Source: a virus
Virus record (IMG/VR): IMGVR_UViG_3300027985_001265
Location: 1-64,000 of that record
Strand: one strand, 5' to 3'
DNA: 64,000 nt
Below, in pieces: positions 1 through 64,000 of this stretch. Below the pieces are notes generated by a model. That model was given only the letters and a program-made list of their open reading frames with translations, was not told the origin of the DNA and did no database searches. Position 1 is the first letter of the stretch. The number at the start of each line of letters is the position of its first letter. The position numbers and the translations under genes were made by a program.

Positions 1-48
1 AAAAAAAAAAAAAAAAGGGACACTGCCGGCCAAAGCTAATGTCCCTTT
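1..48 (-). terminator. Rho-independent terminator (minus direction)
   Basis: A 9-bp stem (AAAGGGACA at 14-22 with TGTCCCTTT at 40-48) is followed, on the minus strand, by 16 T residues (A run at 1-16). This would stop leftward transcription. Plus-strand genes begin just after it. The A16 run is also the window edge, so an assembly artefact in its length is possible. Confidence 0.6.
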
Positions 49-75
49 AAACTGAAAAACTTATGAGGTGTCACT

Positions 76-555
76 ATGCTAATGGATATCGAAGAAAATG
101 TAAAGAGTCTTACAATCAATGCAGATGATGACTCTTACTTGGAGACTAAACGTAAACGGATATACAAAGATGATCGTAGTCCTTTCAGTATAATGGGACC
201 AACCAGGAATAAAAAAGCAAGGAGATTTAAAATGGGGCTTAATGACAAACTAATTACTGTATCCCGGGCGGCAGAAATTTTATATGTTACTGAGTTGTCT
301 TTTAAGGTAGACGAAAATACTGGTGTTGTAACCATGAAAGAGTGGGAAAAGCTTGACGCTTCTAAATTAAGATCTGTCTACCGAAAGATCGCTGAATTGA
401 GAGATGCAGAGATACTCGTTGATATCAAACCAATAGAGGGTAAGATTCATAAACCACCAAAATTCACTTATTTGCTCAATCCATACTATACTAAACCAAA
501 AGAGTATGTTCAGGCAAAAAGAGCCTGGGAACTCCTTGGTGGCAAGCCGGTATAA
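76..555 (+). CDS. Hypothetical protein, possible winged-helix DNA-binding
   Basis: A 159-residue protein that starts after a GAGGTG ribosome site. The N-terminus is charged and basic (KRKRIYKDD region). The rest alternates helices and short strands ending in a pattern like 'LRDAEILVDIKP...FTYLLNPYY', which recalls winged-helix replication or regulatory proteins of the RepL kind. That resemblance is weak and I do not recognise a family with certainty. It is the first of three small plus-strand genes at the left edge, upstream of the fibre module. A regulatory or early role is inference only. Confidence 0.6.
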   Translation: MLMDIEENVKSLTINADDDSYLETKRKRIYKDDRSPFSIMGPTRNKKARRFKMGLNDKLITVSRAAEILYVTELSFKVDENTGVVTMKEWEKLDASKLRSVYRKIAELRDAEILVDIKPIEGKIHKPPKFTYLLNPYYTKPKEYVQAKRAWELLGGKPV

Positions 556-588
556 TTTATTTATTTGGTTTAAATTAAAGGAGGTTTT

Positions 589-744
589 ATGGAAGAACAG
601 CTTTATATAATACACTGGAAAAGTATGATAACCGGGTATACAGGTCAGGGTACTGCAGCATTTACAAAAAGATGTTGTAACCAGATTATAAGAGGACAGC
701 AGGATAAAAATATTGTTTATTGGATAGTACCCACAAAGAGTTAA
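589..744 (+). CDS. Small hypothetical phage protein (51 aa)
   Basis: A short frame starting ATG at 589 behind a perfect AAAGGAGG ribosome site. It reads MEEQLYIIHWKSMITGYTGQ and continues to a tryptophan-rich end (VYWIVP). The 'HWKS..TGYTGQGT' pattern recurs in small phage proteins of unknown function that I recall. The strong ribosome site and 33-nt spacing from the preceding gene support it as real. No function can be assigned. Confidence 0.65.
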   Translation: MEEQLYIIHWKSMITGYTGQGTAAFTKRCCNQIIRGQQDKNIVYWIVPTKS

Positions 745-827
745 TAGTTTATTCTTTTGGATTAAATTTCAAAAATATACTACCATAAAATAGTTCATAT
801 TTAATAATTCATTTAAAGGAGGGTTCA

Positions 828-1136
828 ATGAAAAAAAGGTTATCATGCTTGTCTGTCTGTATGTTGTCCTTGGTTCTATTTATTAGTTCAGTATCCGCCA
901 GGTGTGTAGGCCCTATGGTTAATGGTAGGTGCCTGGGTACTGAGGTTTATGGAAGTGACGATTCTCAGGAAAGTTACCGGGGATCCTCCGGAGCTACCTA
1001 TCAGTATGACCTGAGTAAGCCGATAGACCAAAACAGGTATGGTTATGATTATGATGCCCAGCGGAGAGATCAGAGGAATAGCCTGGATCCTGCCAGGATT
1101 CTGGATGGGTATACCGGAGGTGGAATCAGAAAATAG
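828..1136 (+). CDS. Small secreted/exported hypothetical protein
   Basis: A 102-residue protein behind an AAAGGAGGG ribosome site. Residues 1-24 form a typical signal peptide: MKKR followed by a hydrophobic core ending in SVSA. The mature part starts RCVGPMVNGRC, with two cysteines nine residues apart, then a Tyr-, Ser- and Gln-rich, mostly hydrophilic chain. It is probably exported to the periplasm or cell surface. A role in lysogenic conversion or superinfection exclusion is possible given the integrase in this phage, but nothing in the sequence shows it. Confidence 0.65.
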   Translation: MKKRLSCLSVCMLSLVLFISSVSARCVGPMVNGRCLGTEVYGSDDSQESYRGSSGATYQYDLSKPIDQNRYGYDYDAQRRDQRNSLDPARILDGYTGGGIRK

Positions 1137-1161
1137 ATCTGCTGGGACTTCAGCATATCTT

Positions 1162-1204
1162 GAAAAAAGAAAACCCCCGTGGAGAAGTCTAACTCCCGGG
1201 GGTT
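1162..1204 (-). terminator. Terminator of the minus-strand fibre module
   Basis: AACCCCCG (1172-1179) pairs with CGGGGGTT (1197-1204). On the minus strand the hairpin is followed by TTTTCTTTTTTC. It lies about 150 nt beyond the last gene of the minus-strand module at 1358-3695 and also faces the plus gene ending at 1136. Confidence 0.75.
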
Positions 1205-1221
1205 CAACAAAGGAAGGATAT

Positions 1222-1392
1222 ATGACAAAGCTCCTGTTATTTGTATCCCGGCACCTGGGGCTGGCCGGTTGTGATATAATGAAACGACAATACGGTTCTA
1301 TATTATTTCTTTGGATCAAACAAATTTACTGTCAGACTCATATTGAATATTCTTGGTTTAATCCCCAGCCCAAATATGTTCTTCCCACATAA
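1222..1392 (+). CDS. Possible small protein (56 aa)
   Basis: An ATG frame at 1222 behind AAAGGAAGGAT, a good ribosome site, encoding a hydrophobic/basic peptide that starts MTKLLLFVSRHLGLAGC. It overlaps the 3' end of the convergent minus-strand gene by 35 nt and contains one copy of the GTCAGACT motif. No family recognised. It may be a chance frame. Confidence 0.3.
   Translation: MTKLLLFVSRHLGLAGCDIMKRQYGSILFLWIKQIYCQTHIEYSWFNPQPKYVLPT
1331..1346 (+). promoter_or_regulatory. Copy 1 of repeated motif GTCAGACTYAWATTGA
   Basis: GTCAGACTCATATTGA matches two other copies at 4323-4338 and 39850-39865 with at most two differences. The other copies are intergenic and near gene starts. This one lies in the 3' overlap between convergent genes, so its role here is unclear. 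Confidence 0.4.
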
Positions 1393-1789
1393 TGGGAATT
1401 TCTTTTGTTTGAGTTATTCCTTGCTCATCTTGATATTCAACCTGAATTGTTTCATCAATATCAGGATGGTATACTTTGATAGTCTCCAGAGAACCGAAGA
1501 TTTTAACGTAAACGTCAAGCATGGCAATTGCTGTGGCATCTGTAAAAGGGTCAGTAACACCACACTGATCCGCAAGATACTGCTGAATCTTTTCTCCGAA
1601 TCTGACCTTGATGACTACCTTATCCGGATCATCCGGTTGCCCAGGTCTTGGGTATATCTTGATGCAGTCACCAAATAAACTATCAAGCAGGGCCATGTTG
1701 TTGTCTTGCCAGAGATTGAGAGTTACAATATTCCCATAACGCTTGGTGATTTGAGATGGATGGACAACGAAATAGAATATTTTAATCAT
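1358..1789 (-). CDS. Hypothetical protein, last gene of fibre module
   Basis: A 143-residue protein whose start overlaps the stop of the upstream putative fibre gene by one base, so it is co-translated with it. The middle (WQDNN, DCIKIYPRPGQPDDPDKVVIKVRFGEK) and the end are mixed beta-strand and acidic. There is no signal peptide or membrane segment. By position it could be a fibre chaperone, assembly factor or minor tail component. No family was recognised. Confidence 0.65.
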   Translation of the reverse strand: MIKIFYFVVHPSQITKRYGNIVTLNLWQDNNMALLDSLFGDCIKIYPRPGQPDDPDKVVIKVRFGEKIQQYLADQCGVTDPFTDATAIAMLDVYVKIFGSLETIKVYHPDIDETIQVEYQDEQGITQTKEIPIMWEEHIWAGD

Positions 1790-3381
1790 TATTCCCAGTC
1801 TCCAGGTAGCACGTTATCAAAAACAAGTGGTGTTATGTTCTGAGGATAGTCAGTTGATTCACCAAACACAATAGCCGTATCAGGATCAAAGCTTCCATCA
1901 AAATCAGAAACAGTAGAAGCAGTAGAATCAACTATTAATTGCATCTTATCAACACCTGGATATGTGGGGTTATTATCTCCACATGAAATAGTGAATGAAT
2001 AGCTTGTAAATGCTTCCCAATCTAAAGCAACTGATATTGTATTTGTCCCATCCATAAGATCAATGTATCCATTACCAGAACCATCTGTCCTGAACTGCAA
2101 AAGGTTCTGAGTTCCACCATACAAAAGGCAGACTGTCGTTGAAACTGGAAGATCGGAATAGCTAAAGCTTGGGGTCCAGTTAAACTTGAGTTTAAAACTA
2201 GCCGAAGAAACTTTTTTTATGGATATGCTATCAATTACAACTAATCCTGTTTGATTACCTACAGTAAAGAAAATCTTTCCGTTGTCTATGGTGCATAGAA
2301 CTCTGTATATGTAAACGCCAGCGGTTAACGCTCCGAGAGTCTTAGAGTCTGAAAACCCTGACGCAGAAAGAAATATATCTACTCCTGTGTTGGAAACTAC
2401 TCTTAATTTAACTTCATACATTTCTCCAGAAATAAATTCAGATGACGCAGGCTGGTAAGCAGTGCCATAGTTGGAGTTTATTGTAAAAGTAATAACTCCA
2501 TCAGATACAGTAGAATTGGTAGTCGTCCAAGATTCATCATTACTTACTATTATCTCTGTACCATCAGCCTTACCATCCAGCAACTCATACAACTTGTCTC
2601 CAACAACCGTAGGAGCATTTATCGTCCCTGCCCTGGATGCAATGGTTGTATCGCCTGGTCCTGTGAAAGGCCAGATATGGCCTAACTCATTTGCGTAAAG
2701 ACATGCGAATACTATAATATTGGACTCGTTAGATGACTTTGGACCAATCCCAACTTTAAGTGTATTAGATGGATTATTCCACATTATTGAAAATAGGATA
2801 TAAGAAAATCCTGCTGAATGATCACCGTATCCATCCACCGTTGGAACTCCAGCAGATGATCCAGCTATTGTCCAAAGTGTCCCGTCATAATCTATATAAC
2901 TTTCGCGTGCTAAAGTAAGGTCTCTAAAAGTGATTCTTCCTATTCCAGAGCTACCCTTATTATATAGAATACAAAAACTCTGCCCACCTGTTGGATTCCC
3001 GTCCAAAACAGAAGAGTAGAATTGACCTCTATGTAATATGTTACCATTATCGGTAAAAATGGTCTCTGTAAAATCACCTATAATGTTTCCAATACTTACA
3101 TCGCAAGTGTTTTCCCACTGACTCGGATCATAAGGATAAGTACACATCTGATCCCAGGAGCCCATGCTCCAGAATTTTGCAAAAGCGTATAATGGTGATT
3201 CGGCAGGAACGGTAACAATTTCACCATTAGAATTAATGTAATATGCTGGCCCTGTGGAGTAGTCTTCAGTATTACCTATAAGCATTTTCCACAAAAAGGC
3301 TTTAATTGAACCAGCAAGCCCAGGATAAAGATCATCTATCCCAAAAGCAGAAGCAGATATTTTATTTAAAATAGGAATCAT
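1789..3381 (-). CDS. Putative tail fibre / receptor-binding protein
   Basis: About 530 residues. An ATG at 3381 behind AGAGGGG is preferred over a TTG 12 codons upstream. The N-terminal part (residues 1-100) contains 'GLAGSIKAFLWKML' and an aromatic stretch, perhaps the attachment part. The remainder is a long Ser/Thr/Gly/Asp-rich beta-strand region (DGTLWTIAGSSAG, SNDESWTTTNSTVSDGVITF, KLKFNWTPSFSYSDLPVSTT) typical of sugar-binding jelly-roll or LamG-like fibre domains. The gene lies in an inverted module separate from the late operon, as host-range genes often do. The function is inferred from composition and context only. Confidence 0.6.
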   Translation of the reverse strand: MIPILNKISASAFGIDDLYPGLAGSIKAFLWKMLIGNTEDYSTGPAYYINSNGEIVTVPAESPLYAFAKFWSMGSWDQMCTYPYDPSQWENTCDVSIGNIIGDFTETIFTDNGNILHRGQFYSSVLDGNPTGGQSFCILYNKGSSGIGRITFRDLTLARESYIDYDGTLWTIAGSSAGVPTVDGYGDHSAGFSYILFSIMWNNPSNTLKVGIGPKSSNESNIIVFACLYANELGHIWPFTGPGDTTIASRAGTINAPTVVGDKLYELLDGKADGTEIIVSNDESWTTTNSTVSDGVITFTINSNYGTAYQPASSEFISGEMYEVKLRVVSNTGVDIFLSASGFSDSKTLGALTAGVYIYRVLCTIDNGKIFFTVGNQTGLVVIDSISIKKVSSASFKLKFNWTPSFSYSDLPVSTTVCLLYGGTQNLLQFRTDGSGNGYIDLMDGTNTISVALDWEAFTSYSFTISCGDNNPTYPGVDKMQLIVDSTASTVSDFDGSFDPDTAIVFGESTDYPQNITPLVFDNVLPGDWE

Positions 3382-3407
3382 AAACAGCCCCTCTACCCGT
3401 TCAAATA

Positions 3408-3695
3408 TTAACGCCAAATCTCAACTTCAAGAGTTCCTGTACCGGATAGAGTTTTTGCATAGAAAGGAGTTATTTCCCCTGTGACATTCAACGGAATGGT
3501 GATATCACTATCCGGGCAAAGTTTAGATGTGGAAGCTGTAAGGGAGGTCTGCCGGCGCCACTGTATCGGAGAATCACTGGATTGAGCACCAATCAATAAA
3601 ACGGAGGCTCCTTTGTACTGTGCAGGTATGGTAACGGCAGCAGAGGTGGTGGTGAGGGAAATATTTAAAGTACCTAAGAGACGATTTAATTTCAT
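3408..3695 (-). CDS. Small hypothetical structural protein (fibre module)
   Basis: A 95-residue protein rich in Ser/Thr and beta-strands (LNISLTTTSAAVTIPAQYKG, ITIPLNVTGEI, GTLEVEIWR). No cysteines apart from one, no membrane segment. It is the first gene of the minus-strand module, 27 nt upstream of the putative fibre gene. This looks like a small virion or fibre-associated protein. No family recognised. Confidence 0.55.
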   Translation of the reverse strand: MKLNRLLGTLNISLTTTSAAVTIPAQYKGASVLLIGAQSSDSPIQWRRQTSLTASTSKLCPDSDITIPLNVTGEITPFYAKTLSGTGTLEVEIWR

Positions 3696-3855
3696 GATAA
3701 AAACCTTTCATAGAGTAAGTATGAGAAAATACAAGCCAACTAACAGAGAGAGGTTCTTCTGGCAAACAAGTTATCAATCACAAATTGTTAAACTCTTCTG
3801 GAAAGATTTAAACCAAAGGATTATATTACAGATTATTATTAACTTGGAGGGTATT

Positions 3856-4038
3856 ATGAATAAGAAAGATCGTATTGCTGTGGTGTTTAGTGTTCCTGTT
3901 TTGATTCTGTGTTCTTTGGGTGCAATGACAGACGGCATATTATTTACTCCAGCCTGGTTCGTAATAGCTTATTGGGGCTATAGGTTTATCAAAGGGGATA
4001 TATCTTTTATTGGTTCTAGAATACAGAAGGAGGATTAA
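3856..4038 (+). CDS. Small two-helix membrane protein
   Basis: A 60-residue protein, ATG behind GGAGGGT. Two hydrophobic segments (about residues 8-25, IAVVFSVPVLILCSLGAM, and 30-45, LFTPAWFVIAYWGYRF) are followed by a charged tail ending KED. It stands alone between the divergent fibre module and the non-coding region at 4039-4612. Holin-like size and topology, but the lysis genes are at 11.7-12.8 kb, so the role is open. Confidence 0.55.
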   Translation: MNKKDRIAVVFSVPVLILCSLGAMTDGILFTPAWFVIAYWGYRFIKGDISFIGSRIQKED

Positions 4039-4041
4039 TAA

Positions 4042-4218
4042 TATATTCTAGATAATCTCTCTTATTTTATATTTCCGTAATTATATAAATACCGCACCGC
4101 CCAAAATTGCTGGCGCAATTTATGTTGCGGCGGGTATTTATATAATTACGGGATAAACTCTATAGTATATTCTAGATAAAAGAAGGGTGTATATATAATA
4201 AGCTTATTTATATTCTAG
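4042..4218. repeat. Three iterated TATATTCTAG sites
   Basis: TATATTCTAGATAA occurs exactly at 4042-4055 and 4166-4179, and TATATTCTAGTTAA at 4209-4222. The first two copies flank the long inverted repeat on either side. Such iterons are typical of initiator or regulator binding sites. Confidence 0.6.
4075..4151. repeat. 19-bp perfect inverted repeat with inner hairpin
   Basis: Arms 4075-4093 and 4133-4151 are perfect reverse complements (CCGTAATTATATAAATACC). Inside is a second hairpin AAATTGC-TGGC-GCAATTT. There is no U-tract typical of a terminator, so a cruciform, a long RNA hairpin or a protein-binding site is more likely. Confidence 0.7.
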
Positions 4219-4322
4219 TTAATCTAGTATAGGATTTGCGAAGCTAATTTATTTTTGTTTAAGCGAAATGTTCAGGAGTGGGCCGGACTATAAACAAAAA
4301 TTTTCCATAAAAAAACTCTCCT

Positions 4323-4338
4323 GTCAGACTCAAATTGA
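4323..4338 (+). promoter_or_regulatory. Copy 2 of repeated motif GTCAGACTYAWATTGA, candidate late promoter
   Basis: GTCAGACTCAAATTGA; with two more bases upstream (CT) it matches copy 1 at 17 of 18 positions. It lies in the non-coding region ahead of the whole plus-strand late operon. A TTGATC followed 17 nt later by TGTATA could also act as a sigma70-like promoter. Confidence 0.45.
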
Positions 4339-4618
4339 TCTTTCATTAAAATAGCCCTGTATATTCAAAGAGGTAACTTTTCTAAAAAATATTTTCTATC
4401 AACACTCAGCCTATAAAAACCTGATAATTTAACCCCCAACTCTTACAGATTGTATTTCACGAAATAATTTTTCATCTCAGATTCTCACGTTTTAAGTATC
4501 CCACCATTAATTTTTATTCTTATCTAATCTATTTATAGCTGCCAGAAGATTTCCTCTCCCACTATTCTTGGTTTATTCCCTGGTCATTTTACATTGAGTT
4601 TAAATCAAGGAGATGTTC

Positions 4619-5095
4619 ATGCAGAAGTTCATTGGAGTTAAACTTGTTGATGCCAAGCCTATGACCCGAGGTGACTATAACATCTATCGGGGCTGGAACA
4701 TTCCCGCAGATGAAAACCCGACAGATCCTGGATACATGGTTCAGTATCCTGATGGGTACCAATCCTGGCGTCCTAAAGATGAGTTTGAAAAACGGAATCT
4801 TCTTTATCTTGGTTCAGATAACAAAGTTTCCGAAGAAGATGTGAATGCTATGATCCGGGAGATTCACGTTGAAGAAATCACCCCCAATGTTGTCGGCACC
4901 AAGGTTACTGCTGTTACGGTGACCTTGTCCAATGGGTTTACAATTACTGAATCCAGCACCTGTGTTGATCCTAAGAACTATGATGTGGAAGTCGGCATAG
5001 ACTGCTGCATGGAACGCATCAAAGACAAAATCTGGTTCCTCATGGGCTTCTTATTGAGCTGTGGTGCCAATGGTTTTCAGAAAGGAGGTAAATAA
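4619..5095 (+). CDS. Gp49-family phage protein
   Basis: 158 residues. AAGGAG directly abuts an ATG at 4613, so the ATG at 4619, six bases from the Shine-Dalgarno, is chosen. Residues 1-65 (PMTRGDYNIYRGW...GYMVQYPDGYQSW) match a domain I recall in many phage proteins. The C-terminal half (VTVTLSNGFTITESSTCV, DPKNYDVEVG, IKDKIWFLMGF) matches the Gp49/Sf6 gene 66 family, whose function is unknown. It is the first gene of the late operon and overlaps the next gene by one base (TAATG). Confidence 0.8.
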   Translation: MQKFIGVKLVDAKPMTRGDYNIYRGWNIPADENPTDPGYMVQYPDGYQSWRPKDEFEKRNLLYLGSDNKVSEEDVNAMIREIHVEEITPNVVGTKVTAVTVTLSNGFTITESSTCVDPKNYDVEVGIDCCMERIKDKIWFLMGFLLSCGANGFQKGGK

Positions 5096-5382
5096 TGGGT
5101 GGTGGCTTTGATGATGGCTATTCCACAGGAGATGCCTCTTTCGGTGAAGACTTTGTTGGAGACCCCCTGCCTCTAAAAAGTCCTGTTACCGAAGGTATTA
5201 CTTCACCAATTATGAAGTATTTTGAATTTAAACATCTGCCGGAAAAACTCCAAGAAATCTCTCTACCCTTCTGGAATATTGCTGCGACCATGGAAGCTAA
5301 GTTGCCTCCTAGCCCCGAAAAGAGTGCCGGTCTGCGGAAGCTTCTGGAAGCCAAAGACTGTATGGTGAGGGCTGCCTTGTAA
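5095..5382 (+). CDS. Acb2/Tad1-like small helical protein (candidate anti-defence)
   Basis: 95 residues. Residues 1-38 are Gly/Asp-rich and probably disordered. Residues 39-95 form two predicted helices: 'YFEFKHLPEKLQEISLPFWN', then 'LPPSPEKSAGLRKLLEAKDC' to MVRAAL. This HLP...LPP.PE...LRKLLEAKD..VRA pattern resembles small phage proteins now grouped with the Acb2/Tad1 helical hairpin, which sequester cyclic nucleotide signals of CBASS and Thoeris defence. That assignment is from memory of the pattern. The gene is overlapped on both sides by its neighbours, so it is expressed with the packaging genes. Confidence 0.55.
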   Translation: MGGGFDDGYSTGDASFGEDFVGDPLPLKSPVTEGITSPIMKYFEFKHLPEKLQEISLPFWNIAATMEAKLPPSPEKSAGLRKLLEAKDCMVRAAL

Positions 5383-6050
5383 TGCCAATGACCCCTGAAG
5401 AATTCAAGGCCGTCTTACCTATCCAGTTAAAGAACTCTGTTACCCAGGACGTAATGGACTCTATCAACCAGGTGTTGTCCGGACCTGAATCCACTGAGAT
5501 TTTTAAAGAGAACCTGCTCTCCTATACCCGGGTGCTACTGGAAGGTAAGTTCAAGATGACGAGCTATGTTAGTGCAGTTCGTTATGTCAGTTTTAAGCTT
5601 TTGGGTGGGACCAATAAGGCGGCGTTTACTGCCACCTTTCCGGACAAAATTTCCAGATGGACTGCCCAGGGTGTTTCAGAGAAAGATCAGTCCAGTTACA
5701 TTTCAGCGTACCATAAGAGCAAGTTGGTGAACCTGATCATGGAGCAGACATTAATTCCTCTCCATGTCTTGAATGCACCTACCCGGCAAGAGGCTGTGAA
5801 TATTCTCGCTGATTTGATGCGTAACGCTTCATCTGAGAAGGTTAGAAGTGATTCGGCTGCCCATATACTCAGGGAACTCAAACCACCCGAGAAAACGAAA
5901 ATAGAGCTTGATTTGGGGGCAAAGGCAGATAAGACCCTAGACACTCTCCGGGAAACTACACGGGTACTGGTAGAGCAACAGAAGGCTATGATTGCCCAGG
6001 GTGTTCCTATTAAGACCATTGCTGAAGGGGTTCTCGTTGTCAAAGAGTAA
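5382..6050 (+). CDS. terS: Putative terminase small subunit
   Basis: 222 residues, overlapping the preceding stop by one base. It is mostly helical. A central segment 'YVSAVRYVSFKLLGGTNKAAFTATFPDK' looks like the DNA-binding helix-turn-helix of phage terminase small subunits (motif given here only in part: YVSFKLLGGTNKAAF). A C-terminal coiled coil (TLDTLRETTRVLVEQQKAMI) would allow ring assembly. It sits directly upstream of the large terminase gene, the usual position. Role: recognises phage DNA ends and regulates the packaging motor. Confidence 0.65.
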   Translation: MPMTPEEFKAVLPIQLKNSVTQDVMDSINQVLSGPESTEIFKENLLSYTRVLLEGKFKMTSYVSAVRYVSFKLLGGTNKAAFTATFPDKISRWTAQGVSEKDQSSYISAYHKSKLVNLIMEQTLIPLHVLNAPTRQEAVNILADLMRNASSEKVRSDSAAHILRELKPPEKTKIELDLGAKADKTLDTLRETTRVLVEQQKAMIAQGVPIKTIAEGVLVVKE

Positions 6051-6237
6051 AACCCGAATAACGTACCCCTGTGGGCATGTGGAAGAGAAGGCCACCAAAG
6101 TTGCTATTTACGGCTTATGTCATAATGATGCCAGGCCAATATTGATAGAAGTTTTTGGTAAATGTTCCTTTTATCAATACCGGCGTTTTAAGCAAGCCGT
6201 ACATCCTGTAAAGGGCCTTGTCATTGTTAATGCCTAA
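6037..6237 (+). CDS. Small hypothetical protein between terminase genes
   Basis: A 66-residue frame. I infer a TTG start at 6037, six bases after GAAGGGG, overlapping the previous gene by 14 nt. It reads LSKSKTRITYPCGHVEEKA and ends QAVHPVKGLVIVNA. It has a CGH and a second Cys-Asn-Asp segment but no full zinc motif. It fills the gap before the terminase gene and overlaps that gene's start, so it is probably translated. Function unknown. Confidence 0.5.
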   Translation: MSKSKTRITYPCGHVEEKATKVAIYGLCHNDARPILIEVFGKCSFYQYRRFKQAVHPVKGLVIVNA

Positions 6238-7840
6238 TGATGATATTCTCAATATTGAGGTCAATCACAAGAAGGTTGAAGATTGGCTCCGGGAAGTCTG
6301 TTATGAGGATGACCCCAATTATATGCCTTCGGACTTCGCCTTGGAGTTTATCAACTTCATCAAGCTGGTGAATGGTGTCGAGGGTGAAGAGAATAAATCC
6401 CCGGTAATTCACCTTCAGATGCTGGATAATATCCAGAAGAATGACAAAGACACAGTAAATATGTGCCACAGAGGATCAGCCAAAACCACAGTTCTTGGCT
6501 CTTATCTCATTCTTTATGTGGCTACTTACGGAGAAATCCCTGGTTTCGGGGAAGTTGGGTACACCCTCTATGTTTCAGATGCTGTGGAAAACGGTGTCAA
6601 GAAAATGAGACTAGACCTGGAATTCAGATGGCAAAATTCAGACTTCCTGCAGGAATGGGTACCTTATGCTAAGTTCACAGACATTCGTTGGGAGTTCAAA
6701 AATAAAGATGGAAAGCGTTCTGTCGTCACAGGTCATGGTGCAAAAACGGGAGTCCGTGGTACCAAAGAACTAGGCAAGCGTCCTGTCCTGGCTATCCTCG
6801 ATGATTTAATTTCTGATGATGACGCCAGATCTCAAACAGTTATCGCCAGTGTAGAAGACACTGTTTATAAAGCCGTTGACTATGCCTTGCACCCCCAGCG
6901 TAGGAAAATTATTTGGTCGGGCACTCCTTTCAATGCAAAAGACCCATTATACAAAGCTGTGGAATCGGGGGCATGGCATGTCAATGTTTATCCTATCTGT
7001 GAGCATTGGCCGTGTAAAAGAGAGGATTTTAAAGGCTCCTGGGAAGACAGATTCAACTACGATTATGTCCTCAAGCAATATACGAAAGCCAAGAGAGCTG
7101 GGAAGATTTCCGCATTCAATCAGGAATTGCTGTTACGAATTATGTCTGATGAAGATCGTCTTATCACTGATGATGAGATCAACTGGTATTCCCGAGACTT
7201 GCTTCTACAGCGTAGAGGCTCGTTCAATTATTATATCACCACTGACTTTGCAACCAGTGACAAGCAGTCTGCGGATTTCTCAGTAGTTTCCACATGGGCA
7301 TATAATTCTAAAGGACACTGGTTCTGGGTGGACGGTGTTTGTGAAAAACAGACTATGGATAAGAATATTGATGATCTATTTCGTCTGTCTCAAAAGTGGA
7401 AACCTCAGGAAGTAGGTATAGAAGTCTCCGGGCAACAAGGAGGATTTATTCCTTGGATTCAAGATCAGATGATGACAAGACAAGTATACTTTAATATAGC
7501 TAAAGATAAAGATTCCAGCAAACTTGGTATTCGGCCCAATACCAACAAGATGCAAAGATTCAACATTGTTGTTCCTTGGTTTAAAACTCACCAAGTATTT
7601 TTTCCCCGGGAAATGGAAGAACATCCTGTAATCAAAGAATTCATAAGTGAGTTAGAGTTGGTATCTCCCGCTGGCATGAAATCGAAGCATGATGATTGTC
7701 TGGATACTATTTCAATGTTGGCCAGTTTAACTCCCTGGAAGCCAAGTGATGATGTACCAATGTCAAAGAATTCAGACACTGAAATCTGGGAAATGGAAAC
7801 CTTTGAACAGGCTTCCAAAATATCGTCCTATATAGTTTGA
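6230..7840 (+). CDS. terL: Terminase large subunit (DNA-packaging motor)
   Basis: About 536 residues. ATP-driven translocase plus nuclease that fills the capsid. The Walker A-like CHRGSAKTT lies near residues 79-87 and Walker B LAILDDLI about 105 residues later. The RNase H-like nuclease half has TTDFATSDK, GIEVSGQQ and KHDDCLDTIS acidic motifs. Length and motifs fit N4-type podovirus terminases. The ATG at 6230 is chosen, but TTG at 6218 or 6224 would sit closer to the AAAGGG ribosome site and cannot be excluded. It acts with the small subunit at 5382 and the portal at 13004. Confidence 0.93.
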   Translation: MPNDDILNIEVNHKKVEDWLREVCYEDDPNYMPSDFALEFINFIKLVNGVEGEENKSPVIHLQMLDNIQKNDKDTVNMCHRGSAKTTVLGSYLILYVATYGEIPGFGEVGYTLYVSDAVENGVKKMRLDLEFRWQNSDFLQEWVPYAKFTDIRWEFKNKDGKRSVVTGHGAKTGVRGTKELGKRPVLAILDDLISDDDARSQTVIASVEDTVYKAVDYALHPQRRKIIWSGTPFNAKDPLYKAVESGAWHVNVYPICEHWPCKREDFKGSWEDRFNYDYVLKQYTKAKRAGKISAFNQELLLRIMSDEDRLITDDEINWYSRDLLLQRRGSFNYYITTDFATSDKQSADFSVVSTWAYNSKGHWFWVDGVCEKQTMDKNIDDLFRLSQKWKPQEVGIEVSGQQGGFIPWIQDQMMTRQVYFNIAKDKDSSKLGIRPNTNKMQRFNIVVPWFKTHQVFFPREMEEHPVIKEFISELELVSPAGMKSKHDDCLDTISMLASLTPWKPSDDVPMSKNSDTEIWEMETFEQASKISSYIV

Positions 7841-7850
7841 GAGGTAAATT

Positions 7851-8576
7851 ATGACTTTGCAAGACCTGTTCGATACTTTAGCCACAGGGGAGTTTACTAG
7901 TTTAAACCTGGCTAATTCAGTCACCGGTTCCATTAAAGAAGAAGCCTACCCCAAAGTAGTCAATTCCATTAATCGAGGGCTCAGAGAATTATACAAAAAA
8001 TTTCTTTTAAAAAAGAAGAAAGTCTACCTGGTCCAGCAGACAGACGTGACCCGGTATTACCTACAGACCAGGTATCTTGGGTATGCCGGGGCAACCACAG
8101 CTGATGCCTATTTGGTGGATCATCCTGATGAGGAGTTTTCCAATGACGTGATCCGACTCTTAGAGATTGAAGACTCTGATGGTTTAGCGGTAGAGATTAA
8201 TCCTCCTCACCCTTACCTGGAGCAGACATACTTTAAGACCTCTGGCTTTGACACCTTGGATTTGGTTACTGAAGAAACCGGAGAAACCTTCCTTGTTACT
8301 TATCAGGCCAGGTATCCTAAAATAACAATCACAGAAGATTTTGATCCAGAAGAAATTAACCTGTATTTTCCTTCATTTATTGAAGAAGCTTTGTGTAATT
8401 ATGCTGCTTCTCTCCTGGTTAAGGGTAAAGCCACCAAAGCTTCAGAAGGTGAAGGGTATGCCACCAATACCTGGAACTATAAGTATGAACAGGCCTGCCA
8501 GGAAATTATCAGACTGGGTCTGGTTGAAGAAGCCATTGTCCAGGATAACCGATTTAACAGAAGAGGTTTCGTATGA
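7851..8576 (+). CDS. Head-tail connector / adaptor protein
   Basis: 241 residues, with a helical N-terminus (SINRGLRELYKKFLLKKKKV), a central beta-rich part and a helical C-terminus (FIEEALCNYAASLLVKGKAT). This is the architecture of podovirus adaptor proteins that bind below the portal (T7 gp11 type; the 30-kDa N4 collar protein is the positional match). It is 10 nt after the terminase. Its stop overlaps the next start (ATGA). Assignment rests on architecture and order. Confidence 0.65.
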   Translation: MTLQDLFDTLATGEFTSLNLANSVTGSIKEEAYPKVVNSINRGLRELYKKFLLKKKKVYLVQQTDVTRYYLQTRYLGYAGATTADAYLVDHPDEEFSNDVIRLLEIEDSDGLAVEINPPHPYLEQTYFKTSGFDTLDLVTEETGETFLVTYQARYPKITITEDFDPEEINLYFPSFIEEALCNYAASLLVKGKATKASEGEGYATNTWNYKYEQACQEIIRLGLVEEAIVQDNRFNRRGFV

Positions 8577-8953
8577 TCCCCGGGAAATACAATATTACGA
8601 TATGGCGTGGTGGTACCTGGTCCATTGGGATCAACGCAGACTATATAGACTTCACTGCCTATGATGAGATCCGATTACAGGTAAGACCTCCTTGGGTAAA
8701 GGGAACCCCTACCAAACCACCTCTCTTGTCTATGACTTTGGTGAATGGTCGGGTTACTCTGGAAGACGAAGGTTTGACTGTACGGCTTACTGTTTCGGCT
8801 GCAGACACAGCAGGCATAACCTTTGATGAAGGTATCTATGATCTGGAACTTGTTCAGCATGCAGATCCAGAAGGTGATCCTGCAATTCCTGAAGAAATAG
8901 TAGATAAACTGATTTACGGTAAAGTTACTGTTCAAGGGGAAATAACGGTATGA
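8573..8953 (+). CDS. Small tail/appendage structural protein
   Basis: 126 residues, all-beta: 'ITIWRGGTWSIGI', 'LTVRLTVSAADTAGITFDEG', 'YDLELVQHADPEG', ending 'IYGKVTVQGEITV'. This pattern is common in small phage tail or baseplate proteins encoded next to fibre genes. It overlaps both neighbours by four bases, so it is translationally coupled with the connector and the large tail-tip protein. Confidence 0.6.
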   Translation: MIPGKYNITIWRGGTWSIGINADYIDFTAYDEIRLQVRPPWVKGTPTKPPLLSMTLVNGRVTLEDEGLTVRLTVSAADTAGITFDEGIYDLELVQHADPEGDPAIPEEIVDKLIYGKVTVQGEITV

Positions 8954-11076
8954 CCGATATCGTTGTAACAGTCCAGGAAGATCCTACACCTGTTATTATT
9001 GACTCTGGTTCCCGAGCTGTAACTATTACCGATTCAAATACTGGGGATGTCACGGTTATCCAGGCTTCTCCGGTTACTGTATCTGCTGTTGAGGGAAACC
9101 CCACACTGATTATCAGTGGTGGCGGTGGAACTATGGCAAATACAAATCTTATGTTGGAGGCCCTAATGGGCCGGCTAACCAGATTACAGATGGCAGATGC
9201 TCTCTCCGCTGATTTGGAGAAACTGGAAGCTCTCTGGATTCGAGCTGCCAATGAGCTGGTTTTACTGGAATCAGATGGAGTTCATATCGAGGAAGTGGGC
9301 CGGGAGTATACTGATCAGAGTATCCTCGATATAGTCGCCAGTATCAACTTGAGTGTCGATGGTAAATTCGATGTAGCTTACTCCTATATAAACCAGGAAG
9401 TGGGTCTAATTGATCAACGGATTACCACCGTTGAAGGGGAAACTGATGCTCGTTTTGTTACGGCTGAATCAAGGATTACCCAGACTGAAGATTCTATTGT
9501 TTCGGCGGTTTCTCGGCTAGATACAATCGACGGAGAGGGTGGTGACATTGCCCTGATGCAATCCGCCATTTCTCAGAATACAAGCAATATCAATCTGGAA
9601 GTTGGTGAACGGTTGATACTGGATGGGGAACTCCAAGAGGCTATTACTAACCTCTCTTTGCTGACAGATTCCGTTTCTCTCATCACCACTACTGTGGATA
9701 CCCTTGGGAACAAGATGACCTCTACAGAGCTTCTTTTAGGGGAAGACGGGGTTAATTTTACCGTAGCACAGCAAGCATTAAACCAGCATGCCTATTCCAT
9801 ATCCGCAATCCAGGAAATGCTGGTAAACAAGTGGGATGTTATAATTGCTGAAAGTGTTGGTGGAAATAAGTATGCTGCAGGTTTTGGAATTGCTCTTCAT
9901 CCTACTTGGATCTTAGAAACAGGGTATGTTGCCGGGGATACTGTTTATTACATAGATACTGTTTATGAATGTCTGGCAGATCACACGGCCACCACGGTGA
10001 ATGCCCCTACCGGTGCCGAAGGTGAAACATACTGGGAAGAGCTTGTTGACGCTGTGAAGTCCGAATTTACTGTGAATGCAGAATCCTTTCAAGTTTTATC
10101 CCCTGTAGGCCTTGGATCTCTTTTCTCGGTCGATGGGGAGGGTAACGCATACGTCAGGTCTGAGATGTTGGTAGGCAGCCTGAAATCGTTAAATTATGGT
10201 GAAGAAGGAGAATCCTGGTTTAATCTTGATCCGTCTACCGGGTTAGCTGAATTTAATGAAATTGTCCTGGCCATTGGAAGTGGCAGTACCGGGTATAATA
10301 ATTTCTCAGATATCCCCGGATCTCTTGATGATATTAATCCAACAGAGTATGCAGCTCTTATAGATCCTGCCGGGGTTATCAATTCAGGGACAACCACCAT
10401 TAATGGTGGCAAAATAACAACTGAGTCTATTACTGCGGATCAAATAGGCACCAATGAGATCATAGCCTATGCTGCGAATATTCATGATGGGGTTATCACT
10501 TCAGCTAAGATAGGCAGCCTGGAAGTCAAGACAGCCAATATAGACACTGGTGCCATCACCAATGCTAAAATAGGAGCTTTGGCTGTAGACACAGCACAGA
10601 TTGCTGCTCTAGCGGTGGAGACTGCCAAGATAAATGATCTGGCTGTCACAGAAGGTAAAATAGCAAATTTGGCAGTTGATACATTAAAAATCGCAGACCA
10701 AGCAGTAACGATTCCTGTATCTGCGTATACAGAAGGTTCTATTAGTTGCCCCTCTACCACAACAGTACAGACAGCAGGAATAAACTCTTCGGGTGCTCCT
10801 ATTCTTATTATAGCTTCTGTGCTTGTGTATGTACCTATTGCTGATGATAATAACTACGGTTCGATAAAAGTTACCAGAGATTCAGATGGTGCTACTATTG
10901 CTGGTCCTTTCAGGGCAGATCCTGGTGGAACGTACTCCCAATATATAACAATTTCTTTTTGTATACAGGATACACCAGGTGAAGGAGTTGAAACTTACTA
11001 TTTAAAAGCTGGTGGTTCAGAAACAAGCGTTACTTGCTATTACCGTACTCTCTGTTTATTGGAGACTAAAAAATGA
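8950..11076 (+). CDS. Tail-tip/fibre protein with carbohydrate-binding-like module
   Basis: 708 residues. After a beta-rich N-terminus there is a coiled-coil region of repeated 'RITQTEDSIVSAVSRLDTID'-type segments, as in the DUF1983 part of tail-tip host-specificity proteins. A short module near residues 320-365 (HPTWILETGYVAGDTVYYID, then YECLADHTA) looks like a CBM5/12-type chitin/sugar-binding domain. The C-terminus has about eight short repeats of the 'AKIGALAVDTAQI' kind and a final beta domain. It probably forms the appendage or fibre that touches the host surface. Overlaps the next gene by four bases. Confidence 0.7.
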   Translation: MTDIVVTVQEDPTPVIIDSGSRAVTITDSNTGDVTVIQASPVTVSAVEGNPTLIISGGGGTMANTNLMLEALMGRLTRLQMADALSADLEKLEALWIRAANELVLLESDGVHIEEVGREYTDQSILDIVASINLSVDGKFDVAYSYINQEVGLIDQRITTVEGETDARFVTAESRITQTEDSIVSAVSRLDTIDGEGGDIALMQSAISQNTSNINLEVGERLILDGELQEAITNLSLLTDSVSLITTTVDTLGNKMTSTELLLGEDGVNFTVAQQALNQHAYSISAIQEMLVNKWDVIIAESVGGNKYAAGFGIALHPTWILETGYVAGDTVYYIDTVYECLADHTATTVNAPTGAEGETYWEELVDAVKSEFTVNAESFQVLSPVGLGSLFSVDGEGNAYVRSEMLVGSLKSLNYGEEGESWFNLDPSTGLAEFNEIVLAIGSGSTGYNNFSDIPGSLDDINPTEYAALIDPAGVINSGTTTINGGKITTESITADQIGTNEIIAYAANIHDGVITSAKIGSLEVKTANIDTGAITNAKIGALAVDTAQIAALAVETAKINDLAVTEGKIANLAVDTLKIADQAVTIPVSAYTEGSISCPSTTTVQTAGINSSGAPILIIASVLVYVPIADDNNYGSIKVTRDSDGATIAGPFRADPGGTYSQYITISFCIQDTPGEGVETYYLKAGGSETSVTCYYRTLCLLETKK

Positions 11077-11477
11077 GCAAAGACTTTATTCTTTATGACA
11101 GTATAACTGGCCGAATACTAAGATGTGTTCAATGCCATGAGAGCATGATAGGGGTTCAACTTCAAGAAGAAAATGCTGCTTTTATCAAAGGAAAAGCTAA
11201 TGATGAAATTCAGTATATTGATGCAGTTACCTCGGAGATCCTAAATAAAACTGAATTACCAGCTACTGTAGATAAAATAGAGATACTCGCTAATGAGGAG
11301 GATATTGTAATCATCTCAAATTTACCAAACCCATCTATAGTTAAAATTAACGAGGCAGAAGGTTATGAAGTAACTGATGGTTCTTTTGAGTTCACTGTAG
11401 ATACCCCTGGGGAATACTCTCTTTTATGTTCTGCTTTTCCCTATTTGGATAAGGAGTTTATTGTCAATGCGAGTTAA
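11073..11477 (+). CDS. Tail-associated hypothetical protein
   Basis: 134 residues, overlapping the fibre gene by four bases. It is mixed beta: 'FILYDSITGRILRCVQCHES', 'ANEEDIVIISNLPNPSIVKI', 'DGSFEFTVDTPGEYSLLCSA'. The 'YDSITGRI' opening is seen in small tail proteins that follow fibre genes. Probably a fibre accessory or assembly protein. No enzyme motif. Confidence 0.55.
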   Translation: MSKDFILYDSITGRILRCVQCHESMIGVQLQEENAAFIKGKANDEIQYIDAVTSEILNKTELPATVDKIEILANEEDIVIISNLPNPSIVKINEAEGYEVTDGSFEFTVDTPGEYSLLCSAFPYLDKEFIVNAS

Positions 11478-11658
11478 TTTTAAAGCCCCAGAAAAGCAAA
11501 AAATTAAACAGGATATCACTCTTAAAGCATTAAGTGAAGCGACACCTGAAGAGATTGATGCCTGGGTAGATGAAAACCTGCAAAATATTGATGATCTTAA
11601 AGCAGCCTTGAAAAAGATCATTCGGGTTCAGGTATACCTTTTAAAAAGACAGGGATAA
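11467..11658 (+). CDS. Small hypothetical tail protein
   Basis: 63 residues from the ATG at 11467, ten bases after AAGGAG; a TTG at 11461 is also possible. Helical and charged: 'ITLKALSEATPEEIDAWVDE', then 'IDDLKAALKKIIRVQVYLLK'. It overlaps the previous gene by 11 nt and lies just ahead of the lysis genes. Similar short helical proteins follow tail genes in other phages; function unknown. Confidence 0.6.
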   Translation: MRVNFKAPEKQKIKQDITLKALSEATPEEIDAWVDENLQNIDDLKAALKKIIRVQVYLLKRQG

Positions 11659-11666
11659 GAGAATAA

Positions 11667-12173
11667 ATGCCTAATTTTACAAGTAAATACGACCAAGAAA
11701 TTCAAGATGCTGTGGCCAAATGGTGGCCTTCTGATATTCCATGGGAGTGGTGGAAAGCACAATTATACCAAGAATCCGGGTTGCACCCAGATGCGGTATC
11801 CCCAGTCGGTGCCAGTGGGATTGCCCAATTCATGCCTGGGACATGGAAGACCATTAGTAAAAAACTCGGCTTTACCCATGTGTCTCCTTTCTCAGCCAAA
11901 CACAGTATAGAAGCAGGAGCTTACTATATGGCTAAATTAGCCCATATCTGGTCCTGGGAACGCCCTGAGATGGACAGGTGGGACTTGGCAAGGGCTTCTT
12001 ATAATGCAGGTCCGGGAAACCTTTTAAAAGCACAAAAGAAGGCTCATGGTGCTGTACTTTATAAAGACATCATTAAGGGCCTGCCCGCTGTTACCGGCAG
12101 GCACAGTAAAGAAACAATTGAGTATGTTAAAAATATTCATAGATGGTACGCACAGATTAAAATGGAGGATTAA
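11667..12173 (+). CDS. Lytic transglycosylase (endolysin)
   Basis: 168 residues with an SLT fold. The catalytic Glu is in 'AQLYQESGLHPDAVSPVG' (E36), followed by 'GIAQFMPGTW', 'IEAGAYYMAKLA' and 'ARASYNAGPGN', the four classic motifs of family 1 lytic transglycosylases. It cuts peptidoglycan between MurNAc and GlcNAc. No signal peptide, so it needs the holin-like proteins downstream to cross the membrane, or acts as a virion muralytic enzyme. N4 also places its lysis enzyme between tail and portal genes. Confidence 0.9.
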   Translation: MPNFTSKYDQEIQDAVAKWWPSDIPWEWWKAQLYQESGLHPDAVSPVGASGIAQFMPGTWKTISKKLGFTHVSPFSAKHSIEAGAYYMAKLAHIWSWERPEMDRWDLARASYNAGPGNLLKAQKKAHGAVLYKDIIKGLPAVTGRHSKETIEYVKNIHRWYAQIKMED

Positions 12174-12176
12174 GAT

Positions 12177-12410
12177 ATGGAATTTCTTAACCAAATTATG
12201 ACCTTTGATTCTTCTGCTTGGATTCTCAAGTTATTGGATAATCACTGGTTGATTGTGAATTTTGTCTGGGGGTCGTTTGTCATTTATGCACGACGGTCCG
12301 AGAAGACCTGGGATGATGCCCTTGTTGCTTTGGTTCAAGGGTTGAACCCAGCGAGAAGAATGAAAGGCATGAAACTTTTTTCTAAAAATGAGGAGGAATC
12401 AAAAAAATGA
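12177..12410 (+). CDS. Holin-like membrane protein
   Basis: 77 residues behind GGAGGATTAAG. One hydrophobic segment (about residues 20-36, HWLIVNFVWGSFVIYA) is followed by a basic, helical tail (LVALVQGLNPARRMKGMKLF). It is placed directly after the endolysin gene and overlaps the next gene by four bases. Size, topology and position suggest a holin or a membrane partner for lysis; there is no diagnostic motif. Confidence 0.5.
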   Translation: MEFLNQIMTFDSSAWILKLLDNHWLIVNFVWGSFVIYARRSEKTWDDALVALVQGLNPARRMKGMKLFSKNEEESKK

Positions 12411-12691
12411 GCATTTTTACATCTATGTTAAAAGACACAATGGAAGAAGCCACAACAGGGATTATAGTTGAAAGTGCCACAGTGATCTTGACACTGGCCT
12501 TCAAGCAAGTGAAAAAGGTTCTTGCATCAGAAAACCTGAAGAACTCTGTTGAAGACTTGCTTGACCGGCTGGAAATCTCAGCAGAAAAGACAGAAACTAA
12601 GGCGGATGACCTGCTTGTTCAGGTTTTGGCAACTTCATTAAGATCAGCCTTTGATATGAAAGATGAAGATCGAGACGTGGTATTAGAATGA
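12407..12691 (+). CDS. Lysis-region hypothetical protein
   Basis: 94 residues. A moderately hydrophobic helix (GIIVESATVILTLAFKQVKK) is followed by an amphipathic, coiled-coil-like tail (VEDLLDRLEISAEKTETKAD). It overlaps both neighbours. It could be a spanin- or holin-like component, but there is no lipobox and no clear transmembrane span. Function unknown. Confidence 0.5.
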   Translation: MSIFTSMLKDTMEEATTGIIVESATVILTLAFKQVKKVLASENLKNSVEDLLDRLEISAEKTETKADDLLVQVLATSLRSAFDMKDEDRDVVLE

Positions 12692-12792
12692 AAATTCCAA
12701 CAGGTTTTATGGTGAAGGTTAAAATTACATCGAAGTTGAATCGAAAAATAGAGAGGTTCTTCCGAAATCTATTCAAGAGGAAAAAACAGTAG
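12688..12792 (+). CDS. Small cationic peptide (34 aa)
   Basis: The ATG at 12688 overlaps the stop of the preceding gene (ATGA). It encodes MKIPTGFMVKVKITSKLNRK and a Phe-, Arg- and Lys-rich end. Very basic and amphipathic, with no acidic residues except one Glu. Coupled translation at the end of the lysis cluster suggests it is real, perhaps acting at the membrane. Confidence 0.45.
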   Translation: MKIPTGFMVKVKITSKLNRKIERFFRNLFKRKKQ

Positions 12793-12884
12793 TTATCTTT
12801 CTCAAAAATCTTTTTGCTATTTAATAAAAAAGTATTTTAAATATTAAAAGATAAGTAACAGGCATTTCTTATTGCATTTTTATG

Positions 12885-12924
12885 AGGCAGGTTAGGTAAT
12901 TAATACCAATCTGCCTTTCTATTT
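12885..12924 (+). terminator. Probable terminator after the lysis genes
   Basis: AGGCAG (12885-12890) pairs with CTGCCT (12911-12916), with an inner GGTA/TACC stem, followed by TTCTATTT. It lies in the 211-nt AT-rich gap between the lysis cluster and the portal gene, in which I see no gene. Confidence 0.5.
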
Positions 12925-13003
12925 ATAACTAATAGTGAATTTTTTATTTTAAAAATTTACTCCTATACTCGGCCAAAATTTTTCATCAATACATGAGGAC
13001 TCA

Positions 13004-15148
13004 ATGGCCGAGCTGGAAAGACATAGACTGACTTCTTGGGAGAATGAACCTAGTGTTATGGATCTCAAGAAAAATATTGATGATGCCGATATCGATCAAC
13101 AGTCACATCAGATAAATGTTGATCGTTGGTTAAGTAATCTCTATGTTACCGGATCTGCCAAGATTCCTGAGAAAGACGGGCAATCTTCTGTAGTCCCTAA
13201 ACTAATCAGGAAACAGGCTGAATGGCGATACTCCTCTTTGTCAGAACCTTTCTTGAGTTCACCTGATATTTTCAATGTTGCTCCCCGGACAGCCGGCGAT
13301 AGAAAACGAGCAATCCAGAATGCACTGTTACTGAATTATCAGTTCAATAATATTATCGGTCGTGTGTCCTTTATTGATGCTTATGTGCGGGATGCTGTGG
13401 ACATCGGAACTGTCATTGTAAAAGTAGGTTGGATCACTGAAGAGGCCCCAGTCAAAGAAGAAGTTCCTGTCTATGAATTTATACCTGTCATGGATCAGAT
13501 GGTCCTTCAACAATATATGGCCTGGTTACAATTACGGGCAACCAATCAGGATCTCTATGCAGAGGTAAGTAATCCTGGTATTGACCAGGCTCTGGATATT
13601 TTCCTGAAAGAACAGCGTCTTGTGGTCCCTCGTCAGGTTGGTACTCGAACTGTTGAATCAATCAAAGAGATTAAAAACCAGCCAACAGTAGAAACCTGTT
13701 TACCAGATAATGTCATCATTGACCCTTCATGCAATGGTGATCTGGATAAGGCGGAATTCATTTGTGAAAAGTTTAAATCATCTCTTTCCGAGTTACGGAA
13801 GGATGGTCGATATAAAAACTTAGAGCGCGTCAATATTGAAGGTGCATCTCCTCTGACAGATCCTGATTATAAAGAGGGAGACGATAATGGCAATTTTAAT
13901 TTTGATGACAAACCCAGGAGACAGTTTGTTGTCCACAGTTACTGGGGTAACTGGGATATCCATAACAGAGGTATAGCAGACCCCATTTGTGCTTTCTGGG
14001 TTGGCGATACAATGATTCGCCTGGAAGAAAACCCTTTCCCGGACAGAAAACCCCCTTTCGTAAAGGCCGTGTATATGCCTGTGCGAAAATCTAATTGGGG
14101 AGAGCCTGACGGTGAGTTATTAGAGCCCAATCAAAAGATCGTTGGCGCCGTAACCCGTGGAATGATTGATCTTTTAGGTAAATCTGCCAATGGTCAGACG
14201 GCTTTTAAAAAAGGTGCTCTGGACGCTACCAACAAGCAGAAATTTCTTCGCGGCGATGATTACGAAATTAATGCCACAGATGATGCCAGACAAGCCATAT
14301 ACATGCACCAGTACCCGGAGATCCCTAATTCTGCGTATAGCATGATTACCCTACAGCAGACAGAGGCTGAATCCCTTACTGGTGTTAAAGCGTACCATAC
14401 AGGCATTACCGGGGAAGCTTTAGGTAATAATGTCCGGAATGGTCGGTCTGCCCTGGATGCGGCCAGTAAACGTGAGCTTGGAATCCTCCGCAGGTTGGCT
14501 GTAGGGGTAATTCAGATTGGTCGTAAAATTATCGCCATGAACGCTGAATTTCTCTCTGAGGAAGAGGTTGTCCGGGTTACTAATGATAAGTTTATCCCAG
14601 TTCGCAGAGACGATTTAAAGGGAACATTTGATCTTGAATTAACCATCAGTACAGCGGAAGAGGATAACAAGAAAGCTGAAGAATTAGCCTTTATGCTTCA
14701 GACCACGGGTAACAATATGGACCCAGGTCTTCAAAAAATGATCTTGTCCGACATCGCCCGCCTGAGAAAAATGCCGGCCATCGCTGATCGCATCGAAAAG
14801 TTCCAGCCCCAGCCTGATCCTTTGGTTCAAATGAAAGCCGAACTGGAAATTGAGTTGTTGAAAAAACAATGTGCCAAGGAGGAAGCCCTGGCCATTAAAC
14901 ATGCCTCTGAAGCTGAATTGAATGGTGTCCAGGGAATCAAAGAAGCTACCCAGGCTAAATTGAATGATGCAAAGGCCAATACTGAAGAAGCTAAAGCCCG
15001 GAACTTGCACAGTGATTCAGACAATAAAGATTTGTCATTTTTAGAGCAAGAATCTGGTGTCAACCAAGCCCGTGAAAAAGAAAAAATAAATCTACAAGCA
15101 CAACACAATAAAGAGGCTAAACAAGCCACACAATCCAAGGAGAAGTAA
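13004..15148 (+). CDS. Portal protein
   Basis: 714 residues, ATG behind GAGGAC. It forms the dodecameric ring at the capsid vertex through which DNA passes. Length and order (after lysis genes, before scaffold and capsid) match the N4 gp59 type portal. The N-terminus has 'VDRWLSNLYVTGSAKIPEKD' and 'RKQAEWRYSSLSEPFLSS'. The mid-part has 'YWGNWDIHNRGIADPICAFW'. The C-terminal 150 residues are a Lys/Glu/Ala-rich coiled coil (KAELEIELLKKQCAKEEALA), as usual for large podovirus portals. Confidence 0.85.
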   Translation: MAELERHRLTSWENEPSVMDLKKNIDDADIDQQSHQINVDRWLSNLYVTGSAKIPEKDGQSSVVPKLIRKQAEWRYSSLSEPFLSSPDIFNVAPRTAGDRKRAIQNALLLNYQFNNIIGRVSFIDAYVRDAVDIGTVIVKVGWITEEAPVKEEVPVYEFIPVMDQMVLQQYMAWLQLRATNQDLYAEVSNPGIDQALDIFLKEQRLVVPRQVGTRTVESIKEIKNQPTVETCLPDNVIIDPSCNGDLDKAEFICEKFKSSLSELRKDGRYKNLERVNIEGASPLTDPDYKEGDDNGNFNFDDKPRRQFVVHSYWGNWDIHNRGIADPICAFWVGDTMIRLEENPFPDRKPPFVKAVYMPVRKSNWGEPDGELLEPNQKIVGAVTRGMIDLLGKSANGQTAFKKGALDATNKQKFLRGDDYEINATDDARQAIYMHQYPEIPNSAYSMITLQQTEAESLTGVKAYHTGITGEALGNNVRNGRSALDAASKRELGILRRLAVGVIQIGRKIIAMNAEFLSEEEVVRVTNDKFIPVRRDDLKGTFDLELTISTAEEDNKKAEELAFMLQTTGNNMDPGLQKMILSDIARLRKMPAIADRIEKFQPQPDPLVQMKAELEIELLKKQCAKEEALAIKHASEAELNGVQGIKEATQAKLNDAKANTEEAKARNLHSDSDNKDLSFLEQESGVNQAREKEKINLQAQHNKEAKQATQSKEK

Positions 15149-15490
15149 ATGTCTGAGAATGTTGTTCAAGAAATTGAAGTATCTATGGAGTTGCTTAAAA
15201 AGAAAATTGCCCTGGCTGAAGTGTTGAATCGCCTGGAACAAAATAAAGATTTCCAGGAATTTATCCTGGATGGGTTCTGTAAGGAGCATGCTCTTGGTTT
15301 GGTTTCCAAGAGAGTTTCCCCGGCATTCCAGCAGGAGATGAATAAAAAGTATATCGAAGACCAGCTTACTGCCATCGGCAGCCTTCAGCTCTATATGCGT
15401 TTTGTTAAAGATGAAGCCAAAGTATCCAAGAAAAACCTGGATGAGGCCATCGAAGAGCGCAATCGAGCAATGGAGAAGGAGGTCGCCTAA
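15149..15490 (+). CDS. Small helical protein between portal and scaffold
   Basis: 113 residues starting directly after the portal stop. Entirely helical and charged: 'VLNRLEQNKDFQEFILDGFC', 'YIEDQLTAIGSLQLYMRFVK', 'LDEAIEERNRAMEKEVA'. Genes of this size and composition often sit here in N4-like and related podoviruses. Probably a minor head or assembly factor; function not known. Confidence 0.65.
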   Translation: MSENVVQEIEVSMELLKKKIALAEVLNRLEQNKDFQEFILDGFCKEHALGLVSKRVSPAFQQEMNKKYIEDQLTAIGSLQLYMRFVKDEAKVSKKNLDEAIEERNRAMEKEVA

Positions 15491-15493
15491 TCC

Positions 15494-16699
15494 ATGACTG
15501 AACCCGTCATTGATACTCCTGAAAAAGAAGAACAGGTGGATGTATTTGAGCTTTCCGATGAAGAATTTGCAAAGCTCAATGAACCCTCCGTTCAATCTAT
15601 AACCCAGGAGAAGGAGGTAGAGCTTCCAGGTGAAACGTCCTCAGACGAAAGTACAATGGGTCAGGAAAAGGCCGGTGAAGTTCAAGAAGAGGCCGAAACT
15701 AACCCCGGAACAGAGGTTATTCAACCAGACGAAAAAAATGCTGATGCTTCAGGCATTATTGATGATAACCCCGCTGCTGGTGATACTGCCGGAAAAAACA
15801 AGCCGGAAGAGAAGCCTGGGGAATCAAAGAAAGATGAAACGCCGGCCGACAACCAACAGTCGCTGGTAGATTATAAGACCGAATATGAAAAACTGATGGC
15901 CCCGTTCAAAGCGAACGGTTCAGATATGCAGATAAAGAGTGTTGACGATGCCATTCAGCTCATGAAGATGGGGGCCGGGTTCCATAAGAAGATGGCTGCC
16001 TTGAAGCCCAACCTTCGCCAGATGAAACTTCTGGAAAAGCACGGACTGTTGGATGACGAGAAATTGAATTATCTCATTGATCTGCATAACCGTGATCCTA
16101 AAGCAATACAAAAGCTTCTGAAGGAAAGCCAGATTGATCCTTTGGATATAGATGTAAAGGCTGAAACCAACTACAAACCCACTGATCGGAAGATCTCCGA
16201 TAAAGAGCTTGATCTGGATAATGTCCTAAGTGAAATCCGGGATACTCCTACATTCCAGAAAACTCTCAATGTCGTTTCCAACCAGTGGGATGAATCAAGT
16301 CAGAACACCATTGCCTCTGAGCCCCATATTATCTCGATAATCAATGGGCATATCGCAGATGGTACTTTTGATGTTGTCATGAAGCGAGTTGACTATGAAC
16401 GTAGTCTGGGCCGCCTTAGTGGTGTTTCAGATTTTGAGGCTTATAAACAGATGGGCAATGCTCTAGCTAATGAAGGAGTCCTTCAGCGAGTCGGTGCATC
16501 CCAGCATACTGTCCAGTCTCAGCCGAATGTTCAGCCGCCTAAAGCGGAATCCCAAGAAGAGATCGAACGGCAAAAAAAGAAACGTGCTGCAAGTCCGACT
16601 AAAGGATCCAAGACCACTGCTGCTCCGGCTTTTGACCCACTCGATATGTCTGATGAAGATTTTGCCAAATTGGATATCAATAAGTACATAAAATCTTGA
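15494..16699 (+). CDS. Putative capsid scaffolding protein
   Basis: 401 residues, very acidic and low in hydrophobics in the first 130 (Glu/Pro/Asp/Gln-rich). A helical middle (AIQLMKMGAGFHKKMAALKP) follows, then a basic/Pro stretch. Both ends carry a near-identical short motif: 'ELSDEEFAKLNE' near residue 18 and 'DMSDEDFAKLDI' near the C-terminus. The composition and the position just before the major capsid gene fit a scaffold that directs capsid assembly. Confidence 0.75.
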   Translation: MTEPVIDTPEKEEQVDVFELSDEEFAKLNEPSVQSITQEKEVELPGETSSDESTMGQEKAGEVQEEAETNPGTEVIQPDEKNADASGIIDDNPAAGDTAGKNKPEEKPGESKKDETPADNQQSLVDYKTEYEKLMAPFKANGSDMQIKSVDDAIQLMKMGAGFHKKMAALKPNLRQMKLLEKHGLLDDEKLNYLIDLHNRDPKAIQKLLKESQIDPLDIDVKAETNYKPTDRKISDKELDLDNVLSEIRDTPTFQKTLNVVSNQWDESSQNTIASEPHIISIINGHIADGTFDVVMKRVDYERSLGRLSGVSDFEAYKQMGNALANEGVLQRVGASQHTVQSQPNVQPPKAESQEEIERQKKKRAASPTKGSKTTAAPAFDPLDMSDEDFAKLDINKYIKS

Positions 16700-16718
16700 T
16701 ATAACGAGGTAAAATACA

Positions 16719-18281
16719 ATGACTTTTGAAAACGGACAGGTTTACGGTACCGGTAGCAACTCTACCATTGGTACTCAGTTTACCGATCATTTCTACCAGA
16801 AGAAAGCCCTGGTGGATTTGCAGAAAGAAAAATACTTTTCCCAGCTTGCCGATGTTGTGGGTATGCCGAAAAATATGGGCAAGACCATTAAACGGTATCA
16901 CTATGTTCCCCTGCTGGATGACCGAAACATCAGTGACCAGGGCATTGATGCCAATGGTGTTGTCATGGCATCCACCCAGTTTACGGTAACCATTCCCCAG
17001 GCTACCAATGGTGCTCCTCTGAATACCAATACCCTTGGTACAGCCGAGAGAGCCTATGTTGAAGGTGAATACCTTTATTGCGTTGCCGATGCCTGTTACT
17101 ATGTAATCGGTGCTGCAGGTGTAGCTGAAGACGCTGACCTTTCCGCTGCTGCCGGAGCTACTGCCAAGACCTATGCAAACATTAAAACCCTGATCGAAGA
17201 TGTTCTTTCCGGTACCACTGCTGTAACAGCGACTGTTGATGCTAATGGTATTGACGTTACCAACCAGACCCCGGTTTATGAGACTGAAGCCAAAGCTACC
17301 ATTGTTACCTCCATTATTGGTGGTGCCTCCAAAGTTGAGCGTTACGGCAATATCTACGGCTCCAGTAAAGACATCGGGTCCATCCAGGGCAAATTACCGG
17401 TATTGTCTGAAACCGGTGGCCGTGTTAACCGGGTGGGTTTTACCCGTATCAACCTGGAAGGTTCCATTGAGAAGTTCGGTTTCTTCGATGAATACACGGA
17501 AGAATCTCTTAACTTTGATACTGATGCCGAACTGGAAATGCACGTCAACCGTGAAATGATCTTCGGCGCCCATGAGATTACCGAAGATATGCTCCAGATT
17601 GACCTGCTGGAAAACGCCGGTGTTGAGTATTTCCCTGGAGCTGCCTCGGTTGATACCCTGGAAGAGCTTACTGGTGAAACTGGTTCTGTAACAGAAGTGG
17701 CTTACTCCGACTTGGTAAAACTGGACATTGAGTTGAACAACAACCGCTGCCCCAAAGCTACCAAGATCATTACCGGTTCTCGTCTCCAGGATACCAAGGT
17801 TATCCCTGCTTGTCGCTTGATGTATATCGGCTCTGAAATGCAGCCTACCCTGCTGCAGATGACGGATTACCACAGTAACCCGGCCTTTATTCCCTTGGCT
17901 CATTATGCTGCTGCCGGCTCCGAGATCAATGGTGAAATCGGCTCAGTGGCCAACTTTCGTGTCGTTGTTGTTCCCGAGATGCTGCATCATGCTGGTGTGG
18001 GTGCCATTGAGTCTACCAATGCCGGGTATCGTACTACCAATGGCCGGTATGATGCCTATCCCATGATGGTTATTGGTTCTGAGTCTTTTACCACCATTGG
18101 TTTCCAGACCTCTGGTAAAATGGTGAAATTCAAGATTTATCATAAGAAACCTGGTGAAGCTACTGCTGACCGGAACGACCCCTATGGGGAAACTGGCTTC
18201 ATGTCCATCAAGTGGTACTATGGATTTATGCCCCTCAGGACGGAACGTCTGGCCGTTATCTGGTCCGTAGCCCAGCTTTAA
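16719..18281 (+). CDS. Major capsid protein, N4 gp56-like
   Basis: 520 residues. The N-terminal 'YQKKALVDLQKEKYFSQLAD', 'MPKNMGKTIKRYHYVPLLDD' and the C-terminal 'MPLRTERLAVIWSVAQL' are typical of the N4 gp56 family of HK97-fold capsid proteins. It is longer than N4 gp56 as I recall it. Residues 95-190 (a Thr/Ala-rich beta segment, 'GEYLYCVADACYYVIGAAG') look like an extra surface domain inserted after the N-arm. A hairpin and strong terminator follow, as often after high-output capsid genes. Confidence 0.9.
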   Translation: MTFENGQVYGTGSNSTIGTQFTDHFYQKKALVDLQKEKYFSQLADVVGMPKNMGKTIKRYHYVPLLDDRNISDQGIDANGVVMASTQFTVTIPQATNGAPLNTNTLGTAERAYVEGEYLYCVADACYYVIGAAGVAEDADLSAAAGATAKTYANIKTLIEDVLSGTTAVTATVDANGIDVTNQTPVYETEAKATIVTSIIGGASKVERYGNIYGSSKDIGSIQGKLPVLSETGGRVNRVGFTRINLEGSIEKFGFFDEYTEESLNFDTDAELEMHVNREMIFGAHEITEDMLQIDLLENAGVEYFPGAASVDTLEELTGETGSVTEVAYSDLVKLDIELNNNRCPKATKIITGSRLQDTKVIPACRLMYIGSEMQPTLLQMTDYHSNPAFIPLAHYAAAGSEINGEIGSVANFRVVVVPEMLHHAGVGAIESTNAGYRTTNGRYDAYPMMVIGSESFTTIGFQTSGKMVKFKIYHKKPGEATADRNDPYGETGFMSIKWYYGFMPLRTERLAVIWSVAQL

Positions 18282-18300
18282 TTTAATCCTTTGGATTAAA
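18282..18300 (+). promoter_or_regulatory. Perfect small hairpin after capsid gene
   Basis: TTTAATCC and GGATTAAA form an 8-bp stem with a TTT loop, beginning at the capsid stop. It lies 17 nt before the terminator and may protect or process the capsid mRNA 3' end. Confidence 0.5.
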
Positions 18301-18317
18301 CAGTAAGTATATCTTAG

Positions 18318-18347
18318 CCCTCCTCCGTCCTTGGGGGAGGGTTTTTT
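18318..18347 (+). terminator. Strong rho-independent terminator after major capsid gene
   Basis: CCCTCC (18318-18323) pairs with GGAGGG (18336-18341), with further inner G-C pairs, followed by TTTTTT. The next gene starts 20 nt later and lacks an obvious own promoter, so this probably acts as a leaky terminator that lowers expression of downstream genes. Confidence 0.85.
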
Positions 18348-18367
18348 AAACCCTCAAGGAGATCCCC

Positions 18368-18916
18368 ATGACTGAACTATTTGAAGATACCACTGAAATT
18401 TATGAAGAAAAAGATGAATTGACCCTGCTCAAGGAACGTGCCGATCTGATGGGTATTAAATACCATCCCAGTATTGGTTTGGAGAAGTTGAAGGAAAAAG
18501 TGAATGAATCCCTCAAGCCTACAAAACCGGTGCCGGTAGAAAAAACAGCCATGCAGAAAAAAATGGAACAGGTTAAAGAGGCCAATCGTCTGGTGCGTAT
18601 CCGGGTTACCTGCATGGACCCCAACAAAAAAGGATGGAAGGGTGACTTCTTTACTGTCATGAATTCCACCTTTGGTTCCATCAAAAAATATGTACCTTTC
18701 AACGTCGAGTGGCATGTGCCTGTGGTTATCTTCAAACAGATTAAACGGAAAAAACGTCAGGAATTTTATGAAGTTCCCGGGAAGTTTGGTTTGAAGATCA
18801 AGAGAGCCCGCATGGTGCCTATGTTTGCCGTCGAAGAACTTCCTCCCCTCACAACCAATGAGTTGAAAGAACTGGCCAGACGACAGTCCCTGAACCACAG
18901 TATTGATGAAAATTAG
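18368..18916 (+). CDS. Conserved structural-region protein
   Basis: 182 residues, ATG behind CAAGGAGAT. Helical, acidic N-terminus; a central conserved stretch 'RIRVTCMDPNKKGWKGDFFT', 'GSIKKYVPFNVEWHVPVVIF' and 'KRKKRQEFYEVPG'. This RIRVT.M.PNKK...VPF pattern recurs in proteins encoded directly after the capsid gene in N4-like and other podoviruses as I recall them. Probably a minor virion or head-completion protein. Confidence 0.7.
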   Translation: MTELFEDTTEIYEEKDELTLLKERADLMGIKYHPSIGLEKLKEKVNESLKPTKPVPVEKTAMQKKMEQVKEANRLVRIRVTCMDPNKKGWKGDFFTVMNSTFGSIKKYVPFNVEWHVPVVIFKQIKRKKRQEFYEVPGKFGLKIKRARMVPMFAVEELPPLTTNELKELARRQSLNHSIDEN

Positions 18917-18924
18917 AGGTCTTT

Positions 18925-19968
18925 ATGACTACGTCGATTGATACCATTGTTTTAGATTCCAATGCGTCTCTAAGCCAACCTGATGTATCCAGGCTGACCA
19001 CCCAAAGTGTTGATGGCACAGGTGTTTTTGATGTCCTGATGAAAGCTGCCAAGCAGCACCTTCTCGAAGAATATGAAGCTGACCGGATTACCGGTGCCGA
19101 GTATACTCAGGTGTACCTTGGTGCCATGACTGCGGTAATGCAGACAGCCCTTCAGTTTTTGTTAAATTCCCAGCAGGAAGAAAAGATCCAGGCAGAGATA
19201 GCTTTAACCCGGCAGAAGACCGTTACCGAGTTGGCCCAGACTGATGATGATTTACCCCTTGGTCTTGGTTTTAACGGGGATACATCAGTTCAAGGTATCG
19301 TTGCCCTCCAGAGGGAGAAACTTACCCAGGAAGGCCTTTTAGTCGATGCCCAGGTCAGCCGTACAGCAACTGAAAATGCTTTGACCGGCCAGCAACTTAT
19401 TACGGAATTGGCCAAGACTGATGATGATCTCACCCAGGCAGAAGCTGCCGGGTATGGTCTGAACAGCAGTACCGCCGTAACCGGATTGATGAAAGCTGAA
19501 ACGGATAAGACGATGGCCGAAGCTGTCTATACTGAACAAAAAACTGTAACTGAACTGGCCAGTACCAGTGACACCAAACCAGTAACTCTTGGTGTTATGA
19601 CCAGCACCACGGCAATTACTGGTTTGAGTGCAGCCCAGAAAGATAAAATCTATGCCGAACAAACTCTGTTGTCTCAGAAAGCCAATACTGAATTGGCTCA
19701 GACTGCAGATACCGTAAAAATAGGTTCCCCATATCTGAATACTTTAACTGCAGTTACAGGTGTCATTGGGCAACAGAAAGCTCTGTATGCAGCTCAGACA
19801 GAAGGTTTTGCCCGGGATGCTGAACAGAAGGTATTTAAGATTTTCGCTGATACTTGGTCAGTTTCTGCCACTCAAAGTGAAGCTACAGCCAATACAACAA
19901 ATGGGTTAGATGATGCGTCTCTTGGTGAAGTTGTAGCTAAAGCTAAAGCCGGAATCGGTATTTCTTAA
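18925..19968 (+). CDS. Repeat-containing virion protein
   Basis: 347 residues. The N-terminus has 'GVFDVLMKAAKQHLLEEYEA' and 'VYLGAMTAVMQTALQFLLNS', a pattern seen in internal or decoration proteins near podovirus capsid genes. It is followed by about five repeats of roughly 45-50 residues built on 'QKTVTELAQT.DD...G....TAVTGL...QK....A', all helical, probably forming a long coiled assembly. N4 carries a comparable gene between capsid and ejection proteins. No enzyme motif. Confidence 0.65.
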   Translation: MTTSIDTIVLDSNASLSQPDVSRLTTQSVDGTGVFDVLMKAAKQHLLEEYEADRITGAEYTQVYLGAMTAVMQTALQFLLNSQQEEKIQAEIALTRQKTVTELAQTDDDLPLGLGFNGDTSVQGIVALQREKLTQEGLLVDAQVSRTATENALTGQQLITELAKTDDDLTQAEAAGYGLNSSTAVTGLMKAETDKTMAEAVYTEQKTVTELASTSDTKPVTLGVMTSTTAITGLSAAQKDKIYAEQTLLSQKANTELAQTADTVKIGSPYLNTLTAVTGVIGQQKALYAAQTEGFARDAEQKVFKIFADTWSVSATQSEATANTTNGLDDASLGEVVAKAKAGIGIS

Positions 19969-19993
19969 TTTATAAGTAAAGAGGTTTTATATT

Positions 19994-20371
19994 ATGGTAA
20001 TGATCAGTGATGATGCTTTAGATGCAGCATTGGACTACATCGGAGATGCTGCTACCAGAGTCGATTTATGTACAGCAGAACCTGCTAACTACGCTGGTAT
20101 AGCTGCTGTTTCTTGTGCTTATGCTACTCTGGCTGGAGATGGTTCCGACTTTACAAAAGCCAATGGTGATACTTCCGGGCGGAAATTAACTTTTCTTGGA
20201 AAAACTGGAGGTAGTGGTACTGCAAACAGCACAGGCATCTTTTTGGCTTTTTCCGATGGTACCAATCTTCTGGCTGTTACAGCATGTACCTCTCAAGCTG
20301 TTACTGATGGCGCTGACGTTGATTTCAACAGTTATGATGTAACCGAACTCAGAGATCCTGCATCTGAATAA
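19994..20371 (+). CDS. Putative head decoration/virion protein
   Basis: 125 residues. Helical start 'DDALDAALDYIGDAATRVDL' then beta strands 'SGRKLTFLGKTGGSGTANST' and 'GIFLAFSDGTNLLAVTACTS'. This architecture (short helix, 'L.LC.AEP.NY', then a Gly/Ser beta sandwich with 'SDG..LLAVT') is common among small phage decoration or tail proteins. Four-base gap to the next gene. Confidence 0.6.
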   Translation: MVMISDDALDAALDYIGDAATRVDLCTAEPANYAGIAAVSCAYATLAGDGSDFTKANGDTSGRKLTFLGKTGGSGTANSTGIFLAFSDGTNLLAVTACTSQAVTDGADVDFNSYDVTELRDPASE

Positions 20372-20374
20372 CCA

Positions 20375-21955
20375 ATGACTACTCTGTCTTGTGACATACT
20401 TATTGTTGCCGGTGGAGCTGGCGGAGGTGTATACGATTATGGTGGTGGGGGTGGCGCCGGTGGTGCCATCCTTCAAACCAGTTATAGTCTTGATCTATCA
20501 AATCTACCCTTATCTATTACTATTGGTGCTGGTGGCTCAGAAGGTTCTAATGGAGGAAACACCACATTTGGTTCCTTATTTACAGCAATAGGCGGTGGAA
20601 CCGGTGGTGGTGGTACTTCTCAGGACAATGGGTATTCTGGAGGATCTGGTGGTGGTGGTCATGATACAGGTACGGGTGCGTCCGGCACTTCCGGTCAAGG
20701 ATATGCTGGCGGTGATGGTTCACACACTACATTGGCCTGGGGGCGAAATGGTGGTGGGGGTGGTGGTGCCAGTGAAGCAGGTGGTGATGCAACAACAACA
20801 TCTAATGGTGATGCAGGAGATGGTGGTGATGGTATTCAAACGTCTATCTCAGGTACTTCTCTATACTATGCTGGTGGTGGCTCAGGGGGTACAAATCATA
20901 CCTCTAACTCCAGTACAGCGGGCCAAGGTGGAGGTGGTAAGGGTGGTTGGGATGGTACAGATGGTGAGGATGCTACATTTTACGGAGGTGGTGGTGGCGG
21001 TGCTGGAAGGTATTCAACCGATCCAGGGGGCTCTGGGTATCAAGGCGTTGTAATTATCCGGTATCTTACCTCTGCTGGAGAGTACCAAGGTGGTACTATT
21101 ACTTATGATGGCCTGTATACTGTTCATTCATTTACGACAAGTGGAACTTTTGAAGCCCCAGCTATTATTGATATATATGGTATAGGAGCCTACTCCACAT
21201 CATATGTTGGTGTCGGTTCTGTTATCCCTAAATACTCAATTTCAGGAATAGGAAGTTATGCTCAATCTGTTGCTGGAATAGGGTCTGTTTTCCCTAAATA
21301 TTCTATTATTGGTACCAGTAACTATGCACTGTCAACTGCAGGTGTTGGTAACATTAATGTTTATCTAGCTGTCAACGGGATTAAAACATATTCTCCCAGT
21401 ATAGCAGGTATAGGTAGTGTAATACCAAAATACGTTGTAAATGGTATTGGCACTTATAGTTATTCAATTCTTGGCATTGGCTCAGTAACAGTAAAATACA
21501 GTATTTCTGGTGTAAAAACTAATAGTTTATCTGTTAATGGAGTTGGTTCGGTTATTCCAATTATCCGGGTTTCTGGAATAAAAACAACTGCTTCCTCTGT
21601 TAATGGTATTGGTTTTGTATATGCTGTTTTACATATCCAAGGCATTGGTACAATAACGGTTCTCGTTAATGGAGTAGGCTCTGTTGAAACATCTATTTCT
21701 GACTGGGTAGAAGTTTTTACTTTTAACAGCCCATTAACTAAAGAATTTTCTATTGAAAGTCCTATAACCAAAGAGTTGGTAATTAGTAGTTTAATAACCA
21801 AAGAACTATTAATTGAAAGCCCTGTAATAAAAGAATTTCCTGTTGATAGTTTAATTACAAAAGAGCTGCAAATTGATAGTTTAATTACAAAAGAGGTGTT
21901 GATTAACAGCCCAGTGGTAAGACCTGTTGTAATCTATAACCCCTTGGGGGATTAA
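20375..21955 (+). CDS. Glycine-rich fibre protein with tandem C-terminal repeats
   Basis: 526 residues. Residues 1-230 are a Gly-rich domain ('AGGAGGGVYDYGGGGGAGGA' onwards, ending 'GYQGVVIIRY'), the type found in phage fibre tips as a polyglycine-II sandwich. Residues about 265-440 hold eight tandem repeats of 18-24 residues based on 'ISGIGSYAQSVAGIGSVFPK'. Residues 450-520 hold seven 10-residue repeats of the 'IESPITKELV' type. It is probably a host-contact fibre. The repeats suggest length or sequence variation by recombination. Confidence 0.7.
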   Translation: MTTLSCDILIVAGGAGGGVYDYGGGGGAGGAILQTSYSLDLSNLPLSITIGAGGSEGSNGGNTTFGSLFTAIGGGTGGGGTSQDNGYSGGSGGGGHDTGTGASGTSGQGYAGGDGSHTTLAWGRNGGGGGGASEAGGDATTTSNGDAGDGGDGIQTSISGTSLYYAGGGSGGTNHTSNSSTAGQGGGGKGGWDGTDGEDATFYGGGGGGAGRYSTDPGGSGYQGVVIIRYLTSAGEYQGGTITYDGLYTVHSFTTSGTFEAPAIIDIYGIGAYSTSYVGVGSVIPKYSISGIGSYAQSVAGIGSVFPKYSIIGTSNYALSTAGVGNINVYLAVNGIKTYSPSIAGIGSVIPKYVVNGIGTYSYSILGIGSVTVKYSISGVKTNSLSVNGVGSVIPIIRVSGIKTTASSVNGIGFVYAVLHIQGIGTITVLVNGVGSVETSISDWVEVFTFNSPLTKEFSIESPITKELVISSLITKELLIESPVIKEFPVDSLITKELQIDSLITKEVLINSPVVRPVVIYNPLGD

Positions 21956-21958
21956 AAA

Positions 21959-24304
21959 ATGGGTTTATTTGATGATTCCGAAGAGATCACTGTTGGGTCG
22001 AATATCTACCATCTTGTTGAGCCAAACCCTAATGCAGTTTTAGACTCTGTCCTCTATTCAATACTTACCCGATCTTCCTTAGTTCACAATATTCTCAATG
22101 TCACAATCGGTCAGATGAGTTCTCAGGTAGGTAACATGATGGCATACGCCAAGGAATCTTACACCCTTGGTTTACCTCAAACCACCTATGAGACCACAAT
22201 TCTTTTAGCCGAGCAGGATGTCATTGATGCTATCGTTGATGATACAGATCAGCCTTACGGTGTTGTTTTAGAATTTCATTATATAATGCCTATGGTTTCC
22301 ATCAATGTGGTGGCTCCCTATTTGTTCACCACCCGGGGTTGGAATCCAATCAACAATACTATTTCTGAACTGCCTTCAGCTTACCAGGCCAGTGGTGATT
22401 TTTATTATGTGGGATCGGTCCAAAGTGTTGAACTCAATGACGCCTATACCCAGGCCACAATTGTCTACAAGATCATAAAATACTCTGTGCAGTATACTGG
22501 AGATCCGGCTGTTCCGACTCAAACATATGTCAGTGAGACTACTTTCCAGGAAACTGTGTCGGTAGCTTCCGGTTTGATTTATGGTCGGGATTACTGCGTG
22601 GCTTGTTATCGTACTTTGGATTCAGGGGGTTCTCCTTCAGCATCTGTCCACTGGTGGTACTATGATATCAGCTCTGGAATTTATCCAGATCTCACCCCGG
22701 AAAGTTACATTGATGAAGATGATATTTTGATGCCTGTGGTCCCTATTCGCTATGAAAATGAAAGTATGGTTACAGGCAAAGAGTATACTGAACTCTACCA
22801 AACCAGCAAGACCATGATGAAAAAGGTTGGCGTTGATATTGAGGAGATCGCTGATACTTTAGAATCAGACTCACATATTGATGACATCGACCATGCTTAT
22901 ATTACCTTTGGTGTTGATCTACAAACAGACTATGTGGCCAGTATCCGTTATTTAGCTGAATTTTTTGATTTCCTTGCAGACAAAGCTCAGGCGGATGTAT
23001 TCAATAATATCGAAACAGCCGTATCCCAAAATTCAGATAGTGTCTACGAAACTGGGGTAGCTTCTTATAATACCTATACCTTTATCATAGGTGCAGAGTT
23101 AGCAACCAGCAATCAGATTGATGAGGTATCCTGGACTGCTTCTGATGGTACTACTGCTACAGCAAAAACAACTTCCAATAGTGCCATAGGGAAATTTGAA
23201 GAGTATGGTTTACACTTTAAAATAACCTATTCTTATATTCGTACAGAGATCAGACAGGGATCTATCGGTCCTATTGGACATGCCACCAAAGAGTGGGCTA
23301 AAGAAGCAACCGATGATAGTTTATTTGGTGTTTTGGCTTCCCTGGATAGTGCCTATGTTATTTTCAGAGTACAAATCGCTGAAAATACTTATAAACAAAT
23401 TACTGTTCAAGGGCTTATTCATCGGAACAGCATCTATGATGGGCATTCAGTTATCACCACTTTGAGTGATCTGATTGATGACCCAGATAATCATCAGTTT
23501 ATAATTCCAGTCCATTACAATTTTTCCAGACAGCTCCCTGCTGTCGTAAGAAGTGTACTGTACCAGGATTCTTTAATTCTGGTTTTAAACAGTTATGTAG
23601 TTACAGAGATCCCTTGGTATACCGCAACCTGGTTTCAGGTTGTAATCGTAATTGTAGGTATTGTAATTTCTATTTATACCGGTGGTGCCGGTACATGGGT
23701 TGCTGGTTTAATTGTTGCTGCAGAAGCAGGTGTCATAGCTGTCTTGGTCTACCTCTTTGAAACTATTCTAGTCATGTATGCTATATCCTTGGCTTTGGAG
23801 TATGTAGCCAAATGGGTTGGCCCAGAAGCGATGCTAATCATAACCATAGCCACTATTGCTTTAGCTTCCATGTCTGAAGGGGGTGTGTTTGAAGTATCAA
23901 GCATAGCTTCTACAATGCCAACTGCTGGTAGATTAATGGCTTTGTCATGCTCTATGCTGGCTTCCACAAATGCAGGATTTCAGCAAGAATTTGAAGATCT
24001 CCAAGAAGAGTACAGCGATACCTTAGAAGATCAAACATCTTTATGGAAAGAGTTGGAAGAAGCTGCTGAATTGCTTCCTGATCCCTCTGAAACTGCATTG
24101 AAACTTCTTGATGCCCAGGTTTATTCAAAAACACTAAAGCAACCTAAAGTTGATAGTGTAGAAAACTTCTATAACCTGGCAATTCATTCAGGGAATATCG
24201 GAGTGTTGTCTTTACAGGGAGTTGCAACTTATTTTGATCTGGCTCTAAGACTCCCTGAAGCTGATACCAAATTAGGTGCTCAACTCAAAAATACATTATA
24301 TTGA
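21959..24304 (+). CDS. Large internal virion protein with membrane segments
   Basis: 781 residues, three bases after the fibre gene. Mostly beta in the first 500 residues. Then come three hydrophobic stretches around residues 557-650: 'FQVVIVIVGIVISIYTGGAG', 'GLIVAAEAGVIAVLVYLFET' and 'AMLIITIATIALASMSEGGV'. A C-terminal coiled-coil part follows. This layout fits an ejection protein that inserts in the host envelope with the virion RNA polymerase (N4 gp52 is the positional counterpart). Function is inferred from position and topology. Confidence 0.65.
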   Translation: MGLFDDSEEITVGSNIYHLVEPNPNAVLDSVLYSILTRSSLVHNILNVTIGQMSSQVGNMMAYAKESYTLGLPQTTYETTILLAEQDVIDAIVDDTDQPYGVVLEFHYIMPMVSINVVAPYLFTTRGWNPINNTISELPSAYQASGDFYYVGSVQSVELNDAYTQATIVYKIIKYSVQYTGDPAVPTQTYVSETTFQETVSVASGLIYGRDYCVACYRTLDSGGSPSASVHWWYYDISSGIYPDLTPESYIDEDDILMPVVPIRYENESMVTGKEYTELYQTSKTMMKKVGVDIEEIADTLESDSHIDDIDHAYITFGVDLQTDYVASIRYLAEFFDFLADKAQADVFNNIETAVSQNSDSVYETGVASYNTYTFIIGAELATSNQIDEVSWTASDGTTATAKTTSNSAIGKFEEYGLHFKITYSYIRTEIRQGSIGPIGHATKEWAKEATDDSLFGVLASLDSAYVIFRVQIAENTYKQITVQGLIHRNSIYDGHSVITTLSDLIDDPDNHQFIIPVHYNFSRQLPAVVRSVLYQDSLILVLNSYVVTEIPWYTATWFQVVIVIVGIVISIYTGGAGTWVAGLIVAAEAGVIAVLVYLFETILVMYAISLALEYVAKWVGPEAMLIITIATIALASMSEGGVFEVSSIASTMPTAGRLMALSCSMLASTNAGFQQEFEDLQEEYSDTLEDQTSLWKELEEAAELLPDPSETALKLLDAQVYSKTLKQPKVDSVENFYNLAIHSGNIGVLSLQGVATYFDLALRLPEADTKLGAQLKNTLY

Positions 24305-24329
24305 TCCAAAAAATTAAAGAGGTTACGCT

Positions 24330-24809
24330 ATGTCTTATTTAGATAAGCCACAGTTTCAGGTACCCGGGCTTAATTTTGGTCTCGGGAATATCCAGCAACA
24401 AGTTGCAGGTAATTCTCTCATTCCTCAAGTAGGTATTGATTTATCTCAATTTGGGAACTCTTATGATGGAGCGTTTTCTTCACAGTTTGGCTCTCCTTCA
24501 GCAGCAGTAAGTAATCCAGCTACAACAACCCCTACTTTCTGGCAAAATGCTCTCGGGTATAAAAACGCAAATGGGGAATCTTTTGGTGGCTGGGCAGGGC
24601 CGGCTCTCAGCCTTTTGCAATCTGGTCTTGGTTTCTATTTTGGTTCACAACAACTGGGACAAGTTGAAGATGCCCTGGCTGAAAACCGCCGTCAGTTTGA
24701 TTTAAACTATGGTGCCCAGAAGAAGCTCATCAATGATCAACTTGCTTGGCAGTACCAGGCTCGGAAAGACCGTAATGCTGCTAATGCTGGCGAACTCACT
24801 CAGATCTAA
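24330..24809 (+). CDS. Internal virion protein, small
   Basis: 159 residues. The N-terminal 100 residues are Gly/Ser/Gln/Pro-rich and flexible. An Ala/Gly-Leu stretch 'GPALSLLQSGLGFYFGSQQL' is followed by a helical, basic end 'NRRQFDLNYGAQKKLINDQL'. The 'RRQFD.N...Q.KLIN..L..R...R' pattern occurs in small ejection proteins encoded just before the large internal proteins of podoviruses. RBS AAAGAGG. Confidence 0.6.
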   Translation: MSYLDKPQFQVPGLNFGLGNIQQQVAGNSLIPQVGIDLSQFGNSYDGAFSSQFGSPSAAVSNPATTTPTFWQNALGYKNANGESFGGWAGPALSLLQSGLGFYFGSQQLGQVEDALAENRRQFDLNYGAQKKLINDQLAWQYQARKDRNAANAGELTQI

Positions 24810-24821
24810 GGATGGTGAATA

Positions 24822-26765
24822 ATGCCTGAAATTACCTGGAGGAATATCACCACTGTTGGCGATGGCGGCAATACTGCCAACAGAAGTACAGCCAATGGTG
24901 TTGATACTATCATGCAAGCTTTTGACCCTTTACGCCAAGAGCTTAAAAATTACACCACCCGGGATGAACAAAACTGGGATGCTGCGGCTGCTGCTAATAC
25001 TCGGACCATGAAAGCTGAACTTCAAAACATCCAGAGTCTCAAAGACCTGAATAGTAGAGATGATCAGGGCCTTATCAACGAGGCTTCTTTTAATGCACGG
25101 TTCGGGGCTCAGTATGATCCCAGTGCTCTCCCTGGGGCTGTATCAGAAGCTCGTCAAAGGCTTCAGGGTGTTGCAGCAAATGAGGCTTTGCCTATTGCTC
25201 TGAATGCTGCTGATAAAGAGCGTGATTTGACTGCCGGCCTTTCTTCTCTGGAACAACAGTACCGATCAGCAGGTATGCGTGAAAATGAAATCCAGAAGAA
25301 ATTGAACTCTTTTATGGTCGATAATCAGGGTCGTACAGCCTTGTATACAAAAGCCAATAAGGATGAAGTAGAAGCTTTCCGAAGTAAAGTAGCTTCTCCA
25401 ACATCCCCGGAACAAGTAGAGGCTTTGGTTGCCCAAGGTGGTAAGGCCGGGGTTAAAGATCTCGACCTTCTTCGTAGTACACTTAAAGGCGAACTTGATG
25501 ATCACTACATCGAGGGAAAGTATCAGATGGAGCGTAGTAGACTAGGCATTGAGCAAGGTCGATTAGCCCTTGATAAAGGCAGGCTTTCCTTAGAGCAAGG
25601 CAGGTATGCTCGTGAAGGTAGAAAGCTCGCCCAAGAAGAAGCCAATAACAGGGCTATGGATCTGGCCAGTTCTACTGCACTCAAAATGTTACAGGCTGGA
25701 GAAGATCCGAATAAAGCCTTTGCTGCAGTTGGTGGTATGGTCCGAGGTAGAGATCAACTACCCTTGTTCAATAATATTTTATCTACGCAGATAGGTATGA
25801 GTTCTATGCGTAATGACCAAAAAGAGCAATTAACCCAAGCAACTCAAAATGCTCTCAACAAGGTAACAGAACGTAAGGAGTGGTACGATTCACAAGACGC
25901 CTCTTATATAGCAAAAAGAAATAGTGTCACCGGTATTACCCCGGCTATTCTTAAAGTTGTAGATGATGCTGCTTCCTTGCCTGGTGGAATTATTGAAAAA
26001 ATTACTGCGGGTATGTCTGATACTGGTTGGGAGCCTTCTGATAATTGGACTAAAGTCAAAACAGGTAAAAAAGCCGCCGAAACTGCTCTTAATACTGTTT
26101 ACCAAGACCTTATATCAAAAGTTTCTGGTATTTCAAATATCTCCCCTAAAGAGGTAGATGCTATCTTTTGGCTCGGTTATCAAGATTCTGCTAAAAAATC
26201 TTCTCTTGGGGATCAAGGGGTAGATCCTACTGCCATGAAAACTGCAGTTGAAAACAGGATAAACCAGTATCGTAAAGGTGAAACCATTGAGCAAGAAAGG
26301 CTTTCTGTAAAAAAGAAGGCTGACCAGGAAATTCGTGGTATTACCCAAAATGTTTCCGATTTCACCACAGCTTCCAAACAAGCCATTGAAAAAGAAAACC
26401 AAACAGGTAATCCCGGTAATATCTCTGAGGTCCTTCAGAGTATAGAGAATCAAACGCTGTCTTTTAATAAGACGGGTGCTGATGGGAAGCCTGTAGAGTG
26501 GGGTGTCAAGAAAGAACTTCAAGATGCAAAAAAGGCTGCCGCAGATAAAAAAGCCAAGGAAGAAGCCGATGCTGCTGAAGTTCTATTAAAAGAAAAAGCT
26601 TCCTCTAAAGAAAAACAAAGCCGTAGCCAGGTAACTGGCAATCCTGGGGCAGATTTAAAGAATGCGTTAAAGGATGCTCTTTCCCAAGGAAAAAATCCAC
26701 CGCAGGCTATTGTAGATGAACCTTCTATTAATTTAGGTAATTACCTTAAAAAATACCAACAATAG
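24822..26765 (+). CDS. Internal virion protein, coiled coil
   Basis: 647 residues, largely helical and charged, with no cysteines. A striking coiled-coil run near residues 236-262 repeats 'GRLALDKGRLSLEQGRYARE'. The C-terminal quarter is Lys/Ala/Glu-rich. It sits between the small internal protein and the virion RNA polymerase, the place of ejected internal proteins in N4 and T7-like phages. Probably part of the ejection apparatus. No catalytic motif. Confidence 0.65.
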   Translation: MPEITWRNITTVGDGGNTANRSTANGVDTIMQAFDPLRQELKNYTTRDEQNWDAAAAANTRTMKAELQNIQSLKDLNSRDDQGLINEASFNARFGAQYDPSALPGAVSEARQRLQGVAANEALPIALNAADKERDLTAGLSSLEQQYRSAGMRENEIQKKLNSFMVDNQGRTALYTKANKDEVEAFRSKVASPTSPEQVEALVAQGGKAGVKDLDLLRSTLKGELDDHYIEGKYQMERSRLGIEQGRLALDKGRLSLEQGRYAREGRKLAQEEANNRAMDLASSTALKMLQAGEDPNKAFAAVGGMVRGRDQLPLFNNILSTQIGMSSMRNDQKEQLTQATQNALNKVTERKEWYDSQDASYIAKRNSVTGITPAILKVVDDAASLPGGIIEKITAGMSDTGWEPSDNWTKVKTGKKAAETALNTVYQDLISKVSGISNISPKEVDAIFWLGYQDSAKKSSLGDQGVDPTAMKTAVENRINQYRKGETIEQERLSVKKKADQEIRGITQNVSDFTTASKQAIEKENQTGNPGNISEVLQSIENQTLSFNKTGADGKPVEWGVKKELQDAKKAAADKKAKEEADAAEVLLKEKASSKEKQSRSQVTGNPGADLKNALKDALSQGKNPPQAIVDEPSINLGNYLKKYQQ

Positions 26766-26777
26766 GACACCATAAAA

Positions 26778-29700
26778 ATGCCATCCCTGGAATTTTCTAC
26801 TTTATTCGATAAAAAAGCTGCAACAGTCCAAGCCGCAACCGAAGATAAAAAAGCACAATTAGGTAACACTTCTTCGGCTGCCGGTTATTTAATTTCCAGG
26901 ATAGAACAGGAGCAGGCTCTTGCTCCTTTGGATCTTAGTAATAAAGAGGCTCCTAAAATTGATCTTGATCCAGTTCCAGAAAATTCTCTTGAAGCTATGG
27001 GACGTGGTGGCCGTGAAGCTATTCAGGGTATGGTTGGTCTTGGTTATGGCCTAGGCGCAGGTGTTGGCGCCATTGCTGAATCCATAGCAGGAGAGGGTGG
27101 ATTATCCTCTGGGTTTAAAGAAGCCATGGTCAAGAAGTATATTGAGAATGAGCAAGATATGGCTCAGTATTCCCGACCTGAAGACTCTTTAACATACTCC
27201 TGGGAAAAAGCCAAAGATGGTGATTATGGTGCAATGCTCTCCTGGGCTACTCATGGTACCGGTTATGTAGCATCCCAGCTTGCTACTATACTGGCAGGTT
27301 CAGGTGTTGTTGCTGGCGGTACCCGGTTAATTGGTAAAAAAATGGTAGGTCAAGTCATGAGCGGTCTTGTTGAAAAAGAAGCTACTCGCTTGGCTGCCGG
27401 GAAAACAGTTACTGAAGCTGTCCTAAATAAGGCCACAGCTAATGTCACTGCAAAAGTAGGTGAACACCTGGGAATGGCTGCTTCAGGTTTCGGTATGGAA
27501 GGTGGGGAGATCCTGGGGGACTTGGCCAAACAATCTACCGAACGAGGCACTCCTTTAACTGCTGGTGAAATCGGTCAGGGATTAACCGCTACGGCCTTGG
27601 CCGGTGCAGTTGAATACATGGAGACTCTGTTAAGTGTATCCGCTTTAAAAGGCAAATTAGGCAAGTTTCCCGGAGCCACAGAAATGGATGGCATTGCCGG
27701 CAAGCTGGCTCGTGGAGCTATCACAGGAGGTAAAACTGCTGCTGGTGAAGCTGTTCAAGAAGCTACCCAAACCGGTATTGAACGTTGGGGTAAAGGTGAT
27801 GATTTAACCTCAGAGGATGCTGTTCGAGAGTACATTGATGCCGCTGGTCTTGGTGCTTTGGGCGGTGGCCCTGCTTCTGTAGGTGGTGTATTTACCCGAT
27901 CTACAAAAGAGCAGGAAGAAGTAGATCGTAAGAGGGCTGAAAAGAAAGAAGCACAAGCCAGAGTTCGGCCTCAGACTCAACCCGGATTTGATCAGAAAGT
28001 TGCTGAAGTGGTTGAGACTGGTAACACCAGTCAGTTTACCGAAGCCGAAAAGCCTGAGAATAATCCTACCACGGCCATGCACGTTGCTCAAAAGCAAACC
28101 CAAAAAGAGGGTGCTACCCGGACAGATAAACTGAAGACCCGGGATGATGCCGTTAAAGTATTTCAGTCTTTGGTTCAAAGTGAAATGGAAACCAAGGCCA
28201 AAGTAGATGCCCTCGATGAGAAGATAAAAACTGCTGCAACTCCCGAGGATAAAGCCCGGTATACTGAAGAACAGGCTCAATTAATTGCCAAAGGGGAATA
28301 CCTCAAGACACAGAGGGAAGATGTAACTCCTTTGATGCAGAGTATTGTCAAAGCAACCGATGATGAAATTCCTGGATTAGTTGAGGACTTTAAAAAGTCT
28401 TTTGAACAGGAAGCTCCTTCTGGTGCTGTGAATGAGATTCTTCGTAAGGTCTTTGGTTCTAATGGCGGTAAAGCGTTCTTTCAAGATGACTCAGTAGACT
28501 TCAATCAAATTATTAAAGACCACCAGGATAAGCTGACTCCTGAAGATATTGGTGTCCTACAAAAAGTTGCCAATCTCCAAAAGTCCGTAAAGGCTGTTGT
28601 GGATAAAACCACCAAGAGTATGGGGCAGGTGAACACAGATATCCTTGATGGTGGTGACGGGTATATTGGCCTTTTCCAGCACAAGCAGGGTGTGGTTGAT
28701 GCTCTTAATAACGGTGACATCCAATTGGCCGCAGAACGGCAAAATGCGTTCTCTCAGTGGGCAAAAGAGAGAGTCGTTCGAGCCAATACTTTCACCGGAA
28801 TGTACCAGGCTTTTAAAAACAATGTAGAGCCTTCTGCTGCAATTAAAAAATCTTTTGGTACTATCAATGCTAAACAAGTAGCCAATGGACGTAAAGCTTA
28901 TTCTATTGGACCAAAAACTTGGAGTTTGGCGGAAACTATGCGGTTGGAGGCTAAAGCCCTAAATGATGGGGTAGCTCTAACCCAAGCTATGTTTCCGTCC
29001 CAGACTGCCGAACAAACTCAATCGAACGGGACTGTCGCAAATGTCGCCTCTCCTTCGACCCAGGTTGACACCACCAATCCCGGTACTCAAACTTCCCCAG
29101 ACCTGGAGGGGAGGGCCGGCGATGCCCAGAGTAACCCGGGCGGAGAACAAACTTCCCGCCAGGGTACTCCGGCTCCGAAAGTTGAGAAGCAGCCCAGGGC
29201 TAAAATTGCACCTACCGTACAATTGCCTTCTCATATTTCCACTGATACCCAACAGACTCTTTCTGAAATGGGTTTTGTGGAAGAACAGATCCAGGAAATG
29301 AAACCTGCAGCCGCTAATTGGCATGTATCTCAAAAGGATAAATCTCTCGATGAACTTCGAGAAGCTCAAAAAGCTGTTAACCCTAATACGGCTAAAGCTG
29401 CCTTGTATAAAGAGCTTATTGCCACCAAGGAGCAACAAGAACAAAAAGAAGATATAGCTACCCCTCCTGAAACCAAAGAGCCTAAAATTAAACAAGAAAA
29501 GCCTTCTGAGGAGTTAAAAAAAGAGAGTGACCAAACTGAAGACTTTCCTTTTGCAAATGAGCCTCCGATTGATGATAACTATGACTATCAGTTATCACAA
29601 ATGGTGGAGCAGAATGATGAGGTATTTTCTCCTGTGGTAGAACAGGAGGAGCCTATCACAAAGTCTGAACGGGATTCTAGTCGGATTTACGGTCCAGCCA

Positions 29701-32700
29701 ACCAGGTTGCCCAGGACACCAGTATTGATCCCAGTACTCTCAAGACAGTTGAAGACTACAAAAAGACTAACGCTGTCAAAGCATTTACCAAGGTAAAAGG
29801 CGAAGCCAATCTCTTTAATGGTGAGGTCGAAGTAATTGATCACCTAAAAGAACAACATGCTGAAATGCAGGGTGAACAAAAAGTTGCCCTTGGTAAACTC
29901 ATTTCTTTCATGGAAAAGTTCTCTTCCACCTTAGATAAACTTTATCAGCATAAGAATACTGAATGGCTTTTTAAAGATGCTCTTTCATATTTTACAGTTT
30001 TTAATGGTGAAACCCGTTCTATAACCCATCCGACAACCAAGAAGGTAACCCAGAAAGCAGTCCGTAAATTGCCTGAAAATTTCAAAGCAGCCATGGCCTT
30101 ATCTGCCTTCAATTGGTTATCAACTCAAGCAGAAACAGAGGATCTTGAAAGAACCATTAAGAAGATTCTTGGTTTAAAAGCTTCTACCATTATAACCAAT
30201 GAATCCATGGGATTAATGGATGGTTTGGGGAATAAGGGTATTTACTTTTCAGAAGTTCTGGGTCGAGATGTAATCCGACACCTGCAGCTATCCTTCAGTG
30301 ATCAGGCCTTGGAAAACTTGGAGGAGAATCTCAGCAGGTCTACCGGTATGGCTATTCTCACCAATCTGCAGCAGATGGGTTACCTTAAACGTCAGTATGT
30401 TGATTCTGGAAAACGTAAAGGGTTAAAGCCGGAGAATTCTACTTTTGGTTTACAGGGTTTGGCTAATAAGTTGGATGGTATTTATGATGGAGAGATTACC
30501 AGCTTTCTGTTAGACGGCCCTCAGAAGGGTGTTACAGCAGATGACTTCTTCTCTCTGAAAACAGACAAGAAAGGTAACGTTCTTGGTTCTGTCAAAGAAC
30601 TTCGCCAACAGTACAAGCCCTTAAAGGTTTTCCTGGACGATCAGTTTGAAATGACTCCGAAGAGTCTTGAGGTGTCATTCGTGAAACCTGAACTCACTGG
30701 TGGTCAGGAACGCCTACAGAAAAGCAGTGAATCTGCCACCAAAGAGCAGACAGCCAATAAAGAGAAGAACGAGCAAACACCTTATAACGTATCCAATAAA
30801 ATGGACAAATTACTTCGTCGTTTTGGTGTGGATGCCATGAAGCTGTTTGCCGGATATCAGTCTGAGGAAGGTCGGCATGTAAACAGTATCATTAGTATCA
30901 AGGGTAAAAACCGGAGTATTGACCGATCCTTTGAACAGATTCAAACGTGGTATGAAATGGCTCAAAACCAAAAGAGTAAATTTCTGTCTAAGTTCTTTAT
31001 TCGGTCTGTATTTCAAGCAGTTGGTCGTATGCGTCAGGTTGGTTTGATCCGACCCCAGGGGGACAAGATACACCGAAATTTTTTCAATATGTCCACTACT
31101 GAAGTAGAGATTGATCCCCATAACAATGAAAAGCATCGTCAGCTCTTTATAGAAGCTGTAGGCCAAGGTCTTGGGATTGAGGCTAGTAAATATAGTTCTC
31201 TTGAAGAAACTCTTCGGCTGGTTGATGAAAAACTTGCTACGCCTGTTATCCAGGAAGGTTTGAAAGCACTTAAAGAAGTCCTTGATGGTAATAAAAAAGC
31301 CACCCCGGAGCAAGTTCAGGCAGTTATGGCTGCTATCAAATCTGGTGGTGAAGATCTTCATACTTTGAAAGTCCTCGAAGGATATCAAACTTTTCTGGAT
31401 AATCAACCTAAAGAGGGTAAGAAGGGCAAGCCTTTTAAAACAGACCTTTACCTGGAACGTGATGGTCTGGCCAATGGTGTCATGATGATGCTCACCCAAC
31501 TTAGAACAGCTCCTATTACCCGTGTATTCTTGGCTCGATTAATGAGCGTTGGTTTAGGATATAGAGCAGAAGGCAATGACTTTGATCATGCTACATACCT
31601 TGATCCTTATATGGCTATTGCCAGACATTGGAATACCTTCCTGAATGAGAGAATTGAAATTCTTCAACTACGTCCTCGTGAGTTGAAAGAGTGGAACCGA
31701 AAATTAAGGGAAGAGATCTCTCCAACCCCAGTAGAAGCCCAGGATCGTATTCGTAAAATTCGAGCTATAAACAGACTTCTGGAAGGTCTCGATAAACCAG
31801 GAGACTCAATAGTTGAACATAAGCGTAAACTAGCTAAAAACTTAAATGTAGGGGCTATTTACGGGGCGGAGAAGAATAGCACTGAACGAGGTATTGCCAC
31901 CAAGATTGTTGATGACGTCATTCCGGAAACTTTGGAGAGTATTGCTGCCCTTCGTAAAACTGATAGAGCGGCTGCAGATCTTCTTCAGAAACAGTTACAA
32001 GAAGCTCTTGGTAATTTAACTCAAACAGAAGTTTGGGATCCGAAGACCTTCAAGGGTAACCCTCTTGAATGGCAACTGTCCAAAGAAGCCAAAAAGGATA
32101 TCTATGCGGCTGTTTCTGTGGATTATGGGACCATGCTTTATGATGCTATGTCCCTGGTCTATGGTGATTTTCGTGAAGCCAGTAAACTCTTAAATCCTGC
32201 CATTGGTTTAGCTGCAGCCAATTACAATGCTGCCCTGCAAGCTCTTATTCAGCAACATGTTAAAGAGGGTAAACCATTAACTCGGGCGGATGTAAAAGCT
32301 TTTAAAGCAAGGCTGGAGTCCATACTCCCCAGGATTAAAACTCCGATGGGTGGTTTCATAAATCTGACAGACTTTACCGGGAGTGATGTTCTCGAAGAGG
32401 ATGATTTCTCAACGATTGAGCAGACATACTACCAGGTTGAAGGTTTCCCGAAGATTGGCCGGCTGATGGGTAAAGCTGTTTCTGTCAAAGAATTGAAAGC
32501 TCCCGGGGTTAAGCCAATTCCCAGCGTCATTCATATGCTTGATTCTATGGTGGCCAATATGTTGATGGGTGCTGTAGATCCGGAAACCTTTGGTATTTTG
32601 AATATTCATGATGCTGGGATCACAAATATCCTCCAGGCTGCTGAGATGACAAATATCCAGAATAAAGCCATGTTTGAAAACATGCGGGATTACAACTTGG

Positions 32701-35700
32701 CTTTTGAAATTGAGCAGGCTGTAAAACACAGTAATGATGCTTTCGTGAAATTGCTTAAAGAGGGTAGTCTTGGTGAAGGTATTGCTGATGGGATTGCTAA
32801 GAACAGAGATAAAATCTTTGCAGATGAAAAATATAACAAAATCCCTGAATACCCTGGAGCCAAGAAAAAGATTGAAGTAGATACGAAAACAGCTATCGAA
32901 TACGTCAGCGATATGGTTACCTGGGTTAAGAATAAAACATCTGCAAATAAGAAGTTTCTCCTTGGTTTAAAAACCAACCCTGATCTTGGTATTGTGACTC
33001 ACATGAACCAGTACATGGACCCGACTACCGGGGGGTATAAGACTGGGATCACCCCTAAAGAGACTGTCAGCAATATTAAGATGTCCGATATTCTCAAGGA
33101 TGCTGTAGTTAAAACCAGCCAGCAGGTGTTTGACGTAGCCCCTGATGAGGTCACAGAAGAAGAGATTCTATCTGCTGTAACTGAAGAGACCCCTGAGATG
33201 ACTACTATCAATCCTGAATTCGATCCAGATAAAAAAGGTTTCCAGATTATCCGCATACGCCAGGATGGGGAATTTATTGAACACAGGGTCAGAGCATTAA
33301 CCTTAGATGAGTTTCCTGGTATCGAGTTGGCTGCAGAACGCACTTCAAAGAATGTTTGGACCTTCTATGAAGCAACTACCGGTTTAACAGCTTTTAAACA
33401 TAAGGGTAATCAAGAAAAAGGTATTGAGGCTTTTAAAAAAGCAGTGACCCTTGAGATGTTTCAAAAAGCTCTCAAAGATGTTGCTGAAAAACAAAAGACT
33501 CTGGGTAGTAGTCGGTTGTCAAACCTATCCTTAGACCCTGCAGACTATGCTCTGGAAAGTGAGATCAACCGGGAGACTATACTTGATACCTACGAGGCCA
33601 TTAAAAATAATGGGTCTAAATCTGACAATGTTAATCACGATTTCCAGTTGAAGCATATTCTTTCTTCTTTGGTTCAAAATGTTATTGAGCCTCTGGACCT
33701 ATTCATGAAATCCAGTACTACTGATCAGACTGAAGGTGCTTTTGATTATGAATCAGGAAGAAAAGACAGGGTGTTTATCAGCAATCATTCTGGTCTGTTG
33801 AATCTTGGAATCCAGATGTCTACAGGTGAGGTTTACACCCATGAGTTGGTGCATGCTGTTATCCATAAAGGTCTGGAGATGAATCGTCACCTCTATGATA
33901 AGGTTAACCGGTTATACGACGTGGCTTATAATAAATTGAAACAGACTTATGGTGACGAGGGTCTTCGTATATTTTTGAGTGATCCAAATAATATTACCAA
34001 CCAAGCAGAAATATCTCTAGCCCATGAACGTTTCAATTATCTTTTTCGTGATGCCGGCACACATGGCTCCAATACTCAGAACCAGTATACTGGAGTAACT
34101 TCCAATAAGATCAAGTCCAACCATCTTGATGAATTTATGGCCTTTGGTTTAACCAATGAGAATTTTAGCAACTTCCTCAAAGGTATTAGCTTGGGTCAGA
34201 CTGATTATGCAAAAAGCACCTGGTCGAATATTCGGGGAGCCAATATTCAAGAAACTCTCTTGAATATCTTTCAGATGATCATGGACTTTTTCAGAGGAAG
34301 GCTGACGGATATTAATCGTCGAGTAGCCTATCAAGAACTTGAGGCTTTGGCTCAACAACTATCAAATACTGAATCCAGATGGAAAAGCCAACGGTTTGAA
34401 GTAGTTCGTAAATTTGTTGGTTTAAGTGGGAAGCTTTCTGAGAAAGGTAACAGTCTGGTGAAGGCTACTTTTAAAAAAGTAGCACCTAAAGCTGAAACCT
34501 GGAAAGAGGGTTATGATATTCTCATGAAAGACCCCAGTAAAGGTGGTCAGATGCTTCGGGATCTTATCTATAAAGCCAGGGCTATGGACCAGGGGGTTGT
34601 TAAAACTACTGTACAGGAAGCACGGGGAGTTACTGAAAGACTGTCTGACTATTACCAGATGCTTACTCGTAAAAAAAGAATTCTTGATGCTTCCAAAGAG
34701 GCTGTTGCCCGTGCTTGGAGTTCTATGGCCAATGACTTTTTTACATTGGATCTAACCAAGGAGCAGAAGACAAATTTAACCAAAGCTGGATTAAAGGCCG
34801 ATGCTGGAATTCTGCTGGATGTTCATGGCTCAGATCATTTGCTTAAAATTTATTCTGACGAGTCTGTTAGAAACATGGAGATCCAAAAGGTTCTTGATAC
34901 CATAGAAGGTAAGCTTAACCAGATCCTGGAATCTGTGAATAAGAAAAAGCAAAGCACTGTTGTTGCTCAGTACCTGAATTATTATGATCGGGCAGCTATG
35001 GCTTTGGGTGATTTCATAATCCACTCTCAATTCCGAAAAGGTGAAGACGCTCCTTTGAATGCCCAGCTTATTGCTGAGTTGGCCGGTACCACTGAAATGG
35101 GAAATATGAGAGAGGTGGATGCCAAGAAAGTGGAACCCCTGATTGATCAATTGGCAAGCCTTTACGCCATTGGAAGCCTATCTGAAAACTCCCGAGCTGA
35201 ATTCGCTGACATATTGACTAATGATGCGGAGGGTGTGTCTAAGATGTTTCAGATGCAAAAAACTCTTAAAGAACAAGCCCGGGAAACTTTGTTTGCCGGC
35301 AGCGAACGTCTATTTATAAAAGGGTATGTCAAGACTGTTTTGAATCCTGAGATGTCTCTCGAATTTGGTACTCTGGCAGACGAAGCTGAGATGACCCGGT
35401 TGGGATATACTCGAAGCGAAAAACCTTTGCCTCGGGATGAAGCGGATGTTTATCGTAACCAGGATATTTATCTCTATACAGCCAGAAATGGTCGTATGAA
35501 TACTTTGCAGTCTGGATTGATGTCTTATACTCGGAATAAAGCCAAAGGCCAAGGAGGACGTGCTCTAGCTGCTCAGACAAGCAATTCCACTGAACAAGGC
35601 TATCTGAACATGGAACAGATTATCATAAACAAACACGCTGTTCGGGATCATATGTTCACTCAAAAACGAAATTCCCGGGCCAAGCTTTCCAATGTAATGG

Positions 35701-37142
35701 TTGCCAAAACAGATGCTCTAGGATTTTCCATTGATTACCGGTATATGATGTCTGAGGCAAGCAAGGATGCTTATTTAAGTCAGGTCAGTGATTTCGATAC
35801 TGTGTTTGGTTCTATGGCTGCTCAGATTCTTGATAAAGGTGTTACTCCCATTGTTAATGAGGAGTTGATTCATCGGTTAAAACAGACCTATGACGAAGAG
35901 TACCAAAATAACCCTGCTGCTTTTAAAGCCATTGGGCCTAACGTAGCTGACCCAGATATGGTAGAGCAATATTATTTAATCCCGGAGAAAACCCGGAAAG
36001 TAGTTGCGGATGTTTGGGGGCCTGAAAAGACCATGTATGTACCCAAGGATCTTATGACATTAGCTTTCGGTTACCGTAAATACTCAATCATTGATGCTTT
36101 TACCAAGAAGCCCTCTGAACGTGCCAGGTTGGAAAAAATGGTAGTTACCCTTTTTCAACATATTACCCGGGACATAACCGGAGAGTCCGGCCGAGCTATC
36201 AAGGCGGCTAATACTGCAGAGCGTATGGCTATAGAAATGACTCATTATGCCAAGGACAACATCATTGTAAAATCCTTGACAGTCACGCTCGGCAACTTTG
36301 GCTCTAACTTAATGTACTTGAGGATGCGGGGTGTACCCATCAGTACAACTCTGAAGCATGGGTGGGACGCTGTGAAATATGGTACTCGGTTTCAGGCTGA
36401 CAGTCAGAGAATGAATAAACTTTTGATAGAAAAAGATACCCGGGAAAAATCAAATACACCAGAAGATCAACGTCGATTAAAGGAAATCCAAAAAGAGTTG
36501 ATGCAACTCAAGGATGCTCTGGCCAGAAATCCTGTACTAGATTCCATAGACTCTGGGCTGATGCCCTCTCTGGTAGATGATGTTGATACCCAGGGACAGC
36601 AAAACTATTTTCCAGGCATGATCGAAAGCTATGTTGAGGATAAGACCAAAAATCTTCCTAAACCGGTTAAACAGTTCGGTAGAGTCGCTTTTTTGACCCA
36701 AGACACAGAAGTATACAAGGTGCTCAATAATGCTGTTAAAATGACCGATTTTGTGGGCCGGCACATTCTGTATAAGCACTATACAGAAAGCCTCGGAATG
36801 AGCCAAAAAGAAGCTGCTGCAAAGGCGATTGATGAGTTCGTGAACTTTGATATTGCTTCTCATCGGATCACTGAGTATTTGAATGAAATAGGCCTTCTTT
36901 GGTTTACCAAGTATGCCACCAGGATTCCTCGGATAGCAATTAAGGCTGTCATGGACCGACCTTTTGATTCAGCAATGTCCTATTTATTGTCTACCCATTT
37001 GGGTACAGATAATATCTTAGATTCAACTATCCCAAATCTTCCATATAAAACGGGTTTACCTCCTACTGCTGTAGCCACTTCAATGGACGATATTCTATCT
37101 GCCCAGGGAGCAGGCTGGATTTTGGGGTCAATTTTACCCTGA
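26778..37142 (+). CDS. Virion-encapsidated RNA polymerase (N4 gp50-like, 3454 aa)
   Basis: A giant protein ejected with DNA to transcribe early genes. Single-subunit RNA polymerase motifs are visible. A GR pair ends 'VFQAVGR' (R1417). Motif A is ERDGLANG (D1562). Motif B is RKLAKNLNVGAIYG, with R1683, K1687 and Y1695 spaced +4 and +8 as in T7 R627/K631/Y639. Motif C is NIHDAG (D1945). Length and motif positions closely parallel the roughly 3500-residue N4 vRNAP, whose polymerase domain is the middle third. Residues 1-400 are Gly/Ala-rich with possible membrane-active helices (MVGLGYGLGAGVGAIAES). An HExxH zincin-like motif, THELVHAVIH (H2355), lies in the C-terminal third. No cleavage into smaller frames is seen. 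Confidence 0.88.
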   Translation: MPSLEFSTLFDKKAATVQAATEDKKAQLGNTSSAAGYLISRIEQEQALAPLDLSNKEAPKIDLDPVPENSLEAMGRGGREAIQGMVGLGYGLGAGVGAIAESIAGEGGLSSGFKEAMVKKYIENEQDMAQYSRPEDSLTYSWEKAKDGDYGAMLSWATHGTGYVASQLATILAGSGVVAGGTRLIGKKMVGQVMSGLVEKEATRLAAGKTVTEAVLNKATANVTAKVGEHLGMAASGFGMEGGEILGDLAKQSTERGTPLTAGEIGQGLTATALAGAVEYMETLLSVSALKGKLGKFPGATEMDGIAGKLARGAITGGKTAAGEAVQEATQTGIERWGKGDDLTSEDAVREYIDAAGLGALGGGPASVGGVFTRSTKEQEEVDRKRAEKKEAQARVRPQTQPGFDQKVAEVVETGNTSQFTEAEKPENNPTTAMHVAQKQTQKEGATRTDKLKTRDDAVKVFQSLVQSEMETKAKVDALDEKIKTAATPEDKARYTEEQAQLIAKGEYLKTQREDVTPLMQSIVKATDDEIPGLVEDFKKSFEQEAPSGAVNEILRKVFGSNGGKAFFQDDSVDFNQIIKDHQDKLTPEDIGVLQKVANLQKSVKAVVDKTTKSMGQVNTDILDGGDGYIGLFQHKQGVVDALNNGDIQLAAERQNAFSQWAKERVVRANTFTGMYQAFKNNVEPSAAIKKSFGTINAKQVANGRKAYSIGPKTWSLAETMRLEAKALNDGVALTQAMFPSQTAEQTQSNGTVANVASPSTQVDTTNPGTQTSPDLEGRAGDAQSNPGGEQTSRQGTPAPKVEKQPRAKIAPTVQLPSHISTDTQQTLSEMGFVEEQIQEMKPAAANWHVSQKDKSLDELREAQKAVNPNTAKAALYKELIATKEQQEQKEDIATPPETKEPKIKQEKPSEELKKESDQTEDFPFANEPPIDDNYDYQLSQMVEQNDEVFSPVVEQEEPITKSERDSSRIYGPANQVAQDTSIDPSTLKTVEDYKKTNAVKAFTKVKGEANLFNGEVEVIDHLKEQHAEMQGEQKVALGKLISFMEKFSSTLDKLYQHKNTEWLFKDALSYFTVFNGETRSITHPTTKKVTQKAVRKLPENFKAAMALSAFNWLSTQAETEDLERTIKKILGLKASTIITNESMGLMDGLGNKGIYFSEVLGRDVIRHLQLSFSDQALENLEENLSRSTGMAILTNLQQMGYLKRQYVDSGKRKGLKPENSTFGLQGLANKLDGIYDGEITSFLLDGPQKGVTADDFFSLKTDKKGNVLGSVKELRQQYKPLKVFLDDQFEMTPKSLEVSFVKPELTGGQERLQKSSESATKEQTANKEKNEQTPYNVSNKMDKLLRRFGVDAMKLFAGYQSEEGRHVNSIISIKGKNRSIDRSFEQIQTWYEMAQNQKSKFLSKFFIRSVFQAVGRMRQVGLIRPQGDKIHRNFFNMSTTEVEIDPHNNEKHRQLFIEAVGQGLGIEASKYSSLEETLRLVDEKLATPVIQEGLKALKEVLDGNKKATPEQVQAVMAAIKSGGEDLHTLKVLEGYQTFLDNQPKEGKKGKPFKTDLYLERDGLANGVMMMLTQLRTAPITRVFLARLMSVGLGYRAEGNDFDHATYLDPYMAIARHWNTFLNERIEILQLRPRELKEWNRKLREEISPTPVEAQDRIRKIRAINRLLEGLDKPGDSIVEHKRKLAKNLNVGAIYGAEKNSTERGIATKIVDDVIPETLESIAALRKTDRAAADLLQKQLQEALGNLTQTEVWDPKTFKGNPLEWQLSKEAKKDIYAAVSVDYGTMLYDAMSLVYGDFREASKLLNPAIGLAAANYNAALQALIQQHVKEGKPLTRADVKAFKARLESILPRIKTPMGGFINLTDFTGSDVLEEDDFSTIEQTYYQVEGFPKIGRLMGKAVSVKELKAPGVKPIPSVIHMLDSMVANMLMGAVDPETFGILNIHDAGITNILQAAEMTNIQNKAMFENMRDYNLAFEIEQAVKHSNDAFVKLLKEGSLGEGIADGIAKNRDKIFADEKYNKIPEYPGAKKKIEVDTKTAIEYVSDMVTWVKNKTSANKKFLLGLKTNPDLGIVTHMNQYMDPTTGGYKTGITPKETVSNIKMSDILKDAVVKTSQQVFDVAPDEVTEEEILSAVTEETPEMTTINPEFDPDKKGFQIIRIRQDGEFIEHRVRALTLDEFPGIELAAERTSKNVWTFYEATTGLTAFKHKGNQEKGIEAFKKAVTLEMFQKALKDVAEKQKTLGSSRLSNLSLDPADYALESEINRETILDTYEAIKNNGSKSDNVNHDFQLKHILSSLVQNVIEPLDLFMKSSTTDQTEGAFDYESGRKDRVFISNHSGLLNLGIQMSTGEVYTHELVHAVIHKGLEMNRHLYDKVNRLYDVAYNKLKQTYGDEGLRIFLSDPNNITNQAEISLAHERFNYLFRDAGTHGSNTQNQYTGVTSNKIKSNHLDEFMAFGLTNENFSNFLKGISLGQTDYAKSTWSNIRGANIQETLLNIFQMIMDFFRGRLTDINRRVAYQELEALAQQLSNTESRWKSQRFEVVRKFVGLSGKLSEKGNSLVKATFKKVAPKAETWKEGYDILMKDPSKGGQMLRDLIYKARAMDQGVVKTTVQEARGVTERLSDYYQMLTRKKRILDASKEAVARAWSSMANDFFTLDLTKEQKTNLTKAGLKADAGILLDVHGSDHLLKIYSDESVRNMEIQKVLDTIEGKLNQILESVNKKKQSTVVAQYLNYYDRAAMALGDFIIHSQFRKGEDAPLNAQLIAELAGTTEMGNMREVDAKKVEPLIDQLASLYAIGSLSENSRAEFADILTNDAEGVSKMFQMQKTLKEQARETLFAGSERLFIKGYVKTVLNPEMSLEFGTLADEAEMTRLGYTRSEKPLPRDEADVYRNQDIYLYTARNGRMNTLQSGLMSYTRNKAKGQGGRALAAQTSNSTEQGYLNMEQIIINKHAVRDHMFTQKRNSRAKLSNVMVAKTDALGFSIDYRYMMSEASKDAYLSQVSDFDTVFGSMAAQILDKGVTPIVNEELIHRLKQTYDEEYQNNPAAFKAIGPNVADPDMVEQYYLIPEKTRKVVADVWGPEKTMYVPKDLMTLAFGYRKYSIIDAFTKKPSERARLEKMVVTLFQHITRDITGESGRAIKAANTAERMAIEMTHYAKDNIIVKSLTVTLGNFGSNLMYLRMRGVPISTTLKHGWDAVKYGTRFQADSQRMNKLLIEKDTREKSNTPEDQRRLKEIQKELMQLKDALARNPVLDSIDSGLMPSLVDDVDTQGQQNYFPGMIESYVEDKTKNLPKPVKQFGRVAFLTQDTEVYKVLNNAVKMTDFVGRHILYKHYTESLGMSQKEAAAKAIDEFVNFDIASHRITEYLNEIGLLWFTKYATRIPRIAIKAVMDRPFDSAMSYLLSTHLGTDNILDSTIPNLPYKTGLPPTAVATSMDDILSAQGAGWILGSILP

Positions 37143-37219
37143 TAGAGGGAATGTAAATTGCCTCCTATTAATGTATGAAAAGAGAAAATTAATACATAAT
37201 TCAAAGGGTAATATGCTTA

Positions 37220-37600
37220 ATGGAAAGAACTCTTATAACTCTGCTGGCTGGCAGTGTAGTTAGTCTACTCGGTAAAGGTGCCTGGGATTATTTTAAAAGT
37301 GGTCAAGTTGAAAAGGCTTCTATTTATGTAACTAAATCGGAGTGTCTTTCCACGGTACAACGCTGTAATTTACCTAATGTGAAAGATCAACTTTCTGATG
37401 TTAAGTCTAAGTTGGAATCTTTTAAAGCTGAAATGAAAGCCCGGATGATAGATATGGAAAAACGTGTTGAACAAAGCAGTCTGGACATCCGGGAATTCAG
37501 GGATGACATATCAGAAATTAAGTCAGCTCAGGTTAAAACACATATGCTTCTTGAAACATTACTTCAAAACTCAAAACATGAAAAACTTTCCGGAGAATAA
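37220..37600 (+). CDS. Membrane-anchored coiled-coil protein
   Basis: 126 residues. A short N-terminal hydrophobic helix (LITLLAGSVVSLLGKGAWDY) is followed by a long charged coiled coil (KDQLSDVKSKLESFKAEMKA and onward to the C-terminus). Two cysteines lie near residues 42 and 49. This topology resembles inner-membrane spanin subunits or small tail accessory proteins. It is one of two genes after the virion RNA polymerase. The ribosome site (AAAGGG) is 14 nt upstream, weak. Confidence 0.55.
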   Translation: MERTLITLLAGSVVSLLGKGAWDYFKSGQVEKASIYVTKSECLSTVQRCNLPNVKDQLSDVKSKLESFKAEMKARMIDMEKRVEQSSLDIREFRDDISEIKSAQVKTHMLLETLLQNSKHEKLSGE

Positions 37601-37602
37601 AT

Positions 37603-37905
37603 ATGGGAATGATCTTTGTAGGGCAAACTGCCTTATCCATTATCGCTGATTTGAGCGAGGATATTACAGGGGCCACTTGTCTTGTGAAATACAAGAAGCC
37701 TTCAGGAACTCTTGGGAGTTTTTCAGCAACTATTACGGATGCTGAAAATGGTATTATTTCTGCTTCTCCGGAATCTGAAAGTGACATAGATGAACCTGGT
37801 CGGTGGGTTGTCTGGGGTTATGTAACTTTTGCTGATGGTTCTGTTATTGCTGGAGAGCCTGAAGAAATGATGGTATACCCTGAAGGATATTTGCCTCGAA
37901 CATAA
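37603..37905 (+). CDS. Small beta-rich structural protein
   Basis: 100 residues, three bases after the preceding gene. 'MIFVGQTALSIIADLSEDIT' then 'CLVKYKKPSGTLGSFSATIT' and 'GRWVVWGYVTFADGSVIAGE'. This pattern is common in small phage structural proteins (neck/tail) in which a GRWVVWGYVTFADG-type segment is recognisable. It is the last gene of the late operon, directly before its terminator. Confidence 0.65.
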   Translation: MGMIFVGQTALSIIADLSEDITGATCLVKYKKPSGTLGSFSATITDAENGIISASPESESDIDEPGRWVVWGYVTFADGSVIAGEPEEMMVYPEGYLPRT

Positions 37906-37926
37906 GGGGGAGGTGAAGACTCCCCC
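37906..37926 (+). terminator. Late-operon terminator at convergence point
   Basis: GGGGGAG (37906-37912) and CTCCCCC (37920-37926) form a 7-bp G-C rich stem with a 7-nt loop, followed by TAGTTTTAGTTTATTTT. It ends the 33-kb plus operon. The minus-strand genes end 11 nt further right, so it may also work in the other direction. Confidence 0.85.
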
Positions 37927-37936
37927 TAGTTTTAGT

Positions 37937-38488
37937 TTATTTTACTGATGCTTCTGTAAAACGACGACATTTTTTACAAGGTATAGCATCATACTCTATG
38001 TATTTCATCACGCACTTATCATGATGGATACAAGAGTAACTCCTGTCTGGATCTGCCAAATGGTCATTATGCTTATCAATACTATTTGGCAGATCCCCTC
38101 TTGCGGCCCTTCTGGATGAAGAGCAACTACTGCAACATACTGAGGCTTGCGCTCTCAAACTGACATGCTCGGCGCCACATGAACATCGCTTGTATTTCGT
38201 GATCAAAGGATGTTTTTCTCCAAGATTTTCCCAGCAGATAGGGCAGATACGTTTGCCTCTGTTTTTCTGCTTTGCGAATTCTGGGAAATATTTTATCACC
38301 CGGGCATCATCATCATTGTCAATGACATGACCACATTCGTATATGTTATATGCTCGGTCTGATTCTGGTTTTATGTCTGCTTGTTTGAGCATACGTTTAA
38401 CCAGAGTTAAGGAGATTCTGACTTTCGCTTTGTCACACCAGTTTACTGGTGTGACAACCATTCCATCAGTGTGTTGCTTTGGCTTCAT
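37937..38488 (-). CDS. Cysteine-rich zinc-ribbon protein A
   Basis: 183 residues from ATG 38488 (behind GAGGG). It has at least five Cys pairs: CGH, 'CPICWEN', 'CSCGAEH', 'CCSSC', 'CIHHDKC' and 'CKKCRRF'. It thus likely binds two or more zinc ions. The end 'SCIHHDKCVMKYIEYDAIPC' parallels 'DCIYRDQCLENSWLNNP' of the protein at 40712, and both have an earlier C.C...C..C ribbon, so they appear paralogous. A DNA- or RNA-binding role is likely but unproven. Confidence 0.7.
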   Translation of the reverse strand: MKPKQHTDGMVVTPVNWCDKAKVRISLTLVKRMLKQADIKPESDRAYNIYECGHVIDNDDDARVIKYFPEFAKQKNRGKRICPICWENLGEKHPLITKYKRCSCGAEHVSLRAQASVCCSSCSSSRRAARGDLPNSIDKHNDHLADPDRSYSCIHHDKCVMKYIEYDAIPCKKCRRFTEASVK

Positions 38489-38508
38489 ACTAACCCTCAA
38501 AATAGAAT

Positions 38509-39792
38509 TTAATTCATAAATAATTCTACGTCTTCAGGAAGTTTATCTTCGTGGCGTTTACTGAAACGTGGGAATTGGAATTTACCGGTATCAGGAAACC
38601 GTTGATCATACTTCACTTCGATAACACAAGGAAACTCCCAAGAGTCGGGATCCCGATCAGCATCTGTCAAACCACCAACGGTGCCTAGGTCAATCCGATT
38701 ACCCGTGGTGTCATATTGACAGATTTTGAGAGAACCAACCAGTCCTTGGAATCTTCCCTTACCTGGAGCGTAACCGTCTGCGATAACGTCTATGTCGCCC
38801 TGTGGTTTAACCTTAAAGGCGGCGCAACGATTTGGCTTACCATTCATCGTAATTTCTATACATTTGGTGGTATCCCAAAGAACAAACCCCTCAATCTGTT
38901 TTTTGTTCTCCCAAGCCAAACGTGTCGCTTCTTCCCCGGATTTTATTGGAACCTCTTTAGGGACGAATATTGATTTTCCTGCAGAGATGTCTGGGGATTT
39001 AAGATTCAGGCTATTGAGAATAACCTGATATGGAAATGATGCTGCTAAATTACCATCCAAGTACAGGATGGTTAGGAGTGCTGCTCGTACCCTGTATATT
39101 TCTTGAAGAGCCAGGGATTTTGGCACTTCATCTTTACAAACTCCGTCAGCAACGTCGGCCTTGCTGATTTGGGACATCAGCAGGAAAGCTGTCATGTGTG
39201 GGATCTGGAGCTGCGGGTCAATCATAAACTCAGTGTAAAACAAAGTCCCATTGGGGTATTCCTGAGACTTAACTTCTTCGACGATACTCGGGTATTTTAA
39301 CGTGTGGTCACACCACCTACGAGTGTATATCCGAATATCACCGTCTGTTCGGATCAGGATAAAATGCCCGATTCCGTTGTATTTCACGAAGAATTTCCCA
39401 TTCCCGGATTTGAGCAACTTGTTCATGGCCGGGATGGAAATAGTCTTCTTTGGTTTTGAAATACAGAAGGATTCAGGGATATTGTCCAGGTCCAGACCTT
39501 CTCCGGTTTGATCCAAGATGGAGAGGTCATCCAGGCTGGGTACCTCAAGATATCCCTCTTTAGTCTTGGTTTTGATCAGCCGGAGGTACTCTTCTTCGGC
39601 AACCTGCTCTGGGCTTTTCTCATTGGTTTTACCAATGTTGACCCCGGTACAGGTGTTGGCTGTGCTTTGAATATTATCACTACCAACATGTCCGTATTCC
39701 CGGGAAACTGTGTCTCCAGATAGCATAAGCTTTATGAAGACAGGTTGCCCTAGTTGAGTTTTTTTAACTAAAATTGTTTGTTTTTCTTCCAT
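38509..39792 (-). CDS. ATP-dependent DNA ligase with N-terminal WGR-like domain
   Basis: 427 residues from ATG 39792, with AAAGGAAAC in front; an in-frame upstream start at 39843 lacks a good site. Residues 1-85 (SGDTVSREYGHVGSDN, then EEEYLRLIKTKTKEGY) resemble a WGR domain. The nucleotidyl-transferase core has KYNGIG with the predicted adenylated Lys near 137, 'NGTLFYTEFM' (motif III), EGFVLW (IV) and AAFKVKPQ (V). An OB-like C-terminus (GSLKICQYD, CVIEVKYDQRFP) follows. The usual KxDG is KxNG here. It seals nicks in phage replication and repair. Confidence 0.85.
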   Translation of the reverse strand: MEEKQTILVKKTQLGQPVFIKLMLSGDTVSREYGHVGSDNIQSTANTCTGVNIGKTNEKSPEQVAEEEYLRLIKTKTKEGYLEVPSLDDLSILDQTGEGLDLDNIPESFCISKPKKTISIPAMNKLLKSGNGKFFVKYNGIGHFILIRTDGDIRIYTRRWCDHTLKYPSIVEEVKSQEYPNGTLFYTEFMIDPQLQIPHMTAFLLMSQISKADVADGVCKDEVPKSLALQEIYRVRAALLTILYLDGNLAASFPYQVILNSLNLKSPDISAGKSIFVPKEVPIKSGEEATRLAWENKKQIEGFVLWDTTKCIEITMNGKPNRCAAFKVKPQGDIDVIADGYAPGKGRFQGLVGSLKICQYDTTGNRIDLGTVGGLTDADRDPDSWEFPCVIEVKYDQRFPDTGKFQFPRFSKRHEDKLPEDVELFMN

Positions 39793-39849
39793 AAGTTTCC
39801 TTTTTGATGTTTTTGCTTTTACCAGAAATAATCTCCATAACAAGAAAAT

Positions 39850-39865
39850 GTCAGACTTAAATTGA
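39850..39865. promoter_or_regulatory. Copy 3 of repeated motif GTCAGACTYAWATTGA
   Basis: GTCAGACTTAAATTGA, 57 nt upstream of the ligase start on the other strand and 168 nt upstream of the HxlR gene. It overlaps an ATTGA-TAA-TCAAT hairpin at 39861-39873. The direction in which it would act is unclear. Confidence 0.45.
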
Positions 39866-39981
39866 TAATCAATATTTCATTTTTAAACAAAAACCTTAAT
39901 GTAATACTCTTCTGGTAAAGTTTTTATTTAAAAGTGAAATAGTGTGTTTATATTTATTAGAATGCCAGTACAATAAGGCAC

Positions 39982-39998
39982 TTTTTAGTAACTAAAAA
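39982..39998 (+). promoter_or_regulatory. 7-bp hairpin with 3-nt loop upstream of HxlR gene
   Basis: TTTTTAG-TAA-CTAAAAA lies 35 nt upstream of the HxlR gene start. N4 virion RNA polymerase promoters are known to be 5-7 bp hairpins with 3-nt loops and a central purine, which this resembles in shape only. It could equally be an operator for the regulator. Confidence 0.3.
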
Positions 39999-40032
39999 TT
40001 ACCTATAGGAAAGGGGGATTTTCATAGAAAAT

Positions 40033-40419
40033 ATGAATAAGAAACCTTGCGGTTGTGGTTTAAGGTTAATGCTGCGCATTTTTAATAAAAAATGGCGTAG
40101 CTGTATTATTTGTCACCTTGCCAGGAAAACTCTATATTTTACTGAGCTTAAAAAAATTATAGGAATTTCTCATAAAGTATTAACAGAAAACCTGCAAATA
40201 CTTAAAAAAGTTGGGATTGTAGAACGGACAGTTATTGACACTGTACCTATCCAGGTACAATACTCTTTAACTGATATGGGAAGATCTTTGATACCCATTA
40301 TACGAGAAAGTCATAAATGGGTAAATGAGTGGAGGGATACTCTAGAGATGCCCTCTGATAGAGCACCTCTATGTAAGTATCCAAAATCTAAACGTGAAAA
40401 GGCCTGGGAAACTTTCTAG
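40033..40419 (+). CDS. HxlR-family transcriptional regulator
   Basis: 128 residues. The N-terminal 'CGCGLRLMLRIFNKKWRSCI' and winged helix 'LYFTELKKIIGISHKVLTEN', 'LQILKKVGIVERTV' and 'QVQYSLTDMGRSLIPII' are classic for HxlR proteins; they usually start C-P with a conserved K-W. Binds DNA as a dimer. It is the only plus-strand gene in the early region, with its own upstream AT-rich region, and could regulate the divergent ligase gene. Its 3' end overlaps the convergent gene at 40388 by 32 nt. Looks host-derived; a lysogeny role is possible. Confidence 0.85.
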   Translation: MNKKPCGCGLRLMLRIFNKKWRSCIICHLARKTLYFTELKKIIGISHKVLTENLQILKKVGIVERTVIDTVPIQVQYSLTDMGRSLIPIIRESHKWVNEWRDTLEMPSDRAPLCKYPKSKREKAWETF

Positions 40420-40615
40420 CCCGTTCAGATACTGTGATTAAGGTGGGTTGGCCATCAGGATGATAAAGTGTATTCACCAGATTCGGGTCCATGGATTGGC
40501 CCCAGGATACTTCGGTGGAGAACAGGGTATCATCCTGAATGGCTCTTTCAGCAGCTTCAGGGGATAGTTCAGCAAAGGTTTTATATTGCCACACTCTTTT
40601 TATAATTGACAGCAT
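40388..40615 (-). CDS. Small hypothetical protein
   Basis: 75 residues behind GAAGGAGAGT. 'YKTFAELSPEAAERAIQDDT' recalls the '.F.ELS.EAKE.A' start of small phage antitoxin-like or conserved proteins, followed by a polar tail. The upstream leader carries an ATAAAATC/GATTTTAT inverted repeat. No firm function. Confidence 0.55.
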   Translation of the reverse strand: MLSIIKRVWQYKTFAELSPEAAERAIQDDTLFSTEVSWGQSMDPNLVNTLYHPDGQPTLITVSERARKFPRPFHV

Positions 40616-40711
40616 GTGACTCTCCTTCAGTTTTATGTAGATAAAATCTTATATTTAATCCTTTGATTTTATATACAATAAGGAGATTTCTAGTGTCAAC
40701 TACAAATTGAA

Positions 40712-41212
40712 TTATGCTGCCTCAAAATTTCTGTGTGCAATAGGGTATAGCCGAATGTTGCTTACAAACTGAGAAGGTATTTCAGAAGGTTTAATCCTAT
40801 CAGGATGATACTCCTTACAATTGTAGCAGGGTAAGCAGTCCGCCCTTGGATTATTTAACCAGGAGTTTTCAAGACACTGATCCCGGTAAATACAATCCCA
40901 GGTATCGGCTGCAGCTTGAATTTTCTCTAGTTTTAATTCATATTTTTTTCTGGAAGCTTTAGCTCTATCAAGTTCTTTTCGCCTGTTAATCTCTTTTTGG
41001 ACTTCCCTGATATGAACAGCTCGACAAGCGTCACAACGTTCTGTCTTCGCTTGATTTGGGGCAAGAGTCAGTATTGTTGGGCAATCAGCACACTTCTTCT
41101 GAATCAGTTTGACTCTACCTTTAGGATGTTCTGGACAATAATATGTCCCGTTTACTCTTAACTTTATAGTATCTTGTGTCAAATGGCAGCCGCAGGTCAT
41201 TTCATAAATCAT
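40712..41212 (-). CDS. Cysteine-rich zinc-ribbon protein B
   Basis: 166 residues with Cys pairs CGCH, YYCPEH, 'CADCPTI', 'CDACRAV' and 'CIYRDQC', then 'CLPCYNC'. The middle is a basic coiled coil (RKELDRAKASRKKYELKLEK). It is related in layout to the Cys-rich protein at 37937. It overlaps the stop-start junction with thyX by four bases, so the two are co-translated. Probably a nucleic acid-binding protein. Confidence 0.7.
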   Translation of the reverse strand: MIYEMTCGCHLTQDTIKLRVNGTYYCPEHPKGRVKLIQKKCADCPTILTLAPNQAKTERCDACRAVHIREVQKEINRRKELDRAKASRKKYELKLEKIQAAADTWDCIYRDQCLENSWLNNPRADCLPCYNCKEYHPDRIKPSEIPSQFVSNIRLYPIAHRNFEAA

Positions 41213-42168
41213 TTGAATACCTCTGGAAGTTCTTCCTGTAATTCAGCCAGGACCGGTTCCATTAGTATCCGAATCTGGGGGTGTGCAACTTTGCTTGTCC
41301 GAAGTCTTAGCATGTGTTTCCACTCGGATAAAGGGGCTGTGCAGACGACCTCTGTCTTGAGAGAATTGGGGAGGACGGATCTGGCAAATTGAGGTTGCCA
41401 GCCTTTATCCAGTAAGTCTTCATAGGAGTCTTTTGCATTTTTACATGCCCATAACCATTCAGAAGGTGCTATCATCCAGTCTTCATCTCTACGACCAAAA
41501 CGGCTTCTCCAAGCAGTTTCATAATCAGACCAGTCACCAACCCATATATTACCCACCCAAACTGGGAGAATGAATTCCATCCCTTTATTCCCATAGTTCA
41601 CATACCGGGTGCTTTCCTGGCTATATGCCCAGGGGCGATGCCTGACCATTTCATGGGTAACACCTCGATCTGTGATAAACCTGCAGGTCCGGGTAGCATG
41701 GATAAGTTTTTCTTCTGGATCAAGAGATATTTCAGGAAGAATAATGGCAATTTTTTTATCCACAATAAAGTAATCAGGGAAAATTTCAGGGTATGTTTTA
41801 ACAAAATAATCCTGGATGGCTTGCATACCAGTAGGATACTTTATAGCAGTATGTTTTAATACAAATTCTAACCAAGCCCTGAAATTTCCTGAAACGATAA
41901 AAACACCTTTCTTGTTGGAAAATCGAAGATACCCAGAATCAGAAGAGTCTTTCAAAAAACTCCAAGTTTCTTTACTGACTTGAAAAATTCTGTTTGCATG
42001 TTCCAGGACAGAATAATGTCCAGCCTTGGTGATCATTTGAACAAACCGATTGGCAGAGTCTTCTGTGATTTTGTCTTCGGACTTGTAGCAGGTCCGGCCA
42101 GCCAGCTCTATCAATTTTATTGGATCAGATTCCCGAAGGAACTGATGAGATTGTTCAATAACTTTCAT
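41209..42168 (-). CDS. thyX: Flavin-dependent thymidylate synthase ThyX
   Basis: 319 residues. Makes dTMP from dUMP using FAD, NADPH and methylene-tetrahydrofolate. The ThyX signature RHR(x7)S is present as RHRPWAYSQESTRY (about residues 176-189), with upstream 'SVLEHANRIFQVS' and downstream 'QFARSVLPNSLKTEVVCTAP' (Q-AR..LP substrate motif). Longer than bacterial ThyX but in the phage range. Overlaps both neighbours by four bases, in a small nucleotide-metabolism group with the NrdD-like zinc protein. Confidence 0.93.
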   Translation of the reverse strand: MKVIEQSHQFLRESDPIKLIELAGRTCYKSEDKITEDSANRFVQMITKAGHYSVLEHANRIFQVSKETWSFLKDSSDSGYLRFSNKKGVFIVSGNFRAWLEFVLKHTAIKYPTGMQAIQDYFVKTYPEIFPDYFIVDKKIAIILPEISLDPEEKLIHATRTCRFITDRGVTHEMVRHRPWAYSQESTRYVNYGNKGMEFILPVWVGNIWVGDWSDYETAWRSRFGRRDEDWMIAPSEWLWACKNAKDSYEDLLDKGWQPQFARSVLPNSLKTEVVCTAPLSEWKHMLRLRTSKVAHPQIRILMEPVLAELQEELPEVFK

Positions 42169-42488
42169 TTTGGTTCTCCATGTTTATAAACCTTCCGCAT
42201 TCTAAATTCCTCCCGTTTAGCTTCATTCCAGTTGCTGACAGGTCGAAGATAACCAACTACCCGGGAGTATACTTCGGTATGTTGACCAAAGTTTTTATCA
42301 TTCTCCCAGCAATCGGGGCATTTGAAATAGTATTCTTCATCCCGTTTACCGATGACCCCATCTTTAATTTCAATTTGGGTTGGTCCGGTACGTTCCAAAT
42401 GGATAGTGAAGTCTTCTCCACAATCCATACAGGTACAATTAACAGCAGCATACTGATGCTCGCCAATTTTTTCAGAAAGTTCTTTCAT
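42165..42488 (-). CDS. Stand-alone NrdD C-terminal-like zinc protein
   Basis: 107 residues from ATG 42488 (AAGGAAAACCAA in front). CTCMDCG and CPDCWEN make a zinc ribbon. The end 'VYSRVVGYLRPVSNWNEAKR' closely resembles the C-terminal tail of anaerobic ribonucleotide reductase NrdD, which also holds a four-Cys zinc site. The catalytic ten-strand barrel is absent, and no full NrdD is in the window. Co-translated with thyX. It may work with a host or elsewhere-encoded reductase. Confidence 0.65.
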   Translation of the reverse strand: MKELSEKIGEHQYAAVNCTCMDCGEDFTIHLERTGPTQIEIKDGVIGKRDEEYYFKCPDCWENDKNFGQHTEVYSRVVGYLRPVSNWNEAKREEFRMRKVYKHGEPK

Positions 42489-42589
42489 TTGGTTTTCCTT
42501 AATTAAAGTCAAAAGTTCTAAAGACCATTTTTATTGAATGATGACAAATCTGACGATAGGTATAAATTGAGATGAGAAAGAAAAATAGA

Positions 42590-42617
42590 AAAGGTTCTCA
42601 GGGAGTTGAGAACCTTT
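42590..42617 (-). terminator. Terminator after integrase gene
   Basis: A perfect 11-bp stem (AAAGGTTCTCA / TGAGAACCTTT, 6-nt loop) starts 11 nt past the integrase stop. On the minus strand it runs into TTCTATTTTTCTTTC. It separates integrase transcription from the thyX group. Confidence 0.85.
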
Positions 42618-42627
42618 ATTTAAAATA

Positions 42628-43797
42628 TTAAATTGTTTTCTTGAGTTGATCCAGGTAGTCGGCCCACCATTGCATCATCTTGGTTCTTTCAGGTAAATAC
42701 TCAGCATGGTTATATGCAGCCTTTACCTTATTTCGTTCTGCATGAGCAAGTTGCATTTCAACATAAGAGGTATTCCAGCCGTTTTCATTTAATAATGTGG
42801 AAGCCATAGCTCTAAAACCATGACCACACATTTCAACTTTTTCATACCCTAATCGACGTATTGCAGCCAAGACGGTATTTCCACTCATGGGTCGGGAATC
42901 TGTCATGATAGATGGGAAAAGGTATTTGGACCTATGTTCAGTATAAGGTCGAAGATCTTCTATGATTTGCAAAGCTTGAATAGATAACGGGACAATATGT
43001 GGCCGGCGCATCTTCATCTTCTCTGACGGTATTTTCCAGACAGAGTTAACGGTATCTATTTCCGACCATTCTGCTTGGCGTAATTCTTTGGGACGCACAA
43101 ATACCAAAGGTGCTAATTTTAAAGCACACAGGGTAATGAATTGTCCGGTGTACCCATCAATAGACCGGAGCAAAGCACCTACTTCTTTTGGGTCTGTGAT
43201 GGTAGCCATGTGATTAATTTTTGTTGGTTTTAACGTATCTTTTAGAGCAGCCGTGACATCGTATTGGGCTCGCTCTGTAATGACGGCATAACGAAAGATT
43301 TGGCCACATGTTTGCCGTAAACGATGGGCTGTTTCATGAGTCCCTCGTTCTTCGACTATCCGCAAAATATTTAAAATATCTAAGGGTCCAATAGCATCAC
43401 AGACTTTTGATCCAATGAAAGGGAAGGCGTGTGTCTCCAGACGGGCCAATGTTCTTTTTGCATGAGTAGGCTCCCACCCAGGTTCTTTGGTATTGTACCA
43501 CTCCCGGGCAACAGCTTCAAAAGTGTAACCGATGACGGTATGTTTTGTAGGCTTGGGGTCAATACCGTCAGCGAGCTGTAATTTAGCCTCTTGACATTTA
43601 GCCCTGGCAGCCTTTAATTTGACTGTTGGGTACACCCCAAAGGCTAGTGTTTTGCGTTTATTGTTAAAGCGGTAATCCATACGCCAGTATTTTTGTCCGG
43701 TGGGCATTACCAGAATGTATAGACCATTACCATCGGCAAGCTTGTATTGCCTGTCCTGGGCCTTAGCATTACGGATAGCAGTATCTGAGAGTTTCAT
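42628..43797 (-). CDS. int: P4-type tyrosine integrase
   Basis: 389 residues; ATG 43797 eight bases after AAGGAG. Site-specific recombinase for integration/excision. The N-terminal DUF4102-type arm-binding domain (LADGNGLYILVMPTGQKYWR) is followed by a SAM-like core-binding domain and a catalytic domain. The latter has R235 (VRPKELR), HxxR (H326-R329, GHGFRA), H352 (LAHAERN) and the nucleophile Y362 (AAYNHAEYL). All catalytic residues are present, so the enzyme should be active. Flanked by a terminator downstream and by TACCGT-type repeats upstream. No tRNA or att core was seen next to it. Confidence 0.95.
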   Translation of the reverse strand: MKLSDTAIRNAKAQDRQYKLADGNGLYILVMPTGQKYWRMDYRFNNKRKTLAFGVYPTVKLKAARAKCQEAKLQLADGIDPKPTKHTVIGYTFEAVAREWYNTKEPGWEPTHAKRTLARLETHAFPFIGSKVCDAIGPLDILNILRIVEERGTHETAHRLRQTCGQIFRYAVITERAQYDVTAALKDTLKPTKINHMATITDPKEVGALLRSIDGYTGQFITLCALKLAPLVFVRPKELRQAEWSEIDTVNSVWKIPSEKMKMRRPHIVPLSIQALQIIEDLRPYTEHRSKYLFPSIMTDSRPMSGNTVLAAIRRLGYEKVEMCGHGFRAMASTLLNENGWNTSYVEMQLAHAERNKVKAAYNHAEYLPERTKMMQWWADYLDQLKKTI

Positions 43798-43826
43798 GAC
43801 GGTATCTCCTTTGTAAAGTGGTTATG

Positions 43827-43848
43827 TACCGTCAGATATATCGTCAAG
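43827..43848 (+). repeat. TACCGT-type repeat 1 (candidate Int/AlpA arm site)
   Basis: TACCGTCA and, 6 nt on, TCGTCAAG. The 22-nt unit recurs at 44037-44058 with three differences. A reverse TACCGTCA also covers the integrase start (43797-43804). Position around int and alpA suggests arm-type integrase or excisionase sites. Confidence 0.5.
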
Positions 43849-43892
43849 ATACTGTTGCTGTCAACGGATTTTAGTAGACTTAGGTAGAAACT

Positions 43893-43927
43893 AAAAACCC
43901 CTGAGAGCCAGAATTCCCAAGGGTTTT
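43893..43927 (-). terminator. Terminator between alpA-like gene and int
   Basis: AAAAACCC (43893-43900) pairs with GGGTTTT (43921-43927); on the minus strand TTTTTAGTTTC follows. This separates the alpA-like transcript from the integrase gene. Confidence 0.6.
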
Positions 43928-44036
43928 AAAATAAAACTGGATGATATTAAATTACAGTGTGGTAGAGATTCTCACATCCATACTTTTTAAAAAAATCTTT
44001 TATTTTCAGTCTGTTGGTTTTTGAGAATAAGGCTTA

Positions 44037-44058
44037 TACCGTTAAATATACCGTCAAG
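44037..44058 (+). repeat. TACCGT-type repeat 2 (candidate Int/AlpA arm site)
   Basis: TACCGTTA and TACCGTCAAG in the same spacing as at 43827-43848. It lies directly past the stop of the AlpA-like gene, so the two copies flank the 188-nt int-alpA intergenic region. Confidence 0.5.
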
Positions 44059-44062
44059 CTGT

Positions 44063-44263
44063 TTATGCTGCGTTTTCTTTTTCATCACGTTCTTGGATTC
44101 GTTTTTCGATCCAGTCATTGATTTCACTTTCAACCCAGGCAACAGATCTTTGTCCTAACTTAACAGGCTGGGGAAATTGTTTCAAGGCCAGTAGTTGATA
44201 TACTTTAGCTCGGCATATCGAGGTACGGTCAACGACCTCTTTAATCTTCAGAAGTTTTTTCAT
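44063..44263 (-). CDS. AlpA-family regulator / excisionase
   Basis: 66 residues behind AAAGGAGAGTT. The MerR-like winged helix 'LLKIKEVVDRTSICRAKVYQ', 'FPQPVKLGQRSVAWVESEIN' and 'DWIEKRIQERD' is diagnostic of AlpA/Vis-type proteins. In P4-like elements these regulate the integrase and act as excision factors. It is encoded upstream of the P4-type integrase in the same direction, as in P4 and many genomic islands. Confidence 0.93.
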   Translation of the reverse strand: MKKLLKIKEVVDRTSICRAKVYQLLALKQFPQPVKLGQRSVAWVESEINDWIEKRIQERDEKENAA

Positions 44264-44295
44264 AACTCTCCTTTAATATTTAATCCATTAAAAAC

Positions 44296-44411
44296 TTAAA
44301 AAAGAGCACAACCACGTTTGTCTGCCTACGTCCAGGCGTTCGTGTCTGTAGGGGGGAGATAAGCCCCTCGGCAGCGTGAGAATTGTTTTTCATGCCTGCG
44401 CTCTTTTTTAA
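44296..44411 (-). ncRNA. Structured RNA upstream of alpA, P4 CI-RNA-like candidate
   Basis: A 116-nt element closed by a perfect 12-bp stem (TTAAAAAAGAGC at 44296-44307 with GCTCTTTTTTAA at 44400-44411). Inside are GCCT/AGGC and AGGGG/CCCCT hairpins. It sits in the leader of the alpA-like gene. On the minus strand the closing stem ends in a T6 tract, so it may work as a terminator or attenuator. In P4 a structured CI RNA in the corresponding place controls immunity by antisense pairing; equivalence is inference. Confidence 0.5.
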
Positions 44412-44415
44412 AAAT

Positions 44416-44577
44416 TTAATCAGAAAAATTATCAGGATGAGCTGGATGCCAAGAGTCATCCTTTTCAAATTGTTGTGACTCCATGGCATTTTCTGGTAAT
44501 AAGGGTTCTAAATAATCATCAGCTAATCCTGGCCAGAGGTCATAATTTTTACAGTCATCTATACTTATGAAAGCCAT
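44416..44577 (-). CDS. Small acidic hypothetical protein (53 aa)
   Basis: Starts ATG 44577, five bases after GGAG. MAFISIDDCKNYDLWPGLAD then an acidic chain ending DSWHPAHPDNFSD. Asp/Glu/Trp-rich, no known motif. It lies between the structured RNA upstream of alpA and the hairpin element at 44593. Acidic small phage proteins may mimic DNA, but nothing specific supports that here. Confidence 0.55.
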   Translation of the reverse strand: MAFISIDDCKNYDLWPGLADDYLEPLLPENAMESQQFEKDDSWHPAHPDNFSD

Positions 44578-44592
44578 AATCACTCCATTAAT

Positions 44593-44658
44593 AACCTGCC
44601 GGATTGAGGAACCCGACTAATAATCGGGTCGATAACTTTATACCCCTACCGGCAGGTT
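44593..44658. repeat. Nested inverted repeat between two small genes
   Basis: AACCTGCCGG (44593-44602) and CCGGCAGGTT (44649-44658) are perfect complements. Inside lies ACCCGA-CTAATAA-TCGGGT. No T tract follows on either strand, so RNA stability or processing is more likely than termination. Confidence 0.65.
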
Positions 44659-44660
44659 TG

Positions 44661-44837
44661 TTATTCAGGTGGTGGATCCTCAGTGTCTTGAAACAAAATC
44701 CAGAGAAAGAGTACCAGGATTGCTGCTGGAGCTATAAAGATAATCCAGTGCATAACAAGAGCCACCAAAGTCAAACCAATGAATAAGGCTAAAATAATGC
44801 CCAAGGCTCCAACGACCTTGGACAGGTTGCCCAGCAT
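44661..44837 (-). CDS. Small two-helix membrane protein (58 aa)
   Basis: The ATG at 44837 overlaps the upstream stop (TGATG). Sequence: MLGNLSKVVGALGIILALFI, then GLTLVALVMHWIIF, APAAILVLFLWILF and a short acidic Pro-rich tail. Two predicted membrane helices. Coupled to the acidic-tail protein upstream. Unknown role; far from the lysis cluster, so probably an early membrane protein. Confidence 0.6.
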   Translation of the reverse strand: MLGNLSKVVGALGIILALFIGLTLVALVMHWIIFIAPAAILVLFLWILFQDTEDPPPE

Positions 44838-45256
44838 CAGAAATTAAACAGAGAGTCCTTAGTGGGAGGAGCCTCTGCCGTATTGGTTTCTTCATCTTTA
44901 TCCGGGATATCTGGTTCCTGGGTGGGTTCTTCTTCCGGATTGGTGTTAGGTTCAGTTATGATCTTCGGAGCAGGTTCTTTGGCGGCGTCTTCAATGTTCT
45001 CGTTTACCTGCTCTTCTGGTTCCTTGGTTACTTTTTCTGGTTTTTGAACGTCAAATTCCGGTATTTTCTTGGGAATAGGTGCTGTAGCCTTGGGTTTATC
45101 ATCATCCACAAAATCAATGGTAGCCCGGGTACCGTTACCACCACGGCCTACGGTGAAGTCCACATTGATCTTTTTCCCTTCGGGAATGATGATGTTCTTG
45201 GCACAGTAAGCATTCAGGGCTTCCATGATTTCGTTTTCTTCAAGAATAATCTGCAT
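44837..45256 (-). CDS. Acidic-tail protein next to SSB
   Basis: 139 residues. Residues 1-55 are a compact domain ('EENEIMEALNAYCAKNIIIP', then 'VGRGGNGTRATIDFVDD') known to me from many phage genomes without function. Residues 60-139 are Pro/Glu/Asp/Lys-rich, disordered, ending KDSLFNF. That acidic tail with a terminal aromatic resembles the partner-binding tails of single-strand DNA-binding proteins. It is encoded directly after the SSB gene, so a replication accessory role is plausible. Confidence 0.6.
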   Translation of the reverse strand: MQIILEENEIMEALNAYCAKNIIIPEGKKINVDFTVGRGGNGTRATIDFVDDDKPKATAPIPKKIPEFDVQKPEKVTKEPEEQVNENIEDAAKEPAPKIITEPNTNPEEEPTQEPDIPDKDEETNTAEAPPTKDSLFNF

Positions 45257-45342
45257 AGGTTTTTTGCATCCTTTATATAAGGGTATTTAAAGAAGAGATA
45301 TGTAGGGCCTCATCACTATGATAAAGCCCTCACCGGTTAAAT

Positions 45343-46128
45343 TTAAGCTGCTGCACCACCAAAAAGTGATGCACCACTGGCTGCCTGTTCAGGGGTGGTT
45401 GTACCCCCACCGAAAGTTCCACTGTTGCCCGGGCCGGCAGTAACATTGACCGCAGTTTTGGAGGTCTTGTCTTTGACCTGTCCGGTCCATTTTTCAGCCC
45501 ACTGGCCTTTAAATACAGGCTCGGTCATTTTGGCTTCAGCTTCGGTGACGGTTAGGCCAGAGGGATAATGGAAGAACTTGTCGATCTCATTCTCATTCCG
45601 GGTTTCTGTGGAATCCACATAATTACCAGTAGCGTCTTTGACCCGTTTGCTAACGGTCTGTTTGATGACACCGGCAAAGATCTTTTTACCCAGGAGTTCT
45701 GTAATCATGGGTACTTCGGTGGGAACTTCTTTTCTCTGGGAGAAGTCGTAGAGCATAATTGTCTTCACTTCTGATTTGACCTGGGCGATGTGTTTGCCGA
45801 GGGTCATCAGGCACAGATGGTCAGCCAGCTCAAATCCGGGCAGATATTTCTTGAGGGTCTTCTGCCCGGTCTTGGGATCTTTGGCCATGTAGAAATTCTG
45901 GCCACCTTTTGCTGTTGCAGAGGACAACCAGAGTTGTGCTTTGAGTTCCTTACCGTCTTCAGTCTCAAGGACAAGGTTGAGGGCTTTGGCACCGCCATCG
46001 GAGATGGAGCCGTAGGCCAGTTTAATATCAAAGGGGTAAATAGCAGAATCCAGAGTTCCATATCTGGAGCCGCCAAGTCTGTCGCCATCACTCTGGATGG
46101 ATATATCGGTTGTAAGGGTATCAAACAT
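45343..46128 (-). CDS. ssb: Single-stranded DNA-binding protein, N4 gp45-like
   Basis: 261 residues, close to the length of N4 gp45. Beta-rich core ('SAIYPFDIKLAYGSISDGGA', 'LNLVLETEDGKELKAQLWLS', 'HLCLMTLGKHIAQVKSEVKT') and a flexible Gly/Thr/Ala-rich C-terminus ending SLFGGAAA. In N4 the equivalent protein coats single strands and is needed for replication, recombination and late transcription. Position in the replication operon before a RecA-like ATPase agrees. The assignment is from overall pattern, not from a short diagnostic motif. Confidence 0.65.
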   Translation of the reverse strand: MFDTLTTDISIQSDGDRLGGSRYGTLDSAIYPFDIKLAYGSISDGGAKALNLVLETEDGKELKAQLWLSSATAKGGQNFYMAKDPKTGQKTLKKYLPGFELADHLCLMTLGKHIAQVKSEVKTIMLYDFSQRKEVPTEVPMITELLGKKIFAGVIKQTVSKRVKDATGNYVDSTETRNENEIDKFFHYPSGLTVTEAEAKMTEPVFKGQWAEKWTGQVKDKTSKTAVNVTAGPGNSGTFGGGTTTPEQAASGASLFGGAAA

Positions 46129-46177
46129 GAGATTTTTATCTCCTATTTTAAAATTAATTGCTGGGCATATCGCCCGG

Positions 46178-46357
46178 TTACCGAATACTGATTTTCCGGT
46201 ATTCTTTCATAAGGGCAGTCAGTTCAAGACTGTTTTTCCTGGCTCTGCGGGCACCGGCTTTATTGTCGTACTTTGCAGTGTTCTGCTTGAACTCAGCAAA
46301 TAAGGTGTCAATTTTGTCGGTCAGTTCAGTTACTGCTGTTGCATTAAAATCACTCAT
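46178..46357 (-). CDS. Small histone H1-like protein (59 aa)
   Basis: ATG 46357 behind AGAGG. It reads MSDFNATAVTELTDKIDTLF and then a Lys/Arg/Ala-rich helix ending ELTALMKEYRKISIR. 'RRARKNSLEL..LMKEYRKIS' matches the helical part of bacterial Hc1-like/histone H1-like proteins. Likely binds DNA in the replication region. Confidence in the family is moderate. Confidence 0.55.
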   Translation of the reverse strand: MSDFNATAVTELTDKIDTLFAEFKQNTAKYDNKAGARRARKNSLELTALMKEYRKISIR

Positions 46358-46388
46358 AATAAAATTACCTCTTTGTTTTTGGTTTAAT

Positions 46389-47132
46389 TTAAGCTGCTAC
46401 GGGTGTTCCGTAATATTCATGAAGCCGGTTCAGCAAGAGTTGTGCATCATTGTCGATGAAGGTCTCTTTGGTATCCCACATACCCATGCTGGCACGGATC
46501 CGTTCGTTAACTGTTTCTTTGGTGAGCTTGGTCTGATACACATGCTTGAAACCAAGCATCTCCTCTTCCGGGGTAATAACCAAGAGAGGGTTTTTATAGG
46601 GTTCCAGGTCGGTGATTGCCATACGGCGGGCTGAAACCACAGTTGAGAAATAGGCTTCAATCCCATTGGCCTGGAGAGCACCTTTAACCGGTACTTTTCT
46701 CTCCATGACCATAGCCGTTTTATTCAGGATGGCCTGGACATGAGCCAGGATAATGACGTTGCACTTGGACGGGGCCACATACTTCTGCATCAGGTTTTTA
46801 AAATATTGTTGGTACTGGGACCATCCGGCCATAGTATCTGCTGAAGGAAGAACGTGGATAGATTCAAACATGTCCATGAGGAATGTCAGAGTGTCAATAA
46901 TGATGGTGTGAAAATTCCCGGTTACGTCTGCATGGGCAAATCCTTCATAGACCTGATAGGGGTCTGTGATGGAGAATTGCCTGAATTTAGCCGGGAATGG
47001 ACATTTTTTATTTGACTCGCAGTTGAGGTACATGATCCCCTCGGGGTTTTTTAAATTCCGGAGAGACGCTGTTTTGCCCCCGGAGGATTCCCCTACGATA
47101 AGGACTAAATTGTCATTGGTAGGCGTTGCCAT
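46389..47132 (-). CDS. RecA-like NTPase (Sak4 type)
   Basis: 247 residues, ATG behind TAGGAGA. Walker A GESSGGKT (residues 14-21), Walker B 'FHTIIIDTLTFLMDM', then 'CNVIILAHVQAIL' (sensor-like) and 'GALQANGIEAYFSTVVSARR'. Sak4-type proteins are single-strand annealing or recombinase ATPases that act with the phage SSB, which is encoded two genes downstream here. Probably aids recombination-dependent replication or repair. Confidence 0.85.
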   Translation of the reverse strand: MATPTNDNLVLIVGESSGGKTASLRNLKNPEGIMYLNCESNKKCPFPAKFRQFSITDPYQVYEGFAHADVTGNFHTIIIDTLTFLMDMFESIHVLPSADTMAGWSQYQQYFKNLMQKYVAPSKCNVIILAHVQAILNKTAMVMERKVPVKGALQANGIEAYFSTVVSARRMAITDLEPYKNPLLVITPEEEMLGFKHVYQTKLTKETVNERIRASMGMWDTKETFIDNDAQLLLNRLHEYYGTPVAA

Positions 47133-47150
47133 TGGTTTATCTCCTATTTT

Positions 47151-49322
47151 TTAGGCAGCCTGTTTAGCTGCTCGTTTACCTATTGCGGTTGTGGCCGTGA
47201 CCAAGATGGTGGTATCAATCTCTTTTTCAGAGAGCTTGTCCGGCATACTGCTGTTGAGTCCCATGACTTTTTCCCGGATGTCCGGGTAACTGAAACCCAT
47301 ATCTACCAGGAGCATGGCGTAGCGTAGCAGCCGGTTGTTCCTATTGCCTTCAAATGATCCCTGTACGAACCATCTCTCCAGATTGGAGAGACTGGCAAAG
47401 TCCACCATCTGCTGTTTACGCTCATCATTTTTACGGGTCTTGGCGATAAACAGGCGGGCATCCAGGAGCTGATCTCCATGGTTATAGATATACTGGCCGG
47501 CATCGTTGGTGAGCCATTTGCGGCATCTGTCTATGGCAGCCGTATCTACCTCGAAAGGCAACCATTCGAAGATGTTCCGCATGAATGCCCGGTATTCTTC
47601 GGCGGTCATGGACATTTCATAATTCAAAGGCATGATCAGCCGGAATCTGTTATTTTCCGGGGTATGCCGTTTGGTGGTATAGGCCATGAACTTGTAATCT
47701 TTCAGGAGGCTCTGGACGATGTCCAGCTTGGCTCCCTTGTCGATATCCAGGACCACCATGTTGAATCCCGGGATCATGTGATCCTCATCCCGGTGTCCAT
47801 TGGTTGAACGGTGATTGATCCAATGATGATTCTTTAGTTGGGTCAGAACATGTAGTTTGTCGAAGGGGGCCAGGTCATTTTTATAGCCGTCAGAAATACT
47901 CTGGGAATGGGCCACCTTCAGTTTATCCAGGTTGGTTTCGGTCAAGGATGAGCCCTTAAAGAATTCGACACCTTCTTGCATATACTGTTTAACGACAATG
48001 TGATTCTTGTAGCCCCAGGATATAGCGTTGGTTACCATATCCCTTCTCAGGACTACCGAAGCTTTCTTATAATACGGCAGTTTTTCGATGAGATCGGACT
48101 GAGTCAGTTCATTGGGAACCTGGGCCAGATACCGGGCCATCTTTGCATACGGGGGATCCTGGTGGAACATATTATAAAAGCTCTCACCTGAGTCCTCGGC
48201 CAGCTTAATAGCGGCATACAGGTTCTCCATACTGATCTCAGCGTGACCATCCACATAGGCGAAGGCGCCGGCCAGCTTCAATACTTTGAAGTACCGATGT
48301 TCCATCTCTGCCCGGACTGTTTCTTCGATACCTCTGTACGGGGCAGCCCGCCTTTTACAATCCCGATGATATTCAAAGAGTTCAATGCCCACATCTTTGG
48401 TGAGAATGATCTCCCGGCCGAAGTTGGTGACATTGGCCAGTTTGCTAAAATAGACTGCAGCATCTTTAAAAACATCATTGGTGTCCTTGCTGCTTTGCAG
48501 TGCGTACATTTCAGCACCGGTCATATCCTCGTCTTCCACGAAGTCATCCATGTAAAAGGTCCAGCATCTGCGGGCCAGTCCTGTTTCTTCAAGTTCGTTG
48601 AAGTTCTCTTCAACTTTGCTTCCATCAAAGACTTTGCATGGGGTGCCGATGGCCAGTAAGTTTGCCGGGGTGGTTCCGTCTATTTCTTCAATACGGGTAT
48701 TCTCTTTGGTATTTTTGGTCAGAGCTTCTTTGGCTTCACCAATATCAAAGAGTTCCAGGTAGGCAGATAGAGCTTCGTTGGAAGCCAGGAGATTCATGCC
48801 TATTTCGTCAATCTCCAGATTCAAAGCACCGGCATTCGCAATGAGCAGTTTCTGTCTTAACTGCTGGATGGCCGGAGCAGTAGCTTTCTGGAATGAGAAT
48901 CTCATTTTACCGAGGTTTTCATATTCACGAAGTACACCAGCTTTCATATCGTCGGGGTCTTCCCCGGCTATGTACGCTCTTCGTACAGCGATCTTTGCTA
49001 TGTGTTCATCTGCCACAATTGGCAGTACCTGATCCAAGAAAATCTTCTTGAAATGCTTCAAGACGCCTTTCTCGATCATGTTTATTGAATAGTTTTTGCC
49101 AACACCCGAGGGTACCAGATTGATCAGGAAGGCATTGATGGGGAGTGTTCCCCGGACTTCTGTTTTGATCTTGGCTCTCATGGTGGATGCGGCCTTGCAA
49201 AAGAAGTATCCAAGCAATGCTCGATACATCCCCATGGGGCCTGCAGGATTTTTCTTTTTCATAGCCCCAGCTATTTTCTCGGTAAATGGGTGATATTCCA
49301 TCTCCGAATAATCTTTTTTCAT
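47151..49322 (-). CDS. Helicase-primase, P-loop ATPase with C-terminal AEP-like primase
   Basis: 723 residues from ATG 49322 (eight bases after GAGAGG; ATG 49328 is too close). The N-terminal half is a DUF3987-like ATPase: VPSGVGKNYS at about residues 70-79, 'NLEIDEIGMNLLASNEALSA' as the Walker B region. The C-terminal third carries an archaeo-eukaryotic primase-like signature: 'NMVVLDIDKG' (DxD) followed by 'YTTKRHTPENNRFRLIMPL' and 'DRCRKWLTNDAGQYIYNH'. This would unwind DNA and make primers for the family A polymerase at 53822. Confidence 0.8.
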   Translation of the reverse strand: MKKDYSEMEYHPFTEKIAGAMKKKNPAGPMGMYRALLGYFFCKAASTMRAKIKTEVRGTLPINAFLINLVPSGVGKNYSINMIEKGVLKHFKKIFLDQVLPIVADEHIAKIAVRRAYIAGEDPDDMKAGVLREYENLGKMRFSFQKATAPAIQQLRQKLLIANAGALNLEIDEIGMNLLASNEALSAYLELFDIGEAKEALTKNTKENTRIEEIDGTTPANLLAIGTPCKVFDGSKVEENFNELEETGLARRCWTFYMDDFVEDEDMTGAEMYALQSSKDTNDVFKDAAVYFSKLANVTNFGREIILTKDVGIELFEYHRDCKRRAAPYRGIEETVRAEMEHRYFKVLKLAGAFAYVDGHAEISMENLYAAIKLAEDSGESFYNMFHQDPPYAKMARYLAQVPNELTQSDLIEKLPYYKKASVVLRRDMVTNAISWGYKNHIVVKQYMQEGVEFFKGSSLTETNLDKLKVAHSQSISDGYKNDLAPFDKLHVLTQLKNHHWINHRSTNGHRDEDHMIPGFNMVVLDIDKGAKLDIVQSLLKDYKFMAYTTKRHTPENNRFRLIMPLNYEMSMTAEEYRAFMRNIFEWLPFEVDTAAIDRCRKWLTNDAGQYIYNHGDQLLDARLFIAKTRKNDERKQQMVDFASLSNLERWFVQGSFEGNRNNRLLRYAMLLVDMGFSYPDIREKVMGLNSSMPDKLSEKEIDTTILVTATTAIGKRAAKQAA

Positions 49323-49378
49323 AATCATATCCTCTCAAATTATTTTTGTTTTTTCCCAATAAAGCCCCGGAGGGGCTA

Positions 49379-50386
49379 TCAGTTGGGTTGAAGTAATCCA
49401 GAGGCAATAAGTTCATCTTTTTGAGAACAGAGATCATAGCTTTCACAGTAGTTGCAATGTTTAGCCTTACCTTGGAATTCTTTGATGATGCCCTTGGCTC
49501 CGCCTTTCATGAAATGCTCATGAGCTTCGGCATAGGTGTCACATACTTTCGTAGCGACTTTGTTGGTGGGTTTGCCATAATACTTGTAGACCGTCTGGTC
49601 CTGCCACAGTTCTTCCGGGGTACACCGGGGAAGTTCTGATTCCGGCTTATCCATGTAAAGCATAAGTTCCCGGAGTCTTTGTTTAATAAAAGTTTCAGTC
49701 TCCGGTACGGACATCAGCATCAGTTTTTTGGAGATGAGTCTGGACTGAGGATATCCGGCTTTTTTCTTAATCATGGAGTCCAGCTTTGACCAATCGGTGA
49801 AGATATGCTGGATTCTCATAAAATCAGATGTAATGACTTCTGGAGCAAGCCAACGATAAATGCTGCCTTGCTGGATATATTTATCGTCATTGTTACCTTT
49901 CATGTAGCCGTAGACTCCGGTGGATTTGAAATCCTCCAGAACACCTTCACCAATGAAGTCTGCTTCTCCGTCTATGATGAATCCGTCAATTTCCCTGTAG
50001 AATCGTTTTTCAATGTAGACAGGGATAATATCGGGGTTCTTAGCTTCTTCCTCTGAAGGGTTTACCCGGATTCGGTCAACGACTCTTGCCGGGTATCCCA
50101 TATTGATTAAGGCCTCTTTTCTTTTTTCTGGATTCAACCAGGCCCTGGAAATACCATCATGGATAGCGGTACCCATTCGGTTGGCGATGTCTTCTCTGAT
50201 ATCCCGGGAAACTTCTTCTTCCTGTATTTTCTCTAATCGCTGGGCCAAGATGGTCTGTCTAATTGGCTTGAGCAAGCCAGTAGATGACATGTGAAGTTTG
50301 CCCGGATGCCTGTTGTGATTATACCAGTCTACTCCCAGCCATACGGCGATAGAGAGCGAATGCTGATCTTGATTGGTTAATTTCAT
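49379..50386 (-). CDS. PD-(D/E)XK nuclease, RecB/Cas4-like
   Basis: 335 residues; ATG 50386, with AAGGAGG in front, overlaps the upstream stop (ATGA). Catalytic motif: 'IDGFIIDGEADFIGEG' then 'LEDFKST', i.e. D...(E)xK, preceded by 'GTAIHDGISRAWL' (motif like GT.iH). A C-terminal CxxCxxxxxC (HCNYCESYDLC) suggests a partial Fe-S or zinc site as in Cas4-like exonucleases. Probably an exonuclease in phage recombination or host DNA degradation, working with the Sak4-like ATPase and SSB. Confidence 0.85.
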   Translation of the reverse strand: MKLTNQDQHSLSIAVWLGVDWYNHNRHPGKLHMSSTGLLKPIRQTILAQRLEKIQEEEVSRDIREDIANRMGTAIHDGISRAWLNPEKRKEALINMGYPARVVDRIRVNPSEEEAKNPDIIPVYIEKRFYREIDGFIIDGEADFIGEGVLEDFKSTGVYGYMKGNNDDKYIQQGSIYRWLAPEVITSDFMRIQHIFTDWSKLDSMIKKKAGYPQSRLISKKLMLMSVPETETFIKQRLRELMLYMDKPESELPRCTPEELWQDQTVYKYYGKPTNKVATKVCDTYAEAHEHFMKGGAKGIIKEFQGKAKHCNYCESYDLCSQKDELIASGLLQPN

Positions 50387-50877
50387 ACACCCTCCTTGAT
50401 GTTGTGGTGATACCCATAGGCCCCATAGCATTCCCGGAGGTGTTCCCAGTCGGTACAGGTTTTTGCAAGCCAAGAGTAACAGGATGAACAAATGCCGCAG
50501 CCTTCCTGGGATCTATGCCAGTGCCGTCCTTGAGTAGGTTTTCCACACAGGCCGCAGGTCAGAGTCTCAATTTCGATATCACCCATCGGGGTGTAATAAT
50601 CTCCAAGGGATTCAATTTTTTTAGTGATGTGGCGTGTGAGAGCATCTTGGGAGATAATTTTTTGAGTGATTAAAATTCCCACCATAGCCTGAAAATGACC
50701 TATCTCTTCTTCCAGGGCAGCCACATTGGTCTTGAAGTTTTTCGGATGGTGATCCTTTAACCCAAATCTTGCGATCTTAGACTTCATCCTTACGATACGG
50801 GCCAGGATCTCCATAATTTCACCGGCCTCTTCACCAAGGATTTCAAGATTTAACTTTGTGTCTGTGAATTCAGTCAT
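50383..50877 (-). CDS. MazG-like protein with C-terminal zinc ribbon
   Basis: 164 residues from ATG 50877 (AAGGAGAAACTTG). Residues 8-75 hold the all-alpha NTP pyrophosphatase pattern: 'LGEEAGEIMEILARIVRMKS' and 'ALEEEIGHFQAMVGILI' (paired acidic EExxE..ExxH/D, with H where D is usual). Residues 110-150 have CGLCG and 'CGICSSCYSWL' zinc-ribbon pairs. MazG-like proteins hydrolyse NTPs or ppGpp-like nucleotides; the H may reduce activity. Coupled to the nuclease gene. Confidence 0.65.
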   Translation of the reverse strand: MTEFTDTKLNLEILGEEAGEIMEILARIVRMKSKIARFGLKDHHPKNFKTNVAALEEEIGHFQAMVGILITQKIISQDALTRHITKKIESLGDYYTPMGDIEIETLTCGLCGKPTQGRHWHRSQEGCGICSSCYSWLAKTCTDWEHLRECYGAYGYHHNIKEGV

Positions 50878-51127
50878 CAAGTTTCTCCTTGATTTCAACA
50901 TGGTCCCGGTGGAATATCTCATAGGCATCGAGATCTGTAATATGTCCGTTGATCAGGTCATGTTCTCCCAATACTTTTTTGGCCCGGTCTGCTGCTCTCT
51001 GTGACCAGTCACTTTGAATGATGTGCCAGTTACCATTGATCTTTTTACATACAAGATACTTTTCGTCCGGGGTCACTGACTGACTTCTAGGATCTCGGAT
51101 TTTGTTTGAATACACACATTGTTTCAT
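50870..51127 (-). CDS. Small hypothetical protein
   Basis: 85 residues behind ATAGGAGA. 'EKYLVCKKINGNWHIIQSDW' then 'AADRAKKVLGEHDLINGHIT' and an acidic end. Looks like a compact alpha/beta protein. Overlaps the MazG-like gene by eight bases, so co-translated. The leader has an ACACCC-GGAC-GGGTGT hairpin at 51157-51172. Function unknown. Confidence 0.6.
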   Translation of the reverse strand: MKQCVYSNKIRDPRSQSVTPDEKYLVCKKINGNWHIIQSDWSQRAADRAKKVLGEHDLINGHITDLDAYEIFHRDHVEIKEKLDD

Positions 51128-51295
51128 TTTCTATCTCCTATTGTTATTTCCACAGAACACCCGGACGGGTGTGTGAATACATTGTTTTTTGGATTTAAAG
51201 CAAAATCACCAGTAAATCTTAAATTGATTTATATGGTTTTAAGCTGGTGATTTTTAGTGGGTAATGAGTCTGAGGGTCTTGAAATGAGAATTATT

Positions 51296-51499
51296 TTATT
51301 TGAATAAAGTTCTTTCTTTAACCAAGAAAGACCAGACTGCTCTGATAATTGGGTTAATCTTAGGAGCTAAAATTGGCCAACAGTGACTAGAGAACATTGT
51401 AATATACGCAATAGGAAAAATTCCAGATATTATGATATATATTGACCAATCCTCAAAATCCCATTCTTCCATTGGACAGTCTTCACGGTCATATTGCAC
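51296..51499 (-). CDS. Small membrane protein (67 aa), uncertain
   Basis: GTG start at 51499, overlapping the stop of the 21-residue peptide gene upstream. After an acidic start (MEEWDFEDW) a membrane-like segment 'SIYIIISGIFPIAYITMFSS' and a second weaker one follow. There is no separate ribosome site; translation would depend on coupling. Could be a real small membrane protein. Confidence 0.4.
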   Translation of the reverse strand: MQYDREDCPMEEWDFEDWSIYIIISGIFPIAYITMFSSHCWPILAPKINPIIRAVWSFLVKERTLFK

Positions 51500-51554
51500 A
51501 CACCAAAAAAGTGATTAAAGAAATCAGTAACCAAACAATAAAAAATGTTTTCAT
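51489..51554 (-). CDS. 21-residue hydrophobic peptide
   Basis: ATG 51554 follows GGAAAGGAGAGTAGC, an excellent ribosome site, and overlaps the stop of the RuvC-like gene (ATGA). It encodes MKTFFIVWLLISLITFLVCA plus I: one basic residue and a single membrane helix. The strong site and coupling argue that it is translated. Confidence 0.45.
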   Translation of the reverse strand: MKTFFIVWLLISLITFLVCAI

Positions 51555-52150
51555 GCTACTCTCCTTTCCGTAAGCATGCGGGCAGTGTTGGAATATTTCA
51601 GGGCTTCATAAGCTCCGAGGCTATCTGCAACATGTTCAAACTGTCCTTTGCCCATGGCTTTCCCTATCGGGTAATAGACCATATCAGTTCTTTGGAGTTT
51701 CCCGGTTTTTTTGCTGAAGACATTTTTCTGTGAAGTCTGCCATCCATACTTCTTACAGGCGGTCATCATCATTTCGGTTTTAGAGGCGTTTTCTTTGCCT
51801 GTCATGGCCTTTTTCACCTCTGCTGGTGTTGCCCATTCAACCGGAATATTCAACGTTGTAAACAGGGTTGTCGTTAACGCTACGGCCATGCCTAAACTTT
51901 TAGCTGCCGAAGCTGATTGACTGCTCGATGGGGGCAGCTCTGCAAGGACTCCTTGGATATTATATTTATTGACCAGCTCCGTGAGTTTCGCTGCGATATG
52001 GGTAATTCTCTGGACATCATCATCGGCAACCCGTAGCAGTTTATTCTTGGTTTTCTGGGTTTGAATTGTACCCAGATCTACAACTCGGCCATGTTGATTG
52101 ATGACACTACAGCCGAAGTTGCTGAATCCAGGATCAAGACATAGAATCAT
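51551..52150 (-). CDS. RuvC-like Holliday-junction resolvase
   Basis: 199 residues. RNase H fold with acidic residues in 'MILCLDPGFSNFGCSVI' (D6), 'GVLAELPPSSSQSASAAKSL' (E), and 'FEHVADSLGAYEALKY' (H/D). Lys-rich linker 'KTEMMMTACKKYGW'. Cleaves branched DNA to prepare concatemers for packaging and repair. Overlaps the nucleotide kinase gene by four bases. Replaces the endonuclease VII/T7 endonuclease I role of other phages. Confidence 0.85.
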   Translation of the reverse strand: MILCLDPGFSNFGCSVINQHGRVVDLGTIQTQKTKNKLLRVADDDVQRITHIAAKLTELVNKYNIQGVLAELPPSSSQSASAAKSLGMAVALTTTLFTTLNIPVEWATPAEVKKAMTGKENASKTEMMMTACKKYGWQTSQKNVFSKKTGKLQRTDMVYYPIGKAMGKGQFEHVADSLGAYEALKYSNTARMLTERRVA

Positions 52151-52677
52151 GCGACCTCCTTTATAAAGTCTATTCGTTTCTGAATTTCTGTTTTGAAATC
52201 ATCGAGGCCAAGATCGTTGTGAATAACAAAATCATAGTTGTAATTTTGATACTGGGTATCTCCGGAACTGGTGAAAGATTTTGCGGCTTCTTGTTCAGCT
52301 TTTTCCTGTCGGATCCAGACAGAAAAACATTTAACGGCGTTCCATAAACACCAGTCTCTAAGTTTCTGTATCTCTTCAGGTTCCCGGATATTGGTACAGA
52401 AAAATTCTGTTTCAAATGCTTCCCCGAGTCGAATTTTTTTACAGATTTCTCGGAAAGGAATATCATCCCAGGCAGTAGATAGATCTTTCAAATCTGAGAG
52501 AAGTTGTCGGCTCTTTGCATCTTTGGTTCCATCCCAGTCAAAAGCGTCTTTAGCTAGGTTTTTGACCCAATCAATGCTGGAGTATTCGGTAACTGTTTTC
52601 TCAGTGATCTCACGAAGAAGTTTAATGAAGGTGTCTTTCCCTACCCGGGGAGCACCGTTGATAATCAATACGATCAT
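52147..52677 (-). CDS. Deoxynucleoside monophosphate kinase-like protein
   Basis: 176 residues from ATG 52677 behind AAGGAGAAAAACA; upstream in-frame codons fall in the structured non-coding region. P-loop NGAPRVGKDTF near residues 8-18, then 'LLSDLKDLSTAWDDIPFREI', 'EFFCTNIREPEEIQKLRDWC' and 'YNYDFVIHNDLGLDDFKTEI' (NDG-like lid end). This fits T4 gene 1-type dNMP kinases that raise dNTP precursors. Confidence 0.8.
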   Translation of the reverse strand: MIVLIINGAPRVGKDTFIKLLREITEKTVTEYSSIDWVKNLAKDAFDWDGTKDAKSRQLLSDLKDLSTAWDDIPFREICKKIRLGEAFETEFFCTNIREPEEIQKLRDWCLWNAVKCFSVWIRQEKAEQEAAKSFTSSGDTQYQNYNYDFVIHNDLGLDDFKTEIQKRIDFIKEVA

Positions 52678-53437
52678 TGTTTTTCTCCTTAATATTTTAA
52701 TAAGCCCCTGCATAAGATTCCGCCTATGCTTTAACGGACTGGCCGTCCGTGTCATTTGTCTCCCAGAGTTAGTCTAAGATTATTGTCCCAGACACAGTAT
52801 CATCAGGTTTTGATCCTGACTCCCTTCGCTCCAGCCCTCGGCAAGCGATCCAGATTTGAACTGGCCCTTACATAAGATACTGAATACCTTATGTAAGATG
52901 CAGTTCTATCACCAGAGTTTAATAACCGGTTACGCATCCGGTGCGGGTTTCTCATTTACCGCCGACTATCCGTTTAGGTATAATAGCACCAAGGCGTTTG
53001 CATCCCTTTTTTTGTGTCGGGCTTGTTCACCGACTCCAGGACTTCCTCATGAAAGCGTCCCTCTCACTCACCCACACTTTATTTAAGCGACTGTGGGCTT
53101 AACCGTCATATAGACCCCGCTTTTGTGTCAGGTTTTTGAATACTGACTCCGGGACAGCTTTATAAAAGATGCCCTATGCTATGGCTCTCCATGCAGAGGT
53201 GTGACCATAGCTGTTGCATGGAACAGACAAAATACTGCAATGATTTCTTTCAAGAAAATTTGATGTTAAACTAGAATTGAAATTACTTAGAGGGAGTTCC
53301 CTGGTTTGCAGACTCCAGGACTTCGACATACTCGGTTGGAATGATTATCGAATTTCCACAGTTTAGACAAAGACAGAATGTCCATGCGGGGTCTATACAA
53401 GAAAGTTTTAATGTATTGCTACATTGGCATTTTTCTT
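52678..53437 (-). ncRNA. 760-nt gene-free, highly structured region with repeated hairpin elements
   Basis: No credible ORF. On the minus strand (operon direction) there is a long series of stable stems. A 13-bp hairpin has loop TTCAG (52861-52895 region). GCTATGG/CCATAGC holds an inner CTCT/AGAG (about 53180-53210). There is also CGGAC-GGCCA-GTCCG (52736-52750). Two related ~70-nt units around 53000-53065 and 53110-53180 share 'GGAGTC-hairpin-GACACAAAA'; two partial copies lie at about 52795-52830 and 53300-53325. Candidate phage ncRNA or complex leader of the kinase gene. No canonical tRNA could be completed. Confidence 0.45.
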
Positions 53438-53689
53438 TCATCCTAATGCCTCCATGAACGGAATTTTCTTTACCTTGGGAAGTTTCTTAATGTAAACCTC
53501 CAAGCGGAATGCTTCACTCTTTTTGAACCCGGACTTCCAGGCTATCAATGATACTGGACATCTGGCCCGGGTGTACTTAGCTCCTTTGCCTGCATTATGT
53601 TGATGGACCCTGCGCTGCAGATCATTTGTTACTCCACAATAGAGAGATCCGTCTGAACACCGTAGCAGGTATACAGACCACTTATTCAT
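53438..53689 (-). CDS. GIY-YIG nuclease-domain protein (YhbQ-like)
   Basis: 83 residues from ATG 53689. 'WSVYLLRCSDGSLYCGVTND' and 'QRRVHQHNAGKGAKYTRARC' are the GIY-YIG and helix motifs, with the modified VYLLRC...YCGVTND form typical of small UvrC-like/YhbQ proteins. It is not the classical intron-homing type. Overlaps the preceding small gene by eight bases. Next to the structured non-coding region; whether it acts on that region is unknown. Confidence 0.85.
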   Translation of the reverse strand: MNKWSVYLLRCSDGSLYCGVTNDLQRRVHQHNAGKGAKYTRARCPVSLIAWKSGFKKSEAFRLEVYIKKLPKVKKIPFMEALG

Positions 53690-53825
53690 TTTGTTGTCTC
53701 TCAATAAAAGCCAAAGCAGCATCAATTTCTTTCAGTTTTTCTGTATCTTCAGGGAAGTCTTCTCCTTCAAACCAACCTCTATAATCCATAAGAGCTTCAT
53801 GGATTACATTTAGATGTTCTTTCAT
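53682..53825 (-). CDS. Small acidic hypothetical protein (47 aa)
   Basis: The ATG at 53825 overlaps the DNA polymerase stop (ATGA), behind AAAGGAGGC. It reads MKEHLNVIHEALMDYRGWFE, then EGEDFPEDTEKLKEIDAALAF and QQNE-ending tail. Helical, acidic. Coupled between polymerase and the GIY-YIG gene. Function unknown. Confidence 0.6.
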   Translation of the reverse strand: MKEHLNVIHEALMDYRGWFEGEDFPEDTEKLKEIDAALAFIERQQNE

Positions 53826-56440
53826 GCAGCCTCCTTTATTTTCTGTTTATCCAAATATTCTTTGGCTCCTTTCTTACAGGCGTCTTTAATTTCCTGTTTA
53901 GAGCCATTTACAGGAATACCAATGGCATTGGACCAACTCGGCCAGAACACATCCAGAGCTGAAGATATCTTGACGACAGGATGCTTTAACTCAGGTAGGT
54001 CATCCCAGGCCATGCACTCAATCAGATTTGTATTAACCCATTCAAGAATTTCCGCAGAATCCGGGAACATGAGATAGATGGCATCGTGGATGGTCCCAGA
54101 AGGTAATACCTTGTACCGATACGGGGAAGCCCAGACTCGTTCCATGAACTCATTCAAGGCCCGGATAGTGAGTACGCAGTAGCTTTGGGTAGCAGCGTTC
54201 CCAGCTGATCTGGCTTCCTTCTTGGCACCGTATGGCATTTTACAGTCTGTACCAATGACACACTTGGCCAGCAGGGGAGTTCTGATTCTGGCACCAAAGG
54301 CCATAGGGATGTATCCACAGGTTTTAGCGTCTTCCACCAGGCCTGCCACCCAGTCATCTGCCACTTTGTAAAGTTCATGATATTTGGCCTCAATGGTTTT
54401 GGCTTTTTCTTCAGAAAAACCGTTGTTATTCATCAGAGTGATAAAACTGCCCCCGTAGGTCAGAGCAAAGGTAGGGGCCTTAGAATCCTGTCTTAGTGGT
54501 TTATATAACTTCTTGATGGAGTTAATACTGTTCACAGAATTCGGATCTATACCAGCCATTTGATCCCCAAAATAAGCATAAGCTCGAAGGCAATGACCAT
54601 CGAACCCGTCGGTGTAAACCTTTAATTTGTTTGGGTCTTTGGTAAGTAATGCATTGATCTTGTCTTCAAGAGAGTCAAAATCTGACCCAGCGAAGATCCA
54701 GCGTTTGATCGGCTCAAAACAGTCTTTGATGATCTTAGCATAAATGGAACTAGAAGGAATATTTTGTAGGTTGGGATTGCTGCTGGATAAGCGAAGCGAT
54801 TGTGTGCCGCCAAGGTTGAAATTACCGAAGAGTCTCCAGGAACCGTCCGGGAGTTGCTGGGCATTTTCAAAAGCCGGGATAAATGTGCTGAGAATAATGC
54901 TTACATCAGCGTAACCTCGAAGATTTTCAATGATCTCAATGATCTCCGGATTCTGGGTATGGTTGACCAGTTTCTTCAGAGTTTTACTTCCAGTTGCTGG
55001 TTGTTTCCCATCAGTCAAATCAATTACCGGCAAATCAAAATAATCATAGAGTAGGAACCGGACTTGATTATCAGAACCAGGGTTAAACTCTTCCAGGTCT
55101 TTCCGGACTACAGAGTCGTCAATGGTGTAAACTTTCTTCTTGGCTTCAGCAGTCTTTTTTTCTGCCTTAGCCATTAATAGTTGATAATACACCTCCTGAA
55201 TGTGTGAGTTGTTTTTGAAGAAATCCTGGTGTTTCTCTTTGATCGTTGTGAGTTTGGTCTTGGCTTCTTGGACTTTTACAGGATTGATCGGCATCCCGCA
55301 TAGCTCCATGGCCAGAAGAGATTTGACAGCAGGTTTCATTACTTCATGATAGGCTTGTTCTTGTTGATCTTTTACCAAGGTAGGCCAATGTTTCTCTGCC
55401 ACATACCAGGTAGCCAGACAGTCCCGAAGGTTGTATGTCAGCAGGTCTTTAATTGGGATCTTTGAAGTATCTGTGGTGTCTTCGGCGTAATTACCGGTGT
55501 ATTCAGCAGAGTTCTCCTTGAGGCCCAGGGAATTCTCTACGGCATTATTGGTGGCCAGATAGGTGATCAGCTTGGTATCTTCAAAATCCCTTGTCAGGGT
55601 GAAGATTCCTTCTTGCATTCCAACATAATCGGCCAGGTTTTTCATCCATAGCTCATAGGTAATCACCTTCATATCATAGCCGGCATTCTGGTAAACCAGC
55701 TTGCCTTTATAGGTATCAAAGAAATTCCACAAACATACCCGGGTGAAAGCCCTCAATGGGTTATCAAGACCGTAATCAGCAAAACGATTGCGATCTACGG
55801 CCATTGCTACTCCTTCATGCTTGTTCCAGGCAAAGGATATGGTACTGATCCCAGCATTCCAGAATTCAAGGCTAAGAGCCTCAATATCACAAGTCAAAGC
55901 TGGGTACTGGTGGAGCTCATCAAAGGCTCTTTTAACTTCTTCCTCTGTTCTGGGAAAGATCGCCCGGTGTATGATTGTCTGACCTGGCGATACTTTTTTC
56001 CCATCAATGTGTCTCTGCAGGGCGGCCAGGGATCTGTCCATTTTTCCTTGGATCATCGGATTATAAACCAAGGCTTGAAAGTTAGGGGCCAGGATTACCT
56101 TCATATGTCCATAGCCTTTTACTGTGCAAGGAACAATTTCCCCATAGAAGGGGTCCACCTTTTTAGCGTTGGTCAGGTATTTGAAATATGTTCCATCAGC
56201 TACGAACAGAGTTTTGACCCCCAAGTGATCAAGTTCCGGCAAAAGGTCATTAAGATATGCCTTTGCATGTTTCGCCGTGCATTTCTTGAGGGTTTCATAA
56301 CTCAATTCGTAAGCGGTAAATCTATCCGGGCTCACTTTTAATTGTTTGAGATAATGATGCTCTAATTTGACTCTGTTGAGCCCGGTAGATTTGATTAGTA
56401 TTGCAATATCAGGATTTGAGCCAAATAGAATAGATTGCAT
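53822..56440 (-). CDS. Family A DNA polymerase (N4 gp39-like)
   Basis: 872 residues, near the length of N4 DNA polymerase. 3'-5' exonuclease: 'LTCDIEALSLEFWNAG' (DxE), 'QNAGYDMKV' and 'YNLRDCLATWYVAE' (YxxxD-like). Polymerase: 'LRLSSSNPNLQNIPSS', motif A 'FAGSDFDSLEDKINAL', motif B 'RQDSKAPTFALTYGG' (R, K, Y of the O-helix), motif C 'GTIHDAIYL'. All catalytic residues are present. A unique N-terminal 150 residues precede the exonuclease. It replicates the phage genome with the helicase-primase and SSB encoded downstream. Confidence 0.95.
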   Translation of the reverse strand: MQSILFGSNPDIAILIKSTGLNRVKLEHHYLKQLKVSPDRFTAYELSYETLKKCTAKHAKAYLNDLLPELDHLGVKTLFVADGTYFKYLTNAKKVDPFYGEIVPCTVKGYGHMKVILAPNFQALVYNPMIQGKMDRSLAALQRHIDGKKVSPGQTIIHRAIFPRTEEEVKRAFDELHQYPALTCDIEALSLEFWNAGISTISFAWNKHEGVAMAVDRNRFADYGLDNPLRAFTRVCLWNFFDTYKGKLVYQNAGYDMKVITYELWMKNLADYVGMQEGIFTLTRDFEDTKLITYLATNNAVENSLGLKENSAEYTGNYAEDTTDTSKIPIKDLLTYNLRDCLATWYVAEKHWPTLVKDQQEQAYHEVMKPAVKSLLAMELCGMPINPVKVQEAKTKLTTIKEKHQDFFKNNSHIQEVYYQLLMAKAEKKTAEAKKKVYTIDDSVVRKDLEEFNPGSDNQVRFLLYDYFDLPVIDLTDGKQPATGSKTLKKLVNHTQNPEIIEIIENLRGYADVSIILSTFIPAFENAQQLPDGSWRLFGNFNLGGTQSLRLSSSNPNLQNIPSSSIYAKIIKDCFEPIKRWIFAGSDFDSLEDKINALLTKDPNKLKVYTDGFDGHCLRAYAYFGDQMAGIDPNSVNSINSIKKLYKPLRQDSKAPTFALTYGGSFITLMNNNGFSEEKAKTIEAKYHELYKVADDWVAGLVEDAKTCGYIPMAFGARIRTPLLAKCVIGTDCKMPYGAKKEARSAGNAATQSYCVLTIRALNEFMERVWASPYRYKVLPSGTIHDAIYLMFPDSAEILEWVNTNLIECMAWDDLPELKHPVVKISSALDVFWPSWSNAIGIPVNGSKQEIKDACKKGAKEYLDKQKIKEAA

Positions 56441-56451
56441 CTATACCTCCG

Positions 56452-57222
56452 TTAAGCTGCTATTTTTTTGAAACAGTAATCAGGGATACGTCCGGCGGAT
56501 ATTTCGTTTTTTACAAAAGCAAGTCCGTCATCCAGCAGGTAAAGACCATTACCATAAGCAAGAAAGTATTGTTTTCCTAAATTTGTAGGTTCTTTTCTGG
56601 TTCTGCATTTTTCATAAGGCTTAGGTACGACTTTCAAGTACCCTTTTTTTACAAGGTGGTTTGTTGTTACAGTCGGTCTTAACCCTAAAAGAGAAAATTG
56701 CCGTTGTACTGAATTTGTTTCCATATTTTTAGGGCCTTTTGTTACTGACACCTTTGCGCAGGCTTTAGCCTGGTTTGGGAATGATAAGATACATTTCGTT
56801 TCTTCAGGCTGTTTCTTTGTTTCCTGGACGGGGCAGCCTTCTATTGAAGCAGCAAGTAGCCGAAGAGCTTTAGGGATGTTTGAAGGATCAATCAATTCAG
56901 CCCGGGCCTTCATCAATTCAAGCTCCATTTCATTGAAGGCTTTGATGAAGTCCACTTTGAAGCCCAAAGCTTTTTCCCCGGTAAAACCAAAAACAAGGAC
57001 AGCAAAGGCATCCCGGTCCATGTCATACATGGGTCTTTCTTTTCCCTGTTTATCCAGGTAGTTAGTCTCCTGAAAGTTCAGGGGGCCTCTCCCAATGGAG
57101 TTCAGAGTATCCTGAATGGTCTCAATGGATTGAAGAACATTGTCATGACGTTTATCAAATACATCCGACACTTTCAGGGAATTGGTCACAGGTTTACCAG
57201 CTTTTTCAGTTACAAGTTTCAT
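56452..57222 (-). CDS. Rha-family phage regulatory protein
   Basis: 256 residues from ATG 57222 (TTG 57240 also possible). Residues 1-100 match the Rha domain: 'NSLKVSDVFDKRHDNVLQSI', 'NFQETNYLDKQGKERPMYDM', 'DRDAFAVLVFGFTGEKALGF', 'KVDFIKAFNEMELELMK'. The C-terminal half is different and includes 'KKGYLKVVPKPYEKCRTRKE' and 'NGLYLLDDGLAFV', which resembles antirepressor C-terminal domains. Rha proteins regulate phage development in temperate phages. Confidence 0.85.
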   Translation of the reverse strand: MKLVTEKAGKPVTNSLKVSDVFDKRHDNVLQSIETIQDTLNSIGRGPLNFQETNYLDKQGKERPMYDMDRDAFAVLVFGFTGEKALGFKVDFIKAFNEMELELMKARAELIDPSNIPKALRLLAASIEGCPVQETKKQPEETKCILSFPNQAKACAKVSVTKGPKNMETNSVQRQFSLLGLRPTVTTNHLVKKGYLKVVPKPYEKCRTRKEPTNLGKQYFLAYGNGLYLLDDGLAFVKNEISAGRIPDYCFKKIAA

Positions 57223-57246
57223 TTTATATTTTCCTCTCAAAATACA

Positions 57247-57687
57247 TTATGCGTAAATTGCTTGCCATTTCAGGGCGATTTCAGTTCCTGCTTCAATTGT
57301 CGGGTAGCTCAGTTCTTTTCCATCATCCAAATGTTTGGCAATGAGGACCAGGGTTGAGAATATCCCGGGGTTATACCGGAAGGGTGAATTTTCTATCATA
57401 TCCAGACAGAAAGAGATCAAAGATCCAATATGTGCAGGCTCCTGCCACCAGCCAATTTCTTTAAGCCAGTCTTCAATGTGTTTATCCACGAAGGCTGCTT
57501 CTCTGTCTCCCATTTTGGGCAGGGTCAGCAGATCAGGTATAACTAGTTTCTGCAGTTTTCGTTGAAGACCATCCAACCGGCTATTTTCTTTGGCTTTCAT
57601 GATCATGGGTACTCCATATATCAAGGCCAGTTCAGCCAATTTTCTTTTTTCTTGCTTCGATAACACCAGGCTTTCCTTATGCTGCAT
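57247..57687 (-). CDS. Hypothetical protein, replication region
   Basis: 146 residues from ATG 57687, inside the end of the upstream gene; no clear ribosome site, so coupling is assumed. Helical: 'SKQEKRKLAELALIYGVPMI', 'LQRKLQKLVIPDLLTLPKMG', then 'NPGIFSTLVLIAKHLDDGKE'. No known motif. A start at 57729 would add 14 residues. Confidence 0.5.
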   Translation of the reverse strand: MQHKESLVLSKQEKRKLAELALIYGVPMIMKAKENSRLDGLQRKLQKLVIPDLLTLPKMGDREAAFVDKHIEDWLKEIGWWQEPAHIGSLISFCLDMIENSPFRYNPGIFSTLVLIAKHLDDGKELSYPTIEAGTEIALKWQAIYA

Positions 57688-58288
57688 TAAAGTTTTTGAT
57701 GATGGCCTGTGCTTTTTTTGACACCTCATGTTCTGTTTTTTCTGTAGGTTTCGGGATGAATTTTCCCAAATCCGGGTGATTTTTGACCAGGGGATTTACT
57801 GTCCGGAAGGTGTCTACAATTTCCATGAAGGCATTTACCGTCTCCTTGATTTCACACTCAATATGATTAAATGTTTTGATAGCTTGAATGGTTAATGCTT
57901 TCATTTTCTCGTTGTATTCAAGCATATCTATTAAGCGGCCATTATAAAAAGCGGAAGTACCCGGTGTTTCCAAAGCAGGAGTAAATTCAAGAAGAAGGTA
58001 CGCCGGGCCATTTTGAATTATCCATGGTTTTCCTAAACGACCATTATTATCTTCTTGAGCAATATGGAAAGGATACACAGTTCTGGTATATCCATATTTT
58101 TTCAATATACTAAGTTCTTCTTTAGTAAACTGTTTCAAGACTTCTTTTTTGAGAAAATCAAGAATACTTTTTTTCATACTTGCCAGTTCTTTACCCGGAA
58201 TGGATTCATTCATCTTCTTCCGGACATGGGCTTCAATGTTATTTTTGATCTGCTGTTTCAGGGTTTTATTCAAATGACGAGTTGCCAT
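57677..58288 (-). CDS. Hypothetical protein, possibly Nmad5-like
   Basis: 203 residues behind TAGGAGGATGC. Helical N-terminus 'RHLNKTLKQQIKNNIEAHVR', a beta middle 'WIIQNGPAYLLLEFTPALET', then a helical C-terminus. 'ATRHLNKTLKQQI' and the overall layout recall the nucleotide-modification-associated domain 5 proteins of phages. I could not confirm this by any catalytic motif. If right it could act in nucleotide modification. Confidence 0.5.
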   Translation of the reverse strand: MATRHLNKTLKQQIKNNIEAHVRKKMNESIPGKELASMKKSILDFLKKEVLKQFTKEELSILKKYGYTRTVYPFHIAQEDNNGRLGKPWIIQNGPAYLLLEFTPALETPGTSAFYNGRLIDMLEYNEKMKALTIQAIKTFNHIECEIKETVNAFMEIVDTFRTVNPLVKNHPDLGKFIPKPTEKTEHEVSKKAQAIIKNFNAA

Positions 58289-58297
58289 TGCATCCTC

Positions 58298-58840
58298 CTA
58301 TATTGTTTTGGCCAGTAGAACTTGAGTTACGATCATTCGTTTCAAGTACCTAAGATTATTTTTGTTATCAGCCAATACCTGTTCAATTTTTTCTTCAGGC
58401 AAAGGCTCTGCGATATTAAAGACTTCGGAATCTATTTTGGGCATATACTGCTTGAGGGCTGCCGGGAACAGTCTGTCCAGATCCTCTGTATGTCCTGCCA
58501 TGGCCAGGAAGATACCAACCAATATCTTTACCCCAGTCATAACTTCCTGGTCTTTAAAAGAGCTTTTTTCCAGCAATTTTTGGACATCTTCATAAAGGTT
58601 TACATGTAGGATACGATTACACTTATGAGGGTCCGGAGGTTTTGGAATCGGCCACCATCTCCCTGCAAAGAAGAATGTTGGAGTTCTTGCATTAAGCATC
58701 TTTTGATTGGTTTCAGCGAGCTTCCACATCTCTTCTATCAAAGTTTTTTCAGCATGAGCATCCAAGGCTTTCAAAGTGTTATTCTGGACTTTCCGAAGGT
58801 ATTCCATCCTTTCCCGTTCGAGGTTTCTGAGTTTTGCCAT
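58298..58840 (-). CDS. Hypothetical protein
   Basis: 180 residues, ten bases upstream of the preceding entry in the operon. A helical N-terminus (RERMEYLRKVQNNTLKALDA), 'TPTFFFAGRWWPIPKPPDPH', a helical middle 'VMTGVKILVGIFLAMAGHTE' and a charged C-terminus. One central hydrophobic helix but no clear export signal. Not recognised. Operon position suggests a replication- or nucleotide-related role. Confidence 0.55.
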   Translation of the reverse strand: MAKLRNLERERMEYLRKVQNNTLKALDAHAEKTLIEEMWKLAETNQKMLNARTPTFFFAGRWWPIPKPPDPHKCNRILHVNLYEDVQKLLEKSSFKDQEVMTGVKILVGIFLAMAGHTEDLDRLFPAALKQYMPKIDSEVFNIAEPLPEEKIEQVLADNKNNLRYLKRMIVTQVLLAKTI

Positions 58841-58867
58841 GACTATTTCCTTTCATGGTTATAAGTC

Positions 58868-59024
58868 CTATGCAGCCATAGGACTTCTGTATTTGGCCGG
58901 CAGATCTCCGAACATGACCACCCTCTCCCGAGCACGACTGATTGCTACATAGAGCATCCGGGCAACGTCAGACGGGATATTGCATCGGCCGATATCATAG
59001 AGGTCAATGAAGACTTGATCATAT
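58868..59024 (-). CDS. C-terminal part of SF1 helicase, +1 frame
   Basis: Encodes 'YDQVFIDLYDIGRCNIPSDV' and 'MLYVAISRARERVVMFGDLP', the conserved motifs V-VI of RecD/Dda helicases. It is in the +1 frame relative to exon 2, which stops at the TGA at 59019-59021 just after HKSQGS. The part of this frame upstream of 59024 does not resemble the family. Joined by a +1 shift it completes a helicase of about 440 residues. Either a programmed shift, a mutation or a sequencing indel in the T-run (59026-59028). Confidence 0.8.
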
Positions 59025-60086
59025 GAAACTGCCCTGGGATTTATGGACAGTACTGGCATACGGGGATCTGAGATCCAGCCAGGTATTTTTGATATTGAAG
59101 TACCGGGTCCAGAGTTCTTTACGTTCATGGGGATTATCTTGCATAGCTTTAGAATTGGCTTCTTTGGCTATGGCCTGCATACGGGCTTTGGTATCCATAG
59201 GATTGTTCGGTAGAAACAGAACCTGCTCTCCATTGATTTCCGCATTTCTGCCAAGAACCTCTTCTATGAGTATTTCATCCCCCAGCCATGTGATTGCCAC
59301 CTCGCTGTCTACGGGAGTAACTGTGCCACCAGCGATAATGGGATTATTGGTGATGGCCAGTTCCCCTTCCTGAAAACTGTTGCCAAGGCCTTTTATCTTC
59401 CGCAAGTGCATGTTGTATTCCTGCACTCTAATATTACTCCAGGCTAAGACTTTTGCGCTGTTGATGGAAAATAGAGGGTTTATAAAAGCCTTTTCCATCT
59501 CCTCTTTGAAAGTGGGGCCGTCCACCAGGAGTACCTTGTCGGAAAGTAGAATATCTTGAAATACTTGAGTCTGGACCACTTCACGGAAAGCTGATGCTGC
59601 TTCCAAGATAGGACCGTCATGTCGCATGACTTGGCTCATAATTGCGGTAGGTACCTTGTGCATAAGAAGCTGCATATTGGACACCTTCTGTTGTACCGGA
59701 GCCAACTGAAATACGTCCCCGATCAGGACAGCCTTTGATGTTTTCTGAAGCGATTCCTCTAAAAACCTAAAGGTATCCACGTCCAGCATGCTGGCTTCAT
59801 CCATGATGACGACAGTATCTTTTAAATAGGTAAACCGGTTTGTCTTCTGAAGACTCTCCTTTCCTGTCCGATAATTTGGTACAAGTTTCAATCCAAGTGT
59901 GGAATGAATGGTATTCACCGTTGGGTTTTTGGATAACTCCCTGAGAACTGCAACGGCCTTGTTGGTTGTGGCCGTTAATACGATCTGAAAATCCTGTTTA
60001 TTCGGATCTTCACACATTACGGTCTTGAGTACCTTGTACTGCTTAGAGATGCTGGAAAGCATCTTTTTGATCATGGTGGTTTTTCC
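59019..60086 (-). CDS. RecD/Dda-like SF1 helicase, exon 2
   Basis: Starts with GGA AAA ACC (GKT), the second half of Walker A. It continues 'TTMIKKMLSSISKQYKVLKT', 'VLTATTNKAVAVLRELSK' (motif Ia), 'TVVIMDEASMLDVDTFRFLE' (DEAS, Walker B), 'KAVLIGDVFQLAPVQQK' (motif III, GD..QL.PV) and 'YASTVHKSQGS' (motif V). A GTG at 60110 upstream is inside the intron and is not a true start. A replicative or repair 5'-3' helicase, read after splicing to exon 1 at 61070-61177. The C-terminus continues in another frame. Confidence 0.9.
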   Translation of the reverse strand, partial: GKTTMIKKMLSSISKQYKVLKTVMCEDPNKQDFQIVLTATTNKAVAVLRELSKNPTVNTIHSTLGLKLVPNYRTGKESLQKTNRFTYLKDTVVIMDEASMLDVDTFRFLEESLQKTSKAVLIGDVFQLAPVQQKVSNMQLLMHKVPTAIMSQVMRHDGPILEAASAFREVVQTQVFQDILLSDKVLLVDGPTFKEEMEKAFINPLFSINSAKVLAWSNIRVQEYNMHLRKIKGLGNSFQEGELAITNNPIIAGGTVTPVDSEVAITWLGDEILIEEVLGRNAEINGEQVLFLPNNPMDTKARMQAIAKEANSKAMQDNPHERKELWTRYFNIKNTWLDLRSPYASTVHKSQGSFI

Positions 60087-61069
60087 CGGAATGTTCAGTA
60101 AAGGCGTCACTCTTTACCAGTTCTTTTATGAACTTCTGCATATTTCTATGCAGCCCAGACCATATCTTCATCTTTTCTATAGCAATCAGAGCAGACACCC
60201 CCTCTTTGAATCCAAGGAGAATCACTGCGTCTGTTGAAAATATTTTGACAGTGTTTACAGGTAAATTTTACATACCTGCGTTTATTGATAACTTCGGTAG
60301 TTATTAACCGAGAACCAAGGATAGAAGTTAATTCCTGTAACTTCTTTTTTTCTTGTAATTTTCCCGTAGCAATTCCACCAAGGCGCCTCACTTTATCTTG
60401 TCTTCCTTGTTTGATGGAATGTTGCATATTTTCTTTATGAGTGGACCACTCTAAATTTGTATTAAAATTATGGAGTCCGTTGTTATCAATATGGTTTATA
60501 AAAGGTTTATTATCAGGATTTGGGATAAAAGCTTCAGCAACTAGTCTATGCACAGAGAATCGTTTTGTTTTTCCATTTATTGAAAAAGTAACCCTATGAT
60601 AAGAAGTGTGTTTTCTTTTATCCACATCTGGCTTTAATTCTCGAATACCTGTTCTTGAACTGTTTGGCATTGAGAACACTCTGCCTTTATTTGAAATTTG
60701 ATATCTACCTTCATAACCTACAATGTCTTTGATAATTTCTGACATGATTTACCTCATTACTTTAATTATTAAACCCTGTGTAAGGTTTAATAAAAATAAA
60801 TAGGTAAGTCTAGTTTCACATCAGCTTTAAAAAGAGTCCCCCATTTCCACATCACTTGATGTGTACGGCTTTCGCCTGGTCGTTGAACCTTCTCCATACT
60901 ATTTTAGATTAGGAGCTTGGCTGCTGATTGCCCATTAATTATCCGTTTACTTGTCAAACCTTTATAAGCTCTTTTCAGGCGTATTGTGGTAAAACGGCTT
61001 TAGGGGTTTCCAGCAATTAAAGGGATTTATTTTGAGGGGATCACTCCCCAAAGGAACCTATTACAAACA
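60087..61069 (-). other. Group I self-splicing intron in the helicase gene
   Basis: 983 nt. The 5' exon end GGAACT pairs with GGTTCC (61053-61058) to form P1 with the required U-G at the splice site; the intron ends in G (60087). Conserved core elements on the minus strand: P AATTGCTGGAAAC (61006-61018), Q AATCAGCAGCCAAGC (60915-60929), R GTTCAACGACCAGGCG (60873-60888), S AAGATATGGTC (60158-60168). R GACC and S GGTC form P7. The HNH gene lies between R and S, i.e. in the P8 region. Splicing restores GAAGT-GKTT. Confidence 0.93.
60146..60745 (-). CDS. Intron-encoded NUMOD4/HNH homing endonuclease
   Basis: 199 residues behind GAGGTAAATC. The NUMOD4 domain at residues 3-25 ('IKDIVGYEGRYQISNKGRVF') is followed by the HNH motif 'HRLVAEAFIPNPDNKPFINH' then 'IDNNGLHNFNTNLEWST'. 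The C-terminal treble clef has 'CKHCQNIF' and 'CSDCYRK'. Spreads its intron by cutting intron-less helicase genes. The last codons (DEDMVWAA) also encode the S core element of the intron, so gene and ribozyme overlap. Confidence 0.95.
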   Translation of the reverse strand: MSEIIKDIVGYEGRYQISNKGRVFSMPNSSRTGIRELKPDVDKRKHTSYHRVTFSINGKTKRFSVHRLVAEAFIPNPDNKPFINHIDNNGLHNFNTNLEWSTHKENMQHSIKQGRQDKVRRLGGIATGKLQEKKKLQELTSILGSRLITTEVINKRRYVKFTCKHCQNIFNRRSDSPWIQRGGVCSDCYRKDEDMVWAA

Positions 61070-61177
61070 AGTTCCGGCAGCCCCCTGGATGATCATGTAT
61101 CGTTCATTGGGATTCTTCAGGAACTTCATGAATGTCTTGATGACATTCTTCTGTTCATCGGTGAGTTCAAAGTCCAA
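61070..61177 (-). CDS. RecD/Dda-like SF1 helicase, exon 1
   Basis: 36 codons from a TTG start at 61177, seven bases after AAGGAG. It reads LDFELTDEQKNVIKTFMKFL, then KNPNERYMIIQGAAGT. The Q motif (LTDEQ) and the first half of Walker A (GAAGT) are complete, and the intron follows directly. Unspliced, the frame stops two codons into the intron (Cys-Leu-stop). With exon 2 and the +1 C-terminal segment the protein is about 440 residues, similar to T4 Dda. Confidence 0.88.
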
Positions 61178-61188
61178 TAGTTTTCTCC

Positions 61189-61431
61189 TTAATTAGGCAG
61201 AAAGGTCACAATCTTCTTGTGCTTCTGGCTGTATATGAGTCTGAATTTATTTGATCCATAGTTTACATGGACTAGGGTCCGGGAATTGGTTACCTTTTCA
61301 TAACTTTCAGCTTTACCTTCCCGGATGATCCTTTCGATCTCCCTGAATCCACTGTCTGTGATATGGGTGAAATATCTTTGTTCAGCCCGCATTCGGGCAT
61401 GGGATCTTTTATGTTTTCCTCTGGTTCTCAT
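61189..61431 (-). CDS. Small basic protein, DUF4258/toxin-like fold
   Basis: 80 residues behind AGAGGAGGCC. Basic start 'RTRGKHKRSHARMRAEQRYF', then 'TNSRTLVHVNYGSNKFRLIY' and 'SQKHKKIVTFLPN'. The late pattern of R.VY....+++TFLP is that of DUF4258 or RelE-related small proteins. It ends 12 nt before the helicase start. Whether it is a toxin or RNA-binding protein is not shown. Confidence 0.6.
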   Translation of the reverse strand: MRTRGKHKRSHARMRAEQRYFTHITDSGFREIERIIREGKAESYEKVTNSRTLVHVNYGSNKFRLIYSQKHKKIVTFLPN

Positions 61432-61612
61432 TGGCCTCCTCTACATTATTGTTATGAGGGCAGTTTTCTAAAATACCTTTATCTGGAATAAGAGGTTCTC
61501 TCTTGAGTTCACAACAAACAAGCCCTTCTCGGTATACTCCTGGTTTACCTCTGAGTCTTATATGCGGGCAGTGATTACAGTGATAAACCATACGTCTGTA
61601 TTCCCAAGACAT
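61409..61612 (-). CDS. Small zinc-finger-like protein
   Basis: 67 residues behind AAGGAGAACTAG. 'VYHCNHCPHIRLRG' gives CxxC; 'EGLVCCELKREP' and 'ENCPH' provide further Cys/His. Likely one zinc site. Overlaps the next gene by 23 nt in another frame. No firm family. Confidence 0.6.
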   Translation of the reverse strand: MSWEYRRMVYHCNHCPHIRLRGKPGVYREGLVCCELKREPLIPDKGILENCPHNNNVEEANENQRKT

Positions 61613-61624
61613 AACTAGTTCTCC

Positions 61625-62800
61625 TTAAATCTCATAATGAATAACTTCACCGTATTCTGTAGTGAAATCCGGATTATTGTGAATTACCCAGACCACAGAA
61701 CAGTCCGGGAATTTATCTACTATTGGGGGATCAAACCATCCGTCGGTGAATATGATCAAGACTTCAGGTTCATTTTCACAGGCCCATTCTAGGACAGGAT
61801 GAATATCTGTTCCACCACGGCCTGTGAATTTAATATCCCGCATGACATCAGTGCTTTGGGTTATTTCGTGAATTTCGTGGATCTCTGTATCAAAATCAAT
61901 CAGGGTGATCAGTTCCGGGTGTAGGGTCTGCTGGACCACTTCCACTTCCTGTACAAAGAACCCGAATTCATGATCCTCAACAGAGCAGGAACAATCCACG
62001 GCAAAGACCACATTGTCTACTGCCTCAGAGTAGGCCGATGGCATGATCAAATTCGGCAGGTATCTTCTATTGGGCCGGCGCCAGGTGTAGTCATCCTTGG
62101 CGAACCGGTTCATATAGTTTTGGAAGATCACTTCCCAGGGAAGTTTGGGGTTAATAGTCTTGTCCAGTTCAATCAAGACAGCTCCCGGGATGCTTCCCCA
62201 GGCATTTACTTGCTGGGCCTGTATGGTGGCCTTTAAGACCATATCAGCGATCTCAGCTTCTATTTGACTTGCTTCCGCCTTATCTGCCGGAGGCAGAACA
62301 TCCTTACCTATTCCCGGGACAGTACCTGTCGGGGTGCATGGAATACCCTGTCCGTTACCTGAATTATTTGCCTGATTCTGTTTCCTTTCATCCATGAGGA
62401 TCTTGTAGACTTCTTCATAGGCCATATCTCTAAATCGTTGGTCCAAGAGACAACCTTTAGGAAGCTTGAAGTTAGCATCTGTGAGGATCAAGTTGGCCAC
62501 ATAATTCATGGCGTTGTTGGCTTCCGGATCTTCATGGCCGATACCTCGGGTAATATGCTGCAGGGCTACATGAAGGACTTCATGCAGGAGAACCCCTATC
62601 CTTTCGTCCTGGGTTAGTGTGTCAAAGAATCTGGGACTGAACAGTATATGACGACCATTTGTTGCGGCAGTCGGGATTGTGTCATCCCACTTGAATTCAA
62701 GCTGGAACAGTATGCTGGTATAGAATACTGTGTTTGGATCCATCATGAGCTGAAACTTAGCTTTATCCAGTAGGATATTTCTTTCTTCAGGTGTTTTCAT
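61625..62800 (-). CDS. vWA-domain metallopeptidase-like protein (N4 gp25-like)
   Basis: 391 residues from ATG 62800, nine bases after GGGAGG. N-terminal DUF2201-like metal-binding domain with HExxH in 'GVLLHEVLHVALQHITRG' (about residue 71). C-terminal von Willebrand A domain with the MIDAS motif 'VFAVDCSCSVEDHEFG' (DxSxS-like: DCSCS), 'FTGRGGTDIHPVLEWA' (T) and 'VLIIFTDGWFD' (D). In N4 a vWA protein pairs with a MoxR-type AAA ATPase in the early region; that ATPase may be upstream beyond the window. Confidence 0.85.
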   Translation of the reverse strand: MKTPEERNILLDKAKFQLMMDPNTVFYTSILFQLEFKWDDTIPTAATNGRHILFSPRFFDTLTQDERIGVLLHEVLHVALQHITRGIGHEDPEANNAMNYVANLILTDANFKLPKGCLLDQRFRDMAYEEVYKILMDERKQNQANNSGNGQGIPCTPTGTVPGIGKDVLPPADKAEASQIEAEIADMVLKATIQAQQVNAWGSIPGAVLIELDKTINPKLPWEVIFQNYMNRFAKDDYTWRRPNRRYLPNLIMPSAYSEAVDNVVFAVDCSCSVEDHEFGFFVQEVEVVQQTLHPELITLIDFDTEIHEIHEITQSTDVMRDIKFTGRGGTDIHPVLEWACENEPEVLIIFTDGWFDPPIVDKFPDCSVVWVIHNNPDFTTEYGEVIHYEI

Positions 62801-62969
62801 TAATCCACTCCTCCCACTCTTTAGTGGTGTACCATTTTCCTTTCCAATAATGGGCATTACAATTATGACAGTAGTAGTTTGGATTTTTTCCTAAACCTTT
62901 TGTTAAATCAGACATGAGATCTCCACAGTATTTACATGTTTTTGGCCATGGAGTATTTTTATGTGTCAT
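62787..62969 (-). CDS. Small zinc-ribbon protein (60 aa)
   Basis: From ATG 62969, six bases after GAGGGG. 'CKYCGDLM' and 'YYCHNCNAHYWKGKWYTTKE' form a typical CxxC-CxxC ribbon. Overlaps the vWA gene start by 14 nt and the upstream membrane-protein gene by 11 nt. Probably a nucleic-acid binding or stabilising accessory protein. Confidence 0.65.
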   Translation of the reverse strand: MTHKNTPWPKTCKYCGDLMSDLTKGLGKNPNYYCHNCNAHYWKGKWYTTKEWEEWINENT

Positions 62970-63171
62970 AGTCATCCCCTCTCGGTTGGCCATACCAACC
63001 TACCAATGCAGTCAGCGGGACGCTGACTGGTGCGGTGATGAATAGAAAGATCACGAATAAATCAAGGGAAACACTTTTTAAAAATGTGAAATAAACATTG
63101 AAAATTTTCCTGGTAAAGTACCTTCCGAATATGGAAGAAACTTCTCTCAGGAAGTATGAATATGGTTGCAT
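62959..63171 (-). CDS. Small membrane protein (70 aa)
   Basis: From ATG 63171 behind GAGGAGGAACA. 'YFLREVSSIFGRYFTRKIFN' then one membrane helix 'LDLFVIFLFITAPVSVPLTA' and a polar acidic tail. Single-span. Function unknown; membrane proteins in the early region may act on host takeover or exclusion. Confidence 0.6.
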   Translation of the reverse strand: MQPYSYFLREVSSIFGRYFTRKIFNVYFTFLKSVSLDLFVIFLFITAPVSVPLTALVGWYGQPRGDDYDT

Positions 63172-63344
63172 TGTTCCTCCTCTTTTTTGGTTAATGGTCG
63201 GCACTTAGTTTCCGTGAGCACCACCCCACAGAATTCCGATTGGGTGCAGTGATCCGGGCAATGGGGCCGACCACATGGACAGGTTTCTTTGCAGTGGTCT
63301 ACAGGGTCTTTCACATTGCAGATGTAGAGCTTGGCCGGTTTCAT
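63147..63344 (-). CDS. Cysteine-rich hypothetical protein
   Basis: 65 residues, ATG overlapping the upstream stop (ATGA). 'KLYICNVKDPVDHCKETCPC' and 'GRPHCPDHCTQSEFC' pack nine Cys and several His into about 40 residues, suggesting one or two zinc sites. Overlaps the next gene by 25 nt. No family recognised. Confidence 0.6.
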   Translation of the reverse strand: MKPAKLYICNVKDPVDHCKETCPCGRPHCPDHCTQSEFCGVVLTETKCRPLTKKEEEQCNHIHTS

Positions 63345-64000
63345 TTAATAAGTTTCATACCTTCAGGAAGTGTCCTGTTATCAAGGTATTTGCTCATTAA
63401 TTCTTTGATAGTATCAATGGATTGTTCACCAATAGCATCTGATTTAATCTGTTTAAGAAGGAGATCTGTTTCTACACGAAGTAGGACATCATCTATGTTT
63501 TCTTCTTTGGCTATTAACGCCCTACGCTCTACTTCTATGTCTATGATCTTTTTTCGGTGTTCTTCCCTGTCTAGGAATATTTTAGTGTCCTTCTTTGAGA
63601 GTTTATAGTTTTTAATTTCAAATCTGGTGTCTTCTGCCCAGGGCATTAAGAGAAGGTTTATTGCGTATGAAAGGTTGAAACCATTATTAGTGACGTTCAA
63701 TGAGATTTCACTAATAATATGGGAAGCCGTTATGATGTTGGAGTCATCCATTAATACCGCACAGGTACTATCACTGAAAAGCATATTTTGATCTTCTTGG
63801 TTTAAGATGCAATTAGGGCCTATCTTAAATATAGCATCCTGCGTTGCTTCAACTAGCTTTTGTAACCAAGGAGTATTTAAAATAATTTCTCCCTTTTCTG
63901 TTTCCAGAATTTCTTCGCATCTTCTGTTTAAACGCAGAAGGGTTCCATCATGTCTGAGTTCATTGAGTTGTAATTGCAAAGCTTTATCTCTGTCTTTGAT
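63341..64000 (-). CDS. Hypothetical protein, 5' end beyond the window
   Basis: At least 219 residues; the frame stays open to the right edge, and the TTG at 63979 is not a convincing start. Helical charged part 'RCEEILETEKGEIILNTPWL', a middle 'LMDDSNIITASHIISEISLN' and a long coiled-coil tail 'EEHRKKIIDIEVERRALIAK'. No motif recognised. It is the most upstream gene of the minus-strand operon seen here and shows that the genome continues to the right. Confidence 0.6.
   Translation of the reverse strand: MKDRDKALQLQLNELRHDGTLLRLNRRCEEILETEKGEIILNTPWLQKLVEATQDAIFKIGPNCILNQEDQNMLFSDSTCAVLMDDSNIITASHIISEISLNVTNNGFNLSYAINLLLMPWAEDTRFEIKNYKLSKKDTKIFLDREEHRKKIIDIEVERRALIAKEENIDDVLLRVETDLLLKQIKSDAIGEQSIDTIKELMSKYLDNRTLPEGMKLIK

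Follow-up and report, generated by a model that had tools for sequence, protein, structure and literature searches.

N4-like phages (Schitoviridae) have mostly been taken as strictly lytic, an assumption on which phage therapy uses them and from which the initial annotation of this DNA also started. That premise is now dated, since temperate N4-like viruses were already reported in 2023 (mSystems, PMC10654107), in a survey that found lysogeny genes in 54 N4-like genomes and listed 40 proviruses. These viruses, like the phage analysed here, combine N4 hallmark genes with a phage integrase, and their chromosomal proviruses occur mainly in Moraxella. Enterobacteria phage N4 and the other classical isolates of Schitoviridae share with our phage the virion RNA polymerase (vRNAP), RNAP1/2, TerL, portal, MCP, DNAP, primase and the MoxR-vWA pair; unlike it, the isolates surveyed have no integrase (PMC10654107).

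An N4-like genome

The stretch under analysis, henceforth the window, comprises bases 1-64000 of the 73,758-bp IMG/VR record IMGVR_UViG_3300027985_001265, which is an N4-like phage (Schitoviridae) and thus a virus of bacteria. Its size fits the family, whose genomes of ~60-80 kb have two opposed gene blocks: The plus strand of the window carries the late genes for TerL, portal, MCP and vRNAP, and the minus strand the early and replication genes for SSB-like and Sak4-like proteins, primase, exonuclease, DNAP, helicase and vWA protein. MoxR, RNAP2 and RNAP1 lie in the last 10 kb of the record, beyond the window. The large vRNAP typical of the family is present (26778-37142, plus strand; 3454 aa; phrog_2206, 1109 bits), as is the set of TerL, portal, MCP, DNAP, primase and RNAP1/2, all of N4 type. 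The terminase large subunit TerL, similar to N4 gp68 (6218-7840, plus strand), was identified by TerL comparison and alignment and is ~48-64% identical to that of typical Schitoviridae phages. The primase matches phrog_2135 with 884 bits and belongs, with the SSB-like and Sak4-like genes, to an N4 replication block (45343-49328, minus strand) recognized from PHROG matches and from comparison with N4-like contigs; searches of genomes and viral contigs with the single primase sequence gave no matches, and alignments were used as queries instead.

Direct terminal repeats, another trait of Schitoviridae, are absent from the record, which begins with 16 A (window 1-16) and finishes with 26 A (73733-73758). 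Given this combination, the ends are possibly assembly breaks in a complete genome, perhaps one assembled as a circle and opened at a homopolymer. No tRNA or tmRNA genes were found in the record. Among its other proteins, an ATP-dependent ligase-like protein (38509-39843) reads KYNG where the ligase of an Alteromonas provirus has KFDG, which may mean a change in the usual KxDG motif (by eye, unaligned). Two possible homing endonucleases were also seen, a GIY-YIG-like protein recognized by eye (53438-53725) and a NUMOD1-containing protein with a weak Pfam match (positions 12453-12956 of L002, our handle for the part of the record beyond the window).

The AlpA-integrase module and its putative attachment site

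The integrase gene (42628-43797, minus strand) encodes a protein of 389 aa with the domain series of P4-type tyrosine integrases, namely Arm-DNA-bind_3 (6.5e-26), Phage_int_M (4.2e-33) and Phage_integrase (PF00589, 6.3e-26), and matches phrog_1 integrase at 2.9e-65. In the alignment its R-K-H-R-H-Y catalytic set is complete (R235, K262, H326, R329, H352 and Y362); hence the gene is intact and, judging from these residues, its product should be active. The adjacent gene (44063-44263, minus strand) encodes a 66-aa member of the AlpA family of excisionases and regulators (PF05930, 2.3e-20; phrog_2790 excisionase, 3.7e-13), which probably has a role in excision. The initial annotation had reported an integrase with all catalytic residues, an AlpA-type regulator beside it and N4-type late and replication genes alongside; all of this was borne out, with the coordinates of both genes exact. 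A tblastn search with the integrase retrieved 413 phage records, all below 60% identity (41.7% for phage P4), and the top two ranks in a search of viral contigs with the integrase alignment, among the best 80 loci, went to the related prophage L317 (54%) and to the N4-like fragment L003 (53%).

The surroundings of the pair suggest an accessory stretch, since GC3 lies at 0.34-0.39 in int, alpA and thyX versus 0.47-0.56 in the replication genes. Next to the module lie an NRDD-like zinc-ribbon protein (42165-42512, minus strand; PF13597, 7e-13) and ThyX (41209-42168, minus strand; PF02511), which also follows ssb in L003 and in four other N4-like contigs (L220, L225, L247 and L258). A terminator-like hairpin is predicted 3' of int (42590-42617, minus strand). 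A scan for sigma-70 promoters around int gave no excess over shuffled sequences, and no Rfam match near int exceeded the threshold.

The interval between alpA and int contains two short repeats that probably constitute arm-type integrase sites: an int-proximal copy, TGACGATATATCTGACGGTA (43827-43848, minus strand; two mismatches to the consensus), and a distal one, TGACGGTATATTTAACGGTA (44037-44058, minus strand; one mismatch). They are the only copies within four mismatches of the consensus in 64 kb, the next-best sequence having five, and random sequence yields at most one match within five mismatches; this count needs to be qualified, for the consensus was drawn partly from the window's own copies and the figures show only how prominent these are within the window. 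L003 has counterparts of both repeats at both places, the distal one reading TAACGGTATTTTAAACAGTA, and the int-proximal repeat recurs at the same place upstream of int in L003 and in the related prophages L317, L319 and L327. In these three prophages, the 3' end of a tRNA or tmRNA gene is followed by, usually, a hairpin, then by the repeats and by int. Alignment with those 3' ends, which represent attL, weakly predicts an attP core, GAATCTCTACCACACTG, at 43955-43971 (minus strand), in which no tRNA end is recognizable. A terminator-like hairpin with a stem of 13 pairs (43894-43927, minus strand) separates this predicted core from int, and L317 and L327 have a hairpin in the corresponding position. 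Paired arm sites beside an att core derived from a tRNA or tmRNA gene characterize P4-type systems; our phage has arm-like repeats and a core of predicted position.

IMG/VR contains no exact copy of the predicted core of 17 bases. A 20-base, tRNA-style version of it, searched for attB in 398 Pseudomonadota genomes, found only matches with two mismatches, in eight genomes versus ~6 for the reversed control, which is near chance. With the predicted core as query, neither IMG/VR nor these 398 genomes yielded a host, an attB or an integrated copy of this phage.

Integrated relatives and the distribution of integrases

Integrated copies with attL and attR were instead found in other N4-like lineages, as the initial annotation had proposed to check by searching bacterial genomes. 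A search of 84,980 species genomes with the TerL alignment retrieved 27 N4-like loci, four of which have att repeats at the 3' end of a tRNA gene. The complete-looking provirus of Alteromonas sp. BMJM2 (22699-95407, 72.7 kb) is bounded by a 30-bp repeat of tRNA-Leu(GAG) and carries at one of its ends genes for a DUF1233 excisionase and an integrase; beyond it, our own reading of the translated open reading frames recognizes host secG and triosephosphate isomerase genes. In a Burkholderiaceae MAG, the element (166-76480, 76.3 kb) is flanked by a 50-bp repeat of tRNA-Cys, beyond which we read host murI in the same way. The provirus of Xenophilus (76426-119365, 42.9 kb; 46-bp repeat of tRNA-Cys) is shortened and lacks part of DNAP as well as the primase block, and that of Dyella (50249-120383, 70.1 kb) has a repeat of tRNA-Leu(GAG) as short as 16 bp, in one assembly. 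Two further candidates were set aside. On the chromosome of a Dehalococcoidia MAG (CP070729.1; locus L106, G017:C1:238298-240585) only an N4-type TerL and its upstream neighbour occur within 100 kb, and this pair is an assembly artefact or a remnant. In Moraxella macacae the N4-like genes lie on an 866-kb contig; a tyrosine integrase was not seen next to them, and the single tRNA tested gave no att repeat.

Is the integrase a fixed property of these phages? The answer is no: Among 28 near-complete N4-like viral contigs (60 kb or longer), PF00589 exceeds the family cut-off in 8, with a weaker match in two more, and the carriers are scattered over the TerL tree. On this tree, a quick one of 45 rows without bootstrap, the integrase label requires 11 parsimony changes versus a mean of 12.5 after shuffling, at least four of which are imposed by branches with strong support; integrase-free status was assigned to seven isolates, following the 2023 survey (PMC10654107), and to five bacterial contigs. 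Given such scatter, integrases are not fixed in the N4-like group, and their gain and loss recur. The nearest neighbours of our phage in the tree (L021, 80%; L022 and L023, 72%) are fragments of 6-28 kb without the integrase region.

The placement of the module varies too. The window has the pair downstream of ssb, adjacent to the NRDD-like gene and thyX; in L003, AlpA (45%) and integrase stand upstream of the exonuclease, after which come primase, Sak4, SSB and ThyX. Five other N4-like contigs (G041, G045, G049, G050 and G066) carry an integrase between DNAP and exonuclease, and only two of these match the window's integrase by tblastn (G045, 33%; G066, 35%), which indicates that different integrase types were acquired. 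Another N4-like contig from the sample that yielded L003, L258 (IMGVR_UViG_3300028549_000633), has, besides ThyX, a tyrosine recombinase in an open frame of 316 aa. Among N4-like phages, integrases thus come and go, differing in type and in genomic position, and integrated copies occupy tRNA genes.

Some irregularities of TerL itself were encountered in this survey. The gene is split in two in the N4-like contigs G089:C1 and G098:C1, at the contig ends in the former, probably by circular permutation of the contig, and in adjacent pieces in the latter. In G033:C129 (25116-27698) and G035:C35 (4091-6688) it is interrupted by ~1 kb within one long open frame, in the manner of an intein.

A probable temperate lifestyle and its regulation

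In functional terms, these findings raise a question: What does an integrase module do in a phage that brings its own RNA polymerase into the cell? The explanation that we consider probable is that the phage is temperate, or was so until recently, and that its AlpA-Int module works through an attP between alpA and int. The polymerase delivered on infection would serve the lytic programme; as an alternative route, the P4-type integrase would bind the paired TGACGGTA arm sites flanking attP and insert the genome into a host site, which by analogy with the relatives may be the 3' end of a tRNA or tmRNA gene, with AlpA acting either in excision or by activating int. For N4-like phages, the pair would then represent a small module that is gained, lost and inserted at varying positions. 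The initial annotation had likewise suggested a temperate relative of N4, and this stands as the best reading in view of the intact attP-like module, the similar pair of L003 and the tRNA-att proviruses of other lineages, even if the phage's own attB or integrated copy did not emerge from the searches; lysogeny itself may be presumed for this phage.

The scatter of integrases over the TerL tree, the different position of the pair in the window and in L003, the low GC3 of the block and the lack of a CI or S24 type repressor would also agree with a passenger, a pair derived for instance from a P4-type satellite or island that no longer serves lysogeny in an otherwise lytic phage. We regard this as rather unlikely, because an intact pair with conserved arm-like repeats recurs in the N4-like L003, N4-like proviruses with att repeats exist, and the stretch contains just the two module genes and no other satellite genes. 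That an assembly error joined a prophage fragment to an N4-like contig is highly improbable: L003 is likewise N4-like around its AlpA-Int pair, the block in the window sits between the neighbour of ssb and ThyX, whose gene lies after ssb in several N4-like contigs, and base composition is continuous. Hence the pair looks like a genuine part of an N4-like genome. Tyrosine recombinases in other systems can resolve multimers or invert segments, and the enzyme could serve such a function instead of integration; its arm-binding N-terminal domain and the AlpA partner are typical of integrating elements, its closest relatives adjoin tRNA or tmRNA ends and no long inverted repeats that could serve as targets were detected around the gene, so that we give this option even less credence than a chimeric assembly.

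If the phage is indeed temperate, how is it kept silent as a provirus, given that it injects its own RNA polymerase? This question is testable. The initial annotation had counted a Rha-family protein and an HxlR regulator as further signs of lysogeny. Both genes are present, the accessory Rha beside DNAP in the early operon (56452-57240, minus strand; PF09669, 4.5e-29) and HxlR, a candidate switch protein, at 40033-40419 (plus strand; PF01638, 3.1e-24). The N4-like genomes and proviruses used for comparison contain no match to either; the two are thus no signature of lysogeny, and we dropped them as weak markers. Searches for repressors of CI or LexA type, usual in temperate phages without being essential, were negative: neither HTH_3 nor Peptidase_S24 matched anything in the record, and Pfam scans of 19 further proteins revealed no repressor. 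A repressor of another type may be present, HxlR being a candidate. HTH_3 occurs in none of 11 integrase-bearing and one of 15 integrase-free N4-like records, and Peptidase_S24 in none of the 26. A speculative solution, to which we assign a low probability, is that integrating N4-like phages need no classical repressor: Since their early genes would be read by a polymerase that arrives only in the virion, an integrated genome might be silent by default, and the choice between lysis and lysogeny might be set by the delivered polymerase and the dosage of Int and AlpA. The absence of HTH_3 and S24 from all 11 integrase-bearing records agrees with this idea. A search for repeated promoter hairpins of N4 type found no shared motif.

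Doubts about strictly lytic families are not confined to N4 relatives. Temperate features have been reported also for LUZ100 (PMC10134795), a T7-like phage of a family regarded as strictly lytic; unlike our phage, it belongs to the Autographiviridae and has a single T7-type RNA polymerase and no virion RNA polymerase. The closest parallel for the module itself lies in P4/CP4-57-type systems, which share the Arm-DNA-bind_3 integrase with AlpA, the paired short repeats upstream of int, the relatives at tRNA or tmRNA ends and the aforementioned identity with P4 Int. Here, however, the module is carried not by a satellite or island but by a 74-kb N4-like phage with a virion RNA polymerase, and alpA is on the other side of the predicted attP. 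With respect to the other integrase-bearing N4-like contigs that we mapped, in which the gene occupies the gap between DNAP and exonuclease, the distinctive feature is a P4-type integrase with AlpA beside ssb and ThyX. The temperate habit of N4-like phages is not new in itself; to this known phenomenon, the present phage appears to add a lineage, a type of module and a genomic position.
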